Shown here: positions 1-64,000 of the stretch, one piece after another
Numbering within the stretch: position 1 is the first letter of the stretch
Layout: each line of letters opens with the position of its first letter
Source: Marasmius tenuissimus
Lineage: Eukaryota; Basidiomycota; Agaricomycetes; Agaricales; Marasmiaceae
Direction: 5' to 3'
DNA length: 64,000 nucleotides
NCBI GenBank assembly: GCA_029532415.1
Contig: JAQOTA010000042.1
Span: 682,001-746,000 of the forward strand
The notes under the pieces: generated by a model
Database searches by the model: none
What the model was told of the DNA's origin: nothing
What the model saw: only the letters and a program-made list of their open reading frames with translations
Program-made: the position numbers and the translations under genes

Positions 1-1425
1 TATTGCTTGCCATCGGACTCGTAGCCTTTCTTGTGCAGATATGTTTTAGTAAGTTCGTACTCGTCCTCACTCCACCATGACCCGATCCACTTGCTAACTT
101 TTAGCTTAGGTATCCCATATTTCTCCCAATCCTTCTTTGGAATGGTGACCTTCCCTTCCAGGTCCGATGTCCAGTAGAACAGAGGATCGGGCAAGGGAGC
201 TTGTACACAGTACATTCCATTGATGTGCTCGACACAGAGAGGTAGAACAAAGAGGTAGGCACGGGGAGATAATGTGTGGTTATAGGGAAATTTGCCGGTG
301 AGGGTGAATCCCACTCCATCAATGAGGTCTGGATATAGATATCAGATTGAGGTGAACATTTAAAAATAAATAAACAACAACTCACAGACATTGCAATCAG
401 CCATTGAGGAATCGTGCTGACTGAGATAAGCCCCCCGAAGTCGATCTCGGTCCTTCAACAGAAGGCGCAATGAGAAGCGTAGGTTGATTCGAGCCTCATG
501 GATGTTGGTGGACTGAAAATCAACCCGTGAAGGTACTGCATTGCTCGGTAAACTATCGGATGAGGAGATGAATGTGGGCACACCTTTTCCAGAGTAAGTT
601 GCCTTGATGTTGTGGCTGCGAGACTCAAAGTGCCATTCGGGAGGCGGAGTGGAAGGAAAGTGAGCAAGAACATCTCTTCTCCACTCGACAACGGCGCCAA
701 ATGTCAGGAGGCCCTGTGGTGTATATTTTGACAGGTCATCTCCCCACGTTTTCCCAAAAGACACAATCAGGTGCAACAGGCTACCGAAAGTGCGCTCGAA
801 GTAGGCGGTGATGTCATCAACATTGAGTTGAGGACGAGTTCCTTGGGGAAGTGGGGTTGGGGAGGAGTCGGAAAGGTCAGCCTCCCGTTGTTCGATGGAG
901 GTGGAAGCCGGGTCGTAGAGCCAAGATCCGGCGTTGAGATCGAATGTCCAGTTGGACCAGTAGACCGAAACCTGGTGTGCTATATTTAGCCAGGCACCAC
1001 TAAACACAGCCAACTCACCGGAACTGCCAGAGACTCATCGGCACGGAGGGCTCGGATTGCGAGGTTCTGAAGACACTGTCAGTAGGGGATAGATAGAAGA
1101 GTGATAGCGGTACGTGTGTATAGTCAAGGTAGGTATAAACCAATCCATCTTCGGGATATCGCCCAAGAAGCTCTAATCCATTGGCCAGCTCTGCAACCCA
1201 GCCCAGTCAACCAACTTCGATAATTGGTCTAGCGGAAACCATCGTACCTGCGTGCATAATAAAAGTTGGCATCTCTGACAACACCAGTCCCAACATTTGA
1301 GTCAAATGCCGTTGTCTAGACGTGATTGTCGAGATGAGGGGCAAACAATCGTGCCAAATTGAGTACTACCTGTTAGTCGTGTACGTCTTATACAGCTTTT
1401 TCCACAACTATATCACATCGTCACT
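1..1425 (-). pseudogene. Copy A of a six-copy intron-rich gene family, partial
   Basis: I do not recognise a function. The minus strand encodes the middle and C-terminal part of a repeated protein whose exons match copies C, D, E and F. Going upstream, exons read QMLGLVLSEMPTFIMHA, then a segment with GRYPEDGLVYTYLDYTH, then CLQNLAIRALRADESLAVP, then SNWTFDLNAGSWLYDPAST and onwards. GT..AG introns keep the frame at each junction. The C-terminal end lies beyond base 1. Upstream, the exon ending in TYTTN is present near 1385-1415. The sequence then jumps at about 1425 to flank sequence that in copy C lies 700 bases further on, so the N-terminal exons are deleted. This copy therefore lacks its start, and I call it a pseudogene. 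It is gap-free against 62681-64000, with about four differences in the first 100 bases. Confidence 0.7.
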
Positions 1426-1429
1426 CCAT

Positions 1430-2060
1430 AGACGAGATCTAAGAATGAATGTCAAGTGTGCTTTGGCTCACCCAAACCACACAAAGACAGAGGTACACCG
1501 TAGACTACGACGCGCAGATTCATGCTTGAGCTTTGGCAGATGACAGAGATACCAGGTTATAAACCCTCTATCCTTTCGACGGAAGTAAACACGTTTCAAT
1601 CAATCGATATATTAATTCATCATCTGAACTGCCTCGGGCAACAGCTGTGGAAGAGGCGCTGAGACGTTCATATCCGGTGCACCGATCCACCGGTCCTTCA
1701 TCAGATTGCTGTGGGTCCTAAAAGCAGCGAACTTCGAAGAAGCCCCAAACTTGAGCAGGTCAAATGATCACTCGACCTCCGCCCATACATCGCGGAGCGT
1801 GCCCATTGCCCTGAGCACAACATAAAAGTCCAACGTGGGTCCAAGTTCACCGGAAGTCTCAGGCCCGGACTTCTCAGAAAGCATGTGGATAGAAAGTTCA
1901 AGGAGCGGATGGAATAAAGTCGAACGCAAGTTGCTCTCCGACCACTACGACGACGATGGGTTTCATGAATCGTATTCACCGCTCTGGTTCTCATACCATA
2001 CTTTTCACTCTTGACAAACATCCCGGTGCTTCTCTGAGATACTTACGGCCCTCCGGATCG
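1430..2060. repeat. Duplicated upstream flank of the gene family
   Basis: This non-coding stretch recurs at about 11150-11500 and 18935-19510. Shared landmarks are AGAATGAATGTCAAGTGTGC, a segment around ACAGCTGTGGAAGAGGC, and CATGAATCGTATTCACC (CATGAATCCTATTCACC in the third copy). It follows each family gene on its 5-prime side, so it is part of a duplicated unit. Short open frames inside it are not conserved as protein. Confidence 0.6.
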
Positions 2061-2094
2061 TTATGTGAATCACAATTCGACTTGGTCTAGACGG

Positions 2095-4500
2095 AGGCAG
2101 ATCACGACGATTCAGCGGAAGGATAGCCCGATTGAACGTGGTGTATTTCTGTGTGGTATGTGATCTATTCACTTTTTATCTCGCTTACCTTCGAGTCGTC
2201 TCGGTCGATATCCTCCTTTCAGCTGGTGTTAGTTGTTTATTGGATATCGGATATCTCAGAACGTCTGCAAAGATCTACCGCCGCCGTGTCTGGGTGTTCT
2301 TCTCTACGCTACGAGATAATGGTGTCGTTGTCGGTGGTTGTGGTCGTAGATAATCGAAAGATCCTGCGATACCAAAGGCTCGGTTTCATCAGGTGAATCG
2401 ACAGCGGCGGGGCTCATATTCTCCAATACTTAGATCTCAGATGGCCACTTTCATGATTTTCAGCGTCGTGGCTTGTGACCGGTTGATATAGAGCGTGGCT
2501 GGGTTGAAGAGCTCGACCTGCAGGCATTGATTGGTGGATACGGTAGGTGATTTGGACGCCTCTGAATTAGGTTTTGCAAGGGACAGCGCAGTTTGTTTCG
2601 TTCTGACTTGTGACAATTTGTTCCATCGAGCTGAGAAATGCACGAAGTAAAGTACCATCTATTCAGGGTACATAACTGAGCTATCAGAAACGCAGACCGT
2701 ATAATATAATGATCATATCTGAGAACACGACACTGATAGTAGTCTAGGTACAAACGGTACGGTCTCTGATTCCTGGCAACAACAAATCCAGCAGACGAGG
2801 TTGAGCTTGTCCACCACGAGGAGGGAACGGCAGTCTCCAAGCAAGGTTTTCTCATCCACGACGACTCGCCACTCTCAGTCCGATACGGCAACGATCTCCC
2901 TCCAACCTCTCGCTCGAGGTACAGCGGATAAAACCTGGATAGGTGTACGTCGGCGTAATTCAACGGTTTGGGTGGCTGAGCTAGGCGTGTATCCTTGGAA
3001 AGGTTCCGAAAGATGGCTTCCGCCCGAATGTCGTTCATGTCACAGTTCCAACTCTACGAGTGACCTGCACACGTCGCTAGACAGCAACTATCAGTTCAAT
3101 GGGTCATATCGCTGAGACATTATGAATGGAACTTACCCAACGTAATAAAAAATCCTCCCTATGGCGTACCCAAAACATCAAGAGGCCTAAGAGTAAGAGA
3201 GCTGTATGCGTGACTCCTTGAACCCGGGGATAGCGAGCACAGGACAGAGCATGCAAATCCAAAGGGCGGAAAGCCCGCTCGACATGACGAGAGGTTCGGC
3301 CCCATGAAGTTGCCATCCACAACCCATAAGACGAATTGTAGTGGTGTCGAATTGGGCGGTAGTCATAACGAAAGCCAAGGAGTTTTGCCAGCCCCTTCGT
3401 AAGGCAAGAAGGACAAAATCCAACCATGGACCTCGTTCGCTGATGGCTGGCTCAACAGGAGGTACAAGGGTGCCAGCGAAGGAGCTAATCATGTTGCTTC
3501 GATGGTGAAAAGCGTCTGGACGGTTGTTCTCGGGAAAAAAATGTGACGAAGTTGCGATAGCGGTGCTATGGTACAGCTCTGATGTAGAATGTAGCAGCGG
3601 AGTGAAAGAGAGGACATGTCGAACGTCGAAAGCCTCTTGAAGGGAATCGGGACCGGGGATAGCCAATCTGCGAACAAGGGCTGGGGTGGGGTGGATCCCA
3701 TTTACCGTACTGCAAGGGGAGGTAATGACGACAAAATGACTACGAATGAGGACGAAACCTCGACTCAAGTCGCAGGAAATGGTCCTATGTCCGTGAAAGT
3801 ATCAATGAGCCTGGCGCCGGTATAAATGCAGAGGGAAACGTACCCTCAAAATCATCAGTACTTCCATCGCCACCTAACCTTTCCTCTCAAGCTGTCGAGG
3901 ATGTTTCGAGACCCGATGCCCATCTAGGTTCCAACTGAAACTCAGGGAAGAGGACACTAATGATTTGAGCTTTCAACGCATACGGCACAGGGGAGGCGGG
4001 AGGAACGAGAACGAAGGAAATGATTGGAAGGGGGAGAGAAAGATTGGACCGAAGTGTTACCCACGTCAACATCGATCAATACATAGAAATCGGCCTCGCA
4101 TAGGTCTAAACCGCTTGGGAGATGGCGATAGCGATGAAAACGCCGACCACAGATCCCTCCAAATTTGTTCGCTTGATTTGTGTCGTTTGGAGTATAACGC
4201 CAACTGGCAGCCCAATAATCAGAGACGCACATCCAAAGGTTCTCAGGGATTACTCACCAAGAACTCGTGCCGAGGATAGGGAACGATTATAGAGGAAGAG
4301 GTTGTGGACGCGAAGAGGGTGGAGCAGAAAGAGATCCAACCCCGACGATTTGCCTGCCGACCGGAGATGCTTTACTAAAGGCTTTAGGGCCGGCTGATTG
4401 ATAATTTCCACGTGTTCTTCCATCTTCACTTCGAACGCTCTCCCTAGCGTTCATCTCAGTTCAGTACGGCACCTAGTGTCGATTGGTACAACTCCATGAA
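2095..4500 (-). pseudogene. Decayed duplicated block, possibly a former membrane-protein gene
   Basis: The block recurs, diverged, at 19552-23200 and 58100-59560. On the minus strand a tail reading PDETEPLVSQDL then IIYDHNHRQR is matched in the 20.6 kb copy by LPDEIEPLASLD then IIYDHNRRQ. That protein-level conservation suggests a former C-terminus. Upstream, the hydrophobic segment RSAFLIAQLCTLNRW matches QSAFLITQLCRLNRR at 20.9 kb, consistent with a membrane helix. Frames break often between 2460 and 4300 and no full reading frame survives. I cannot name the family. Confidence 0.45.
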
Positions 4501-4609
4501 CGTGTTGGCTGGCTATTTTACCAGGAGTCAGCGTTGAAATTGACAGAACCTCGAACGATCCCCTAGGCTCATGGATCCTTACCACGATTCGAAATAACTC
4601 GGAACTTGA

Positions 4610-4908
4610 CACTGGGTGCAGGATTGCATAAGTTTTGAGAGTTATGCGAGACTGATGCTGAGCCTTATGCGGGGAGATCCTAGCGTGAGTGCCGGAACAA
4701 AGGCAAGAGTTATTCCATACCAAAAACAGACAGAAATGGGATAGAAAAGCCAGGTTTGGACTTTCTATCAAATTTCTTTCTCATATGGACCGAATTTGGT
4801 TCAAATATCTCTTGCATGGGTCACAAGAATCACGGTAAATTCTCCCTGCATAAGTTTTCACGTCAATCTTACATTTCTCCCGAAACTTACGGGTTCTTGC
4901 ACCCAGTG
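4610..4908. mobile_element. 299-bp MITE with CACTG termini and TGA target duplication
   Basis: The ends are CACTGGGTGCAGGATTGC and, inverted, CTTGCACCCAGTG. TGA flanks both sides (4607-4609 and 4909-4911). The interior aligns along its whole length with the 300-bp element at 17343-17642, with shared landmarks GGAGATC, GGAACAAAGG and ACTTACGGGTTCTTGC. CACTG-type ends with 3-bp duplications fit non-autonomous CACTA (EnSpm/CMC) elements. No transposase is encoded. Confidence 0.85.
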
Positions 4909-4919
4909 TGACATATTAA

Positions 4920-5200
4920 ATTTGAGGCCCATCTTAACAATAATGCTGCTCTTGTGGCGTAAGGTACGTTTATGGTTCAATATTGTGCTCCAGCCGACGA
5001 TACTGGCGTTCTCGCTACATTATTTTGCTGACTATCATTCATCTACTTGTTGTCTTATGGAACCGTGGGACTGTTACATAGGATGCAAGATTTCTCTAGT
5101 CTCGGGTTCTTCTCTATTACCCATAGTCTTTGGTGGTGCATCCTACCCATTATGTACAGAGATTCTGCTCTTAAAATGATAGCGCTTGGCAAAAATTTAG
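4920..5200. other. Unassigned spacer
   Basis: No feature recognised. A 127-residue open frame at 4796-5179 starts inside the MITE and has no recognisable domain, so I do not call it a gene. Confidence 0.4.
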
Positions 5201-6930
5201 GCCTAAATTTCTATGGTATTTGACGGGGGGAGTATGTGTGTTCGTGAAGCTCCGCCGGACCAGCCCTTCCCGAGCATCCGACTATCCTCGATGTCACGGT
5301 TAGCAAATATAACTGATGTCTCGACGTGGTGCACTAGAATCTTTTATCCGGCACGATATAGATGCTGGCTATAAATGTGACCAAACTTTGCCATAGTTCC
5401 CAAGAGCCGATGATATTTCCATGACGTCTTGAAGCTCATTATCGTCAACGAGGCTTATTCCGCCTTCCATTGCGTGGTTTTACGTTTGATTTTGCTATAT
5501 CTTTCCTGACATTCGTCTCAGTCCGGTACAGCTCCTAGCATCAATTCAATAAGGGGTTGTACTCTGCTCAACCACTCCCCTTGCGTATAGACTAGCGTTG
5601 ATCACCTTGTGAGTCTTTTCGACTTGAAATTGATCGAAACTCGACTATCTTCCTAGTAGGTTCCTGACTTCCTACTGAATAGCAGTTCGAAGGATTATTG
5701 ATTAGGGTCGAGTTTGGGGCTTGTACGTCCCCTCCCCAAGAAATAAAATATCCAAGCATAGTCTTAGAAGTCAAGAACAAACAGGGTGAACAAGCCTAAT
5801 CGAGAGCAGATGAATTGTACGTGCGGTATTACTATGTTTCTACGTCCCAACTGATCGGAACTTTGGTTAGGATACATCCATCATCGTCATCAGCCAATAG
5901 CAATCAGGTCCCCAGGTTTGTTTGATTGGTACCCAGAACACGAACTTTTGAACCCAAGTGGTGAGCAAGGCATGCAATCGTATCAATCTACATTACCTCG
6001 AGATATCGGTGGTTTATGCTCATCCCGTGCTAGCATTCAGCTAACTCTTTCCGTCTTTACAGGTCTAGAGCATCCATCGTTGATACTGTACTGCATGGAA
6101 GCAGGCAAGTAACCCTCTTCACCGATTAGTTAAGTGCGTGTGAATTTTCTTTTTGTCCCTTTGGTCTAGCGGGGCTCCTACGATCTTTTGTATATGAATG
6201 CCACGGCTTGATCTTCACTATATTCTTGCCGTTCCCCAGCACCCAATAGTGCTCATGAGGCAGCCTACCGAGCCATTCATTGGCCGCCCGAATTATGCTC
6301 ACTGTTTATACCAGATTATCAGGTACGTGTGCGCTATTCCGTTGACGTCGTTCTTTGGGCTGACCAAAGTACCCTAAGAAATATTAACAATCACTCAGTT
6401 ACAACGTAATGTGGTGTTTGAGTCGTACCGGAGGGAGTTGGATGGAGGGTAATTGCGATGGCCTCATATCCAACACGCTCGGATGGGTACCTCGATTGTA
6501 TCTCGTCTCGGTATCCCCTAACCATCGGCGACCTACGATGTACCGTTATCGATCATGTACGTTGTCGCTATGCTGACATCGAGACCCGGGTTTGATTCTC
6601 GTCGTTAATTTAAAGGGGAATGTAAGCACTCGACTAGACCTCGTGTACTCTGCCCGCTCGTGAGGATTGCCTCGAATACCGGAACCAAAACTCGCCATGA
6701 TGGGTTACTCGTCCTCCTCATATACCAGCCTCTGTTTGGTCATAGTGATAATTTTTATCGCTACGACTTGAAGCTGCTGCATATGCATCCAACATGCATT
6801 ATCGAGAGAAACAGCCTGCTGATATCCATTTTTTAGCCGTATCGTCCACTAGAGAATATTCGATAGACTAACAGTCATTACGCGAAGTAATACGAACAGG
6901 GGTTCGTGAGGAAACGAGAGCAAGTACACA
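5200..6930. repeat. Duplicated flank, second copy at 60230-62220
   Basis: Matching landmarks in the same order include TTGGTACCCAGAACACGAAC (5926) against TGGATGGTACCCAGAACACA (61247), the segment GAGGCAGCCTACCGA followed by CCATTCATTGGCCGCCC, and ACTCGACTAGACCTCGTGTA. In both places the segment leads directly into the 3-prime end of a family gene (copies B and E). No conserved reading frame is seen, so it is probably duplicated non-coding DNA or very old gene debris. Confidence 0.65.
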
Positions 6931-7960
6931 TTTATATTCTACAAATCCCAAGTATCAACTAGATCCCATTCATCCAGAACGTCAGCGAGGCTTTCTGCGT
7001 TCACGGTCTCGGATTCTCTTTTCTGTTGAGGCTTGGGACGAACGGCTACAAATAGCTGTTTAGAATTGGTACGTATAAACATTCTTGAAATATCCGTACC
7101 GGTCTTCCTCGTCCAAAGCTCGAAGCCTTTCACCAGAATGGCAGGGATTGAAAAATTCCCTTTGTGCATAACTTCAGATTCTGTAGGCGTATCGATGAGT
7201 GAGAACATTGATGGGGAAGCGAGTTGAAGACAAGATAGGATCCAACACACACCTCGTATCAACTCGGGATAGCCGTGATCACGAGCGTATCCCTTTCCGT
7301 CGGACTCGTACCCTTTCTTGCATGGATGTGTTGCAGCAATGTCGTACTCGTAACACTGCTACCATGACCCGATCCACGTCTTAACCTTCAGTTCAGGTAT
7401 TCCGTATTCCTCCCAATCCTTTTCTGGAATTGCACACTTTCCTTCCGGGTCTGATGTCCAGTAGAACAGGGGGTGAGACAAGAGAGCTTGTACACAGTAC
7501 ATTCCATTGATGTGCTCGACAGGAAGCGGTGAAACAAAGAGATAAGCAGGTGGAAATGATGTGTGGCTATGGGGAAATTTGCCGATGAGGGAGAATCCCA
7601 CTTCGTCAATGAGAACTGGATATAGATATCAGATGGAGGTTAATGTGCAAAAGTAAATTAGTCAAAAACTTACAGAAGCAGATCCAGTGATTGACCATTG
7701 AGGAATAATCAAGTTGACTGAGGCAGGCCTCGCGGAGTTGATCTCGGTCCTTCAACGGAAGGCGCAATGAGAAGCGTAGATTGATTCGAGCCTCATGGAT
7801 GTTGGTGAATCAAAATTAACCCGTGAATACACTGCATTGCTCAGTAAACTATCGGATGAAGAGATGAATGTGAGCACACCTTTTCCAGAGTAACTTGCCT
7901 TGATCTTGTGGGAGCGAGACTCAAAGTGCCACTTGGGGGCAGAGGGGCCTATCTAAAGTA

Positions 7961-8025
7961 GCGTACCACATGTACGCTACTGTACGCTAGTGGTACGCTA
8001 GTGGTACGCTAGTGGTACGTTAATC
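7961..8025. repeat. Left subterminal GTACGCTA repeats
   Basis: Five or more copies of TGTACGCTA, GGTACGCTA and relatives are spaced about 10 bases apart, just inside the left end of the 7945-10073 element. Such clusters commonly bind transposase in hAT-type elements. The role here is inferred. Confidence 0.7.
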
Positions 8026-8566
8026 TCACATTTTGATGCGCAAGGTACGCTTATTGATGGCTCAGCACAGCCACCCACTCTGTGTGAACGTAGACGGTCT
8101 CTTGCCACCTTGGGATACTTCTCCTCCTCTTGGTTGATAGACAATCAAGCTCAATAATAGCTACTATAGCTCCTGAGATGTCACTTAGCTGCAAGCTTTG
8201 ACAACAGTCAGCCTTCGGGACTCGGGAGGTACCAAAGTTTTACATGTCTTCAATACGTCAGGGATAATGGGTGCGCAAAAATTGCTCGACTGATTATCTC
8301 GACTGTCAATGGGCGTCGAAACGCGCAAAACGAACCTCTCCATCGTTATAAATTACCATCTGGCCCAATAGAGCAAAGTTAACTCATAGACACCTCCCAC
8401 AAACCTCATTCTCAAGAACTGGATTGTTTTCCCACAGTGGGCACCTCTCTTCAACATGCCTTTCAGGGTGGCTCACTTGAGATGACTTCTGACTCTACTT
8501 GATAGGTACTTTGAGCCTCCAAATCTGGTGAGAAGCTAAATCTATCGGAATGATTTGTTGATCAAT

Positions 8567-9287
8567 TGTTACATCCATGCCGGTTCCGGGGTTTCCGAAG
8601 GCTTCTATCCACCTTCCAGAGATTCCGATACTCGGAATCTACTTTATGTTTCTCTTCCTTCACGATCCTTTCCGGAACATGACTTCGGATTCCGACATCG
8701 TGTCCCCGGTACTTACGGATCGGAGATACATATTCACCGTTCATCTCTGAATAGTATGTATACTCTACATTCCGACATTCCGCTCTCCATTCGATCATGA
8801 CTCATCCCGTACATTTCATTCTGACACTTCATTTCCGATTCATCTCCGACTCCGGGACTTCACCCTCCGTCTCGGATTCCGTACTGTACATACATTCTCT
8901 TCCGCTCTTGACTCACCTTTGGTACTACGATCACCGGAACCCCTTCGGAGGTCTCGGAGATCGATACATATATAAGCTAGATACTTCACGACTTGTATTC
9001 CTCAGAATTAAAATCAACTTGGTTTCCGTTTATCTCATTCATCTCATTCATCTCATTCCGTCTCTTTATCTCTATCTCCTCTTCATCTTTATCTTCCTTT
9101 CCTTCCGGTCAAGGACAACTCAACTCAACGGTGTCGTTGGTGAAACCTTCGACTATTGTCCAGCCATCCGTTCGGCCTTCCGGTCGTCGGAATCTCTCCA
9201 ACTCCGACTAGTCAATTCCGGCACGTCGGCTTCCGTCTCTTCCGCTCGGACTTCCGTCCAGGCTGTCATATCCGCACAATCCTAACA
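8567..9287 (+). mobile_element. Solo LTR, 721 bp, TCAAT target duplication
   Basis: The sequence begins TGTTACATCC and ends ATCCTAACA, the usual TG..CA ends with a TGTTA/TAACA inversion. TCAAT lies on both sides (8562-8566 and 9288-9292), a perfect 5-bp duplication. A TATA-box-like CATATATAAG at about 8967 precedes a pyrimidine-rich leader, which gives the plus orientation. There is no internal retroelement coding sequence, so this is a recombination product (solo LTR). The interior is dense in TTCCGA and TCCGG motifs. It is nested inside the 7945-10073 transposon. Confidence 0.88.
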
Positions 9288-9419
9288 TCAATGTCTCATG
9301 CGACATGTACGGTGTGAGCATAGTGAGCATAACCTCAACGTCAGTTCGCGGCCATGAGTAATTAATAAGAGGTACACCACTGTGAATTATAAGTACACAA
9401 CTATGAGCACTATGTACAC

Positions 9420-9640
9420 TAGGCACGCCAGTGCAAATACTGGGTACGCTACTTGAAACACTAGGGTACGCTACTTTGGCATCCGGTACACTACTGTAAG
9501 GGTCAGGTATGCTACTCAGAACGCTAGATACGCTACTTTGGAACTTCAGGTAGGCTACTCAGAGCAGTATGTACGCTACTTTGGCATTGGGTACGCTACT
9601 CTGAACGTCAGTCTGAGTGTTAGATATGCGAGTTCTAAGG
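9420..9640. repeat. Right subterminal GTACGCTAC repeats, outer cluster
   Basis: The motif GGTACGCTACTTTGG and variants recur at intervals of about 25-35 bases. With the denser cluster at 9985-10055, this mirrors the left-end repeats of the same element. Confidence 0.65.
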
Positions 9641-9984
9641 GAGTGTACGTCAGTCGGGGCGGTCACCAATGGGATTTAGACTGGGAGAGATACTTTTGTA
9701 ATGCAAAATTTAAATCCAGTGTTCATCTGTAGTCACGCTTGCTGAGCTCTCTACAGATAACATTCTATCTATCACCCACAAGTACTTCAAGCAGAATGAG
9801 TGCTTGGTGGTCAATATGAGGAATTCTCCACCTCAGTGGTCTCGCCGCTCGAGCTGAACAACATGCTGAATGCTTGTTTCTATCGGTAGACATGGTTGGC
9901 TTATGTTCTGACTGTACTATTGATGAGGTGTGTGTCTAGGATAAATACACAAAAGTCTGCGACGGTGGGTTACTAGTGCACTAC

Positions 9985-10055
9985 CGTATACGCCGCTGGT
10001 ACGCGACTAGTACGCTAATGGTGTCACTGGTACGCTACGGTACGCTACATGGTAC
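9985..10055. repeat. Right subterminal GTACGCTA repeats, inner cluster
   Basis: Closely packed GTACGC and GGTACGCTA motifs lie directly inside the right end (10073) of the 2.1-kb element, mostly in the same motif sense as those at the left end. Confidence 0.65.
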
Positions 10056-11079
10056 GTCAAATTAGTATGCCCCGGGGCGGAGTGGAAGAGAAATAAACAA
10101 GAACATATCCTCCGTTCTCCTCGACGACAGCGCCAAACGTGAGAAGGCCGCGTGGTGCATAGTCTGACAGGTCAACCCTCCATAATCTCCCCAAAGACCC
10201 AATCACGTACAACAGGCTGCCGAAAGTGCGTTCAGAATAGGTGGTGATGTCATCAACATCGAGTTGGGGATGAATTCCTTGGGGAGTGGGGTGAATGAGG
10301 AGTCAGAATTGTTATCCTCCATTCGCTCGATGTAGGTGGAAGCCGGGTCGTAGAGCCAAGATCTGGCGTTGACATCGATAATCGAGGTAAAGATAAACCA
10401 ATCATCCCCGACATATCAACCATAAAGCTCTTCTCCACTAGCCAGCTCTGGAACCCAACCCAGTCAGCCGACTTTGGTAATTGGTCTAGCAGAAACCATT
10501 GTACCTGCGTGCATGATAAAAGTTGGCATCTCTGACGACATCAGTCCCAACATCTGATTCAATGTGGTCTAGGCGCGATTGTCGAGATGAGGGCCAAAAA
10601 AATCGTATCAGATTGAGTCCTACCTGTTAGTTCGATAAAAGATCACCCTTGTAGATTTTGCGGTATTGAGTCTGCCTCGCCTAAAGTTGACCCAGATTCA
10701 GCGACATATTGACCACCAATCTATATCGTTGACGCACCATGGGTCCGTTACCGTCTTCCTCGCATCTGCCAGTACAACATCGGTTTATGGTTGTGACGTT
10801 CCTGCCGATATATTGAAACTGTGGGTTTCCGTTGAATACAAGGCATCGGGCATTGGGGAAGATATTCGACATGGTGGTAAAGTCGAGGGGGACCGGGAGC
10901 AGAATTGACACATCATCTGTAGATATGCATTGTGAGGCCTCCAGCTGACATCACTTCAGCCTCGTGGTATACACGATCTAATGTTACACATGAAACCCGT
11001 CAGCGCCCAGCCTCAAGCGACACTTTCAATCCAATCTCCTCTACCTCCACTAAGAATGTAGCGAGTTCATCAAAAAGCC

Positions 11080-11860
11080 GCGGCACTCCAGGTAAGATCG
11101 TTTAAGACTGGGGCTTCACCGCACTCAACATATCGAGTTACTATAGACGAGATGTATGAATGAATGTCAAGTGTGCTTTGGCACTGTGGACCACTATGCG
11201 CAGATTCGTGCTTGATAGACACCAGATTATAAACCCTCTATTGCCCCGACGGGAAGTATACACGTTTAAACGTTGTGATCATCAATCATTCGGCATATTA
11301 CTAACCTGAACTGCCTCGGACAGCAGCTGTGGAAGAGGTCCTTCATATCCGGTGGACCAATCCGCCTGTTTTTCATCAAGAAGCCTTAAATTTGAGGAGG
11401 TCAAATGATCTCCACCCATACATCACGGAGCGTACCCATTGTCCCGAGCGCAAGTTTAATCTAACTTAGGTTCAGGTTCTCCGGACGCCTCAGGCTCAGA
11501 CTTCTCCGAAAGAAAGCACCCTCCAACCTCTCGCTGAGGAGACCAAAGGCTGGGTACTGTGGTCACCCCCTTGTTCTTACTAGCTGCCATTGATTGCTAA
11601 ATTTGCAAACCAGAGAAGGACAACATTACTCATCCAGATCTTTTCGAGTCATTGAAGTATATCAGGTGCTGCACACTTGAGATCCCTGCCTTTCCCAGAG
11701 GGGTCAATCTATCTTGTCCATGATGTGGCGGACTTCCGGTCTTAACTTCCGCATATCCGGGAGCTTCCGAAATGACGCAGGTGCTGGAGCCCGGAACTGA
11801 TGTGACTGGGTGTGACTCAGACTGAATACGTGACACTTTTGAACTTTCTGTCCTACTCCC
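11080..11860. repeat. Flank of copy B, then unassigned sequence
   Basis: Bases 11150-11500 repeat the flank at 1430-2060 and 18935-19500, with internal deletions. From 11500 to 11860 no gene or repeat is recognised. Confidence 0.5.
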
Positions 11861-11869
11861 CCCTTCCTC

Positions 11870-12085
11870 GCGACTTGTAAGGGCTCGGACCTATATGGGT
11901 CCATAGTCTGGGACGGAGTATTTATAGTCACGGGTGACGATATTCACCCTAGTCTTTCTTACCCTCGCACCATCGCCTTTGGCCTATCTGTAGCTCGTGT
12001 ACCTTCTACTACTCGTTTTCACTGCTATAGAACGGGATTATTTGGATAGGCTTGGAGGCAAATCCAACAGGTCCATGCCTTTTCT
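11870..12085. repeat. Dispersed repeat, second copy at 53160-53375
   Basis: Both copies share TATATGGGTCCATAG / TATATAGGTCCATAG, then a GGGACGG(A/G)GTATT box, CACGGGTGACGAT, and TATAGAACGGGATTA in the same order over about 200 bases. No coding potential is evident. Both copies adjoin genes for multi-pass membrane proteins, which may be coincidence. Confidence 0.6.
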
Positions 12086-12268
12086 TGTAGACTCACCCGT
12101 TAATAGGTCCAATAGGAAACTTTTGATAGTGCTTTTGTGATAAATACCATATACATCGAGACAATACTGATATTAAATATGAGGGTGTTACCAAAAACAA
12201 GGAAGATAATAGGAAATGAAGTTGAGGTAGTACATCAGATGAGGATGGTTGGAAGAAGGCACAGAAAT

Positions 12269-13733
12269 TTATGTTTTTTTCTGTGCACCCAAGCCTGATT
12301 CTATCTCTTCCTGAGATTCCAAGCTTCCTTCTGTGCTGAGCATGCCAGGTTGCTGAGTATCCAAGCCACTGAGAGAGATGTGATTTTGTGCTTGGGGGAG
12401 CTCAGCATCTCTCATGATGGTTTCCTTGAATGATTGTTCATCCTGAAAGGCAGCCCCAAGTGCTACCCGCACAATGATGAGGGTAGAGGCAATTCCCTTC
12501 AAATGATAAATACATAAGCTGCAGCAGGATATTCAAAAACTGAGGCACACACCATGATAGTCACAAATGAGCCAAAAGCAGAGTCCGCAATCAATCTCAG
12601 AGTGAACAAATTGTGAGAAGTATCAATCGCCCGCAGCACACTAACAGCATAGATAGTGATTTCAATGGGATACATCAGTCCTGATTTTAATCTATCAAAA
12701 GAGAGACCCTATGAGCAAAGTTTTATGACAGGAAGATGTTGCGTCATCCTACGTGGCTGAGATTGCAGTCCTATATGCAGTTGGCACTTTGGTGCGTACT
12801 GGGAGGTATTTCTTGACACTGTAGGCAACATAAAATATCCTCCCCGCTGTTTCTCTCAGGTGATTAATATGTAAGTCTGGGTTTTGGATGTACTTACCAA
12901 TCAACATAGTCAACAGAAGATTACTGACAAGAGCGATGAATGTGAAGATGGCTAGTCCCCAGTGGTCAATGTCAGGTGTGCCAATAGCTATTATAAAAAT
13001 GCCATAAGCTAGGGCGTAGTCAGTATGTAGCATGTTACACAGAATCTGATGTAGGGCACACCATCAGCTCCAAATGCGATAATCCCGGGATAACCATGAT
13101 CTTGATTCTTCTACGCCCCCATATGAGGTAACAACGCCAAATCTAACCAGAGGTGTGCACCGTCTGACGTGAATTTATGAGGAAATGAGCGCACCAGAAG
13201 GACATCCGTCAAGCAGCTTTAGATTGTGAATCATAAGCAGTATCAGTCAGCAAGGAGATGCAACATGCAAAGGAAACAGTCTTACTTTGCAAGGATTGTG
13301 ATAGCTATCAGGGCCTTCTTGTATGGACTATTCACGCTAACAGGAATGGATGAACAATCAAGGAAAAGTAGCCGATGATGAGTCTTACATGTCTCCTCAT
13401 GAGATATCCTCGACATATTGTATCTTTTGCTCGGGCGTCAGCTCTCCAAGTCGGTTGAAAACATCATAGGTATAGAAATTTAAATCCATCTGACTGTCCT
13501 GTGCGTAAATAACACTGTTGAGTCCAATCGCGACGGTGGCGGCAATATAGAGGATTGTGGTGAACACAAATTGTACACGCTGACCGCCTCGTTTGCGTGT
13601 ATATAGAATATGCATGCATAAGATGTAGAGCACCGTGTATGCGCCTAACAGAAGATATCAATCGTTCAACCATGACGACTCATCGTCAGATTTTCAAGAG
13701 CTTACTCACCGTACAGATATAATCCAACCTGAA
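12269..13733 (-). CDS. Seven-helix membrane protein, Agaricomycete integral-membrane family
   Basis: Several exons on the minus strand build a multi-pass membrane protein. The start is at 13733: MLVVQVGLYLYG joins across a GT..AG intron to AYTVLYILCMHILYTRKR, then the helix RVQFVFTTILYIAATVAIG. Later exons give RCYLIWGRRRIKIMVIPG, a double helix starting WGLAIFTFIALVSNLLLTM, then GRIFYVAYSVKKYL, then SGLMYPIEITIYAVSVLRAI, and finally the family signature GIASTLIIVRVALGAAF before an acidic, Gln/Ser-rich cytoplasmic tail. The function of this family is unknown to me. An in-frame TGA after YVEDIS near 13397, followed by a good splice donor, suggests at least one inactivating change or an alternative splice. 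The paralog on the plus strand at 38178-39584 is more decayed. Confidence 0.65.
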
Positions 13734-13988
13734 CAACGAGCATAATTGTAAGTGAATTTTGCACCAGGAGTTAAAATTTTGTCGACGGACACTACCCAGA
13801 ACCAGGGGCCACCGGGTTAGTTTGAGACAATCCTCGGGATCAACAGGACACTTCATCTGCACTAGTCGCCACAGCGAGGCAAAGTGGCATATACTGAGAG
13901 AAGGTGCACAGGTGATTGAATGCAAGGAATCCGGCCAGATGGGTCAGGTTGATATCAGGCTCTCAGCAGTGGGATCATTAATAGACAT

Positions 13989-15429
13989 AGACTGCTTGCG
14001 CAAAACGGCCATGGCCGAAAATGACGTTGCGCAGCACGGCCACAGCTGTGATCGGCATTGCACAGCCTCCCCACCAAGAAGCCCCACTTTGGCTGTAGAT
14101 CTTCGGCCACAGCCGAAAAACGGGGTTCTCCCGGCTTGCACTGCGGGCATTTTGATGACCAGTAGGACATGACGTGCTTGTATCCAGTAGGGCATAACAA
14201 CATCTGGTCTTGTACAAGACCAGCGTGACAGAAAACAAAGGATGAGTGGTCCATTCACTTTTAAACTACAATTCCTGGACCACTCTCCAGCAATCACTCG
14301 GACGCGCCGTCACTTCCCACACCTGGCACGGGCCGTAAGAAATACCTAAATGCCGGAAATCTTTGAAATGAATCTCGAAATCAATGTGAGAGGCTGGCGG
14401 GGGGACGACAGCTTCGAGTGTTCTCAGACATAACCATTGGATTGAACGCGCAAAATATGTGAAATATGTTACATAAGTAGGATTCTTTCTACTCTACAGC
14501 CAGCTCAAATAGATTGATTCCTCTGTGTTCACCAATCAAGACAGGGACTCGAGGGACCAGCGAGGGTCTGTCCCTTGGAAATCATCTTGCTACTACAGCC
14601 AGTTATTCATGTCCAAATGAGTAGGTTGATTTGCCGTGAATTCAAGAATCAATCCCAACAATACTTGAAGCTTGAAGCGGGAGAGAGCCACAGTGATCAA
14701 TCTTAATATTGTTGGATACGTCGCGTGTCAAGATACATTATACAATAGTCGGCGGGGTGCTTTCAGCAAGCCATCTTCAAGATAACCCGTTACCCACGTG
14801 AGTCTACCACACACACTTATATCAGGTCTCCATGTCGCTGACGGCCTGTTTTGTTGTTATTGTCCAGCGCTGACACTGGTACCAAAAAGTCCCCCCTATC
14901 CCCAAAGCAATCTCGATTCTCCAATGAAAAGTATCCTTCGGGGACCCTTCAAGTCAAGGTAGAGATATTCTATTGGGCTCGGGGCAAGTGCAGTCAGCAT
15001 CATTGAGATGTGGAGAGAAAGTGTCATCACTTGAGCATGGTGTATGCTCGGCGCCTGCGGAGCCGGACCGGGCCATTTGTTTGGATGACTTACGCCGTCC
15101 AAATTTGGACCCGCAACGGACATGAGCCACGCTCCCGGGCCCTTTGCTACTCTTCGGATGTGCCTCAAGTTTCGTGATGATATAGTTTTCGGGGCGGAAA
15201 TTTTCTTGACCCCGGATGAAAAACATAACATGTATTCATTGTTTTTGGTCACAGTGGCCCCGTACAAGGCCAGATGCTGTCATGCCCTACTGGACACAAG
15301 CACGTCATGTCCTACTGGTCATTAAAATGCCCGCAGTGTTGTGGGGCTGGTGGAGCGCAACAACAATGACAGCCATGGCCGTTCTGCGCAATGCCATTTT
15401 CGGCCACGGCCGTTTTGCGCAAGCAGTCT
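13989..15429. mobile_element. Palindromic (outer) element interrupted by a second element
   Basis: The left arm begins AGACTGCTTGCGCAAAACGG and the right arm ends with its reverse complement. The match continues inwards for over 50 bases through CGTGGCCGAAAATG-like sequence. Removing the inner element at 14139-15338 leaves about 240 bases, the size of a MITE with long inverted repeats. I could not fix the target duplication: the flanks GACAT and GATTA do not match. Confidence 0.7.
14139..15338. mobile_element. 1200-bp CACTG-ended element, TTG target duplication
   Basis: The ends are CACTGCGGGCATTTTGATGA and its near-perfect inverse, with terminal inverted repeats of about 100 bases (14139-14238 and 15236-15338). 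TTG is on each side (14136-14138 and 15339-15341). The first 35 bases resemble the MITE at 47628 (shared GGGCATTTT, CAAGTAGG/CCAGTAGG and ACATGA), so the two form a family. The 1-kb interior has only short open frames, with no transposase. CACTG ends plus a 3-bp duplication point to a CACTA-like group. Confidence 0.8.
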
Positions 15430-15439
15430 GATTATCGGA

Positions 15440-16690
15440 GTTCCGACATATTATTATGTGTGGTGTTGGAGCCCGCTTCCGCCAGTGTTCATCACAAAGA
15501 TTGGATCATGGTTCAGAGATTTTGGTGATAATGAAGGACAAACACACAGCTTGATGCTCGTTTTAGCCGGTAAAATCTGAGCTTTGGCCATTAATACAAT
15601 CGAGTATCCCTTTCCTCAAAACGAGTTTATTTGTTCTCATGAAACAAAGAACAAAGGCCAAGTCAGTCGTACTGCTGCCGATCAGAGTGGACATTACTCA
15701 GACTCCAACTTCCCTACTATCCGTGGTCAACATGTGAGTTCCTTCCGTCGGGAGTTCTTGGAACTGTCACAGCTTAGAGACTGGCTAGTGTTTGCTGCCA
15801 TGTAAACTCCACTTTCAGCGAGGGCAGTAAGGTGACTTCGATTTGCTGGGACTGCAAAGGTAGCAATGGCTCTCCACAAGGTATGGCATAGTCACAGCCA
15901 CTGATAATATCTTAGTGGATGCAAGGGTAGGAATGAATGAACGGTGAAAGGAACGAAAGGGAACATTACAATATGCTCTCTTGTTAGAAAGTGTGAGGTA
16001 ATCCTGACACTTCTGACCAACGGATCCAGATAAATACCGAGTTGACGAGGAATGTTGCTACTTCACCAGACAGATAGGGTTAGTGTCTCTGCAAAGTGGC
16101 ATCTAAGTTCTGATGAACAATACTGTGCCGCCGACGAATTTGGGGATCTAATGCTCTACTCGCTATTGGGTTAAATATCCTTTCCACCACTCGAGGCGAT
16201 GGATGTTTGAATGGAACACCTGATCTAACGTTAGAACTTGGAGCACAACATCAAAGAAGCCTTGAAGGAAACAAGAAGCTGGCATGTGGAGTTGCCGTTT
16301 TACGGCCACTAGGCAATGGATCGAAGGACATTCCAAGAACGGCAGAGACTACTTCTACATACAGAAGGTACAGGGTAAATCTCTCCTGAAGTCTTCCCCA
16401 TTCCCAACTTAGGAAGTGTCATTGGGACGAACAACTTACAAGGCAAACAGCAAAGGAAAACTCCATATACCAGAGGAGTTCAAATTCAAGGCTTCCTCTC
16501 TTACTCCAACACACTTCTCCCGTTGACCAGTAACCCCTGGGTTTCACAACGCGACTGAGACCTGCACTCACACCCTTCATCAGCACCTCCCCGCTAGTAC
16601 TGAGACTGCCGAAACAATAAGCTGAATAGTCTCCGTAAGACAGCTAGGCGGTATCCAAACGGCACGTATCACGTTCGGGAATTCCAAGAT
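15440..16690. other. Gene-poor spacer
   Basis: No conserved exon, repeat or RNA gene is recognised. Short open frames (for example 15584-15805) have no recognisable motifs. Confidence 0.4.
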
Positions 16691-16695
16691 TCATG

Positions 16696-18687
16696 TTTGA
16701 CCATCAATATGCTCAATGCAGAGCGGTGGAACAAAGAGGTAGGCAGGGAGAGATAATGTGTGGTTATGGGGAGATTTGCCGGTGAGGGAGAATCCTACTT
16801 CATCAATGAGATCTGGATGTAGATATTAGATGGAGGTGAATATGCAAAAGTTGACCAGTGAGAAACTCACAGACATTGTGATCAGCGATTGAGGAATCAT
16901 GCTGACTGAGATAGGCTCCGCGGAGTCGATCTCGGTCCTTTGACAGAAGGCACAATGAGAAGCGTAGATTGACTTGAGCCTCGTAGATGTTGGAGGATTG
17001 AAAGTTCACCCGTGAACATACTACATTGCTCAGCAAAGTATCAGATAAGTAGATGGATTCAGGCACACCTTTCCCAGAGTAACTTGCCTTGATGTTGCAG
17101 CTGCGTGACTCAAATTGCCACTCAGGAAGCGGGGCGGAAGGGAAGTGAGCAAGAACATCACTTCCCCAGGATCTTGCAATGGTGCCAAATGTCAGGAGGC
17201 CGTGTGGTGCAAAGCTTGACAAGTGTTCCCTCCACGTGCTCCCAAAAGACGCAATCAGGTACAACAGGCTACCAAAAGTGCGCTCGAAATAGGCGGTGAT
17301 GTCATCAACATCGAGTCGGGGACGAGTTTCTTGGGGAAGTGGCACTGGGCGCAGGATTGCGTAACTTTCGACGGATATTCGAGATTGATGCTAAACTTTA
17401 TTCAGGGAGATCTTAGCATAAGTCGTGGAACAAAGGAAAGAGATACCTAGTACCGGAGATGGGTGGAAATGCGAAAAAGACGCTAGAATTGGAGTTTCTA
17501 TCGCATTTCTCTCCCATATTGGTTCAGTTTGGGTCAAATATCTCTCGCATTGGCCACGGAAATTATGATAATTTCTCCCCAAATAAGCTTTCACATCAAT
17601 CCTCCGTTTCTCATCGAAACTTACGGGTTCTTGCACCCAGTGTGGGGTTGGGAAGGAGTCGAAATCGCCAGCCTCCTATTCTTTGACGGAGGTGGAAGCC
17701 GGGTCGTAGAACCAAGATCCGGCGCTGAGATCGAATGTCCAGTCGGACTCGCTGTCCGAAAACTGGTGTGCTATATTTAGCCAGGCACCACTAAACACAG
17801 CCAACTCACCGGAACTGCCACAGAGCCATCGGCACGGAGAGCTTGGATTGCGAGGTTCTGAAGACACTGTCAGCACGGGATGGATGGAAGAGTAATGGAC
17901 ATACACGTGTATAATTCAGGTAGAAAAAAATCAGTCCACGTTCAGGATATCGACCAAAAAGCTCCGATCCATTGGCCAGCTCTGGATTCCAAACCCAGTC
18001 AACCAATTTTGATAATTTGTCTAGCAGAAACCATCGTACTTGCGTGCATAATAAAAGCTGGCATCTCTGACAACACCAGTCCCAACATCTGAGTCAAATG
18101 CCGTGGTCTAGACGTCATTGTCGAGATGAGGGCCAAACAATCGTGCCAAATTGAGTACTACCTGTTAGTCGTGTATGTCTCATAGAGCTTTTTCCACAAC
18201 TATATCACATTGTCACTCCATGTAGTTATTGCAGAGCTCAACGTGTACTCACCTCGCACAAAGTGGCCTTGTCTTTCTTCCCGACTGGCTCAAACTTGAC
18301 AACGGTGACCATGCAATTGTAGTTTGGATAGATAGCGGCGGTATGAAAACTTTGTATGACCTCCACACGTGTTTGTTTAGGGCTTCAAAAAGGATTTGTG
18401 GGCCTCGCGATGCAAATATTCATCTGTATCGACCACACGGGGCCCTTCGATAACAGATCACCCTCATAGACTTCACGGTATCGAGTCTGCCTTGGCTGAA
18501 GTAGATACAGATTCAGCAACATATCCACCAACCATCTATATCATTGACGCACTATGAGCCTGTTTTCATTCTCTTCGCATCTGCCAGTACGACATCGGTT
18601 TATTGTTGTGACGTTCCCGCCGATATGTTGAAACTGTGGATTTCCGTTGAAGACAAGGCCTCGGGCATTGGGGAAGATATTCGACAT
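16696..18687 (-). pseudogene. Copy C of the repeated gene family, C-terminally truncated and MITE-disrupted
   Basis: The start exon MSNIFPNARGLVFNGNPQFQ begins at 18687, and the following exons include ..WKKLYETYTTN (about 18185-18225), LTQMLGLVLSEMPAFIMHA (about 18100) and FGRYPERGLIFFYLNYT (about 17920). Similarity stops at about 16696 within the penultimate exon, so the last family exon is absent. A 300-bp MITE interrupts the large middle exon at 17343-17642. The paralogous exon reads straight through this point, so the copy is inactive. Confidence 0.72.
17343..17642. mobile_element. 300-bp MITE with CACTG termini inside copy C
   Basis: It begins CACTGGGCGCAGGATTGC and ends TTCTTGCACCCAGTG, flanked by TGG at 17340-17342 and 17643-17645. 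Paralogous copies read GAAGTGGGGTTGG across the site. Removing the element plus one TGG restores that string exactly, which proves insertion with a 3-bp target duplication. It is a full-length relative of 4610-4908. Confidence 0.93.
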
Positions 18688-18934
18688 GGTGGTCAAGTTG
18701 AGGGGAACCGGGACATCATCTGTATATGTGAAGCCTCCGGCTGACGTTCCTCCAGCCTCGTGGTATACACAATCTGGTGTTGCACATGAACCCGCCAGTC
18801 GGCAGCCTCGAGCGACACTTTTAATTCCGATCGCCTCCACCTCCGTTCAGAATGTAGCGAGTTCATCAGAAGGCTGCGGCACTCCGGGCAGGATCGTTAA
18901 GATTGGGGCTCACCGCAAGCAGCGTCCCAACATA

Positions 18935-19510
18935 TTGGACATCTAAGAATGAATGTCAAGTGTGCTTTGGCTCACTCAAACCACACACAAAGACGAAGGT
19001 ACACCGTAGACTACTACGTGCAGATTCAGGCTTGAGCTTTGACAGATGACAGAGACACCAGATTATGAACCCTCTATTGCCCTGACGGAAAGTAAACACG
19101 TTTCAATCATTCAATATATCAATTATTTGAACTGCCTTGGACACCAGCTGTGGAAGGCACGCTGAGGACCTTCATATCCAGTGCACTAATCCACTGCTTC
19201 TTCATGAGATTGCTGTGAAGAAGTACTATATTCCACCTCTCCTTGAACTTGCTCCCCAGGTGCTTTCTTTCGGAGAACCTGACCCTGTGTTGAACATTTA
19301 ACTTGCGCCCAGGGCAATGGGTACGCTCCGCGATGTATGGGTGGGATCCGAGGGATCATTCATCGTGCTTGAATTAAGTCAAACGTAAGTTTTTCTCCAA
19401 CTACTCCCATGATAGTGGGTTTCATGAATCCTATTCACCACTCTGTTTCTCGTATCATACTTTTCACTTTTGAAAAACCTCCCGGTGCTTCTCTGAAATA
19501 CTTACGACCC
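18935..19510. repeat. Duplicated flank of copy C
   Basis: This is the third copy of the flank also at 1430-2060 and 11150-11500, starting with AGAATGAATGTCAAGTGTGC. No coding sequence is recognised. Confidence 0.6.
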
Positions 19511-19777
19511 TCCTGGTCGCTCTGTGGATCACAATTCGCCTTGATCTAGACAGAGGCAGATCACAACAATCAAGCGGAAGAATAGGCCAATTGAACACGG
19601 TGTAGTACGTGGATGTTTCACTTGTCTATTTCGCTTACCTTCGAGTCATCTCAGTCGTGATTCTCCTTTCAGCTGGTGTTAATTGTTTATTCGATATCGC
19701 ATATCTAAGGACGTCTGCAAAGGTCTGCCACCGGCGTATCTGTGTGTTTTTCTCTACGCTACGAAATAATTGTGTCG

Positions 19778-20579
19778 AAACATCATCTATTTTCGATTCC
19801 TGGACGCGGCTAAGTTCCCAACCTAAGCGGATCAATCTTGATCGTGTCAGCATTGGGTGAGTTCTGGTTAGCAACAAAGTGTTTGGAGCTCGGCAGAGGT
19901 CTAGGCCTGTTCGTGTCGCAGGCGTCGCTTAAGTGAGGTATCATGCGTTCATTGAAGGGTATCTCAAAGTCACAACCCCGTTTATTGCATCTCCATGAGA
20001 CTTGTACACCTAATCGGCGAATACGCCCAACGCTGTGGAGCTCTGAAGTCTGGTGGTTCGTGTATGGTTACTATTTTCTTCACTGATGGATTGGTTAAAC
20101 CGCAGTGCCACCGAGAAGGCCTTACAATAGCGAAGGAAGGTACTTCGGTCGGAAATTTGACAAACAAAGCCCGAGTGAACTTGATACTTAATGTAGCTGT
20201 CGATCTCGGCGCCCGGCGACTTGAGTCACTATTTTTCCTTCGATAGCACGCTGCGATTTGGGAATTACCTCCAGAAATAGCTCTCGAAGATGTCGACCAG
20301 GATGGAGGCGGCGTGTATACTTATTCATGTTGAAACATGGTGAACCGACTCGCACTGTGTGAGTAGTCCTGAATGGTCTGTGGACGCGTTTAACAGAGCA
20401 AGTGAACAGGGGTCAAATGACGAGACTATCTTGAAAAGATAATTTGTAAATTCGGAGTATTGATAAACTCCATGAAACATCCTATACGTATGTATAATGG
20501 TAAAGACCGATACGATTGATAAAAAAAAACCTGGGACGTCCATTCGAATTCTTTCAATAAGGTACAACTTAGGTGATAC
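19778..20579. mobile_element. About 800-bp insertion relative to the 2.3-kb paralog
   Basis: The paralog reads GATAATGGTGTCGTTGTCGG at 2313-2332. Here the sequence is broken after AATTGTGTCG and resumes at TTGTCGGCGGTTGTGG. The intervening 800 bases have no paralog in the window. No clear inverted termini or target duplication were found, so it is either an unclassified insertion or a matching deletion in the other copy. Confidence 0.45.
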
Positions 20580-22444
20580 TTGTCGGCGGTTGTGGTCGTA
20601 GATAATCCAAATATCCAGCGATGCCAAAGGCTCAATTTCGTCAGGTAAATTAGTAGCGGCGGAGCTCACAATCTCCCATACTTAGATCTGGCCATTCTCA
20701 TGATCCTCAGCGTCATAGCTTGTGACTGGGTGATATAGAGCATGGTTGGGTTAGAGTTTGAGCTGCAGGCGCTAATTAGTGGATACAGTAGGAGATCTGA
20801 ACGCTTCTGGATCTGGTAGCGTAAGGGACAGTGCGTTCAGACATATTCATTGTAGTGCCAACACTGTTTCATCTAGCTGAGGAATGCACGAAGATAAGGT
20901 AGCGTCTATTCAATCTACATAACTGGGTTATCAGAAACGCAGATTGTACGAGCACATTCATCAACATGATGGTGATGTATGTACTAGTACTCGTGTCCAC
21001 ATGTACGGGAGGTTTACGTGCTAAACAACGGTTGAAAGTAGAAGGGATCCAAAACGACAAGATTGGGTGTGTGTACCCGGTAGAAAAGTTCTGTATAGTG
21101 AGTTTCACTAAGCAACAGGAGCTTATGGTACTGGCAATGGCGAACACAAATTGTATGCGGTGAGAGGTAGGTCTGCCCGAGATCACAATTACGGTCGGCT
21201 CGCTTTGCTAGTATGGGGATCTCGGCGATGACAAGGATCCCGATGGAAAAGTGGGATTGGGTGTACGAAGGTGCACGGTCCAGAGCGAGGGTGCTAAGAG
21301 TAGGTAGATAAAGCTGCCTGATACTCGCGTAAAGGTGAGTCAGAGAAAGGTCAAGAGCCGGTAGCAAAACATACCTGGAAAAACTTCCACCGTCCGAGCC
21401 CAAATCCCTTAAGTTCGTCACCTCCCAGCCAAATGTTGCCCACTAATCGCAAACCCAGCCTATCCTTTGTGCCCCCTCAACCTAACCAGATGACCCACCG
21501 AGACGGGCTCTGATACCCGATAACGACGGATTGATTAGACAAGACATGGCTTGTCCACGACGACAAGGGAATGACAGTCTCCAAACGAGGTGTCTCCAAC
21601 CATGACCACTCGTCATCGCCATTTCAATACAGCAACAACGTCTGCCCTCCTGAGCTCTCGCTCAAGCCATGGCGGATATAACCCAGATAGGTTGGTGTAG
21701 TTCAACCAGGCTAAGCGCTGCGTAGAGGTATCCTTTCAGCGGCTCGGAGATGTAACTAGACAGAAAGTATTAGCTTGATCTTGGACGTCACGGACGGAAC
21801 ATACCCAATGTTGTCTTTCAACCTGCACACGGTATATGCATGACATCAAGAGGCTCAGAATGAGGGCTATATGTGCAATTCTCATAACCCAGGAATAGCA
21901 AGCTCGGAACGGGGTATGAAGATCCATAGATCCATGAGACGGATCTGAGAACCGAAGAGGTGGGTAATGAGAACTGACCCGACCACAGAAGCTTCAATAA
22001 ACCATTCGTAAGGCGAGAAAGACGAAGCTCGGCCAAGTGGAGGTATAGCTCGGCAATCTAATCCAGAGCGGATGATAGGCCGACCAAGCCCATCCATGCA
22101 CCTCATCAACGAAGGGATGAGAGTTTGCCAATGAAGGAGCTAGTCTCTAGCGAGAGGTATGTGACGAAGAGGTAATGGCAACAGTGTAGCAGGGGAGTTG
22201 AGAGGGGGTGCACATCAAGGCTATAATTGTCCGAAGGAAAAAAGCAATGGGATCGGGGATGGCGGTCTGCGAACGAGGGGTGGGTGGAATAGATTCTGAT
22301 GGGGGTACTGAAAGAAGGGAAGCGATGGGAGGATACCGAACAGAGGTGACGAGGGGTTGTCTGAAGTCCAAGAGAATCGGTCCATGGCAGCGAGAATACG
22401 GGTGAGCTGGGTGTAAGTATAGATACAGAGGACAACAAGGGGGG

Positions 22445-22940
22445 GGGGCGGGCCGTGGATCCCGGACACCCGGGTGGGTAGTTAGTCCCCCCTCGGGGGT
22501 CCTTAAAAAAATTTTTAGGCCAATTTTTTTTCGACGTATGAGGCTGTTTGAAGGCATTGGAAGGAGCTAGAACAGACTGTGTCCTTGAAAATCGCTTGTT
22601 CTCGCTGAAAATCAACCTAAATCTTACCTTTTGGCACCATCTTCACCACCTGTAGCCCTTGTAGTGGTGCTTAAGTGGGTATGGGGCATACCCCAGTTGA
22701 GGTCAGGCTCAGGTGGAGCTCCACAGGATGATAAGCACCCTCTAAACTCATGGCCGCCACTTCCAGAGATGCCAGCGTAGGCTGGTCAGTGAAAAACCTC
22801 GGAGATTGCCGGACGGGCAGTCAAAAAAGGTAAGTCTTACCATATATGGAAATTACGTAGCTAGTTAGTCCCCCCTCGACCTGCCTTAAAAAAAAATTCG
22901 AGTGTGGGTCATAAATTTTATTTTCCCCCCCCCCTTGGAG
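22445..22940. repeat. Pair of TTAGTCCCCCCTCG direct repeats with G and A homopolymers
   Basis: TAGTTAGTCCCCCCTCG followed by CCTTAAAAAAA occurs at about 22481-22512 and again at about 22863-22895, in the same orientation 380 bases apart. A run of ten Gs lies at 22440-22449 and long C and A runs at 22888-22935. The arrangement suggests the ends of a small unclassified element or a tandemly duplicated terminus. Confidence 0.5.
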
Positions 22941-23650
22941 GACAACGTACCTTCGAAATGTCAACGGTGCTCCACATATGTATCTCGGATCCCCTTTCGT
23001 GTTGTGCAGCATTCTTTGAGACCTGATGACCGCCTGAGCGTCGGCGGCAATCTAGAGAAGAGGACAATAATGATGTGAGTTCTTGACGTAAGGGAGGTGT
23101 GAGAGACGAGGATGAAAGAAAATAATGGAAGGGAGAGTGAAAATTGAGCCAGGATGCTACCCACCTGATGATTTCCACGTGCTTCACGCCAACACTCCGC
23201 TTTCAGCGTCCAGCCTGATGGCGCAGAATCCAGTCCAACTACTCTACTCGCGTATCGACCTGTCATGTATTTCCCTTACTCTGGGTCGGCTCGCAAGCCT
23301 TTCCGACTTGAAATTGGAAAACGCGGTCCCATGGGTTCATGTCTCCCTATCGCAAAGCATCTGGAAATATTTCAGCTCGACCTCGACTTTTGGCCACTGT
23401 CTTGTCAGAGAACGACGCCGTGTGTCTTCAGTAATGTCTCGCGATTAAACAATTTGATTAAATCTACCATAGCGGCGTCCCGCTACAGTATGTTCATTGA
23501 ATTTAGTAGACCTATTAGATACACGCTCCTGGTTTTCGTTGAGCTGTACCGGTGCCAATCTAGAGCGACGGATCACAGTGAACGTAAGAGGGACCTGTTG
23601 CCCAGAGAGCACTATCTACAAATCATGGGTTCACTGTAGTCTCGCCTAGC

Positions 23651-23712
23651 CAGACCACACTACCACGAACTCTTTTGTTGAATTTGAGTGTCGTTGTGGT
23701 ATGTGGTCTGGT
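23651..23712. other. Strong imperfect hairpin upstream of the helicase gene
   Basis: CCAGACCACACTACCACGAA and GTTGTGGTATGTGGTCTGG are near-perfect inverted arms, about 20 bases each with a loop of about 20. It lies 130 bases before the helicase start and just inside the presumed left border of the helicase/DUF6589/Ulp1 cassette. It could be an element end, a replication or recombination structure, or a fragment of a MITE. Confidence 0.6.
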
Positions 23713-23843
23713 AGTTAGCGCGGGGGTCTTTGGTGTAGCCAAATTTTGACATCATAATTGCCATGCGAGCTAGCCACGCGAGCAGCTAAGCCCGGCGTCT
23801 AATTTACTTCTTTCACATGTACATCGACGTTCAATAGCGTTCA

Positions 23844-25980
23844 ATGTCAGCCAGTCACCCATTCCGCTCTCCTACTGGTGCTTCAACCCTCAGTGTTATA
23901 GTCCAAAAGCTCGTACCCCAATGGCCTACCGGTCTGAAGCCCTTCCAGCATGAATCCATCCTCAAAATCCTGGATCAGCAACAGTTACTTTGTATCACGG
24001 CAACTGGAGACGGCAAATCAGCTCTCTTTGCGATTCCTATCCTGGTGCATCTCGAACTTGGCAGACTACCCAGCCAGTATCCCAGCCTCAACGTTATAAC
24101 TCGAAATCAACCTGTTGGATTGGTGGTAACACCTACGAAAGGTCTCGCTAATAAGATAGTGCGTGTCGACGAGACTCGACCTACTTGTGTGACTAGACAC
24201 TTACTAAAACACTTAGGTTCGAGAGCTTGAACAGTTCCGTATCAAAGGATTTGCATACACCCACGAAAATGTCTCGGAGGCGAAGCGTGCAGGCCGTAAA
24301 CTTGTAGAAGAAATCACCGAATGCTCATATCAGGTCATTTGTGTCGATCCCGAGCATCTATGCGACTTGGAATGGTGGAAAATCCTCAATTCGTCAAAGT
24401 TTCGGTCCAACATAGTCTTTGCGTGCGCCGAGGAGTGCCATCTGATAAATGAATGGGGACTCAGCTTCCGACCCGCGTTTCAAAACATCGGTGCCATTTT
24501 TACCAGTCGCCTTCCATCTCACATTGCAAGATTTGCACTCACTGCTACCCTCCAACCCGGTCCCCCTACAAGCTCTGTTTGTAATAGTCTCGGTTTCTCT
24601 GGTCCCTCTTTTCATCTTGTTCGACGATCCAATGCACGTCCGAATACAAAAATCATCCTCCATACCCTTACATCCCCTATCAGCGGTACTGAATTCCCCC
24701 AGCTTCTTCCAATTCTCAATGACCGCCGTAAAACTGTAATTCACGCGGAAACCATACGTCTAGGATATCAGATCTTTCTGTATCTCTTCAAATGCCTTAA
24801 GCACGCTCAAAATCCCCTGGAACGGATCCGAATGTATAATTCACCTGCTAGTGACCGGTATAATGAGGAGACGGTAGCACTCCTCAATAACGACCCACGC
24901 TTACAAGTCATTATTGCTACCCAAGCATTTACGAATGGTATGCATGCGAAAAAGCTCACGGATAGCATCTCTGTAAAGGCTGCTACGACGCAAGATGCTT
25001 CGGAACAGCAGGGAGGTCGCGTTGGGAGAGATGAGACAACAGTTGGCCGTAGATTTATTCTCGCCACCCCGACTGAGTTGAAACAGGCTAAGAAAGTTGT
25101 TGAAGGTATGTTGTACCTACTGTCTTTAGCTTGTATATTGACTAAGTGATATTAGCTTTCCCGGACGATCTTGACCTTGCTGCCGGGTTCTCCACTGCGA
25201 CCCTCAAGTCATCTGACATGGATCCGGCGAAAGCAGTTTTCTTGACGGAAACGAGATGCAGGGTTGCATCTATCAACCGCATCTATCAGAATCCACCTCT
25301 CTCGGAGTCTACCCTCGACTGCGTAGCCGCCAAACGGCCCCAACCCTGTGATCTGTGTTGTGCGCGACATGCTATCCCTGACAACCCCGAACCATTTCTC
25401 AAATCGTCAAATCACGACCTTCCACTCTTCTCCCCCTCCCAAAAATAGAAATTCGAAGTCGAAACGTGGTCTCACGAAGAAGCAAGCAGCAAAACTGACC
25501 GAGGCCCTTGCAGTCTACGAAGATGCACTATGGCTTGATGAATCGAATGGTCTTGCTCACTCTTACTTTCCCAAGAGCGCCTACCTCCCGAAGTCCCTCA
25601 TCGCTACACTTGTTTCCGAATTCTCCTCCATCAAAAATATCACTGACCTTCAACGTATACTCTCATCTGGCAATACGGAGTGGCTATTTGGAGACCATCA
25701 AAATTAAAAACTATTTGATGTGATTTCCACAGTACGCAGGTCTGTTATTGCTTCCCGAAAAAGGAAGGCCAAGCCAAAGAAGCCTGAAAGCGATTCTGAG
25801 GATGAACCAATGGCCTTCAATGACTATACCCTGGAGGCAAGTGAGCACGTTGCAACCCGAACCACAATATGTCCGAACGACACTGGAGAGCCTAGAGGTG
25901 TTTCTTGTACCGAGCCACAGTCGACATCCCGCAAGAGAATTGCTTCCGATCAACCACTGAATCCACCAAAAGCAAAGTGA
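23844..25980 (+). pseudogene. RecQ-like DNA helicase (Agaricomycete cassette type), degenerate
   Basis: Three exons give a superfamily 2 helicase: 23844-24158, 24217-25105 and 25156 onward, with clean GT..AG introns. The N-terminus has a Q-motif-like FQHES (residues 34-38) and Walker A ATGDGKS (53-59). VVTPTKGLA is motif Ia-like and ICVDPEHL follows. The Walker B position reads AEECHLINEWG instead of the usual DE(A/C)H, so the first acidic residue is shifted. FALTATLQ is motif III, IATQAFTNGM motif V and QQGGRVGRDE motif VI. CDLCCARH is a remnant zinc-binding segment. Near 25440 the frame shifts by one at a CCCAAAAA tract, and an in-frame TAA at about 25705 is followed by continued family-like sequence (KLFDVIS, then a basic tail KRKAKPKK). 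DNA-unwinding activity is predicted for the family, but this copy is probably dead. Confidence 0.85.
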
Positions 25981-26104
25981 AAGCCTCTTCAAACAGCTGC
26001 CGAGGTCACTTCTGCTTATGGGCCAGCGTACCGGACAAACGCAACTGCACGGCGCTCAAGGCGTGAAGTTCCGGAAGCCCATGATTGAATAAACTGTATC
26101 ACAG

Positions 26105-29100
26105 TCAGTCATATCTGTCCGATTCACTACCACTTTCTGACACGCTACTTTCAGCCTCTTCACTCTCATTGGTAGCCGCTTCTTCATCATCCTCATCTTC
26201 AATGTCCCAAAATTCCTCATCCAACTCTCCTTCGTTCATCCAATCCTGTATGAGCTCCCCGGTCGCTTCGTCAATTTCGGGCATTGTTTCTGGTCCTAAT
26301 TCAAGTCGTGAGTAGTCCTCGTTAGTGGTATCATCACCAGCCATGGCTGATTTACTTTCATCACTACTCGGGTGGCGGCTAGCTTCATCGTCAGATTCCA
26401 CCCTTTCAGACTCGCTCCAGCTCCTACATTCACTTTCACCACTTTCGCTCTCATGGTCCGAACCAATCTCGGCATCTGAGGACTTCGGCGGGATAGGTGT
26501 TTGGGATGTAGATGTAGATGGTGATGGAGAGGAATTCGGAGTGGATTCTGGTTGGAGGGGAGTTCTTAACGTTGGTGGATCTCGTAGCTCCTTCAATACA
26601 TCAATGAGACTGCTATGTCTGTTGAGTAGCTCGGTTAAGACCCCGTTGTTGAGCTTCTCGTATCCGAGACCGAGGAAGTTAACTGCTGCATGGCCGAGAG
26701 AGCGACTTGGAGTAAAATAGTGAAATGATTCCTCGTCGAAAAGCCGCAGTAGCGAACGGAACTCATCCCGTAGATGAAGGGATGTGTGAGCCTGCGGCCG
26801 TTTATGAAGGTCAAAGGCAAGTTCCAGTTCCTTCTTCAATACGAGGAAGAAGTCAACGTTTGGGGAGATTGATTTTCGTAGGAATGGATCATCAAATGCC
26901 ATCCCACTCTTTCCGACGTGATCCTCTAGCCACCTATTGTAGTGTTCCTGCATAAGATCGGCAGGTATCCACTTCCCGAGCTTGCCTGTGAGATTTACCA
27001 GCCAATTATTCCAGATTGCATCCTTCAGCCCAGTGCTCGACTCGTACTTGAACAAACTCCAAAGCTCCAACAGGATATTTCGATAGTTATTGTTCCCGGA
27101 CCCGGCGAACATGAACATCCACACCTATACAAAAGATCAATTGACGAAATACAGGCGATTTGAGCCATATTGTACCTTCATGACTTCAAATGCTCGACCT
27201 ATATCCCCATCAGAGATGGCATAGGCCACCTCGATCCACAACGAATAATCAAACTTGAAGAGTATCGAGTTGGCCAGGACACAATCTCCATCGAATTCAG
27301 CCTTCTCCTTATGATAGCCGTCACCCTTCTTTCCCTCCCCTTTGTTTGAATCTCCTGCAGCGTCATCTACCTCCATATCTGCTCTCGTAGTATTGCTTTC
27401 CATAGGCCGTACAGGGAACTTCGCGTCATCAGAGGCCGCATTGTTACGGCTACTGGAGAGGGCTTGATCATATGCTCGGGGGGTGGCGTAACAGTCAATG
27501 AGCATTTCCGACATATTGAGAAGGGTTTCAAATGACGGGAGCTTGTCTTCATGTCTAAGTTTTTCGAAGTGGGGAATGAGGTCACAATACGACGAGAGTC
27601 CAAGCAAGATCCTGGTATTAACTGTGAGTCAAAGTTGGTAACGGAATAAAACAAGACTCACTTCCAACAGTCTAGGAACTGTGCATCCAAGATTGCGCCC
27701 ATAGATCGGCACAGGCTATAGTAGTTCGATGTGTCTCGAAAATTGCTGGGACGCTTGAACTTCGCAGCACCAGCACTTCTCGATAGGGCTGAAGGATCAG
27801 TGGTGGTTGCAGGTCCGAAATGATTTGCGGCAATAACATTTTGGCTAGTTGCTTGGCGTGCCAGAGCTCCATTATTGGCAGCAGATTGGAAAGAGTATCA
27901 TAGTCGGTGGTGGAAGAGCTGGATGGATCTACGTGTGTTGCGAGATAATTCTTTGCTCGTTCCATGGATAGAACTGAGCTGCCATCACCAGAGACCCAGA
28001 AGATATGCTTCGAAGCATGCTCCGGCTGTATTCCTGACTGTGAGAAGAAGTCGTGTAAACACCTTGTCATTCCAGCTGTCTCCATCTCCTTCTCCGAGTT
28101 CGTTCCTAGCGGTTGAACTCTCGTCTTTCGGCCATCGCGCATCCGGTGAATTGCAAAACCACCAGGGGACCTGAGGCGCTCGGAGATTGATTGTAGATAG
28201 TGGGAAAGGGGAGGAACAAAGTGGCAAAGAGTACGAAGTGAATGCAAAGCTTGAATACCACGTATGTGAGACCAGTTGATGCTCTTGAAGAGATCAAGGG
28301 TTTTGACGTTTGCCCGTTCATTCTTGAGAAGCCGAGAAAGATAGTCCAAAAGATTGAAGGCGTTCGAATCACAATCGTCGAGAAATATACATGTACATGC
28401 TGTCCCGCAAATGAGAGTGTTTTTGCGAGCTGCACCGCCTTTGTATACCTCGGCAAATCTCTGAGTGTTGTCCAAGACCCAGCGGAGTAACACCCGTCCT
28501 TCCCGAAACCCAAACCCAACTTCATCACGTAGCTTCCGGAGAGCGTCATCTGCAAGCGTCTCGAGGGCCTCACGAGCAGAGGTATCGTGTATACTGAGCC
28601 CCATTCGACTGTATAGCCGCTTGACATCGATGTGAGATTTGCACGCAATGTGCCAAATCCCCGCAACCGCAGCAAAATGACCGTTGGCATATTGATTTCG
28701 GGCAGAAACAAACGCACTAATGGCAGCAAACTGAACCTATTGATTGGGTTAGACTACCCGTCCACACATACGACAATGCATAAAGAAAGCAGACATACAA
28801 TGGGATTTGAACGTCGGATCCGGACAACTGTCTTTCCAGCCTTTCGGGGGCCAGCCATACATTCTGTCAAGTACCAGCTCAACGGAACCCGCTCCTTGAA
28901 GTGTTTGACCCGCTGCAAGACTGAAAATGATGAGATATTGTCCGCACTCCCTTTGCCTTCCCTCGGTCATTGGTTGAAGCCACGAGACGAACCCGGTAAG
29001 GCGTAGTTCCATCATCGGCAGTGAGGAGACCTATCTCTCTGTGAACTCGTTCTCCGATTATCCGAGTCATCCAGCACGAGATAGCAACATGAGCATAGTT

Positions 29101-29320
29101 CAAAGCCTCGGGATTTGTAGACGAAAAGGCAAGGTCACGCTCGTAGAGATATGCTGATTTGGAAGCGGGGGAGGAGTAACAATGACCATAAATGGCAGTG
29201 GTCAGGTCAAGGGGCGTGTCCTTCGAGTCACCCTGCAGAAAAGCCTTGAGCTTGCGCTTGTGCCGTTTGCCGTATTGACCGGACTTCTCGACCGTAATAG
29301 GTGGAATTAGAGGGGCCATA
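26105..29320 (-). pseudogene. DUF6589-family protein, main part, frameshifted
   Basis: Exons on the minus strand match the DUF6589 pattern: LKAFLQGDSKDTPLDL, then VPLSWYLTECMAGPRKAGKT, then GIWHIACKSHIDVKRLYSRM, then AIHRMRDGRKTRVQPLGTNS, then AILDAQFLDCWK and MFMFAGSGNNNYRN. These are followed by NNWLVNLTGKLGKWIPADL, MQEHYNRWLED and SRSLGHAAVNF. A serine-rich, very acidic tail ends at 26105. Clear introns lie at 27125-27175, 27622-27661 and 28738-28797. Frameshifts are needed near 28945 and near 27700, where the frame of one segment must change to recover the next, so the gene is broken. The biochemical role of DUF6589 is not established. Here it faces the helicase tail-to-tail, 124 bases apart. 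Confidence 0.85.
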
Positions 29321-29329
29321 ACAATTTGC

Positions 29330-30135
29330 AGGCCATGTGGCGAAGGCCGGCGTGAAGGCCAAGTGCAGGCCATATGCAGGTACAGGCAAGGTGCAGACCA
29401 TACAAAGGGTAAGGGAGATGGTTGTAATTTTGATTTTTTGTGTTGGTATTATAGATGTCGACCTGAAAACAATTTCAGCGACATATAATTATTATAACAA
29501 GAAAAAGGAATCCACTTAGTTGACTTCCCGGACTTACACTTAGCCGTGGGAGTCTGAACGACTTGAATCACAATTAACGCTATGTAGACGGATACACTCT
29601 AGCTTGGTGGACAAAGGAAAAGGCCGAGAGAATCAAGTCAAGATTGATGCCGAAAAGGCATCTACCCGACCAAGGGCCGACCGATAACTAAAACGGTCCA
29701 TTGGAGGCCCGATATTCTGAGAGGTTTCGGTTGTCTCTCACTGGGTACATCTGTAGTGTGTACAGCTCGGTGATAGAACTAACAGATATAAATATGGAGT
29801 CTATCACATGGGCGCTCATGGCCAGCTGCAGGTCAGATTTGAGTTTATGACGGCCAAGTGAAGGTTGGATACGCGGGAATGCAGGCCATGTGGCTGTGCG
29901 GTGCAGGCCGGGTGAAGGTCAGATTCATGGTGGTGAAGGACAACTGCAGGTTCGATTCACAAAGGTGAAGGCCAGATTAAGGCCAGGTGAAGGTCAGACT
30001 TCCAAATGCGAAGGCCGGGATGAGGGCCAGATTGCAAGAATGAAGGCCAGGTGAAGGTTATTATCCAGGAGATTGAAGGCCAGGAATATTCCAAAAAGGC
30101 CAGATGCAGTGAATTGTAGGCGAGAAGACGGTGGG
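29330..30135. repeat. Degenerate GAAGGCCAGGTGAAGGTC-type repeat tract
   Basis: Variants of GAAGGCCAGGTGAAGGT and TGCAGGCCATGTG recur many times at 29330-29400 and 29820-30130, with another short cluster at 30490-30530. All lie in the same purine-rich sense on the plus strand. The tract separates the main DUF6589 part from its N-terminal part. A former minisatellite or the subterminal repeats of an element are both possible. Confidence 0.7.
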
Positions 30136-30529
30136 ACGCGGTCAATTTAGAGAGTTTATGATGATATCTTCGCTTACACTCGTTTGCGAGGATATGATGA
30201 CACAAATATGGCCCGATAGGCTGGCCATTTTCGTCTATAAGTACTACGAATGGCCTAAAGTCACCCATAAATACCTCAGTTGACCTTAAATTTACATGAG
30301 CAAGCACGAAATGGGATTGCTGTGAATCATAGTGGTGGGAACAACCGAAGTGACGAAGACATGGAGAATTTTATTTCAACGAATAGTTTGTTTTGGTTGA
30401 TCAATAAAGCAAACTGACCGAGTCGAAGCACGATACCCTATTTCAATCTCTATACGTGAGGGATTCCTCGACAGCAGGATGGATAATATGTGCTGCAGGC
30501 CAGGTGACGGCGGGTGTAGGCCATGACCT

Positions 30530-31248
30530 TTACCCCGGCCTGCATTTTCTCGCGCCCCGAATTAGAGCAATGAGGAACGAGCCCAACGACCGGTATCCCA
30601 GTTCATCAAAGATGAATCCTAGAACCCTCTTCATCTTCTCTTTCTCAGTCATCATCGGCTTCCCTGTAGCCCGAGGTTTATATTCTCGAGTTGTGGCAAT
30701 TCCAATAGAGTCCAGACAAGTATGAGACAGTGTTGGTGACACATTTGAGTAGTATTCGTCGAGAGGCTCCCAGATAGCTGACGTAGAAGGAGTAACCGGG
30801 CTAAACCAAAGGAAGGCTGTAGGGGAATTGACGTTGAAACTGAGCTGTAATCCAAGGAATGGGATGGCGGTGTCGATGATGCACGATCATATGAGCTATA
30901 ACGAGCGGAAACCGGTCTTCCTGCGCCCACTCTTTCTTCTCTGAGTTCTTCATAACGAGAATGTGTCCGAGAGTTTGACGGTTAGGATGGTGGGGGTGGC
31001 ATGGTATTTTCTGGTGAATTCTGGGCATTTTGAATCGATGTTGAGGGCTTGAAGAATGGTGAGAAATTGTGTGTGGTCCGCTTTCGTTCTCTTCCTCTCT
31101 GCCTCTTCTCATTCAGCTCCTCGTATCGCGACTTCTTCTGGGAATTGGCCGGGGTACTCGTGGCCACATTTTCCAATGGATTTCGGGCATTCTGTCGCGG
31201 TGTTGGTGGAAATGAAGGGTTCATAGCCATGAAAGTGAGCAATGGCAC
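30530..31248 (-). pseudogene. N-terminal part of the DUF6589 protein, broken
   Basis: The plausible start MNPSFPPTPRQNARNP is at about 31224, and a low-complexity basic region follows. It contains two imperfect repeats, SRYEELNEKRQRG and SRYEELREERVGA, separated by an in-frame TAA at about 30982. After a frameshift near 30800 the frame continues to TEKEKMKRVLGFIFDELG then YRSLGSFLIALI, which fits the N-terminal helical segment that precedes the LKAFLQGD block in DUF6589 proteins. The continuation would be the exon beginning near 29320, so repeat sequence and about 1.2 kb now divide one gene. Confidence 0.6.
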
Positions 31249-31259
31249 AGAGTTTGATT

Positions 31260-32940
31260 GAAAAAAAGATGTATTATTGACAGTAGAGAAAGGTGCACGT
31301 CGTGGTCGCGGCGAAAGATGGGCTGCCCAGCGCGCGTTCCCTCTGATCGCCGTGCCGCGTGGCCTCGCGTGGCAATTAAGACGTCAAAATTTCCCTACAC
31401 CAAAGACCCCCGCGCTAACTACAGGACTAGGTTCACTGAGGTTGGTGCTGTAATGAGAGCTCGGAATAGGGTGGCTACGGAAAGTCGGAGCGTTGGAATT
31501 TACATTCAGGCCAAACCATTCCGCTTACCATCTACAAAAGGTCACGATTCATCAAAAAAAGTCATATCTACAACAACATTGTGGTTGTATTGTGGCGCCA
31601 GAAGGGCAATTCTGGTCAGATTTTTGGGTGTAGAGAGTCAGAATTGACCGGCATCTTGTATCATACCCTACGATGTCACTAATGCTGCAGTTATGGGAGC
31701 AGCTCTATGGTGTGTCGACAAGAGGGGGGTCGTTAGGCCTCCAAGTTCCTCTTGTGTATGCACTCTTCTCATGTCTCAAATTCAGAGGATCTTCGCTGAG
31801 CTTCACTTCTTTCAGGTCATTTTCTCCCTCGAATACTCGCTGTCGTTGGTTCAATATCAAATGCAATGCTCCCGCTACCCGGAATCTTTCTAGTTGAACT
31901 ACCGTTACAACACTGCTCAAGCTCGACATCCCAAGGGTGCTACAACATCTCCGCTTCAGCCCGCTCCATGATCTCTATACTGGTGGTGGCGACGTAGTCG
32001 TCTACGTACACCCCGACGCGCTCTGAGATTGAATACGAGATTTACAGTACATTTCGTCCGTTTGTGTGTGATATCTTGCTAACACCTGAAATCTCCTTTG
32101 CAGCGTTGTATAAGCTATGACATCTGTACGTATGCTCTTGGCTTTGGTACCATCCCAGATGTCTATGTCCGAAATTTTCATTCTCAAAGACGCTGGAGAA
32201 CAATCGCTTCTTGAGGTCTATTACTCTTGCATTAGCCCAGACAAGAACGAGAAAAAAAAGCTAAAATGGTAATATACCTTTCGCCGTCCTTACGCCTATA
32301 ATTTCATTCAACCCAAGCAGGATAAACTCTTTCCCATTCAACGAAAGATGGAAGAATAGGGCAAATTGTGAAAATTACTTGAACAGATGATAGAGAGGAA
32401 GGCGCACGCTTCGGGGAGTTCAGGAGCACTAAAGAATAGGCAAGCGAGAGATTGATGTTAGTTGGAGGTATTGGCGAAGGAAAGCCGGATTCTTCCTCGC
32501 CTTGAGCAGCGCCCTCCCTTTCCTTCTCCTAAATTTATCAGACCAGTGCCTCCACAAGTGGAGGCAGCAGGCTAAGCATTCAAGTTGAGTGGCGGTTGGG
32601 TCGGTGATTTTGAACATGCCTCAGGATGGGATGGAAGAGGGTGTTTGATTTCATTGAGAGCGAAACATCATGCAGTTTTTTTTTGGTTTACCCAAGTCAA
32701 TCAATTGACAATGTCGGTGTCAAAGAGGTCAAGTTTGAGATGGTGTCGTTGCTCTTCGGGTTCCCAAAGTTAGGTTTAAGTGATTTTGGGAATTGGACTC
32801 TGGAGAGTAGCCATGGGATAAGAGTTTGTACGTGTCCAAAGGGTCAACTCGCTTGAGTGCATCGATGTTGCCACCCTAATGTATTCCGGAGTCCATAGTC
32901 TCTCGTTCGTTTATTCTCTTGATCTGCTCCCCTAATAGGG
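31260..32940. other. Spacer between DUF6589 and Ulp1-like genes
   Basis: Minus-strand frames at 31705-31929 and 32429-32617 could be decayed exons of the Ulp1-like gene. The second reads FRRRKGRALLKARKN, a basic C-terminal type of tail. No domain is recognised, and no repeat or RNA gene is seen. Confidence 0.35.
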
Positions 32941-32949
32941 TGCTTGGTT

Positions 32950-34120
32950 GGGTAAGATATTGTCTCGCCCGTACGCTTCGGAGTCGTCGCCGCCAACCAT
33001 GGGGCGATTGAAAGAGGTTCTGGATGAAGTATGGCGTGCAGGTGCGTACGGTCTCTGCATCTCCATGTCTGACAGTACTGAAGTTATCTCAAAGGCGTCA
33101 GGATTGACGAACCGTGCAGCTTCGAGAGCCGCATGGTAAGGCTCTCATCTCGAAGGGTTGCTCTGGGAATAACCGATTCATCCACCAGATCAAGATGTCG
33201 CTGAGCTCGGTAGGAGGGGGTATCCGTAATGAATCGCCGTGCGAGATTGAGTGTGTGGTAATATCAATGGCTATTGCGACCCAGTGGTTCCCCGGATTTT
33301 CGCCACGAGATGGTAACACCGCACTGCCAGGCGTGAGGCAGACAAAGACAGGGAACACTAATTGAGTGGCAGTCCCGTTCTTGAGTGCCTCACCCAGTCT
33401 GGTAATGTTCTTCCTCTTCAGGTGTCCTTCCTTGTCCTTCTCGTGGTACTCTGCAATGAGTGTATGAGCGAGGTAAACGTCCTCAACACGTACAGTGCCC
33501 TCAAGGGACAGCTCGGACTGTACTATTCCCACCATTGGGCATATTTGCACGTCGCTGAGCCATCTGTCGCTGAGATATCTCGCTAGATCCTGTGTGTTCC
33601 CCCAGTTGGGAGGAGGTAGCGTGTATTGCCATGGAATTGGATTGAGCATGCTGTACACAAATGCCGACGAGCCACGGTTGTTCAACCATTCTTGGACATT
33701 CGACCAAACCTCCTGGTATTCTTTGATTCTCACTGACAGATGCCAGTAGCTAAGAGTCCAAAGAGGGAGCCTCATGTCTGCGCGTGTGCTGTTCCGATCT
33801 TTGAATGGATAGACGATTGATTTCATGCCTGATTCAACGGCATTGTCGCCTCTTTTCAATAGAGCTGTGAGAATAGCATCGGAAGGCATGGGGTGCCTAG
33901 GGAGAAGGGCTTTGGCGTGGGATTCAGCAACCACGGGTGATTCAGTGGCCGCGAAAAGATCGAGGTCGGATGATGATGGCCAGTTCAAGGACGAGTCGAT
34001 GCCGAGTGGAGGGAGGAGTTTGTCGTGAAAATTGAGAACGGCTATTGCAGACGTGTCGGGGGATACAAATGTATTCGATATACGGAGCAAGACTTTTAAG
34101 AATTTTGAGGGGATCTCCAT
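32950..34120 (-). pseudogene. Ulp1/C48-type cysteine protease, catalytic cysteine segment lost
   Basis: A continuous 340-residue frame (34120 to 33098) holds WLSDVQI (187-193) and the C48 histidine motif NHWVAIAIDI (His279). HGDSL (Asp296) and ILIWWMNRLFPEQPFEMRALP follow. C48 proteases then need a Gln and a Cys, usually within a SCG-like motif. Here the frame runs into CGSRSCTVRQS and stops. Another frame takes over with AALEAARFVNPDAFEIT and TSVLSDMEMQ down to about 32950, which looks like the true continuation. A small deletion plus frameshift has therefore removed the catalytic Cys region. The family removes SUMO or similar modifiers, and Ulp1-like domains also occur in several eukaryotic DNA transposons. 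The copy is presumably inactive. Confidence 0.75.
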
Positions 34121-34129
34121 TTCGGGAGG

Positions 34130-34660
34130 TGAGGCTGAGTTGAGATGAGCGACGCATCAATTTTCAAACAATTTTTCAAAGGCTACGCATGTGCCCTTCA
34201 GAGGATTTGGACTTAGCCGGACGGCGCTTCACACTGATGCGTCGATTGGCCTGTATTTGCTTCCCTTGCTCGCGCGTACCCCAACGTGACCTTGGTCAAG
34301 AACTACGAGCATATTTCTAGCCTCTTTTTGACCGATCACATGACAGTAATTTACCGGTAAAAAACATTTTTGGTCAAAAACTAAACTTTTTCACTCAACC
34401 CTACTGTGAACGGCGCCGGTGTTATGGTTGTTATGATTACTTATTACCCTCAGCCGCGACTCCCAAACATGGCTCACGTCAGTCGCACATTCACGAAGGA
34501 ATAGAATAAACACAGTTCTTTGAAGCATTACAAGCAGGAGTTTAGGGAGTAGATAGATACATATTCTGCGAGTCTTCAGTGAAACTTCCCGAGTTCATGG
34601 TCATGGGGTCTTTCTACTTTTAGGATTCGAGGAATCGACTATAAACGTCTCTTTAGAACG
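34130..34660. other. Non-coding right flank of the cassette with short palindromes
   Basis: CGACGCATCA (34150) and TGATGCGTCG (34232) form a 10-base inverted pair about 75 bases apart. TTTACCGGTAAA at about 34351 is a perfect palindrome. Both lie between the Ulp1-like start and the 3-prime end of copy D. They may mark an element end, but no partner is seen at the left border near 23.6 kb. Confidence 0.45.
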
Positions 34661-34663
34661 GAC

Positions 34664-36799
34664 CTACATGATTTCTCGTGACGTACTCATACCATTGAGC
34701 ATATCGATGAATGAAGATGTCGACGGACACATGGATTGAGAGCCCGTTTGGGAATGTCCTTCTTCGGCCGAGTCTTCGAGCTCAATGATTCTTCTATCGT
34801 GAGGATCACCTGAAGCAAGTGGAAGGTCTTAGAAGGAGCGAGTCGGAGTGAGGAGTACGCACCTTGAATTAATGTGGGGTACCCGTGATCTCGAGCATAA
34901 CGCTTCCCATCGGACTCGTAGCCCTTGTCGCGCAAATGTGTTTTGACAAACTCATACTGACTTTCCCACCACCATGACCCAATCCAGGTCTGAACTTCCA
35001 ATTGAGGTATTCCATGTCTTTCCCATTCATGCTCCGGAATCGGATTCTTTCCCTCTGGGTCCGACGACCAGTAAAATAAAGAATCAGGCAAGGGAACACG
35101 TATACAGTACAGTCCATTGATGTATTCCGTGCGGAGAGGTGGAACAAAAAGGTACGCAGGGGGATATTTTTTTGGGTTGTGGAGAAAGTTGCCGAAGAGA
35201 GAGAACCCCACCTCGTCAATGAGATCTGGATGAAAATATCAGATGATGGGAAACACGCAAAACTAAAATACTCAAACTCACAGATATAATCATGAACCAT
35301 TGATGAGTCGTGCTGACTGATATAGGCGATTCGAAGTCGATCTCGGGTTTCCATCAAAAGTCGCAATGAGAAACGTAGATTGACTTGAGCATGGTGGGTG
35401 TCAAAGATTTGAAGATCAATACGCGAACAGGCTAAGTCAATCAGTAAAGCAAATACTAGATGAATGTAAACGGGCACACCTTTGCTAGAGTAGCTCGCCT
35501 TGATCTTTTGGCTGCGAGATTCAAAGTGCCACTCGGGAGGCGGAGTAGAAAGGAAGTGAGCAAGAGCTTTGGTTACCTCGTAGTGATTGATAACGGCCCC
35601 GAAAGTCAGAGGGCCACTCTGTGCATTCTGCGACAGGTTGACCCTCCAGGTTTTCCCCAAGGACACAGTTAGGTCTAACAGGCCACCGAATGCGTGCTCA
35701 AAATGGGCGGTGATGTCATCGACGTCCAGTCTGGGACGAGTGCCTTGGGAAAGTGGGGTGGGTGAGAATTCGGAGTTGTCGTACTTGGGTTGTTTGATGG
35801 AGGTGGAAGCGGGGTCATAAAGCCAAGACCTGGCGTTGAGATCAAAAGTCCAGTCTGACCAGTTATCCAAGATCTGGTGTGCTATATTTAGCTATGTAGG
35901 GACAACTAAATTAAGTCAACTCACTGGAATTGTCAGAGATTCATCAGCACGAAGGGCTTGAAGTGCAGCTCTCTGAAGACTTTGTCAGCGAGGGTTAGAT
36001 ACGAAACAATAGCCATACACGTGAATAAACAAGATAGTTGTAGACTACATCATTCAAGCTGTACCGACCGGCAACCTCCCGTGCACTGGTCATCTCTGGA
36101 ATTCCAAACCAGTCAGTTGACCTTTGACAATCAGTTTTGTAAGCCGCAAAGCATACCTGCATGCAGAATAAACATTGGCATTTCTGACTTCACCAATCCT
36201 AACATCTGAGTGACTTGTGGTGATCTAGATTCAACTCTTGAGATAGAAGACCCCAGATTCGGGTGCCATATTGGGTCTCACCTGTTAGTTGAGTATGCCT
36301 CGTAGAACTCCCGCCATAACTTTTTTCTTTGTTAATCTGATGTTTAACTATTGATCATGAGGGCTTACCAGGTGCAGGATATCCTTATCTTCCTTATCCC
36401 TCGGCTCGACCGCGACTGCGGTGAACGTTCGGGAAGGCAATTGGGCAACTTCTACCGTTTGATATTTTTTGGTGACCCGAATCCGTCTCATTCGACCCCG
36501 AAACGGGTTTGTGCTCTTCACATAAAGGCTCTTGTTGACTGATGAAACCTCGCTTCGGAGTATTAAATCACCCAGGAAGAATTCTCTGAATAGGTTTTGG
36601 CTTGGCTGTGTAAAAATGCAAGTCAGGTTGTGCTTCAAAAATCACTGAGATGACACACCATAAGTCTGTTTGACCCTTGACCTTTGCATGTTTCGGACTG
36701 ACAGTGGTGTATGTTTGTCGTGACATTTCCAGAGACATGCTGAAATTGTGGATTACCAACAAAAGTAAGGTCTCGGGAATGTTCGAAAAAAGTGGACAT
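34664..36799 (-). CDS. Copy D of the repeated gene family, most complete within the window
   Basis: The start at 36799 gives MSTFFEHSRDLTFVGNPQFQ followed by HVSGN. An intron (GTGTGTCATC to TTACACAG, in phase) joins to PSQNLFREFFLGDLILRS, YVKSTNPFRGRMRRIRV and VEVAQLPSRTFTAVAVEP. Later exons include KKLWREFYEAYSTN, WTFDLNARSWLYDPASTS and NLRFSLRLLMETRDRL. The block AYLFVPPLRTEYINGLYC then leads to FYWSSDPEGKNPIPEHEW and ARDHGYPTLIQG. The last exon, GDPHDRRIIELEDSAEEG to STSREIM, stops at 34664, shorter than the E-type tail. Function is unknown: there is no catalytic motif, signal peptide or clear membrane helix. The conserved intron pattern across copies argues for a once-functional gene of about 500 residues. 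I saw no stop in the parts I followed, but the central exons were not checked base by base. Confidence 0.65.
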
Positions 36800-38170
36800 T
36801 GTGGTAAAGGCAAGGGAGAAGTAGGGTTGGAGCAAGATGTTCTTATATTTGTGAGATCCCGGTTCATATTCTTTCACACACTCAAAAAACCACCAACAAA
36901 CAGCTTTGAGATGCATACCTACGATCTGATGCTTGAGGTAAACTCTATAAAAGGCTATAGCACACTGTTTCAACATCACTGACTCAGAAGGTTTCCTCAA
37001 TTGGAACTTCCACAAACATTGACTGACTACCAGTGCACACAAAGGACATGTATAGAGACAGGTGCACTTCAGACTACACATGAATTATCACTCCAAGAGT
37101 TTCAACTGAGACACAAGGATGTGGACTTTTGCAGGTGCAACAGCATGAGAAAGATGTCAATCTTAGCTATTTAGCCGGTCTTGCAGACTGACCGGCCCGA
37201 CAGAGCTCCACACTATCAGGTGGCATTCAGGAACATACCTCAAAGAGGTTTTGGGTTTGAGGGATGTATAATAGCCACCGTGGCACAGCAAATGATGGAG
37301 AAATTGGAAAAGTTCTCTTGTTTCCACCAAAAGAGTCAGCCTGTGAGAATTCTGGCATGGTCGCGCCGATTAGTCTGTACAGGCTGACAGTGATGACAGT
37401 TGGGACTGAATAATGACCTTTACCAATGTGGGAATCAAAAATCATCATCAATCGGACAGTCAATGGAAACATGAGCCTAACAGGCCGCAGCTTTGGAGCA
37501 AATGCCGAGACTCTTTTGGCTGGCCCATTCACTGGTTCTTCTTGAAGTTGCTCTCCAAGTGCCTGACAGTATCTCAGCTGGAGAAGTGATCACCCTGTTT
37601 CTAGTCTAGCAGCATGTTTCCAATTCATGTGTCTGTCAGGCCTTGCATAACTGTCAATACTTCCTCAAAAAACAACACCCAACAAACTCTTGACATCCAA
37701 ACTTCAACAATGTATTGTCTGCTCAGGATGGTGACACAGTAATCAAGAAAGGTCAAGGAGAGGTGATGCAGCACCCTTGTATTATCTAGCTAATCCTGTG
37801 TTGACCTTTTGTGGCAGGGAATGACGCCACAAAGATGCTTCAAGCGACCCATGTGCATTCTTGCTGTCATGCCCTACACAAATTGACAGTATCAGAAAAA
37901 CTGCTACCAGCTGATCTCACATTTGTTTACCAGGGGTATGACCATCTATGATAATTGACGAGCAGATCATCAGGGGATCTTACGCAGAAGATTTCGCCCA
38001 TTTCAGCATCTGATTCCATCAATGTATCATGTTTTATCTCAACATAATCACCTCTGTCAAGAAGGTACCAAGAAATCGATAGAGTCACAGATAACTTAGT
38101 TGACGGACAAGCCCTATAAATAATGTCGGTACCACAGTGTGACTCATTGTTACTTGTTGGTGCCACTCGT
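36800..38170. other. Spacer upstream of copy D
   Basis: The first 200 bases presumably hold the promoter of copy D and share scattered similarity with 46800-46990 upstream of copy F (CTCTATAAAAGGCTATAGCA here against CTCCACAAAAGGATTGGTTC there). The remainder has no recognisable gene. A short inverted pair, GCCGGTC and GACCGGC, lies at about 37170-37195. Confidence 0.35.
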
Positions 38171-38177
38171 ATTCCTG

Positions 38178-39584
38178 ATGACTACCCCTGCCTTACACGG
38201 TAAGCAGTTTGTTGAGGAAAAATTTGCGTATGACGTTCTGGCCCCCGTTCTGGTAACTGCGGTAAGTCTTCTTAGCTCTGTATCCTTCATTGTAGCTGAC
38301 TCATTACACTCAGATCCAAATCCTTCTTTACGGTGCCTACATTCTACTTTTCCGAATTGGTTTCAGAATTCTACAGAGGCACAAGCGAGAGAAAAGAAAA
38401 GGGCACCGCTTGGCTCAACTAGTGCTCATTCCCCTCTTTATCCTCGCGTACCTGGTAGTTCCCATCAATATGGCTTGGGATATCCCGAGGTTGAAGGACG
38501 CGTATTGGGCCATCTCGGGTCTTGAGCCTAGCACGGCAACCCAGATCTCCTTTCATACCCTGGAGTAAGTACTCAATCCTTGGTTCCGACACTGTCTCCT
38601 TCATCAAGTTTCAACGAGCTTTGATGTTCAGGATGTGCCGTTTCGTGATTGGACTGTTTATGACGGGAGCCTCAAGTTATGTCGCGCTGGCGAAACGCAC
38701 TTCTGACACGTTACCCAAAGTTTGATCGCAGATATCATTTTAGTGAGCATGACAAAGAAAAGTACGACCACAAGTCCTGACTGCGCTCACTTCGGCAACA
38801 GGTTTATTGCTGTTTCGTAATCTGTGGGTGGGAAAGAATAGCTACAGACTTGTGTTGCCCGTCCGCTGTGTTATTATCGATGGTGAGAGTCAGACCCAAT
38901 CTTACGCTCGACCCTAGAAATTATGGTATCGGGCGGGACAACATCTATTTGGGCAATGAGCTTAATGCTTTCATCTGACAGAAAGCCTCCAACATAGAAT
39001 TTGCAAGTCAACATATTCGACATCACAAATGCCGCTACGGCCTGTGCGTCTTTGCAGATGCTCATGAACACCGGTTTTACAGTCATCATAGGTGATTTCC
39101 GAGCGCTGCTGTAAGTCCCTATGGACAACCAATCACATCTCTAGCCGGTAGAATTTTATGGGTTTTTGCCAGAATGTCCGAAACGGAGAGGCCCAGACAA
39201 TTACAGACGATTGTGGCGATATTGCAAATGTGAGCTATTGGCGCGTTCTTTTCTGTCAACTTGTTGTGCACGAGAGTAGACTCATACACACTGCATCTAG
39301 TCAGCTGGATACTGTACTTTGTGCTCAAATTTTGTCTCCCGGTCCATACAATTGACACAGGGTCAATACTGTTCCAAGTGACGGTGAGGATCTCTATGGC
39401 TCGCTGCGGCCCACATTTTGGCTCTAAAAACTCGCAGGGAATTGCTCCTACACTTTTACTAGTTCGGGCAAATACTAGAGAAAGGGGAACGGGCGAGGAG
39501 ACTACCTTTGTTGTTGACTCTAAGCATCTAGCCTTGTCAAGCCCAGTCGACGAAGAGTTCGCCCCAGATCACTCCAGGAAGTAA
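38178..39584 (+). pseudogene. Seven-helix membrane protein, decayed paralog of the 12.3-13.7 kb gene
   Basis: Exon 1 (38178-38261) reads MTTPALHGKQFVEEKFAYDV then LAPVLVTA. Exon 2 (38314-38564) continues in phase with IQILLYGAYILLFRIGFRIL, then LAQLVLIPLFILAYLVVPIN, and WDIPRLKDAYWAISGLEP. These correspond to YLYGAYTVLYILCMHIL and the second helix of the gene at 12269-13733. Later parts, such as DVPFRDWTVYDGSLK and VYCCFVICGWERIA, are broken by stops. The end contains the family signature in the form NSQGIAPTLLLVRA, with a tail to 39584. The direction is opposite to its paralog. At least one TGA within the third exon region (near 38703) indicates a pseudogene. Confidence 0.6.
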
Positions 39585-39599
39585 TCTATGATCCGAGGA

Positions 39600-40610
39600 G
39601 AATGTACCGTCATAAAAACAAAGACTCGAAGGATCACTGTAAAATGTCTCGAAAGAGTATACATATAACCTAGCCCGTGTAGCCACAGACTTTGTCGTTT
39701 CGATAGTACCTTCCCTCTTTTTGCTCGTGTCTCTTATTCCGTTAGGAAATAAGAGGTTTTGGCCCTTGGGACCTCAATAAAGTTTTAACAATGTTTCGAA
39801 GGTCGTCCTCTTCATAGTCATACAGGGATCAGATTGCTACACTAACCTAACACGGGAGTGAAGTCAGTGTGGGTGAGGTTACTTATCGACTTCCAGCTCC
39901 CTCAATAACGCAATGGTTAAGCACCTTTACCGTTGCGAGCGAACTACGATGGTTATGCTTTGGAGTAATCACCCATGGCGTATCTGTCACGAATAAGTGA
40001 AAAAGCCCTCACTTGCTGATTTGTTGGCGTTACCCAATGTTCGGATGATCAGTGATCATAATACTGATTTACCCGCGCTGCGATGCGTCAAAGTCATGGC
40101 TAGTGGGTGGTCCTGCCTTTTGCCGTTGGTAAAGTAGTTCAATCATTGGAGGTTTGGAAACTTTTCCTGGACTGTCGTCCCAAACGGTGAGTAAACAACA
40201 CCAGCGGCGGCCGATACTAGGTGTCTCTCCCCTTAACTTCATTGCGATTTCCAAATCTAATGACATCTGAAAAAAAAAAGAAATTTGTTTTGCCTGCTCT
40301 TGAACTTTTCTCTGTGACATCACACTGGTATTACCAGCCTGGTCAAATTATTGTGAGTTGTGCCACATCCCGGGGGATCCCTTGGTGGATTCATCACATT
40401 GCTCCTTCCCTCAGTTCCTCTATTATCACTTGTGTACCCAGAATACTTGGAATCTATGATTTCTCTCTTCCAATTTAGCAGTGCACAAGTACTGGAGCCA
40501 CGAGAAAGTGTTCACTGACTGGAAAACTCCGGGAGCTCCGGAGAATTGATTCCCATGTGCGAGACACAGTGATCTCTGCCTGACGTCACACAGTGGAATT
40601 TTCAGGAGTG
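39600..40610. other. Spacer with one arm of an inverted repeat
   Basis: No gene is recognised. ATTTCCAAATCTAATGACAT followed by CTGAAAAAAAAAAG (about 40249-40285) is the inverse of about 40773-40815, so the two arms bracket the MITE at 40616-40755. A short hairpin, CTCTTATTCC with GGAAATAAGAG, lies near 39731-39755. Confidence 0.4.
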
Positions 40611-40615
40611 GGTGA

Positions 40616-40755
40616 CACTGGGTGCAAAATAACATAATACACGTCGCTTTATTTGAACTTTATGTTGAAATCATCCTGAATTTTGCGTTTTTTAGAATAA
40701 ATTCAACATAAAGTTAGCATAAAGCTATGCGTATTATATTATCTTGCACCCAGTG
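40616..40755. mobile_element. 140-bp MITE with CACTG termini, TGA target duplication
   Basis: It begins CACTGGGTGCAAAATAACAT and ends ATTATCTTGCACCCAGTG, with about 27-base imperfect inverted ends. TGA flanks both sides (40613-40615 and 40756-40758). The AT-rich interior contains an additional inverted pair built on TTTATGTTGAA / TTCAACATAAAG. The termini match those of the 300-bp elements. Confidence 0.88.
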
Positions 40756-40829
40756 TGAAATAAGTTTCTTTTTTTTTCTTTCAGATGTCATTAGATTTGG
40801 AAATCACAATAAAGAAAATGTGGTTCCAA

Positions 40830-41840
40830 AATTGAGTGAGTGAGAGGTATGGTGATACCTCTGGATATCATCTAGTGGAGCGTCGAAATTTGGAAGCTAG
40901 GTGTGGTTCTGGATTTTAAGGCAAACAGTCTCTCGTTTGTGTGATTTTAATCTGAGTTTCTGAGCCATGGCATATGCCCCCCCTGATACATTCTCTATTT
41001 GTGAGGGCAGTTGCTCAATCTGGAGCAGGGTTTTATGAGTCATTTCGGCGTACCGGAGATGGGCCACTGCACTTCATATTACACAAGAGAACATTGTAGT
41101 ACTCTCTGTGTTTTGGGCTATACTTTCGTGTTGAGGTATCAGCCCATGACATTTGAAATACCTTCCAGTCGGATCTAGGCTGTATAAATGGTTGAAGCCC
41201 GCCTTATGTGTAACAACATGTATCAGCAGCGTACTCCTACCCTCGGGGCATGGTTATTGCTCACGTAAGCCATGGTTACCCCCCTGGCTACCTGGTCGAT
41301 TACTCTACCTGGGCAACCCCATGCCCACAACATCATGGGCGCTTCCAGGCGCTTGCACAGTAGTTCGCACAGATCTCGAATCAATGTCTCGGTAATCATC
41401 TCTAGTCTTATCTCTGGGGCCCCACATCCGGTGTAAATAGACTACAAGATTTGAATGAAAGACAATCACCCTTCCAAGCATCTTGATCAGCTCATTTTCC
41501 ACTGGAAGTACCCTAAACAGCCATTCTGGGCTTGCTGGTGAGTCTCCTCCTCCCATACCGGGGAGCTATAGCACTCTGTAGACTCAAGCTGCTTCTCAGT
41601 AGATCATAGACACACGGTAGACCACCATGAGCCCTTCAAGAGACCAATACATGTCTGCCCTCCTCATCTCGAGGATCCAATCTGCTTGGATCAGCTGTGT
41701 TTACAGAGGCAAATGACCATAGCGCCAATTGTCCAACCACCCTTCTGTTGATTGTACAATGTCCAGGTGGACAAGACATGTAAGTCAAATGACTCCATTC
41801 CCCAACAACACAATCCTTCGCTCAGACACCTCATCTTTCC
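40830..41840. other. Unassigned spacer
   Basis: Short open frames occur on both strands, but I recognise no domain, intron pattern or repeat. Confidence 0.35.
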
Positions 41841-41843
41841 CCC

Positions 41844-42413
41844 ATGAACCCTCAAACTCCAGTACCACCTGACTTGAGCCTCGGCACAATACCCTTTGCT
41901 GTCTTGGACGACACTCCAGTTCCCAGCTCAATACTGCTTCCAGCCACTTCTCTTCCACCATGGCTCTACAAGCCAGCTGACTTCCAGTGCGTTGTGTTGA
42001 TCCTGCTACTTTGGGGCAACAACTTGCTCACTTGCTTACTCGGCTCAGTAGCTTGAATAAGACCCAGGTTGTCAACCTGGTACTGAAGCAGAGCCACCTC
42101 TGGCCAGTACCTCCTGGCAAAAAAGTTCAATCACACGCTAGTCAAACGCAACACTGTCAAGGATGCTCTTATTGCAGAGTTACTGAACAAGGAGAATGGG
42201 TTCACAACGTGTGAGCCTTGCAAATTGGCTCAATCCACTGTCCTACCATATACACCACATTCTATCCCAAATAACGCCAACTCTCAAGCTGCGGTGCCCA
42301 TTTCACTGCCTAGTATCCCTACTAGCGAGGTCGGATCTCATCATAACGCGCTGATCAAAGAAAGTGTACTCACTCACCTGGTTGTAGTAGGGAGTCCCTA
42401 CAAATTACTATAG
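41844..42413 (+). pseudogene. Hypothetical coding relic, possible SAP-like segment
   Basis: Two overlapping frames together give a protein-like string: MNPQTPVPPDLSLGTIPFAV then a Pro-rich region, then LNKTQVVNLVLKQSHLW, then after a frame change KFNHTLVKRNTVKDALIAEL and LNKENGFTTC. The pattern LxxLNKxQLxxLxL with a later TVKDALIxxL resembles a SAP/HeH-type nucleic-acid-binding helix pair, but the match is weak. The frame change near 42120, at CAAAAAAGTT, suggests a broken gene. Confidence 0.3.
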
Positions 42414-42851
42414 GCACTAGTAATAATGAAGCATAAACAGACTTAGCACAAAAATGTCCAACACCAGAGTGGGGACAAACTCGCCACTTACTTGCCCAAA
42501 GGCTACCTTGCCTGTTGCACATCTTTCTCTGGATTCCTGAGGTGCTCTAGCCTTGCTCTCAGGAGAAATAGTGCTACAGTGACTCAAGTATAAGTCAAGT
42601 AGGTGTTGCAATTTTTGAGTCTTGCCGGCAGCTGATAAAGTATGGTTTTCTGACTGCTATGTCACGTGTTTTCCTTATTTCTCAACACCTGGTGCCGGCA
42701 TGGTTTAGCCTTAGTATAGAAGCCTTTGTTCTATGTCTCACAGTCAAAATCGTCAGTAGTTACAACTCTCTGCCAGGTTAATATGCAAGGGATATGGATT
42801 GGGCGGAGAGGGGAAGGTCATCATATTAAGAGTAGCAGTGTGCATAAATAA

Positions 42852-42990
42852 GACCATATGGTCTAGTAGAAAAAAACAACAACTACAAGAAAGACCTTAT
42901 AAGGTCCATGAGGTCGCGAGTTCAAATACCAGTGGATCAGCCGGCATGTAAGTGCCAGCAAGACTTTATTATGTGTTATCCCAGGACCCT
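42852..42990 (+). repeat. tRNA-derived SINE-like sequence
   Basis: An A-box-like TGGTCTAGTAG (42859-42869) and a B-box-like GAGTTCAAATACC (42918-42930) lie 48 bases apart, the spacing of an internal RNA polymerase III promoter. The sequence does not fold as an intact tRNA, so a SINE head or tRNA relic is more likely. No target duplication could be fixed. Confidence 0.45.
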
Positions 42991-42999
42991 TATAGTTAA

Positions 43000-44340
43000 C
43001 CTTTTATGGCACCTTATTGGCAGAACGTTTTTATGACAATCCCTTAAAAGGTACCTGTCCCTGATATTCACTTATATTGCCTTTTAATGGCTTATATTCA
43101 GTTTCCGGAACTTTGCAACACACGTTTCATCTCGGACAGTTCTCGATAATATTCCCCTGCTACCTGCTGGCTTACTCGGTACTTCTCCGACCCCAATGCC
43201 ATTCTCTGTGGCACAGGAACTCCTCTAATATTGGTTATACTCATGTCATTGACTGTACAAGAGGTCTGCCCGCAGTACTGGATGGAAAAGTTACTGACGT
43301 ACTCTGGACGTACTGCGACAGCGACTCAGGGCGAAATTTTATTGAGGTCGACAGTCATTGTCAGGTTTATTTTATTGGGCTAAGGTGTGTTGGAGAAAGT
43401 CATTCTTCAGGGTTTTTGGTCTAAACTTGCCATAAGTGCTTTGAAGACTCGGGTTGTGCTTATTTTGGAGTATCCCTCAACAGGCTCTGCTCATTCTGCT
43501 CCTCGCACACCCCCAGCTTCTTGGTACTGGCTACACAATGCTCTACCCTGAAACCATCCCATTGTTACTCAGAATAATAAGACAGAATTTGTGGAATTCC
43601 TGCCAGAGCTACCCTGAAAACAATGTTTCATGGAGAAATAACAATCAGCAAGTCAAGGCAAGCATATTTAGTACCTATAACAACCTGAAAGATGTGTTTG
43701 CTCACTTGGAAAAAGTAGCTACTGCCCTCCTCTTCACGTGAAACACATTTTCGGCTTCTGTTGCCCCTAAAATCCATGTTTATCCATGTCCACTGCATGT
43801 TTATGCTTGTATCTTATCATTTACCATTGAAGACTAATATATTCATCTTGACTACGAATTTTCCGTGTTGACGATGGCGGAATGAAGAAACTCTCGAAGT
43901 TTTGCTCGCACGCGGTGCCTCTCAAAACGCGAAATTTTGCTAAGTCCTTTGTCACATTTCCGTGACCCACCTAAAAGTACAAGGTTGAGCCCAGTCAGTA
44001 TGGCATGCAAGAGGCTCCAGATCCGTCCAATCTGTATAACTGAAGTGTCGCATGGCAGGCTGATAAATGCCTGCGGCACAGAATGCCGACGGTCACATGC
44101 ATCATGTTCTGAATTACTCATTGAGCTGCTGAACCATCAGTGACCACAATCACACCAAGATGTGTCTCAGCACACCAGAATGCTGTATTTCTCACTGAAA
44201 GGAGCTCATCTTGACCTGTGGTCCGTTCAGCAAACTCTACAACCGTACAACACAAATACCATACCAATTACTCCTGCTCACCGTGCGCAGTTACAGCGCA
44301 ACAAGTACTTGTTGAGTGTTTGGACATGTGTATTGCTTGA
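43000..44340. other. Unassigned spacer
   Basis: Open frames at 43077-43424, 43454-43741 and 44162-44401 have no recognisable motifs. No repeat copies are found elsewhere in the window. Confidence 0.35.
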
Positions 44341-44348
44341 TTATTACA

Positions 44349-44483
44349 CACTGGATGCAAAACAACATAATACCCATCACTTTATTCAAACTCCATGTTG
44401 AAATTATCCCAGATTTTGCATTTTCTAGAATAAATTCAACATAAAGTTTGCATAAAGCTACACATATTATATTATCTTGCACT
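44349..44483. mobile_element. CACTG-ended MITE lacking its right terminus
   Basis: It begins CACTGGATGCAAAACAACAT and follows the 140-bp element at 40616 along its length (shared TAGAATAAATTCAACATAAA). The right end stops at TATCTTGCACT, where the sequence passes straight into CTACAAATCCTGAGG, the 3-prime end of family copy F. The missing CCAGTG and missing target duplication imply a deletion at the junction. Confidence 0.75.
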
Positions 44484-46799
44484 CTACAAATCCTGAGGAT
44501 TAACCAGATCCCATCCATCCTGAACATCAGTGGGGCTTCCTGAGCTCACGGGCCCGGATTCTCTCTCCTCTTGTGCTTGGGAGAAACAGCTATCAATAGC
44601 TATTTAGAATAGGGATGTATAAATATTCATAAAATATTTGTACCATTCGTCCTTGTCCAAATTCCAAAGCCTTTCACCAGGATGGCAGGGATTGAAGATT
44701 TTTTCTCATGCACAACTTCAGATTGTGTAGGTGTATCAACCAGTGAAAATGTTGATGGGGAAGTGAGTTGAGATCTTGAGGTGGACAGTTCTTCATCATC
44801 CGAGTTATCAAGCTTGGTTATCCTTCTATCATGAGGATCACCTGGAGCAAGCATCAGGTTGTATTGGAGTTAGAATAAATACAACACACACCTCGTATCA
44901 AATTGGGATAGCCATGATCTCGAGCATACTGCTTGCCATTGGACTCGTAACCTTTCTTGTGTAGATATGTCTCAACAAGGTTGTACTCGTCATACCACCA
45001 AAACGACCCAATCCATGTCTCAACCCTCAGTTTAGGTATCCCATACTTCTCCCAATCCTTCTCTGGAATTGTACCCTTTCCTTCTGGGTCTGATGTCCAG
45101 TAGAACAGCAGGTCAGGGAAGGGAGCATGTACACAGTACATTCAATTAATGTGCTCGATGCAGAGTGGTGAAACAAAGAGGTAAGCAGGTGGAGAGGATG
45201 CGTAGTTATGGGGAAATTTGCCAACAAGGATGAATCCCACGTCATGAACGAGGTCTGGATATAGATGTTAGATGGAGGTGAATATTCAAATGTAAACTAG
45301 TCAAAAACTCACAGATATTGTCACCAACCATCGAGGGGTCATGCTGACAGAGATAGGCCCTGCAGAGTTGATCTCGGTCCTTCAACAGAAGGCGCATTGA
45401 GAAGTGTGGATGGATTCGAGCCTCGTGGATGTTGGTGGATTGAAAATCAACTCATGAGCATACTACATTACTCAGCAAAGTATTGGATAAGCAGATGGAT
45501 GCAGGCGCACCTTTTTCAGAGTAACTTGCCTTGATTTTGTTGTTGTGAGATTCAAAGTGCCATTCAGGAGGCGGAGTGGAGGGGAAGTGAGCAAGAATAC
45601 CACTTCCATCCCCGTCGACGACAGTGCCAAATGTTAGAAGGACATGTGGTGCAAAGTCTGACGGGTCCTCCCAACCCGTGTTCCCAAAAGACACAATCAG
45701 GTGCAACAGGCTGCCTAGAGTATGTTCACAATAGGCAGTAATGTCATTGACATCGAGTTTGGGATGAGTTCCTTCGGGAAGTGGGGTGAGGGAAAGGTTG
45801 TAAATGTCATCCCCCCATTGTCCGATGGAGGTAGTTGGGTCATAAAGCCAAGATCCAGTGTTAAGATCGAATGTCCAGTCAGACACATCCTCCGGAACCT
45901 GGTGTGCTATTTTTAGCCAGGAACCATGCAAGATAGTCAACTCACCGGAAAAGCCACAGAGTCGTCCACATGGAGGGCTCCATGGGCTATTAGCAAAGAG
46001 GGGGGATAGAAGACTAATAGTCATACCTGTGTATACACAAGGTAGCTGTCAATCAATCCTCCATATTTCCATTGAAGCTCTCTCCCATTGGCCAGCTCTG
46101 GATTCCAACCCAGTTAGCCAGCTTTGACAAACGGTTTTGCATAACCCGTCGTACGTGCATGAAGGATAAAAGTCGGCATCTCTGACACCACCAATCCCAA
46201 CATTTGAGTAAACCTTGGTGATCTAGATGCAATGTCTCAGATGGCCCCAAAATTCTTGTGCTGAACTAAGCCACACCTGTTAGTTGAATAAGCCTCATAG
46301 AACTCCTTCCATATCTTTCTCTTTGTCAATCTGATTGCCACTTTGTTGATAGTTATGAGTGCCCACCATGTGCATGATATTCTTGTTGTTTCTATCCTCT
46401 GGCTCGACAGTAACAGTGGTGAACATTCAACTTGAAGGCATCTGGGCAACTTCCACATTCTGGTATTTCTTTGTAACCCGAACTTCCCGCCTCATCCCGC
46501 CACGAAACGGATTTGTGTTCTTTACATATAGTATTGTATCCATGGACGAAACCTCACTCAAGTATCAAGTCACCCAAGAAGAATTCCCTGAATAGATCCT
46601 GCTTCAGCTGATCGAAGCTGTAGGTAAGGCTTATTATACGCAGATTACCCAGAGGACATACCATAAGCCTGTTTGCGGATCAACCTTCGCAAGTTCCGGA
46701 CTGGCATTGGTGTACATGTGTGACATTCCCAGAGATGTGCTGAAATTGCTGATTGCCAATGAAAGTGAAATTTCGGGAGTTTTGGAAGAAGTTGGACAT
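44484..46799 (-). pseudogene. Copy F of the repeated gene family
   Basis: The start exon MSNFFQNSRNFTFIGNQQFQ then HISGN begins at 46799. Further exons include VSSMDTILYVKNTNPFRG, KRKIWKEFYEAYSTNR (about 46290), RSPRFTQMLGLVVSEMPTFI (about 46210), WTFDLNTGSWLYDP and VDVNDITAYCEHTLGSLL-like sequence. ARDHGYPNLIRG and GDPHDRRITKLDNSDDEE follow. The C-terminal exon reads VDTPTQSEVVHEKKSSIPAI but meets a TGA after NGTNIL near 44627. The remaining 140 bases still resemble the family tail (GFVDPHDL-like sequence ending at TAG 44484-44486). So the last exon is frameshifted or truncated, and near 45145 the block that reads MYC in other copies is altered upstream. Confidence 0.68.
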
Positions 46800-46879
46800 T
46801 GTGGTAGGGGGCAAAGAAGAACAAGGGCGAGTGTGGACGTTGCTCGTAGAGGATTCTAGCTTACATTCCCCTTGCCTTG

Positions 46880-47625
46880 TGATATACACGCCATGTTAGT
46901 ACCCATAGAACCCATGATTGGAGGACTCAAGACATACATTGAATGGAGTATTCCTGTTCAGCTCCACAAAAGGATTGGTTCATTGTTTCGACACATTGTT
47001 AATGAGCCAGCATAGTTAAAGTGCACAGTGGGTATAACGAAGTAAACCTCACATGGGTAATACACAGAGTGTTCTTGTAGTCTTGAGATGCTTGAGAAGA
47101 GGTGATAATCGAGTAGATTGTCCTAAGGCTTAAGGCCTTTTGTCCAGTCTTTTATACATAAGTTTCTGGTACATGTAATGAGTATTACACTAACTGAAAC
47201 TACTACTAGAAGTAGGTATTCGGCCCTAAAGGCGTAAAAGACATTAGTACTGTGTAAGTACTTCTACCATGAATGGTAGTATGCTTGGTGAGCATAGTCG
47301 TGTTTGCCTCATGTATTGAAGGCTCTACTTATGCTATTGGATAGCGACTGTCTATAGTGTCATATATGATGAAACTAGATGTACGTAGTAAGGTATGTAG
47401 ACAGAGACGTAGTACTTGCATGAGAACGCAAGTGTTCTAGAGGCGTAGCTCTATAAATAGTGTGACGCGTAAACAACACGTCAACAGTGTATCACATGAT
47501 ATCCATCATGTTCAACAATTGTAATGATAATGATCGATAGAAGAGTTCCGTGAGAATGTAATCAACCCGAATGAGCAATAAATTGATACACTGTGAGGGT
47601 GACACAGGAACATCCGTCCTTCATT
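46880..47625. mobile_element. Hairpin-rich LTR-like sequence
   Basis: Between about 47130 and 47600 there are many small inverted pairs, for example CTACCATGAATGGTAG (47264-47279), CTACTACTAGAAGTAG (about 47200), CTTGCATGAGAACGCAAG and TAGAGGCGTAGCTCTA. These are followed by a TATA-like CTATAAATAG (about 47450) and an AATAAA near 47577. This resembles an LTR with promoter and polyadenylation signals, but no paired LTR, TG..CA ends or coding region was found. Confidence 0.35.
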
Positions 47626-47627
47626 TA

Positions 47628-47821
47628 CACTGGGGGCATTTTTCTGTCAAGTAGGGCATGATGTGTTGGTGTCAAGTGTGTCTGACCCTGAAATGGACCA
47701 TTACACAAAGATTCTCTAAGTCCCCCCAAGGTGCAACAACCATTGTTTGGACTTGGCTTGGACCTGGCCCACTTGACACCACTACGACATGTCCTACTTG
47801 ACAGAAAAATGCCCCCCAGTG
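47628..47821. mobile_element. 194-bp MITE with CACTG termini, TTA target duplication
   Basis: The ends are CACTGGGGGCATTTTTCTGT and its inverse, about 35 bases of inverted repeat. TTA lies on both sides (47625-47627 and 47822-47824). The terminal sequence is related to the 1200-bp element at 14139-15338 (shared GGGCATTTT, AGTAGGGCATGA). It is a non-autonomous CACTA-like element. Confidence 0.88.
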
Positions 47822-47829
47822 TTAGTAAG

Positions 47830-48590
47830 CTTCGGTAGTACATAACAATTAATACGCAAAAGAGATAGACTACCCTTAGATATCCTTGGTCCTCGACGCC
47901 AGGGTGCATACTCTATCGCCGCAACACACGGAAAACACATTGGACTATTCATTTCTGTCAATGAAACACTAAGTGAAGCGACAGCGGCTGCACACTCATA
48001 ACAGGTTGGCCGATCTGTCAGTTCGCCGTTTGTCCTGATAGAAGGGCGAAACAAACTGGAATACTGGTGATTCTGGAGCGAGATGTATGTATCTGAACTT
48101 CATTCATGTTGTATTCGTGATGTGATTGGGTTTTGAAGGTTCACAATAACTCATACACCAGCGAAGAAATGTTCAGGATCAATTTCAGATCAAAGGTACT
48201 GGGGGTAGCGAGAGCAGCGAGTCTGTACCATTTTCAATGATGAGGAGATAAAATAGTGAAGGGCAAAGACCGAGGGAGACCATGTAAAGTACACTCACTG
48301 GCTTGTACGATCTGCCTATGCAGAACACTGAAACATGAGATGTCAGCCTACACTTACCATGGGCCTGAGAATTGTTACCCTGTACCAATACCTCAACGTC
48401 AATGCGAAGGCTCAGTGCCAGATCTGTCACAGATTTTCTCTCTCTACATCCAATCTCCCTATATCTTATCTGTGCCATGTGGTTATCATATCATTTGATC
48501 CAATTCAACATCTCATCAGTAGATATCTCATCTCTTGTTCTATGGATTCAGTCTGGACTCATCTAGATAGATCTGTAACTAAAGGGGATA
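47830..48590. other. Unassigned spacer
   Basis: Several short open frames overlap on both strands at 48185-48619. None has a recognisable motif. Confidence 0.35.
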
Positions 48591-48599
48591 TGCATAGGT

Positions 48600-48965
48600 C
48601 TAGACCTGCCACACCATGACTATGGCGAGTCATGTGCTGTGTGGACAGCTCAAACACTCAAGTTGACTCTTACAACTCACTTGACTCATACTTACACCTT
48701 GATTGCACCATTGCTACCCATAGTAGACTCATCCTGATGAGTGCATCAGTCAGCTTAGGTATCATAGGTCTTAAATAGTGTCTGGGGTCCTGTAGAATCC
48801 ATGTATATAAGCTAGATTGTCTGGGGCATAAACCTCAGACTAAAGAATGTCTTCTGTTCTTTGAGAACATCTCCTCTGCTCCCTGCATTCACATCAGTTA
48901 TTCCCTTATCATCAAAACCACATCTGAACAGGTGAGTAGTGGATTTGTGATAAGATCAGGGTAAT
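48600..48965 (+). mobile_element. Probable LTR fragment, plus orientation
   Basis: A TATA-box-like GTATATAAGCTAG (about 48804) is followed by a pyrimidine-rich leader and then AACAGGTGAGTAG, the arrangement also seen in the minus-oriented LTR at 56940-57523 (TATATAAGCTAGCTAG then ACCAGGTGAGTAG). Tandem GACTCA-like motifs upstream are shared as well. The ends were not determined. Confidence 0.45.
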
Positions 48966-48969
48966 AGCC

Positions 48970-50300
48970 TAAAGTGAGGAGCTGATAAGCTTCTGGGCCA
49001 ATCCGCCTTATCTGCTACGCCAAACACAGTCCCTATTATTGCCAGCTCTGTTGTTGGTGCTATCATCCGTGTGTTCCGTTTAGCAGCATTGATACGACTG
49101 TGACAGACTGAAAGTTGGAAGTAGAGGAGCCAGAAGGAGAGGTATAGCTGCGTACTGATCATCGTATCTTCCCACATCAATTGTAGTTGATTCACTCGCA
49201 ATGCCAGATGATCCATTGATAAGTACGACCTATAGTTCTATCCCCTCTTCCGAACTTTGTTGGGCCGCCTCCACCGAGGCGCTATGAACTAGCAGGAACA
49301 TTATTATCAAAGGTTCAGGATCTTATCAATTTGGCTTCAAAGCTGAATGTCACAAACTCGGGTTTGTCCGAATTCCGGATGAAGCACGTGTCAATGTAGA
49401 CAAGGGCCGACTAGAGCTGAACATGGGTTGTCCTCCGACCGCCACCACGTCGGCGGAATACATATCTACTGACCTAGAGGTGGTTCTACTACGAGCTCAT
49501 CACACTCCGTATTGATTCATCAATTTGACTTTCTTTAAACGTGTATCGGGGTTGTCCTCCTTCAAAATGCGATCCTCAATAATCCCTTGACACTCAAAGC
49601 AATCTCGACGCTGAATCATCCGCCCGAGATGATAAAGGAACTCATGGAGTGCTAAGGAGTGGAAAGTGCCGCTGCATCCTTTCACAGGCATATCCAATTT
49701 GTTCTATTATCGTGGTTTGCATTTGACTCACCAGCCGGCTATGTCTACAGCAAAGCTCCGTCTAGTCGACGTTAGGTTTGTTCTGTTCCTCAATATGTTC
49801 CGTGGATAATCCTCATTCAAGTTCATCCTACGACTACCAGCGTCAAGAAAGCCTGTCAGCTGTTGCTCTTTTGTCGAACCCGGAGGAGATCCGTGTGAAT
49901 CGATGGGAAGGGATCAATATGGTCGGAACTGACATTAGGCTGGTATGCCTGATCCACGTTCATTTACCTCATGCAGCCTCTTTCACTCTCCCCCCTCACC
50001 CGTCGTCAAAGTTATCCTTTAGAGCCAATCATCATTTTAAAAACTTCTTAACGGGGGTACACTGAATCTACGGGTTGTTCTTCAGTACTACTTCCCCACT
50101 GTGAGGCCTTTTATCAAGCATCCAGTCTAGTTGACCGCCACTGAACTGGGAACTGGAGGAAGCACCCTCACAGCCTGACAAGGAAACAATGACAGTGAGA
50201 AGGTGTCAACGAGAGTCGATTGGACGAAACGTAATCTTACTCGGGACAATCGACATTCAGAATCTTTCGATTCAGCTGGTTCTGTACTCTGTTGCATTGC
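48970..50300. other. Spacer downstream of the DUF6534-like gene
   Basis: No gene is recognised. A segment around 49430-49480 (GGTTGTCCTCCGACC...CCACCACGTC) is similar to 55080-55110 (GGTTGTCCCCCAACCACCAC), suggesting a short dispersed duplication. Confidence 0.35.
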
Positions 50301-50306
50301 CTTTCC

Positions 50307-52540
50307 CTATGCATAGAAAACAATAAGATCCTCATCTTCCTCAGCGAGAATGTCGGTTCCTAAACGCACTTTGGCAGAAGACATAGGTGGCGCAGGCGAT
50401 AGACCCATATTGGATTTAGAATGCAACAGCGTAGGGTCCAAGGTAGGATAGGTCCCATACGTGCTCAAGTTTGAAATCTCGTTTGTTATTGGCCGCGACG
50501 TCAATTCTTGGGACGCTTGTAAGTCGTTTCGATGCTTGTAGTCAAAAGCTGCCTGTGGGATATCATGGCTTTCGGATGTTCCTGAGTCGGTTGCGCGCAA
50601 ATCCGCGTTGCGCGATGAGCATTGTTGACCGGCAAACGGAGCAAGACTCCCAGCAGTCGGGGATGTGTGAGAAAGCTGTGTGCAAAAAATGCTATCGCAC
50701 CGGTTCGGTTTTGGAATCGTAGAAAACTCGGTTTGTGCCTGAACAGTTGATTGACCGCGGATGTTGAGCCTACATTGGATGAGAAGAAGAAACAAACTGG
50801 TGTAAGAATGAAGGCGGCTCACGTAGCAACTACAAGGAGGAGAGAGACAAGTATGAGTTTCAAGGATTCCTTGAAAATAGGATAGAACGCACTTGTCGTC
50901 ATATAGTACATCGGAGCCAGGACTTGACGAATCGGAGCCCTGGTCGTCATCCGTATTTTCAGTAAAACCTCTCCGTCTACTTCAGGGAAATGTGACTCAC
51001 CACCACATTCTATCCGGTCTCACGAGGTACAGAATCATAATGAGCAGCTGAGCAATCGTTAGAATGGTACCACGGATGACTACACTGAAACTGAGCCGTT
51101 GAAAAACAAGTTGGGGCATGCTGTCAGTCGAATATAATCAGCTTCAAATTGACGAAGTCAACAGAAGCAGACCAACCTTGTTTCGCTCATGTGTGTCTTG
51201 AACGAATACCATAGTGCAAGGGTCGCAATCATTTGCGACATAGCGGCCGTGATGTTGATCACGGCTACAGCAGTCTATAATGCCCGAAAAGGAAGTTAAA
51301 GATTGAGCGTAAGGAATCTGGGGCGACATACCCTATGTTTTTTGTTCATGAGTGTGACAATGAGAGGCACTTTGAGAATCTCGTCAACAAATACTAATCC
51401 GAAACTAATGTCAGGCTCTTCTCTCGTAGTTGAAGGCCATTGCTAACTCACACACTCCGCTGACTGTTTGAACAAAGACGCAAAACCGTATCAGTTAGCG
51501 GGTGGCCAGGCCGGGAGGTTAAGAGAGCATACTTAGTGCAGCGAGAGCTGTCAATACCTGTAGATTGAATGAGTCATGAATCTAGAGAGGTACGTATCTA
51601 TACTCACAATCAAAGCGGTGATAGATATATGAACCCTTCGCACTGACAAAAGACGTATGATAAGAGAGATGTAACGTAAAGAAAAATATGTCGGCCCACA
51701 TCGCCATACTCTTGATGCAAAACAGATATCCGCACTAGATATTAAAATTGACAATGTTCGCTTAGGACACCACAAAGACGGTAACCTTACATGAATGTGA
51801 CAAGCAAAGTTATAAGCGTAAACGCAGAAATCTCTCTAAGTATCGGATTGATTTGGCTCTGTCCATGTGGATTCAAGAGAACGTACTGTGCGATATAAGT
51901 GACACCGATGTAGTTTCCAAAGTTCTTGAGCTTTGAAGGGTGTCAGTCTTGTCTGTTCAGCAGCAAAACGATCAGATGTCGTACAAAGTAAAAATGGAGA
52001 ATCTGTCCATTCAAGACCGTACACGCGAAGACCAAAGCGCTGGAACTCCTAGGTTAATGACCACGACAATCAAGAGCAGGGGGAGCTATACGCGTACAAT
52101 AGGACAGCGACCTGTGAAACAAGGTCTTTGGGAGTGAAGCATCGAGGTATTTCAGGTCACTCACAATAGCTTGAAGGAGTCTTGTATCGTTATTGGACTT
52201 GAGATATGTCCGTGTCTGCGCTACGCATACTCCAAAGCAGCTGTACCATTTAAATAGGCGTTAGAATGGTCTATAAGCATGTCAATTCCAGAACTCACCC
52301 TATACCCATCAAACAGCCTTCAAAACCCAACAATAATCTGACTAGTCAGAGATCCCGTAAAGCAACCGCGATAGAGCCTCACTGACCGTAGAAAACAGGC
52401 TCGAAATAATCTAAAAAGGTCTGATGTAGCAGTGGTAAGCCCGCCATCTTGATGGTACAATTCGTTCTGAGTTGGTTCTGTCGGAGAAGCATCCAAACTT
52501 GACTTACTGAAGTAGCAAAGAACGTTTGGCAATTGTGGGA
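50307..52540 (-). CDS. DUF6534-like multi-pass membrane protein
   Basis: At least seven short exons on the minus strand form a multi-pass protein. Upstream to downstream they read LGFEGCLMGI joined in phase to ACFGVCVAQTRTYLKSNNDT, then a helix starting VAVLLYAY, NFGNYIGVTYIAQYVLL, a segment with CFASRVWRCG, AVINITAAMSQMIATLALWY, IRGTILTIAQLLIMILYLV and LNIRGQSTVQAQTEF. A Ser/Thr-rich tail ends in DILAEEDEDLIVFYA. The order of helices with a final LN(A/I)R box before a soluble tail fits DUF6534 proteins of Agaricomycetes, whose function is unknown. The exact start is uncertain, and a frame at 52904-53137 with the helix CPSLIIVSLVLYTLNYVSIL may be an additional upstream exon or a relic. The third exon region seems to contain a stop, so expression is doubtful. 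Confidence 0.55.
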
Positions 52541-53159
52541 GTATGGCCAGAATATCAGTTTGAAAAACCGCTTATATGGCGGGACATGAACAATTAACTT
52601 CCAAAAAGGCCGAGCTCAAGATTTTATCAAGGGGCCAAGAGGCAAAGAAGCTATGATCTTAAAAGAACAGTAATCGAGATAACGAAAAGGATTCAATGAT
52701 CATCACAGACAGATGACCTGTTTCGTGCTAGTGCTAGTGCATTTGGTCCGTGGCACTCGCATAGGAGTCCAGGAGGCCGTAACACTGATTGCAATAAGTA
52801 TAAGTACGAGTTTGCGGTCGCTGAGTACGTCCCAACAATATCTCGCCCGTGTCCTTGGTTTCAAGTGAATCCACACTTTTCTTAACCTAAGAGTATGAAT
52901 GTATCAGTCGAAAAAGTGAATAAGTCCCGAGCTCTGTTTAGGACGATACCTTATCATTATGTAAAGTTTCGGGAGGATGGGACCCTCATCATCGCTCAAG
53001 AGCAAGGTGTTCACCAAGATTGACACATAGTTGAGAGTATAGAGGACCAGACTTACAATGATCAGTGAGGGACAATAAGTCTGTGCTTTGGAAGATTCAA
53101 ACCTACTAAGTATGGATCGTGACTCATCATCATTCAATTATACATCCTTTCGTCTGTAT

Positions 53160-53375
53160 AAGGTCTCATAACCTATATAGGTCCATAGATTAGGGACGGG
53201 GTATTCATTTGCACGGGTGACGATTGTCAGTGGTTACCTTGTTGCTCTTACCCTCGCGCTATTGTACTCGACCCATCTCAAAACCAGTGTGCACATTATC
53301 GCTCCCTTTCACTGGTATAGAACGGGATTAACTGGATACACTTTGAGGCATATCAAGACCCCACTCATGCGGAGT
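53160..53375. repeat. Dispersed repeat, partner of 11870-12085
   Basis: See the shared boxes TCCATAG, CACGGGTGACGAT and TATAGAACGGGATTA in the same order. It lies just upstream of the DUF6534-like gene region and could contribute promoter sequence, but that is speculation. Confidence 0.6.
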
Positions 53376-53399
53376 GTATCCGCGTTACATTATTCCATC

Positions 53400-56380
53400 A
53401 TCTTGATAGCCAGCGCCACTGGAGCAAGCTAAGACCGTTGTTCGCCTCATCATCGAGGTTGATTCACTTCGGTCAGCCTTCCCTTCAATCATATTTTGAC
53501 CGCTTAACTCATGAATACGGCTCCCCCACCTTACAAGGTCTGTTTGCGGTTATTGTTTCATTAGTTTTCACGTCTTTGTTTGTTGCGTGATTAACGGTTC
53601 CGGGTAGTGGCAGCTGGCAAAGATTCAAGCCACCAATTGCCGACATAAGTCGGGTCAAACCACAACCAATCTTTATCACCTCAACTGAGCCAACCTGTCA
53701 ATTTGGGTTTCACGTCTTGGAGCTAAGTGGCGCAATTTGGGCCCATGAATCATCAGAGCCTGGTTATGGACGACCCAACTCGAGGCTTAGCCCGCGCCTA
53801 ATGAGGTCCCCCGCCAAATAAAGCAAGTTGAGGTTAGCCAAGCCTGGCTAAGGCGATCAAGTGCCGAACCTTTGGCAGAAAATTTTGTTGTCCAGTGCCA
53901 ACCCTGATCTAAACTTTTCACCCGAGGTACTTGGCCTCTGCTATCTTACGCCATTTCCTCATTTTGATTTGCTTATCTCGAGCTTCCTCTTGCTATTGAA
54001 TAATGCTCAGTGGGAAATTGCAATCTGCGGTTCATCATTACACCCTCAAAAATCCCGGGGCTCCCGAGACTGATCCGGACAGGCACACAGGCTCAGGATA
54101 AGCGTCAGAATTGCTTCATTCATTCAAAAAATTAACGGAGTGCAAGCAGATGCTCCATCCATGATGATCTTTTATTTCTGTTTGTGACGAATCTCATGGT
54201 AGCTGTAGGCGGATAATGCAACGAAAGTACTGATATTCAGACAATGTGTTGATAAGTATTATGAGGTACCGCTTTTTGCCACGGATTGATGGGCAGTGAA
54301 TCATTACTACCTTCAATCTCAAGGGAATGATCAGTAACACAGATAGTGTAGGGAAGACCAGGTAGAGCGGAGGTACTCGTGTGCACAATTCATCTCTGCC
54401 CTGACAGGAAGGTGATTCAGCGAGCTTCTGGAGTTCCTATAGAGAATTACCATTGTTTTGTAAGCCTTATGAGCAGTTTCATTAGTCGATTCACGGAGTC
54501 TGGCAGCCGATATGAAGAAAAAGGCACTAAGGTCGGAATGCTCAGGCTATCTCAATCAGACCAGGGCCTTGCAATGGAATGTGAAGCGCCTGAGCACTCA
54601 CTGAATACTGATAAGATAATTCATACTATCGGGAGGGAGCCTATAATGGAACAATACTAACGCTCAATGCAGTTGATGAAGGTGGATACCTTAGATCAAT
54701 TGTTGATGGGAATTCACTGGATTTAGACGAAGTTTCACTCAGGCAATGGCTTTGGGAGCCACGCCATTCCGACCTCTCTGAGCTGAGAGCCTCCTCACAA
54801 AAAGATTTTCAAGATTATTTCACGTCAGTATGTGGCTGAGGGGAAAAATCTTTTCCAGCTGACGACCTACAGATGAGAATTGTCACTACTGGCTCGCCGT
54901 GCTTGGGTGAAAGGGGCTCCAAGATATGAAGAGCTGAGTGAAGATAGACACGAGGTATCTTAGCACTTAGAATTGTGGACATGGTAGCAGCTAATCAAGT
55001 TGAGATTGAAGGTTCGTAGCTCGCCGAAGGCTCGGATTCGGACTTCCCAGGCGGAGAAGGGCCATATAAAGCCGAAAACAGGTTGTCCCCCAACCACCAC
55101 GACGTCCGAGTCTACTTATATCCACTGCCCTAGTTCTTCTGCCCTCCTTTTCTCGGCTGCCAGTGCATTATGTTCTGGTCCCTCTTCGCGGTTTTGTGAT
55201 CGTCCCGGTATCCCCCGATCCGACTCAGTCCAACATTTCCTTCAAAACACGTGTGCCGTCCCTCAGCAAGCTCCTTGCACCCAGATAGTTCGAATCTTGG
55301 AGCATACGTCCGATATGGTGGAAGGTGTCATCGTAATCGTTGTGGGTTAGTTTCATTCCATTTTGCCATGCTTGCTATCTGACTTATACTGTACCATTTC
55401 GAGTAGTTTGGCATGGGGTGGGACGTGTGACCGGTTTGACTGAAATTTTGGATTCGGCGAATCCCTTCGAGACCTGGAACATGCCGAAAAATTTCGGCGA
55501 TTTTGCAGGTAGGAGGGGGCTCTGGGGCCAAAAATTTTCGGTTTAATGAATTATTAATGAAGATTTATTTTCGGCAGACTGGCTTGGGACTGGTTACATT
55601 TGGGTTCAACAACAGGGTCCGCGACCTGTTGTTTTACTCGAAATGGTACCGTACCCACCTACGTTCACAGCAAAGCCTGCGCGACTCATCCCCAGACAAA
55701 CACTTGAGAATTCTCATCAGGACCTCTCATATTTGAGTTTCGCCGAAGCAATTTCGCGTGTCCGAAGGGAGACTCGCTGCCAGCTATGCTTAGCACGTTG
55801 GTCATCGGCTCGAGGGGACCCATGATGGTCTTGGGCCGTATCCGAAACATTTGGTGGTAACCGGGGGAATCGTGGTATCTTGACTGTGAGGGGACACTCT
55901 GGGGCCAAGCGGCATACCCGAAATGATGGTACCATCAATATGACCCTACTTACTACTTGCACTAGGAAAAAAATTACCACGTTATATGCCTTTTGCCCAA
56001 CCCAAAAATGCAAAAAAAAACATTCTAACTACTTGCTATAGCGAAAACGCAGTGAAAAGTTGGCGTAATCAATTGCAAATTTTGAATTTTGCCTGAATAT
56101 CCGCAAAATCAAATATTTAGGCTGTTGATTCTATTTTCGAGTTTCGAAAATGCATCCAACATGATATCTTTTTCCTAGTGTTGGGCATCTTCACCCGCTG
56201 CCAGCACCCCTCATCATTCTCTTGTTTCCGTGCATGATTAGGACAAGAAGTATCCAGTCTTTGCTACCTTGTTTATGTGCCCTTCTCAATGGCTACTGAA
56301 CAAGCTTGCTGGGGAAGAAGTGAACAGGGGTCGATTGTATGTCGAGAAACCACATATTATGACTGTACAAGCTATAGCCA
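53400..56380. other. Long gene-poor spacer
   Basis: No supported gene. Open frames at 54379-54660 and 55000-55350 lack recognisable motifs. The phrase TCTGGGGCCAA occurs at about 55521 and 55909 with further loose similarity, which might reflect a decayed repeat. Confidence 0.35.
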
Positions 56381-56810
56381 TATATATACTGAGATTTGAT
56401 AATGATCGGCTCAATGTTGGTCGTCCTCCCCACCTGCAATAACTCACAGCATCAAACAAGAGTACGGATGGCATTGAAGGGTTCAAAAATGCCAAAAAGC
56501 CTGGTTACAGTACATCAATATTTTGGTTGCAGTCTGTTGAATCTGTGGACTATTATTAGATCCTGGTATATCCGAAGTCCTGGTTCATACTTCCCGCCAT
56601 TGTATTATGTGGGACAATGCATTCGCTATTGTTCCATTGTCTATCATTCATTATGCTCATATGTACAATCTCTATTGTCATCCTTATATGGTATTTACTA
56701 TTGTCTCTACATGTATATAAGCTCGTAGTTCTCTGCTTGAATCAATAGTGTGCTTGAGCTTCTACATCCAAACTCCTCTCTGGTAAGTAGTAGTGTAGCC
56801 ATGTTGTAGC
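56380..56810 (+). mobile_element. Possible LTR fragment, plus orientation
   Basis: Repeated short ATTGT(C/T) stretches lead to a TATA-box-like ATGTATATAAGCTCG at about 56709, then a leader with CTCTCTGGTAAGTAG, similar in layout to the other LTRs here. No termini or target duplication were found. Confidence 0.35.
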
Positions 56811-56939
56811 CCTCTGTGCTAGGCGTCATGCCGGCTCATCACAGTCTTCCACACCACAACTCACAACCAAGGAGATTTTAAGGAAAGATGTGCTTAGAGG
56901 TTGGAATTTCGGGCTACAAGTGTTCCACAACAAGTATGA

Positions 56940-57523
56940 TGTCAGTATATCTTGCACTGTGGCTGGTAATAAAGGTGAGCTGTGTTTACTGTTACAGCAG
57001 ACGCGGCGATATTGGTAGAGGTGAGAACAGGTGAGGCAAGTGTTGAAGCTGTCACAAATTGCTGAGTGTCTATCGGAGATGGCAAAGGCAGAGAGTGGTA
57101 ATAGCAAGCTTGGAGAGGAGCAGTGAGCTCGACTCAGACAGAGATAAGGCAGAGATTGGTCCCAATGACAAATTAGATCCATTGTAGAGGAAGAAAGCAA
57201 AGGAGACTGTACTACTCACCTGGTCCCAACAACAAGAGGTCAAGATGAGGGACCAGGTGAAGACTAGCTAGCTTATATACTGATCCTACAGTCAGAGCTG
57301 GAGTCGGAGTGGCTACCTATGAGTAAGTATGAGTCAAGGATGAATAAGAAATGAGTCGGTATGAGATAATGGGATGGCTGCGCAATGTGGGTTAAGGCTG
57401 CACAATGGTGGGTTAAGAAAGGGAGTCATGAGAAAGAAAGATGTATAGTAAGTGACTGTGAGAAAAGAACATGTGATAACCATATGAGCAAATGGTGGAG
57501 GGAAAAGTGGTGTCTTCATGACA
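56940..57523 (-). mobile_element. Ty3/gypsy LTR (3-prime LTR of a truncated chromovirus)
   Basis: On the minus strand the sequence begins TGTCATGAAGACACC directly after a purine tract (GGAAGGGGGGTAA, a polypurine tract) that follows the pol stop codon. It contains TATATAAGCTAGCTAG and a leader with ACCAGGTGAGTAG, and may end at ATATACTGACA, giving TGTCA/TGACA ends over 584 bases. The start is well supported. The other end is chosen only by the inverted terminal pentamer. Confidence 0.65.
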
Positions 57524-57544
57524 TTACCCCCCTTCCACGCTTCA

Positions 57545-57740
57545 TTGTCCTCGATGACTATGCCCTAGTTGTCTCGGGTCCTGTTGCTGCCGGGTGTCTC
57601 TTGTGGAACTCCTTTACCTTCCGTGGTGCATTCTTCAGATTTGGTGCTGGTTCCCATGTGCTCTGGTGGTCTCCTTTCCACTTGACTCTATACTCCAACT
57701 GGTGCCACCTGTACTGACTGGCCAGCGGTAAAAGTAGTGA
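57545..57740 (-). pseudogene. Chromodomain at the C-terminus of a Ty3/gypsy polyprotein, 5-prime truncated
   Basis: The frame holds LEYRVKWKGDHQSTWEPAPN followed by LKNAPRKVKEFHKRHP, a typical chromodomain of fungal chromovirus integrases (the K-W-x-G..TWEP..NL pattern). Chromodomains steer integration towards methylated-histone chromatin. The stop codon is at about 57558, and the polypurine tract and LTR follow immediately. Upstream of 57740 the polyprotein sequence ends abruptly, so the rest of integrase, reverse transcriptase and gag is missing. Confidence 0.85.
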
Positions 57741-58099
57741 ATATATGATATGTATCAAAAATAAGGCCAAGGCCTATTGTGGATCCGGCCTAATAATTGA
57801 GGGTCATGATTGTGGCAGTTTCGAATCTTGCCATTGCACCACTAACGGATTTAACACCAGTTTGAATGAGAAGTCTGTGGCGTTGGCAACGACGAGCGCA
57901 ATACCACACATAGTGAGACCCCTTTGCCAGTATAGGGTGGTCAGCGATGAAACGAATCCCGGTGGAAGAGAGGCCGGGTGTACGAGGCTTCAATGGCGCA
58001 GCATTTTATCTGATGGTCCAGTCGCCTAATAATCGCATCAAGCTAGGCCAGGGCGAAGTATGGGATAAAGAGGAAAACATACCCGCATCAATATCCATA

Positions 58100-59560
58100 A
58101 TCTCAGCACAAACTCCGACTATGCATTGTCTCCCAGCCAAATGTTGCTTGCTAATTGCAAGGCCTGTCTATCCTCAATGCTTTCCCAGTCCAAGAAGACT
58201 GACCAAGACGGCCCCTGATGCCTGACAACGAGGTATTGAGTAGACGAGGCATGGGTTGTCTGCTACGACGAGGGACCGGTGGTCTCCAAAAAGGTTTTTC
58301 CAACCATGATCACTCGCCATTGCCAGTCTGATAGGGCAACGAGGTCTCCTCCCCTAAACTCTTGCTCGAGGTACGGCGGCTACAGCCCAGATAGGCGTAG
58401 TCCAACCGCTTCGGGAGGCTGAGCTGAGCGTAAACCTTCGGGGAATATCCATCGTCTGGGTATCGCTCCGACGACTCGTAGATGTGGCTAGACAGAAACC
58501 ATTGGCTCCCGATCTTGGGGACATCACGGAGAGAACATACCTGGTGTTGTATTAGACCGAGGCTCGAGAGCGGAGCCGTATACGTAACTTACAGGATTTG
58601 AGAATCATGACCATGAAACGGGGCGTCGGAACTCATTGAACTTTCTATCCTCATGAGGATACCACCCATGGGTACACGAGCAAGGCTTGGGGTAGTGAGG
58701 TGCGAGGCGGTCATCGTGACAGAAAACGCTCCAACCGCCATGATAACCACCACCAAGTCATTCACGAAACGAGAAAAGAGGGGAATGAGTCTCCTCCAAA
58801 CAGCGGCTATGGCTCAGAAAGCTATCTCAGAGCGAACTATAAGCTATCTGACCCTATCCATTCACCCCGTGCTTCGATGGCTGGCCCAACGAGGGAATAT
58901 AATGGTGCCAACACAGGAGCTAATTATGAGGTCACGTCGGCTGCGAAAGGCATTGGGATGGTTGTTCTCGGGAGAGAACTCCGACAAGGATGCGATAGTG
59001 GTGGGGTGGATAAATTATGGTGCAGAGTTGTAGAAGAGAAGCAAAGAGAGCGTGCTCGTCAAGGGTATGACTGCCCGGAGCCTCTTAGGGAGCAACAGCA
59101 ATGAAATTGGGGATGGCGAGTCTGCGAATGATGACTGGGGTGGGTTAAATCCCAATGTTCGTTGGCGAGGAGGGCGATGAGGGTGGAAGAGCGAACGTGC
59201 GAAACAAAGTGTTGCTAAAGTCGTGACAAATGGCCCCATGACTGTTGAGATATCAGCGAAATAGATGTCAGAAAAACCATCGCTTGATTGGTGTCGTTTG
59301 ACTGTCAGCTATAGTAAGTATATCACGCGCATCTAAAGGACCTCAGAAACTACTCACCAAATAAATTGATCAGGAAAGGGTAAGGAGTAGTTATAGAGGA
59401 AGAGACCATGGAAGCGACGAGGAAAGAGAGGCCCGCGTTCTGGGACCCAGCTCCGAGATTTGCCGGCCGAGCGGAGATGCTTTAGGGCCGGTTGATCAAT
59501 AACTTCCACGTGTTTCTTCCACCGTCCGCTCTCCCTGGCGTTCATCTCAGTCCAGTACAG
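58100..59560 (-). pseudogene. Third copy of the decayed duplicated block
   Basis: Landmarks shared with 3400-4500 include GGAGCTAATTATGA / GGAGCTAATCATG, GGTTGTTCTCGGG, GGCTATAGCGATGAAAA-like remnants and TTCCACGTGTTTCTTCCAC followed by GCGTTCATCTCAGTCCAGTA. No continuous frame survives. The order block then flank then family gene is the same as on the left of the window. Confidence 0.5.
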
Positions 59561-60230
59561 CTCCTAGCGTCAAATTTATAGCCTTTTGAGAGACGGATGG
59601 CACAATCACGAGGAAAAGGATATATGGAATATATTTCTAGGAAGGGGGCGGCGCGGTTGAAGAACTGGGAGTCGAGACAACACCACTCTAAATTTAGCAT
59701 CCTTCGACCAAAACCTCTTCCAAACCACTTTGAACCTCTTGAACCTCTTCTCAAACACCTCCAAATCCACCTCAATTCACCTTTAAACCTGCCTCTACCT
59801 TCACCGAAGAGTGGCCGAAACATCTTCGAAGACGCCGATCTCGCCATCCTTGTACCGCCACCCATTTTTCTATATATCGACAAACCGCAGAATGTCGCAT
59901 CCATCTCCCAAAGGGCTGTGATAAGGTGTTGGACCTGTTCAACCACTCCACTCGCGTGTCGACCAGCGTTGGTTTACCCAGGAGTCAATTTGTACGTTTT
60001 TTCGACTTAAGATTGACGAAACCTTGACTACCTCTTTAGTACTAGTATCTCTTGGCTCTCTACCGGAAAGTAACTCGAAATATCAGGCTCGAGTCTAGAA
60101 CTTGTACGTTTCCTTACCAAGAAATAATGCTGCCTTTGCAGATCGCTTCGGCTTCGGGTATGTTTCGTGATTCAACATTCCTCAGTGTTTTTCACGCGTA
60201 GCAAAGTCCATTTATCTTCTCGTGCACTTG
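59560..60230. repeat. Flank shared with 4450-4600 and 5500-5720
   Basis: CATCTCAGTCCAGTACAGCT then CCTAGCGTC is repeated at 5515 (CATCTCAGTCCGGTACAGCT) and 4450. The segment CAACCACTCC followed by GACCAGCGTTG is also repeated near 5570. No gene is recognised. Confidence 0.5.
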
Positions 60231-62220
60231 AATTCTATCTCTGTAGTATTTTACGAGGGAACATGAGTTTCTATGAAGGTCCGCTGGACAAGCCCTCGCT
60301 CAATGCCGACCTCTCCTCATCCTCGATGTCGCGGTCAGGATATAAGACTGGTGTGTTGGTACGGTGCACTGGATTCCTTCTCTCGATACAATCCATGTGT
60401 TAGCTATTGATGGGACCAAATTTTGCCGTGACTCCCAGCGGTTGACTGTATATCCACAAGACCTTGTAAAAATGCTGGATAGACAGTGATACTGGCTGCT
60501 CATCATTGTCAACAAGCTCCTTCCTGGCTTTTCCAGTCCTTTGCTACGTCTCTCACTGTATCTGGAGCCGTCGTCTCAGGTTCAACCGTAATAGCTGTTA
60601 GACCTAGTCATTCTGAGGCTACATCTTCATTTCTTTAACAAACACCGAGCTGTATGTCTCGTCGGGTACTCGTCGGTCTATGCGATGTTGACGACTTGTA
60701 TTGTGGTTTGCAATAGGAATCCCGTCAACTCGCAAAATTCATCAAAAAGCTCGACTCATCGTCTCCCACGGTCTGATCAACACCGTTTCAGCCGCCCGGA
60801 TGTTATGGGATTTCTATGATGCGTGCACTATTCTCCTCCACTGTCAACATCACGCCCAGCTAGTGTAGGTTTAGCCTATCTACCACAATGTACTTCAAGG
60901 AAAAGGAGAGAAAAGCGCTGTCATCTTCCGTTGCCCCAGATATACTTCACTACACGCAGTCGCCCATGGTTCTGTGTCGCGGCATTCAGCTTAAACAGAG
61001 TCCTCGATACATTTTGAAAAATTCGCTCTAACAACATCCAAGCATAGCCATAAATGTCAAGAACAAATGGAATGAGCTAGCCCAGTCAAGAGCAGGCGAA
61101 TAGTACGTGTGGTATTGCTATACTTTTACATCCCAGCTGATCGGAACTTTTGTTAGGATACATCCGCCATTATCTTCAGCCAACAGCAAGCATCTATGGC
61201 GCTTGCAATGATCATGCCTTGCTTTTCAAGGTCCTCAGGGTTGTTTGGATGGTACCCAGAACACAAAGGTGAACTCAAGTGGTGCGCAATCCACGCAATC
61301 GTATCATTCTACATTATTTTGAGATATCGGTGGTTCATGCTCATTCTCTTCCAGCGTTCGGTCGACTCCACACGTCCTTACCGGTCTAGAGCGTCCATAG
61401 TTGATACTGCACTACACAGAACCAGGCAGAATCAGGGCCTCATTGCCGATGAGTAGAGTGTTAGCGACATATGTTCTTTTAGAGATGAACACCACGGCTT
61501 GAACCTTGACCATATTCTTATCGTTCCCAACACCCAATGGTGCTCATGAGGCAGCCTACCGAACCATTCATTGGCCGCCCAAATTACGCTCACTTCTTAT
61601 ACCAGATTCTCAGGTACGTGTGCGCTATTCCATTGACGTCGTTTTCCGTGCTAATTAAAGTACCTTCCGATAAGCTAATAACAACTCAGAGTACACCATA
61701 ATGTGATGCTTCAAGTTGTGCCGGAGAGAATTGGATGGAGAGAAATCGCGTTGGCCTCATATCCAACGCGCTCGGATGGGTACCACAATTGTATTTCATC
61801 CTCGGTGTACCGTGTATATCCCCTAGCCATCGGCGACCTATGACGTACCGTTATCGATCATGTTTGTGGTCGCTATGTCGACATCGACACTCGAGTGCTT
61901 TCATTCTCGTCGTTAGTTTAGAGGGGAACATAAGCACTCGACTAGACCTCGTGTACTCTTCCCGCTCGTGAGGATTGCTTCAAATCCCCGAATAACAACT
62001 CGCCATGATGGGCTGCTCGTCTCTCTCACATACCAGCCTCTGAGTGGTCATAGTGATAAATTTTATTGCTACGACTCGGAGCTGCTGCGCACGCACTGTC
62101 AAAAAAGCAGCCACTGACGTTCAGTTTAAGCCGAATTGTTCACTGGAGAATAAATTAACGGTCTTTAAAATAATACAAAGAGTGGTTTGTAAGGAAACGA
62201 GAGCAAGTACACGTTTGTAT
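60230..62220. repeat. Duplicated flank, partner of 5200-6930
   Basis: The landmarks of the 5200-6930 entry appear in the same order, ending with TACACGTTTGTATTCTACAA, which joins the 3-prime end of copy E exactly as TACACATTTATATTCTACAA joins copy B. Confidence 0.65.
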
Positions 62221-62221
62221 T

Positions 62222-64000
62222 CTACAAATCCTGAGTGTCAACTAGATCCCATTCATCCGGAACATCAGTGGGGCCTCTCGAGTTTACAATCTCGGAATTC
62301 CTCTTCTGCTTAGGCTTAGGAGAAGCGGCTAACAACAGCTTTTCAGAACCGGTACATATAGATAATCGTGAAATATTCGTACTGTTCTTCCTCGTCCAAA
62401 GCCCGAAGCCTTTGACCAGGATCGCAGGGATTAAACATTTCTCCTTATGCATGACTTCGGATTGTGTAGGTGTATTGATGAGTGAGAACGTTGATGGGGA
62501 AGCGAGTTGAGAACTCGAGGGGGACGGCTCTTCATCACCCGAGTCTTCATCATCCGAGTCTTCAAGCTCAGTAATCCTTCTATCATGAGGATCACCTGGG
62601 GCAAGCATCAGGTTGTATTGGAGATAGAATAAAAGCAACACACACCTCGTATCAATGCGGGATAGCCGTGATTGCGAGCATATTGCTTACCATTGGACTC
62701 GTAGCCTTTCTTGTGCAGATATGTTTTAGCAAGTTCGTACTCGTCCTCACTCCACCATGATCCGATCCACTTGCTAACTTTTAGCTTAGGTATCCCATAT
62801 TTCTCCCAATCCTTCTTTGGAATGGTGACCTTCCCTTCCAGGTCCGATGTCCAGTAGAACAGAGGATCGGGCAAGGGAGCTTGTACACAGTACATTCCAT
62901 TGATGTGCTCGACACAGAGAGGTAGAACAAAGAGGTAGGCACGGGGAGATAATGTGTGGTTATAGGGAAATTTGCCGGTGAGGGTGAATCCCACTTCATC
63001 AATGAGGTCTGGATATGGATATCAGATTGAGGTGAACATTTAAAAATAAATAAACAAAAACTCACAGACGTTGCAATCAGCCATTGAGGAATCATGCTGA
63101 CTGAGATAGGCCCCCCGGAGTCGATCTTGGTCCTTCAACGGAAGGCGCAATGAGAAGCGTAGATTGATTCGAGCCTCGTGGATGTTGGACGATTGAAAGT
63201 CCACCCGTGAATAGACTGCATTGCTCAGTAGAATATTGGATGAGGAGATGGATGTGGGCACACCTTTTCCAGAGTAACTTGCCTTGATGTTGTGGCTGCG
63301 AGACTCAAAGTGCCATTCGGGAGGCGAAGTGGAAGGGAAGTGAGCAAGAACCTCACCGTACCTCCCGACAACCGCACCAAAGGTCAGGAGGCCGTGTGGT
63401 GCATACTTTGACGGGTCAAGTCTCCACGTATTCCCCAAAGATGCAACCCAGTTCAACAGGCTACCGAAAGTGCGGTCGAGATAGGCGGTGATGTCATCAA
63501 CATCGAGTTGGGGACGAGTTCCTTGGGGAAGCGGGGTGAATGGGGAGTCGGAATTGTCACCCTCCCATTGTTCGATGGAGGTGGAAGCCGGGTCATAGAG
63601 CCAAGATCCGGCATTGAAATCGAATGTCCAGTCGGACTCGTCGTCTGAAACCTGGTGTGCTATATTTAGCCAGGCACCACTAAACACAGCCAACTCACCG
63701 GAACTGCCAGAGACTCATCGGCACGGAGGGCTCGGATTGCGAGGTTCTGAAGACACTGTCAGTAGGGGATAGATAGAAGAGTGATAGCGGTACGTGTGTA
63801 TATTCAAGGTAGATATAAACCAATCCATCTTCGGGATATCGCCCAAAAAGCTCTGATGCATTGGCCAGCTCTGCAACCCAGCCCAGTCAACCAACTTCGA
63901 TAATTGGTCTAGCGGAAACCATCGTACCTGCGTGCATAATAAAAGTTGGCATCTCTGACAACACCAGTCCCAACATCTGAGTCAAATGCCGTGGTCTAGA
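62222..64000 (-). CDS. Copy E of the repeated gene family, 5-prime end outside the window
   Basis: Exons that join in phase are 62222-62595, 62646-63008, 63066-63215, 63264-63651, 63699-63755, 63794-63870 and 63928 onward, all with GT..AG introns. From the upstream end the protein runs LTQMLGLVLSEMPTFIMHA, ELANASELFGRYPEDGLVYI, CLQNLAIRALRADESLAVP, VSDDESDWTFDFNAGSWLYD. It continues through DDITAYLDRTFGSLL, RINLRFSLRLPLKDQDRLRG, AYLFVLPLCVEHINGMYC, a W-rich patch KWIGSWWSEDEY and ARNHGYPALIRG. The acidic linker SDDEDSGDEEPSPSSS and the tail VPDEWDLVDTQDL finish it. No break is seen, so this is the best-preserved C-terminal half. No enzyme motif is evident. The N-terminal exons would lie beyond base 64000. 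Confidence 0.72.

Follow-up and report, generated by a model that had tools for sequence, protein, structure and literature searches.

A decayed helicase-bearing DNA transposon, probably of AcademH kind, in Marasmius tenuissimus, with DUF6589 as its likely transposase

Do the genes for a RecQ-like helicase, a DUF6589 protein and an Ulp1/C48-like protease that lie close together in the basidiomycete Marasmius tenuissimus belong to one mobile element, and if so, of what kind? A first-pass annotation of the window (the whole 64-kb stretch of DNA analyzed here) suggested that the three genes form a single dead cassette of an undescribed class. The results described below indicate that the feature is very probably a decayed autonomous DNA transposon of AcademH kind, with the helicase and DUF6589 genes inside its borders and the protease outside.

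The whole transposon spans positions 23637–31429 (7793 bp) and is bounded by TAGTC...GACTA, the sole such pair in the window. It is flanked by two exactly matching copies of a 9-bp target-site duplication, GGTTCACTG (23628–23636 and 31430–31438), and possesses a long terminal inverted repeat whose left arm (23706–23769, plus strand) is 89% complementary to its right arm (31364–31427, minus strand). The window was scanned for TAG...CTA borders separated by 4–9 kb, flanked by an exact 9-bp repeat and agreeing at 6 or more of their 12 end bases; exactly one pair (23637/31429) was returned, while the same scan applied to 30 shuffled windows gave 3 pairs in total, the level expected by chance. A search for a paralogous empty site returned only the two flanks of the window itself.

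The element contains two convergent genes on opposite strands. The RecQ-like superfamily II helicase gene (23721–26064, plus strand; pieces 23721–24164, 24217–25113, 25155–25430 and 25333–26064) matches the Pfam DEAD model (E 9e-10), with matches to Helicase_C (E 0.002) and to the NCBIfam model recQ_fam (E 5.8e-13) that fall under their respective cut-offs. Furthermore, all 25 matches to PDB sequences at E <= 0.001 are RecQ-family helicases, and recQ_fam is the model reported for fungal Academ in the available text of PMC6416283. The DUF6589 gene (26222–31083, minus strand; pieces 31083–30560, 29310–28778, 28736–27661, 27613–27158 and 27124–26222) is positioned tail to tail with the helicase gene and is matched by Pfam in three minus-strand frames (E 2.4e-38, 2.3e-16 and 6.1e-26). 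Both genes are decayed: the helicase gene has a frame change in its third part, and the DUF6589 gene is broken over several frames and interrupted by a nested 1246-bp repeat (29313–30558), which shares 99% identity with a copy at another genomic site and is flanked by the direct repeats GAATTAGAG (29304–29312 and 30559–30567). Due to the broken frames and the nested repeat of about 1.25 kb, neither the helicase nor the transposase protein can still be made, and the window copy is dead. The first-pass calls of a RecQ-like helicase, a convergent DUF6589 gene, the breakage of both and a dead mobile element are upheld by these genes together with the inverted ends and the 9-bp duplication.

Alignments and structure prediction indicate that DUF6589 (PF20231) is very probably the transposase of these RecQ-helicase DNA transposons. 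A D/D/E triad is conserved across DUF6589 alignments, and the window copy retains the minus-strand codons of all three proposed catalytic residues: the first Asp (DNTQR, 28470–28472), the second Asp (SGDGS, 27984–27986) and the Glu (QEHYN, 26945–26947). Comparison of a DUF6589 model with RNase-H-fold transposases, proposed at first pass, indicates that the predicted fold of DUF6589 relatives is RNase-H-like. The closest solved folds are those of hAT (Hermes) and P-element transposases, with an RNase-H core and a helical insertion before the catalytic Glu, at a sequence identity of 6 to 10% in structural alignments; a PDB sequence search with DUF6589 gave no match. DUF6589 elements differ from hAT and P elements in their added helicase, and hAT target duplications are 8 bp. 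They also differ in the C/DxxH motif between the second D and E, a feature of hAT, P, MuDR, Kolobok and Dada transposases that is not conserved at any H column of the DUF6589 alignments. Any C/DxxH occurs in 10/81 and 11/47 alignment rows, the best conserved xxH candidate being GxxH (79/81 rows) or E/QxxH (E or Q in 43/47 rows). When six transposase proteins were scanned with Pfam, DUF6589 alone was above cut-off, and PF20231 is the sole precomputed Pfam domain in 120/120 proteins of one listing and 58/59 of another (the remaining protein has none). A mixed-family protein alignment search returned only 4 proteins, and the DUF6589 alignment, when searched against viral contigs, gave 18 pattern matches, 0 of them confirmed. 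Many of the DUF6589 matches, which come from a word-based search that may miss animals, carry no organism label; those that do are from Agaricomycetes. DUF6589 was not found in the literature searched, where the single match to PF20231 was an unrelated nanophotonics paper.

The pairing of the two genes extends across the M. tenuissimus genome. A DUF6589 cluster lies within 10 kb of 32/36 helicase clusters, and the two genes are on opposite strands in 32/32 linked clusters. Borders were inspected in 17 large regions, a non-random selection from the 32 linked clusters in which near-identical pairs and well-scoring copies were taken first; TAG...CTA ends with exact 9-bp duplications were present in 11 of these, consistent with the common borders, inverted termini and target duplications that the first-pass annotation proposed looking for. 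The duplications of the delimited elements are 9 bp in length and varied in sequence. Near-identical copies carry differing target duplications, and such pairs at different targets show that movement was recent.

The ends of these elements have a short terminal motif, which is TAGNCTCG in most of the ends inspected, and many copies have a palindrome just inside it. The palindrome sequence varies among families, and can differ from one end of an element to the other, while the hairpin is kept. In the window element, the left end carries a subterminal hairpin, CCAGACCACA...TGTGGTCTGG (23650–23711, plus strand; DNA folding z -5.9 for 23637–23720), with the terminal TAGTCTCG motif on one side of it and the long inverted repeat on the other. 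The right end lacks this hairpin, and some other elements likewise have the module at one end only. Five short non-autonomous copies (416–429 bp) are bracketed by the ends of the window element, each of the five with an exact 9-bp duplication, which suggests that these ends are mobilized in trans. Hairpins just inside the ends and a RecQ helicase gene alongside suggest that the ends might undergo unwinding or hairpin extrusion and be recognized in part through their shape; we consider this proposal possible but doubtful. To our knowledge, no such step is known for the hAT-like DDE transposases that DUF6589 elements resemble.

Assignment to AcademH is based on published descriptions. In the available portions of these sources, RecQ helicases are already reported in Academ transposons (PMC3627910; PMC6416283), Academ is classed as DDD/E (PMC9587614), and AcademH is a named lineage with 9- or 10-bp target duplications (PMC10045372) that occurs in animals and fungi, Basidiomycota included (PMC10045372; PMC10799480; PMC6416283; PMC3627910). 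By these descriptions, the window element has in common with AcademH a RecQ-type helicase beside a DDD/E transposase (PMC10045372; PMC10799480; PMC6416283; PMC3627910), a basidiomycete host, and duplications that, for its kind, fall within the published 9 or 10 bp (PMC10045372); DUF6589 qualifies as DDD/E through conservation and prediction only (D/D/E; RNase-H-like predicted fold). Consequently, the class of element is already described, contrary to the first-pass annotation; relative to the literature read, the DUF6589 assignment and the hairpins just inside many ends are new. Because the likeness is drawn from published descriptions and not from transposase sequence, the AcademH name rests on architecture. 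It is therefore conceivable, though unlikely, that DUF6589 elements form a superfamily of their own that merely resembles AcademH in its RecQ-like helicase and 9-bp duplications, as the absence of DUF6589 from the literature searched would allow. Against this, AcademH, as far as its available descriptions extend, is matched in helicase type (recQ_fam), in the length of the duplications, in having a fungal host and in its DDD/E transposase. Within the same superfamily, AcademX carries an XPG nuclease, and no paper bringing together Academ, XPG and transposase was found in the literature searched. The accessible text gives AcademX 3- or 4-bp duplications and a nuclease (PMC10045372), in contrast to the 9-bp duplications of DUF6589 elements, in which no nuclease was found.

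The short copies also raise the question of whether the helicase and DUF6589 are captured passengers between non-autonomous ends, with the unit moved by a transposase encoded elsewhere, since such copies show that the ends can be mobilized in trans. This is quite improbable, as the same pair is present in nine non-redundant delimited elements with a common terminal motif, the two genes share descent, and DUF6589 itself resembles transposases in its conserved triad and its predicted fold.

Helitrons have neither target duplications nor inverted repeats, and the presence of both in the window element rules out a Helitron. KolobokH is another lineage with a RecQ helicase, found in fungi only, and a red alga Kolobok family has its helicase on the complementary strand, like the window element (PMC9587614, available text). 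Kolobok duplications, however, are the 4-bp TTAA (PMC9587614, same text), in contrast to 9 bp of varied sequence in DUF6589 elements, which also lack the conserved C/DxxH motif of KolobokH; the difference in duplication length refutes this assignment, and we give it very little credence.

An equally slim chance attaches to the three-gene cassette, kin of Zisupton or MULE transposons, that was first proposed. An Ulp1/C48-like open frame of 352 aa (33098–34156, minus strand) does adjoin the element, and MULEs typically make 9-bp duplications, a habit that the window element matches. However, the frame lies 1.7 kb beyond the border, outside the inverted repeats and target duplication, and its C48 match is under the Pfam cut-off (16.1 vs 20.7 bits, 41/217 profile positions) with no match in NCBIfam or PDB. 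The gene is absent from 12 delimited elements (best match E 2.9), among which no larger element enclosing helicase, DUF6589 and Ulp1 was found; elsewhere in the genome the gene has 3 matches, each separated from DUF6589 by hundreds of kb or more. The presence of DUF6589 alone above cut-off in the scanned transposases likewise argues against it. Its position, absence and distant copies indicate that the cassette is not real: the helicase–DUF6589 pairing stands, and the protease and the Zisupton/MULE affinity fall away.

As the first-pass annotation noted, the surroundings are duplicated, with repeat blocks at about 1–2700, 7240–7940, 10076–11376, 16701–19777, 34756–36826, 44477–46827 and 61033–64000, and a 75% match between 'flank 2' (5747–7227) and 61033–62510. 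The element inserted cleanly and has a target duplication of its own; contrary to the first-pass annotation, it does not replace 'flank 2'. That duplicated setting is all that favors ordinary host genes linked by accident, a reading refuted by near-identical copies with distinct target duplications, and by at least 43 DUF6589 clusters spread over contigs, many with stops.

For the preferred AcademH-like transposon, a mechanism may be proposed. First, the DUF6589 transposase would pair both ends and excise the element. Next, it would join the 3' ends of the element 9 bp apart across the target, with gap repair producing the 9-bp duplications; the same enzyme may mobilize the 416–429-bp copies in trans. 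The RecQ-like helicase would unwind DNA at the ends or in their immediate vicinity, assisting either in extruding the subterminal hairpins so that they can be recognized or in post-insertion repair.

DUF6589 is multi-copy in mushroom genomes, where its members are listed as hypothetical proteins, and would gain a likely function from this assignment. Annotators could then mask DUF6589 genes together with the adjoining helicases, and the assignment would set an Academ-type transposase structurally beside those of hAT and P elements. Should the hairpin ends prove important, they would raise a testable question, namely for what purpose a DDE element requires a helicase.

The inverted repeat pair at 23706–23769 and 31364–31427 (89% complementary), identified with a repeat finder, encloses the helicase and DUF6589 genes and excludes the Ulp1-like frame. 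Outward from this pair, the element terminates in TAGTC...GACTA ends at 23637–31429, with GGTTCACTG flanking each side. The whole window was scanned for TAG...CTA ends that lie 4–9 kb from each other, match in 6 or more of 12 terminal bases, and are flanked by an exact 9-bp repeat. The single qualifying pair was 23637–31429; the identical scan of 30 shuffled windows returned three pairs altogether. The ends of the element are also borne by five short elements (416–429 bp), each with an exact 9-bp duplication of its own.

The first-pass annotation described a RecQ-like helicase beside a DUF6589 protein, and both identifications are supported. The helicase matches the NCBIfam model recQ_fam (E 5.8e-13, with a score below the model cut-off) and 25 of 25 matched PDB sequences belong to the RecQ family, while the DUF6589 pieces have clear Pfam matches. 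The helicase DEAH box (24217–25149) reads EECH in the window copy, with Glu replacing the first Asp. Among related elements (lettered by contig), EEAH is present in C7b and C30c, DEAH is kept in C7a, C30a, C11, C30b, C6, and C7d, and the DEAH-box motif pattern has no match in C10, C54, and C7c.

The proposed linkage of the two genes is confirmed in the host genome (71 Mb), where 98 DUF6589 matches form 43 clusters and 37 matches to the window helicase form 36. One DUF6589 reading frame shows 100% identity with a protein of Marasmius tenuissimus, which is accordingly taken as the host. Thirty-two of the 36 helicase clusters have a DUF6589 cluster within 10 kb and the remaining four do not; all 32 linked pairs are on opposite strands (24 convergent, 8 divergent). 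Ten DUF6589 clusters have no helicase match inside 15 kb, which leaves room for the helicase to be dispensable. Helicase similarity follows DUF6589 similarity across nine non-redundant elements (Spearman 0.83, Mantel p 1e-4, the minimum attainable with 9999 permutations). Shared borders, inverted termini, and target duplications are likewise found among the relatives, as 11 of 17 linked regions inspected have TAG...CTA ends with exact 9-bp duplications, each different. The C10 region qualifies if one mismatch is permitted in the duplication; this setting also lists other pairs resembling chance, and the C10 call therefore depends mainly on its TAGTCT ends. No such ends and duplication were found in the C37, C61, C28, C49, and C30d regions. 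There is no fixed target sequence among 16 duplications. In each of two near-identical pairs, the members sit at different targets: one pair has 99.4% identity over 7035 bp, the other 99.8% over 4187 bp plus 97.9% over 2699 bp. In a third pair, the 2632 bp compared are 99.0% identical. Judging from these sequences, the family has moved recently.

Decay was judged against the nearest delimited relative, C7:5931079-5937524. Relative to this element, the window helicase is broken into pieces, the third of which contains a change of frame, and DUF6589 is broken into pieces across several frames. On its reading frames, the window copy is dead. All three genes had been called broken, which holds for these two. 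The DUF6589 gene also contains a 1246-bp nested repeat (29313–30558) with GGGCC and GCCCC ends, bounded by two copies of GAATTAGAG and missing from the C7 relative. One 99% identical copy (contig C49) and 31 other, diverged partial matches suggest a recently active non-autonomous family. Because the nested repeat itself contains another 9-bp direct repeat, TGCAGGCCA, this border is likely rather than certain.

The Ulp1-like frame (33098–34156, minus strand), previously included in the cassette, is a neighbour of the element and not a component. It lies beyond the borders, and its three other genome matches (88%, 65%, and 30% identity, partial lengths) are each hundreds of kb or more from DUF6589 clusters. 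No Ulp1-like sequence was found in 12 delimited elements (best E 2.9), from which two DUF6589 proteins, as positive controls, recover 9 and 11, jointly all 12. The match behind its designation as a C48-type protease scores below the Pfam cut-off, and NCBIfam and PDB searches with the frame gave no match. Elsewhere in the window, direct repeats (approximately 1–2700, 7240–7940, 10076–11376, 16701–19777, 34756–36826, 44477–46827, and 61033–64000; 63–93% identity) form a diverged gene-like family, in which four minus-strand frames (363–1034, 2463–3053, 34872–35891, and 45455–46048) have no Pfam match.

Many elements contain a palindrome directly inside the terminal motif, often with a CCAG...CTGG base. 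Stems scoring at least 9 (matches minus 2 per mismatch) with at most one mismatch in the first 120 nt occur at 13 of 24 ends versus 2% of 300 internal controls, and at 9 of 18 ends (six of nine elements) when near-identical partners are left out; the ends of C7b, C54, C6, and C7d fall below this criterion. Single-strand DNA folding of five ends gave z-scores of -5.9, -7.1, -3.6, -2.4, and -5.3. The hairpin sequence varies among families and between both ends of one element (C7a, C11), and the window element has the module at its left end and none at its right. In the C7 element ending at 5937524, a 70-bp slip that takes in the greater part of the target sequence has doubled the right, hairpin-bearing end; the pattern would fit copying that stalled within the hairpin and resumed at the target. 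No mention of hairpin ends was found in the Academ literature consulted, although they may already be published elsewhere.

The suggestion of an undescribed class is not upheld. The published accounts describe 9- or 10-bp target-site duplications for AcademH (PMC10045372), a RecQ helicase in Academ (PMC3627910), and AcademH in Basidiomycota, Ascomycota, and Mucoromycota (PMC10799480). Fungal Academ copies bear PF00270 and recQ_fam and are frequently annotated as host genes for this reason (PMC6416283), and putative non-autonomous Academ elements are reported in Marasmius oreades (PMC8290104). KolobokH likewise has a RecQ helicase (PMC9587614); however, Kolobok duplications are TTAA, in contrast to the 9 bp of the window element. 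The element fits these Academ descriptions on all points tested, by description rather than transposase sequence comparison. Prediction supports DUF6589 as a DDD/E transposase. The term 'DUF6589' was not found in the open-licence papers searched, and therefore that literature may contain no published statement connecting the Pfam family with a transposase. By analogy with hAT and P enzymes, transposition would proceed by cut-and-paste with a 9-bp stagger; more speculatively, the helicase could work on the hairpin ends or in repair.

The earlier reading of a dead mobile element is borne out by its borders, its 9-bp duplication, the near-identical pairs of relatives at different targets, and its broken frames. 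Direct observation covers the borders of the unit and the target duplications, the pair of genes, the recently made copies, and the short copies that have the same ends. The mobile element is real and well delimited; its kind is ordinary and its details are useful.
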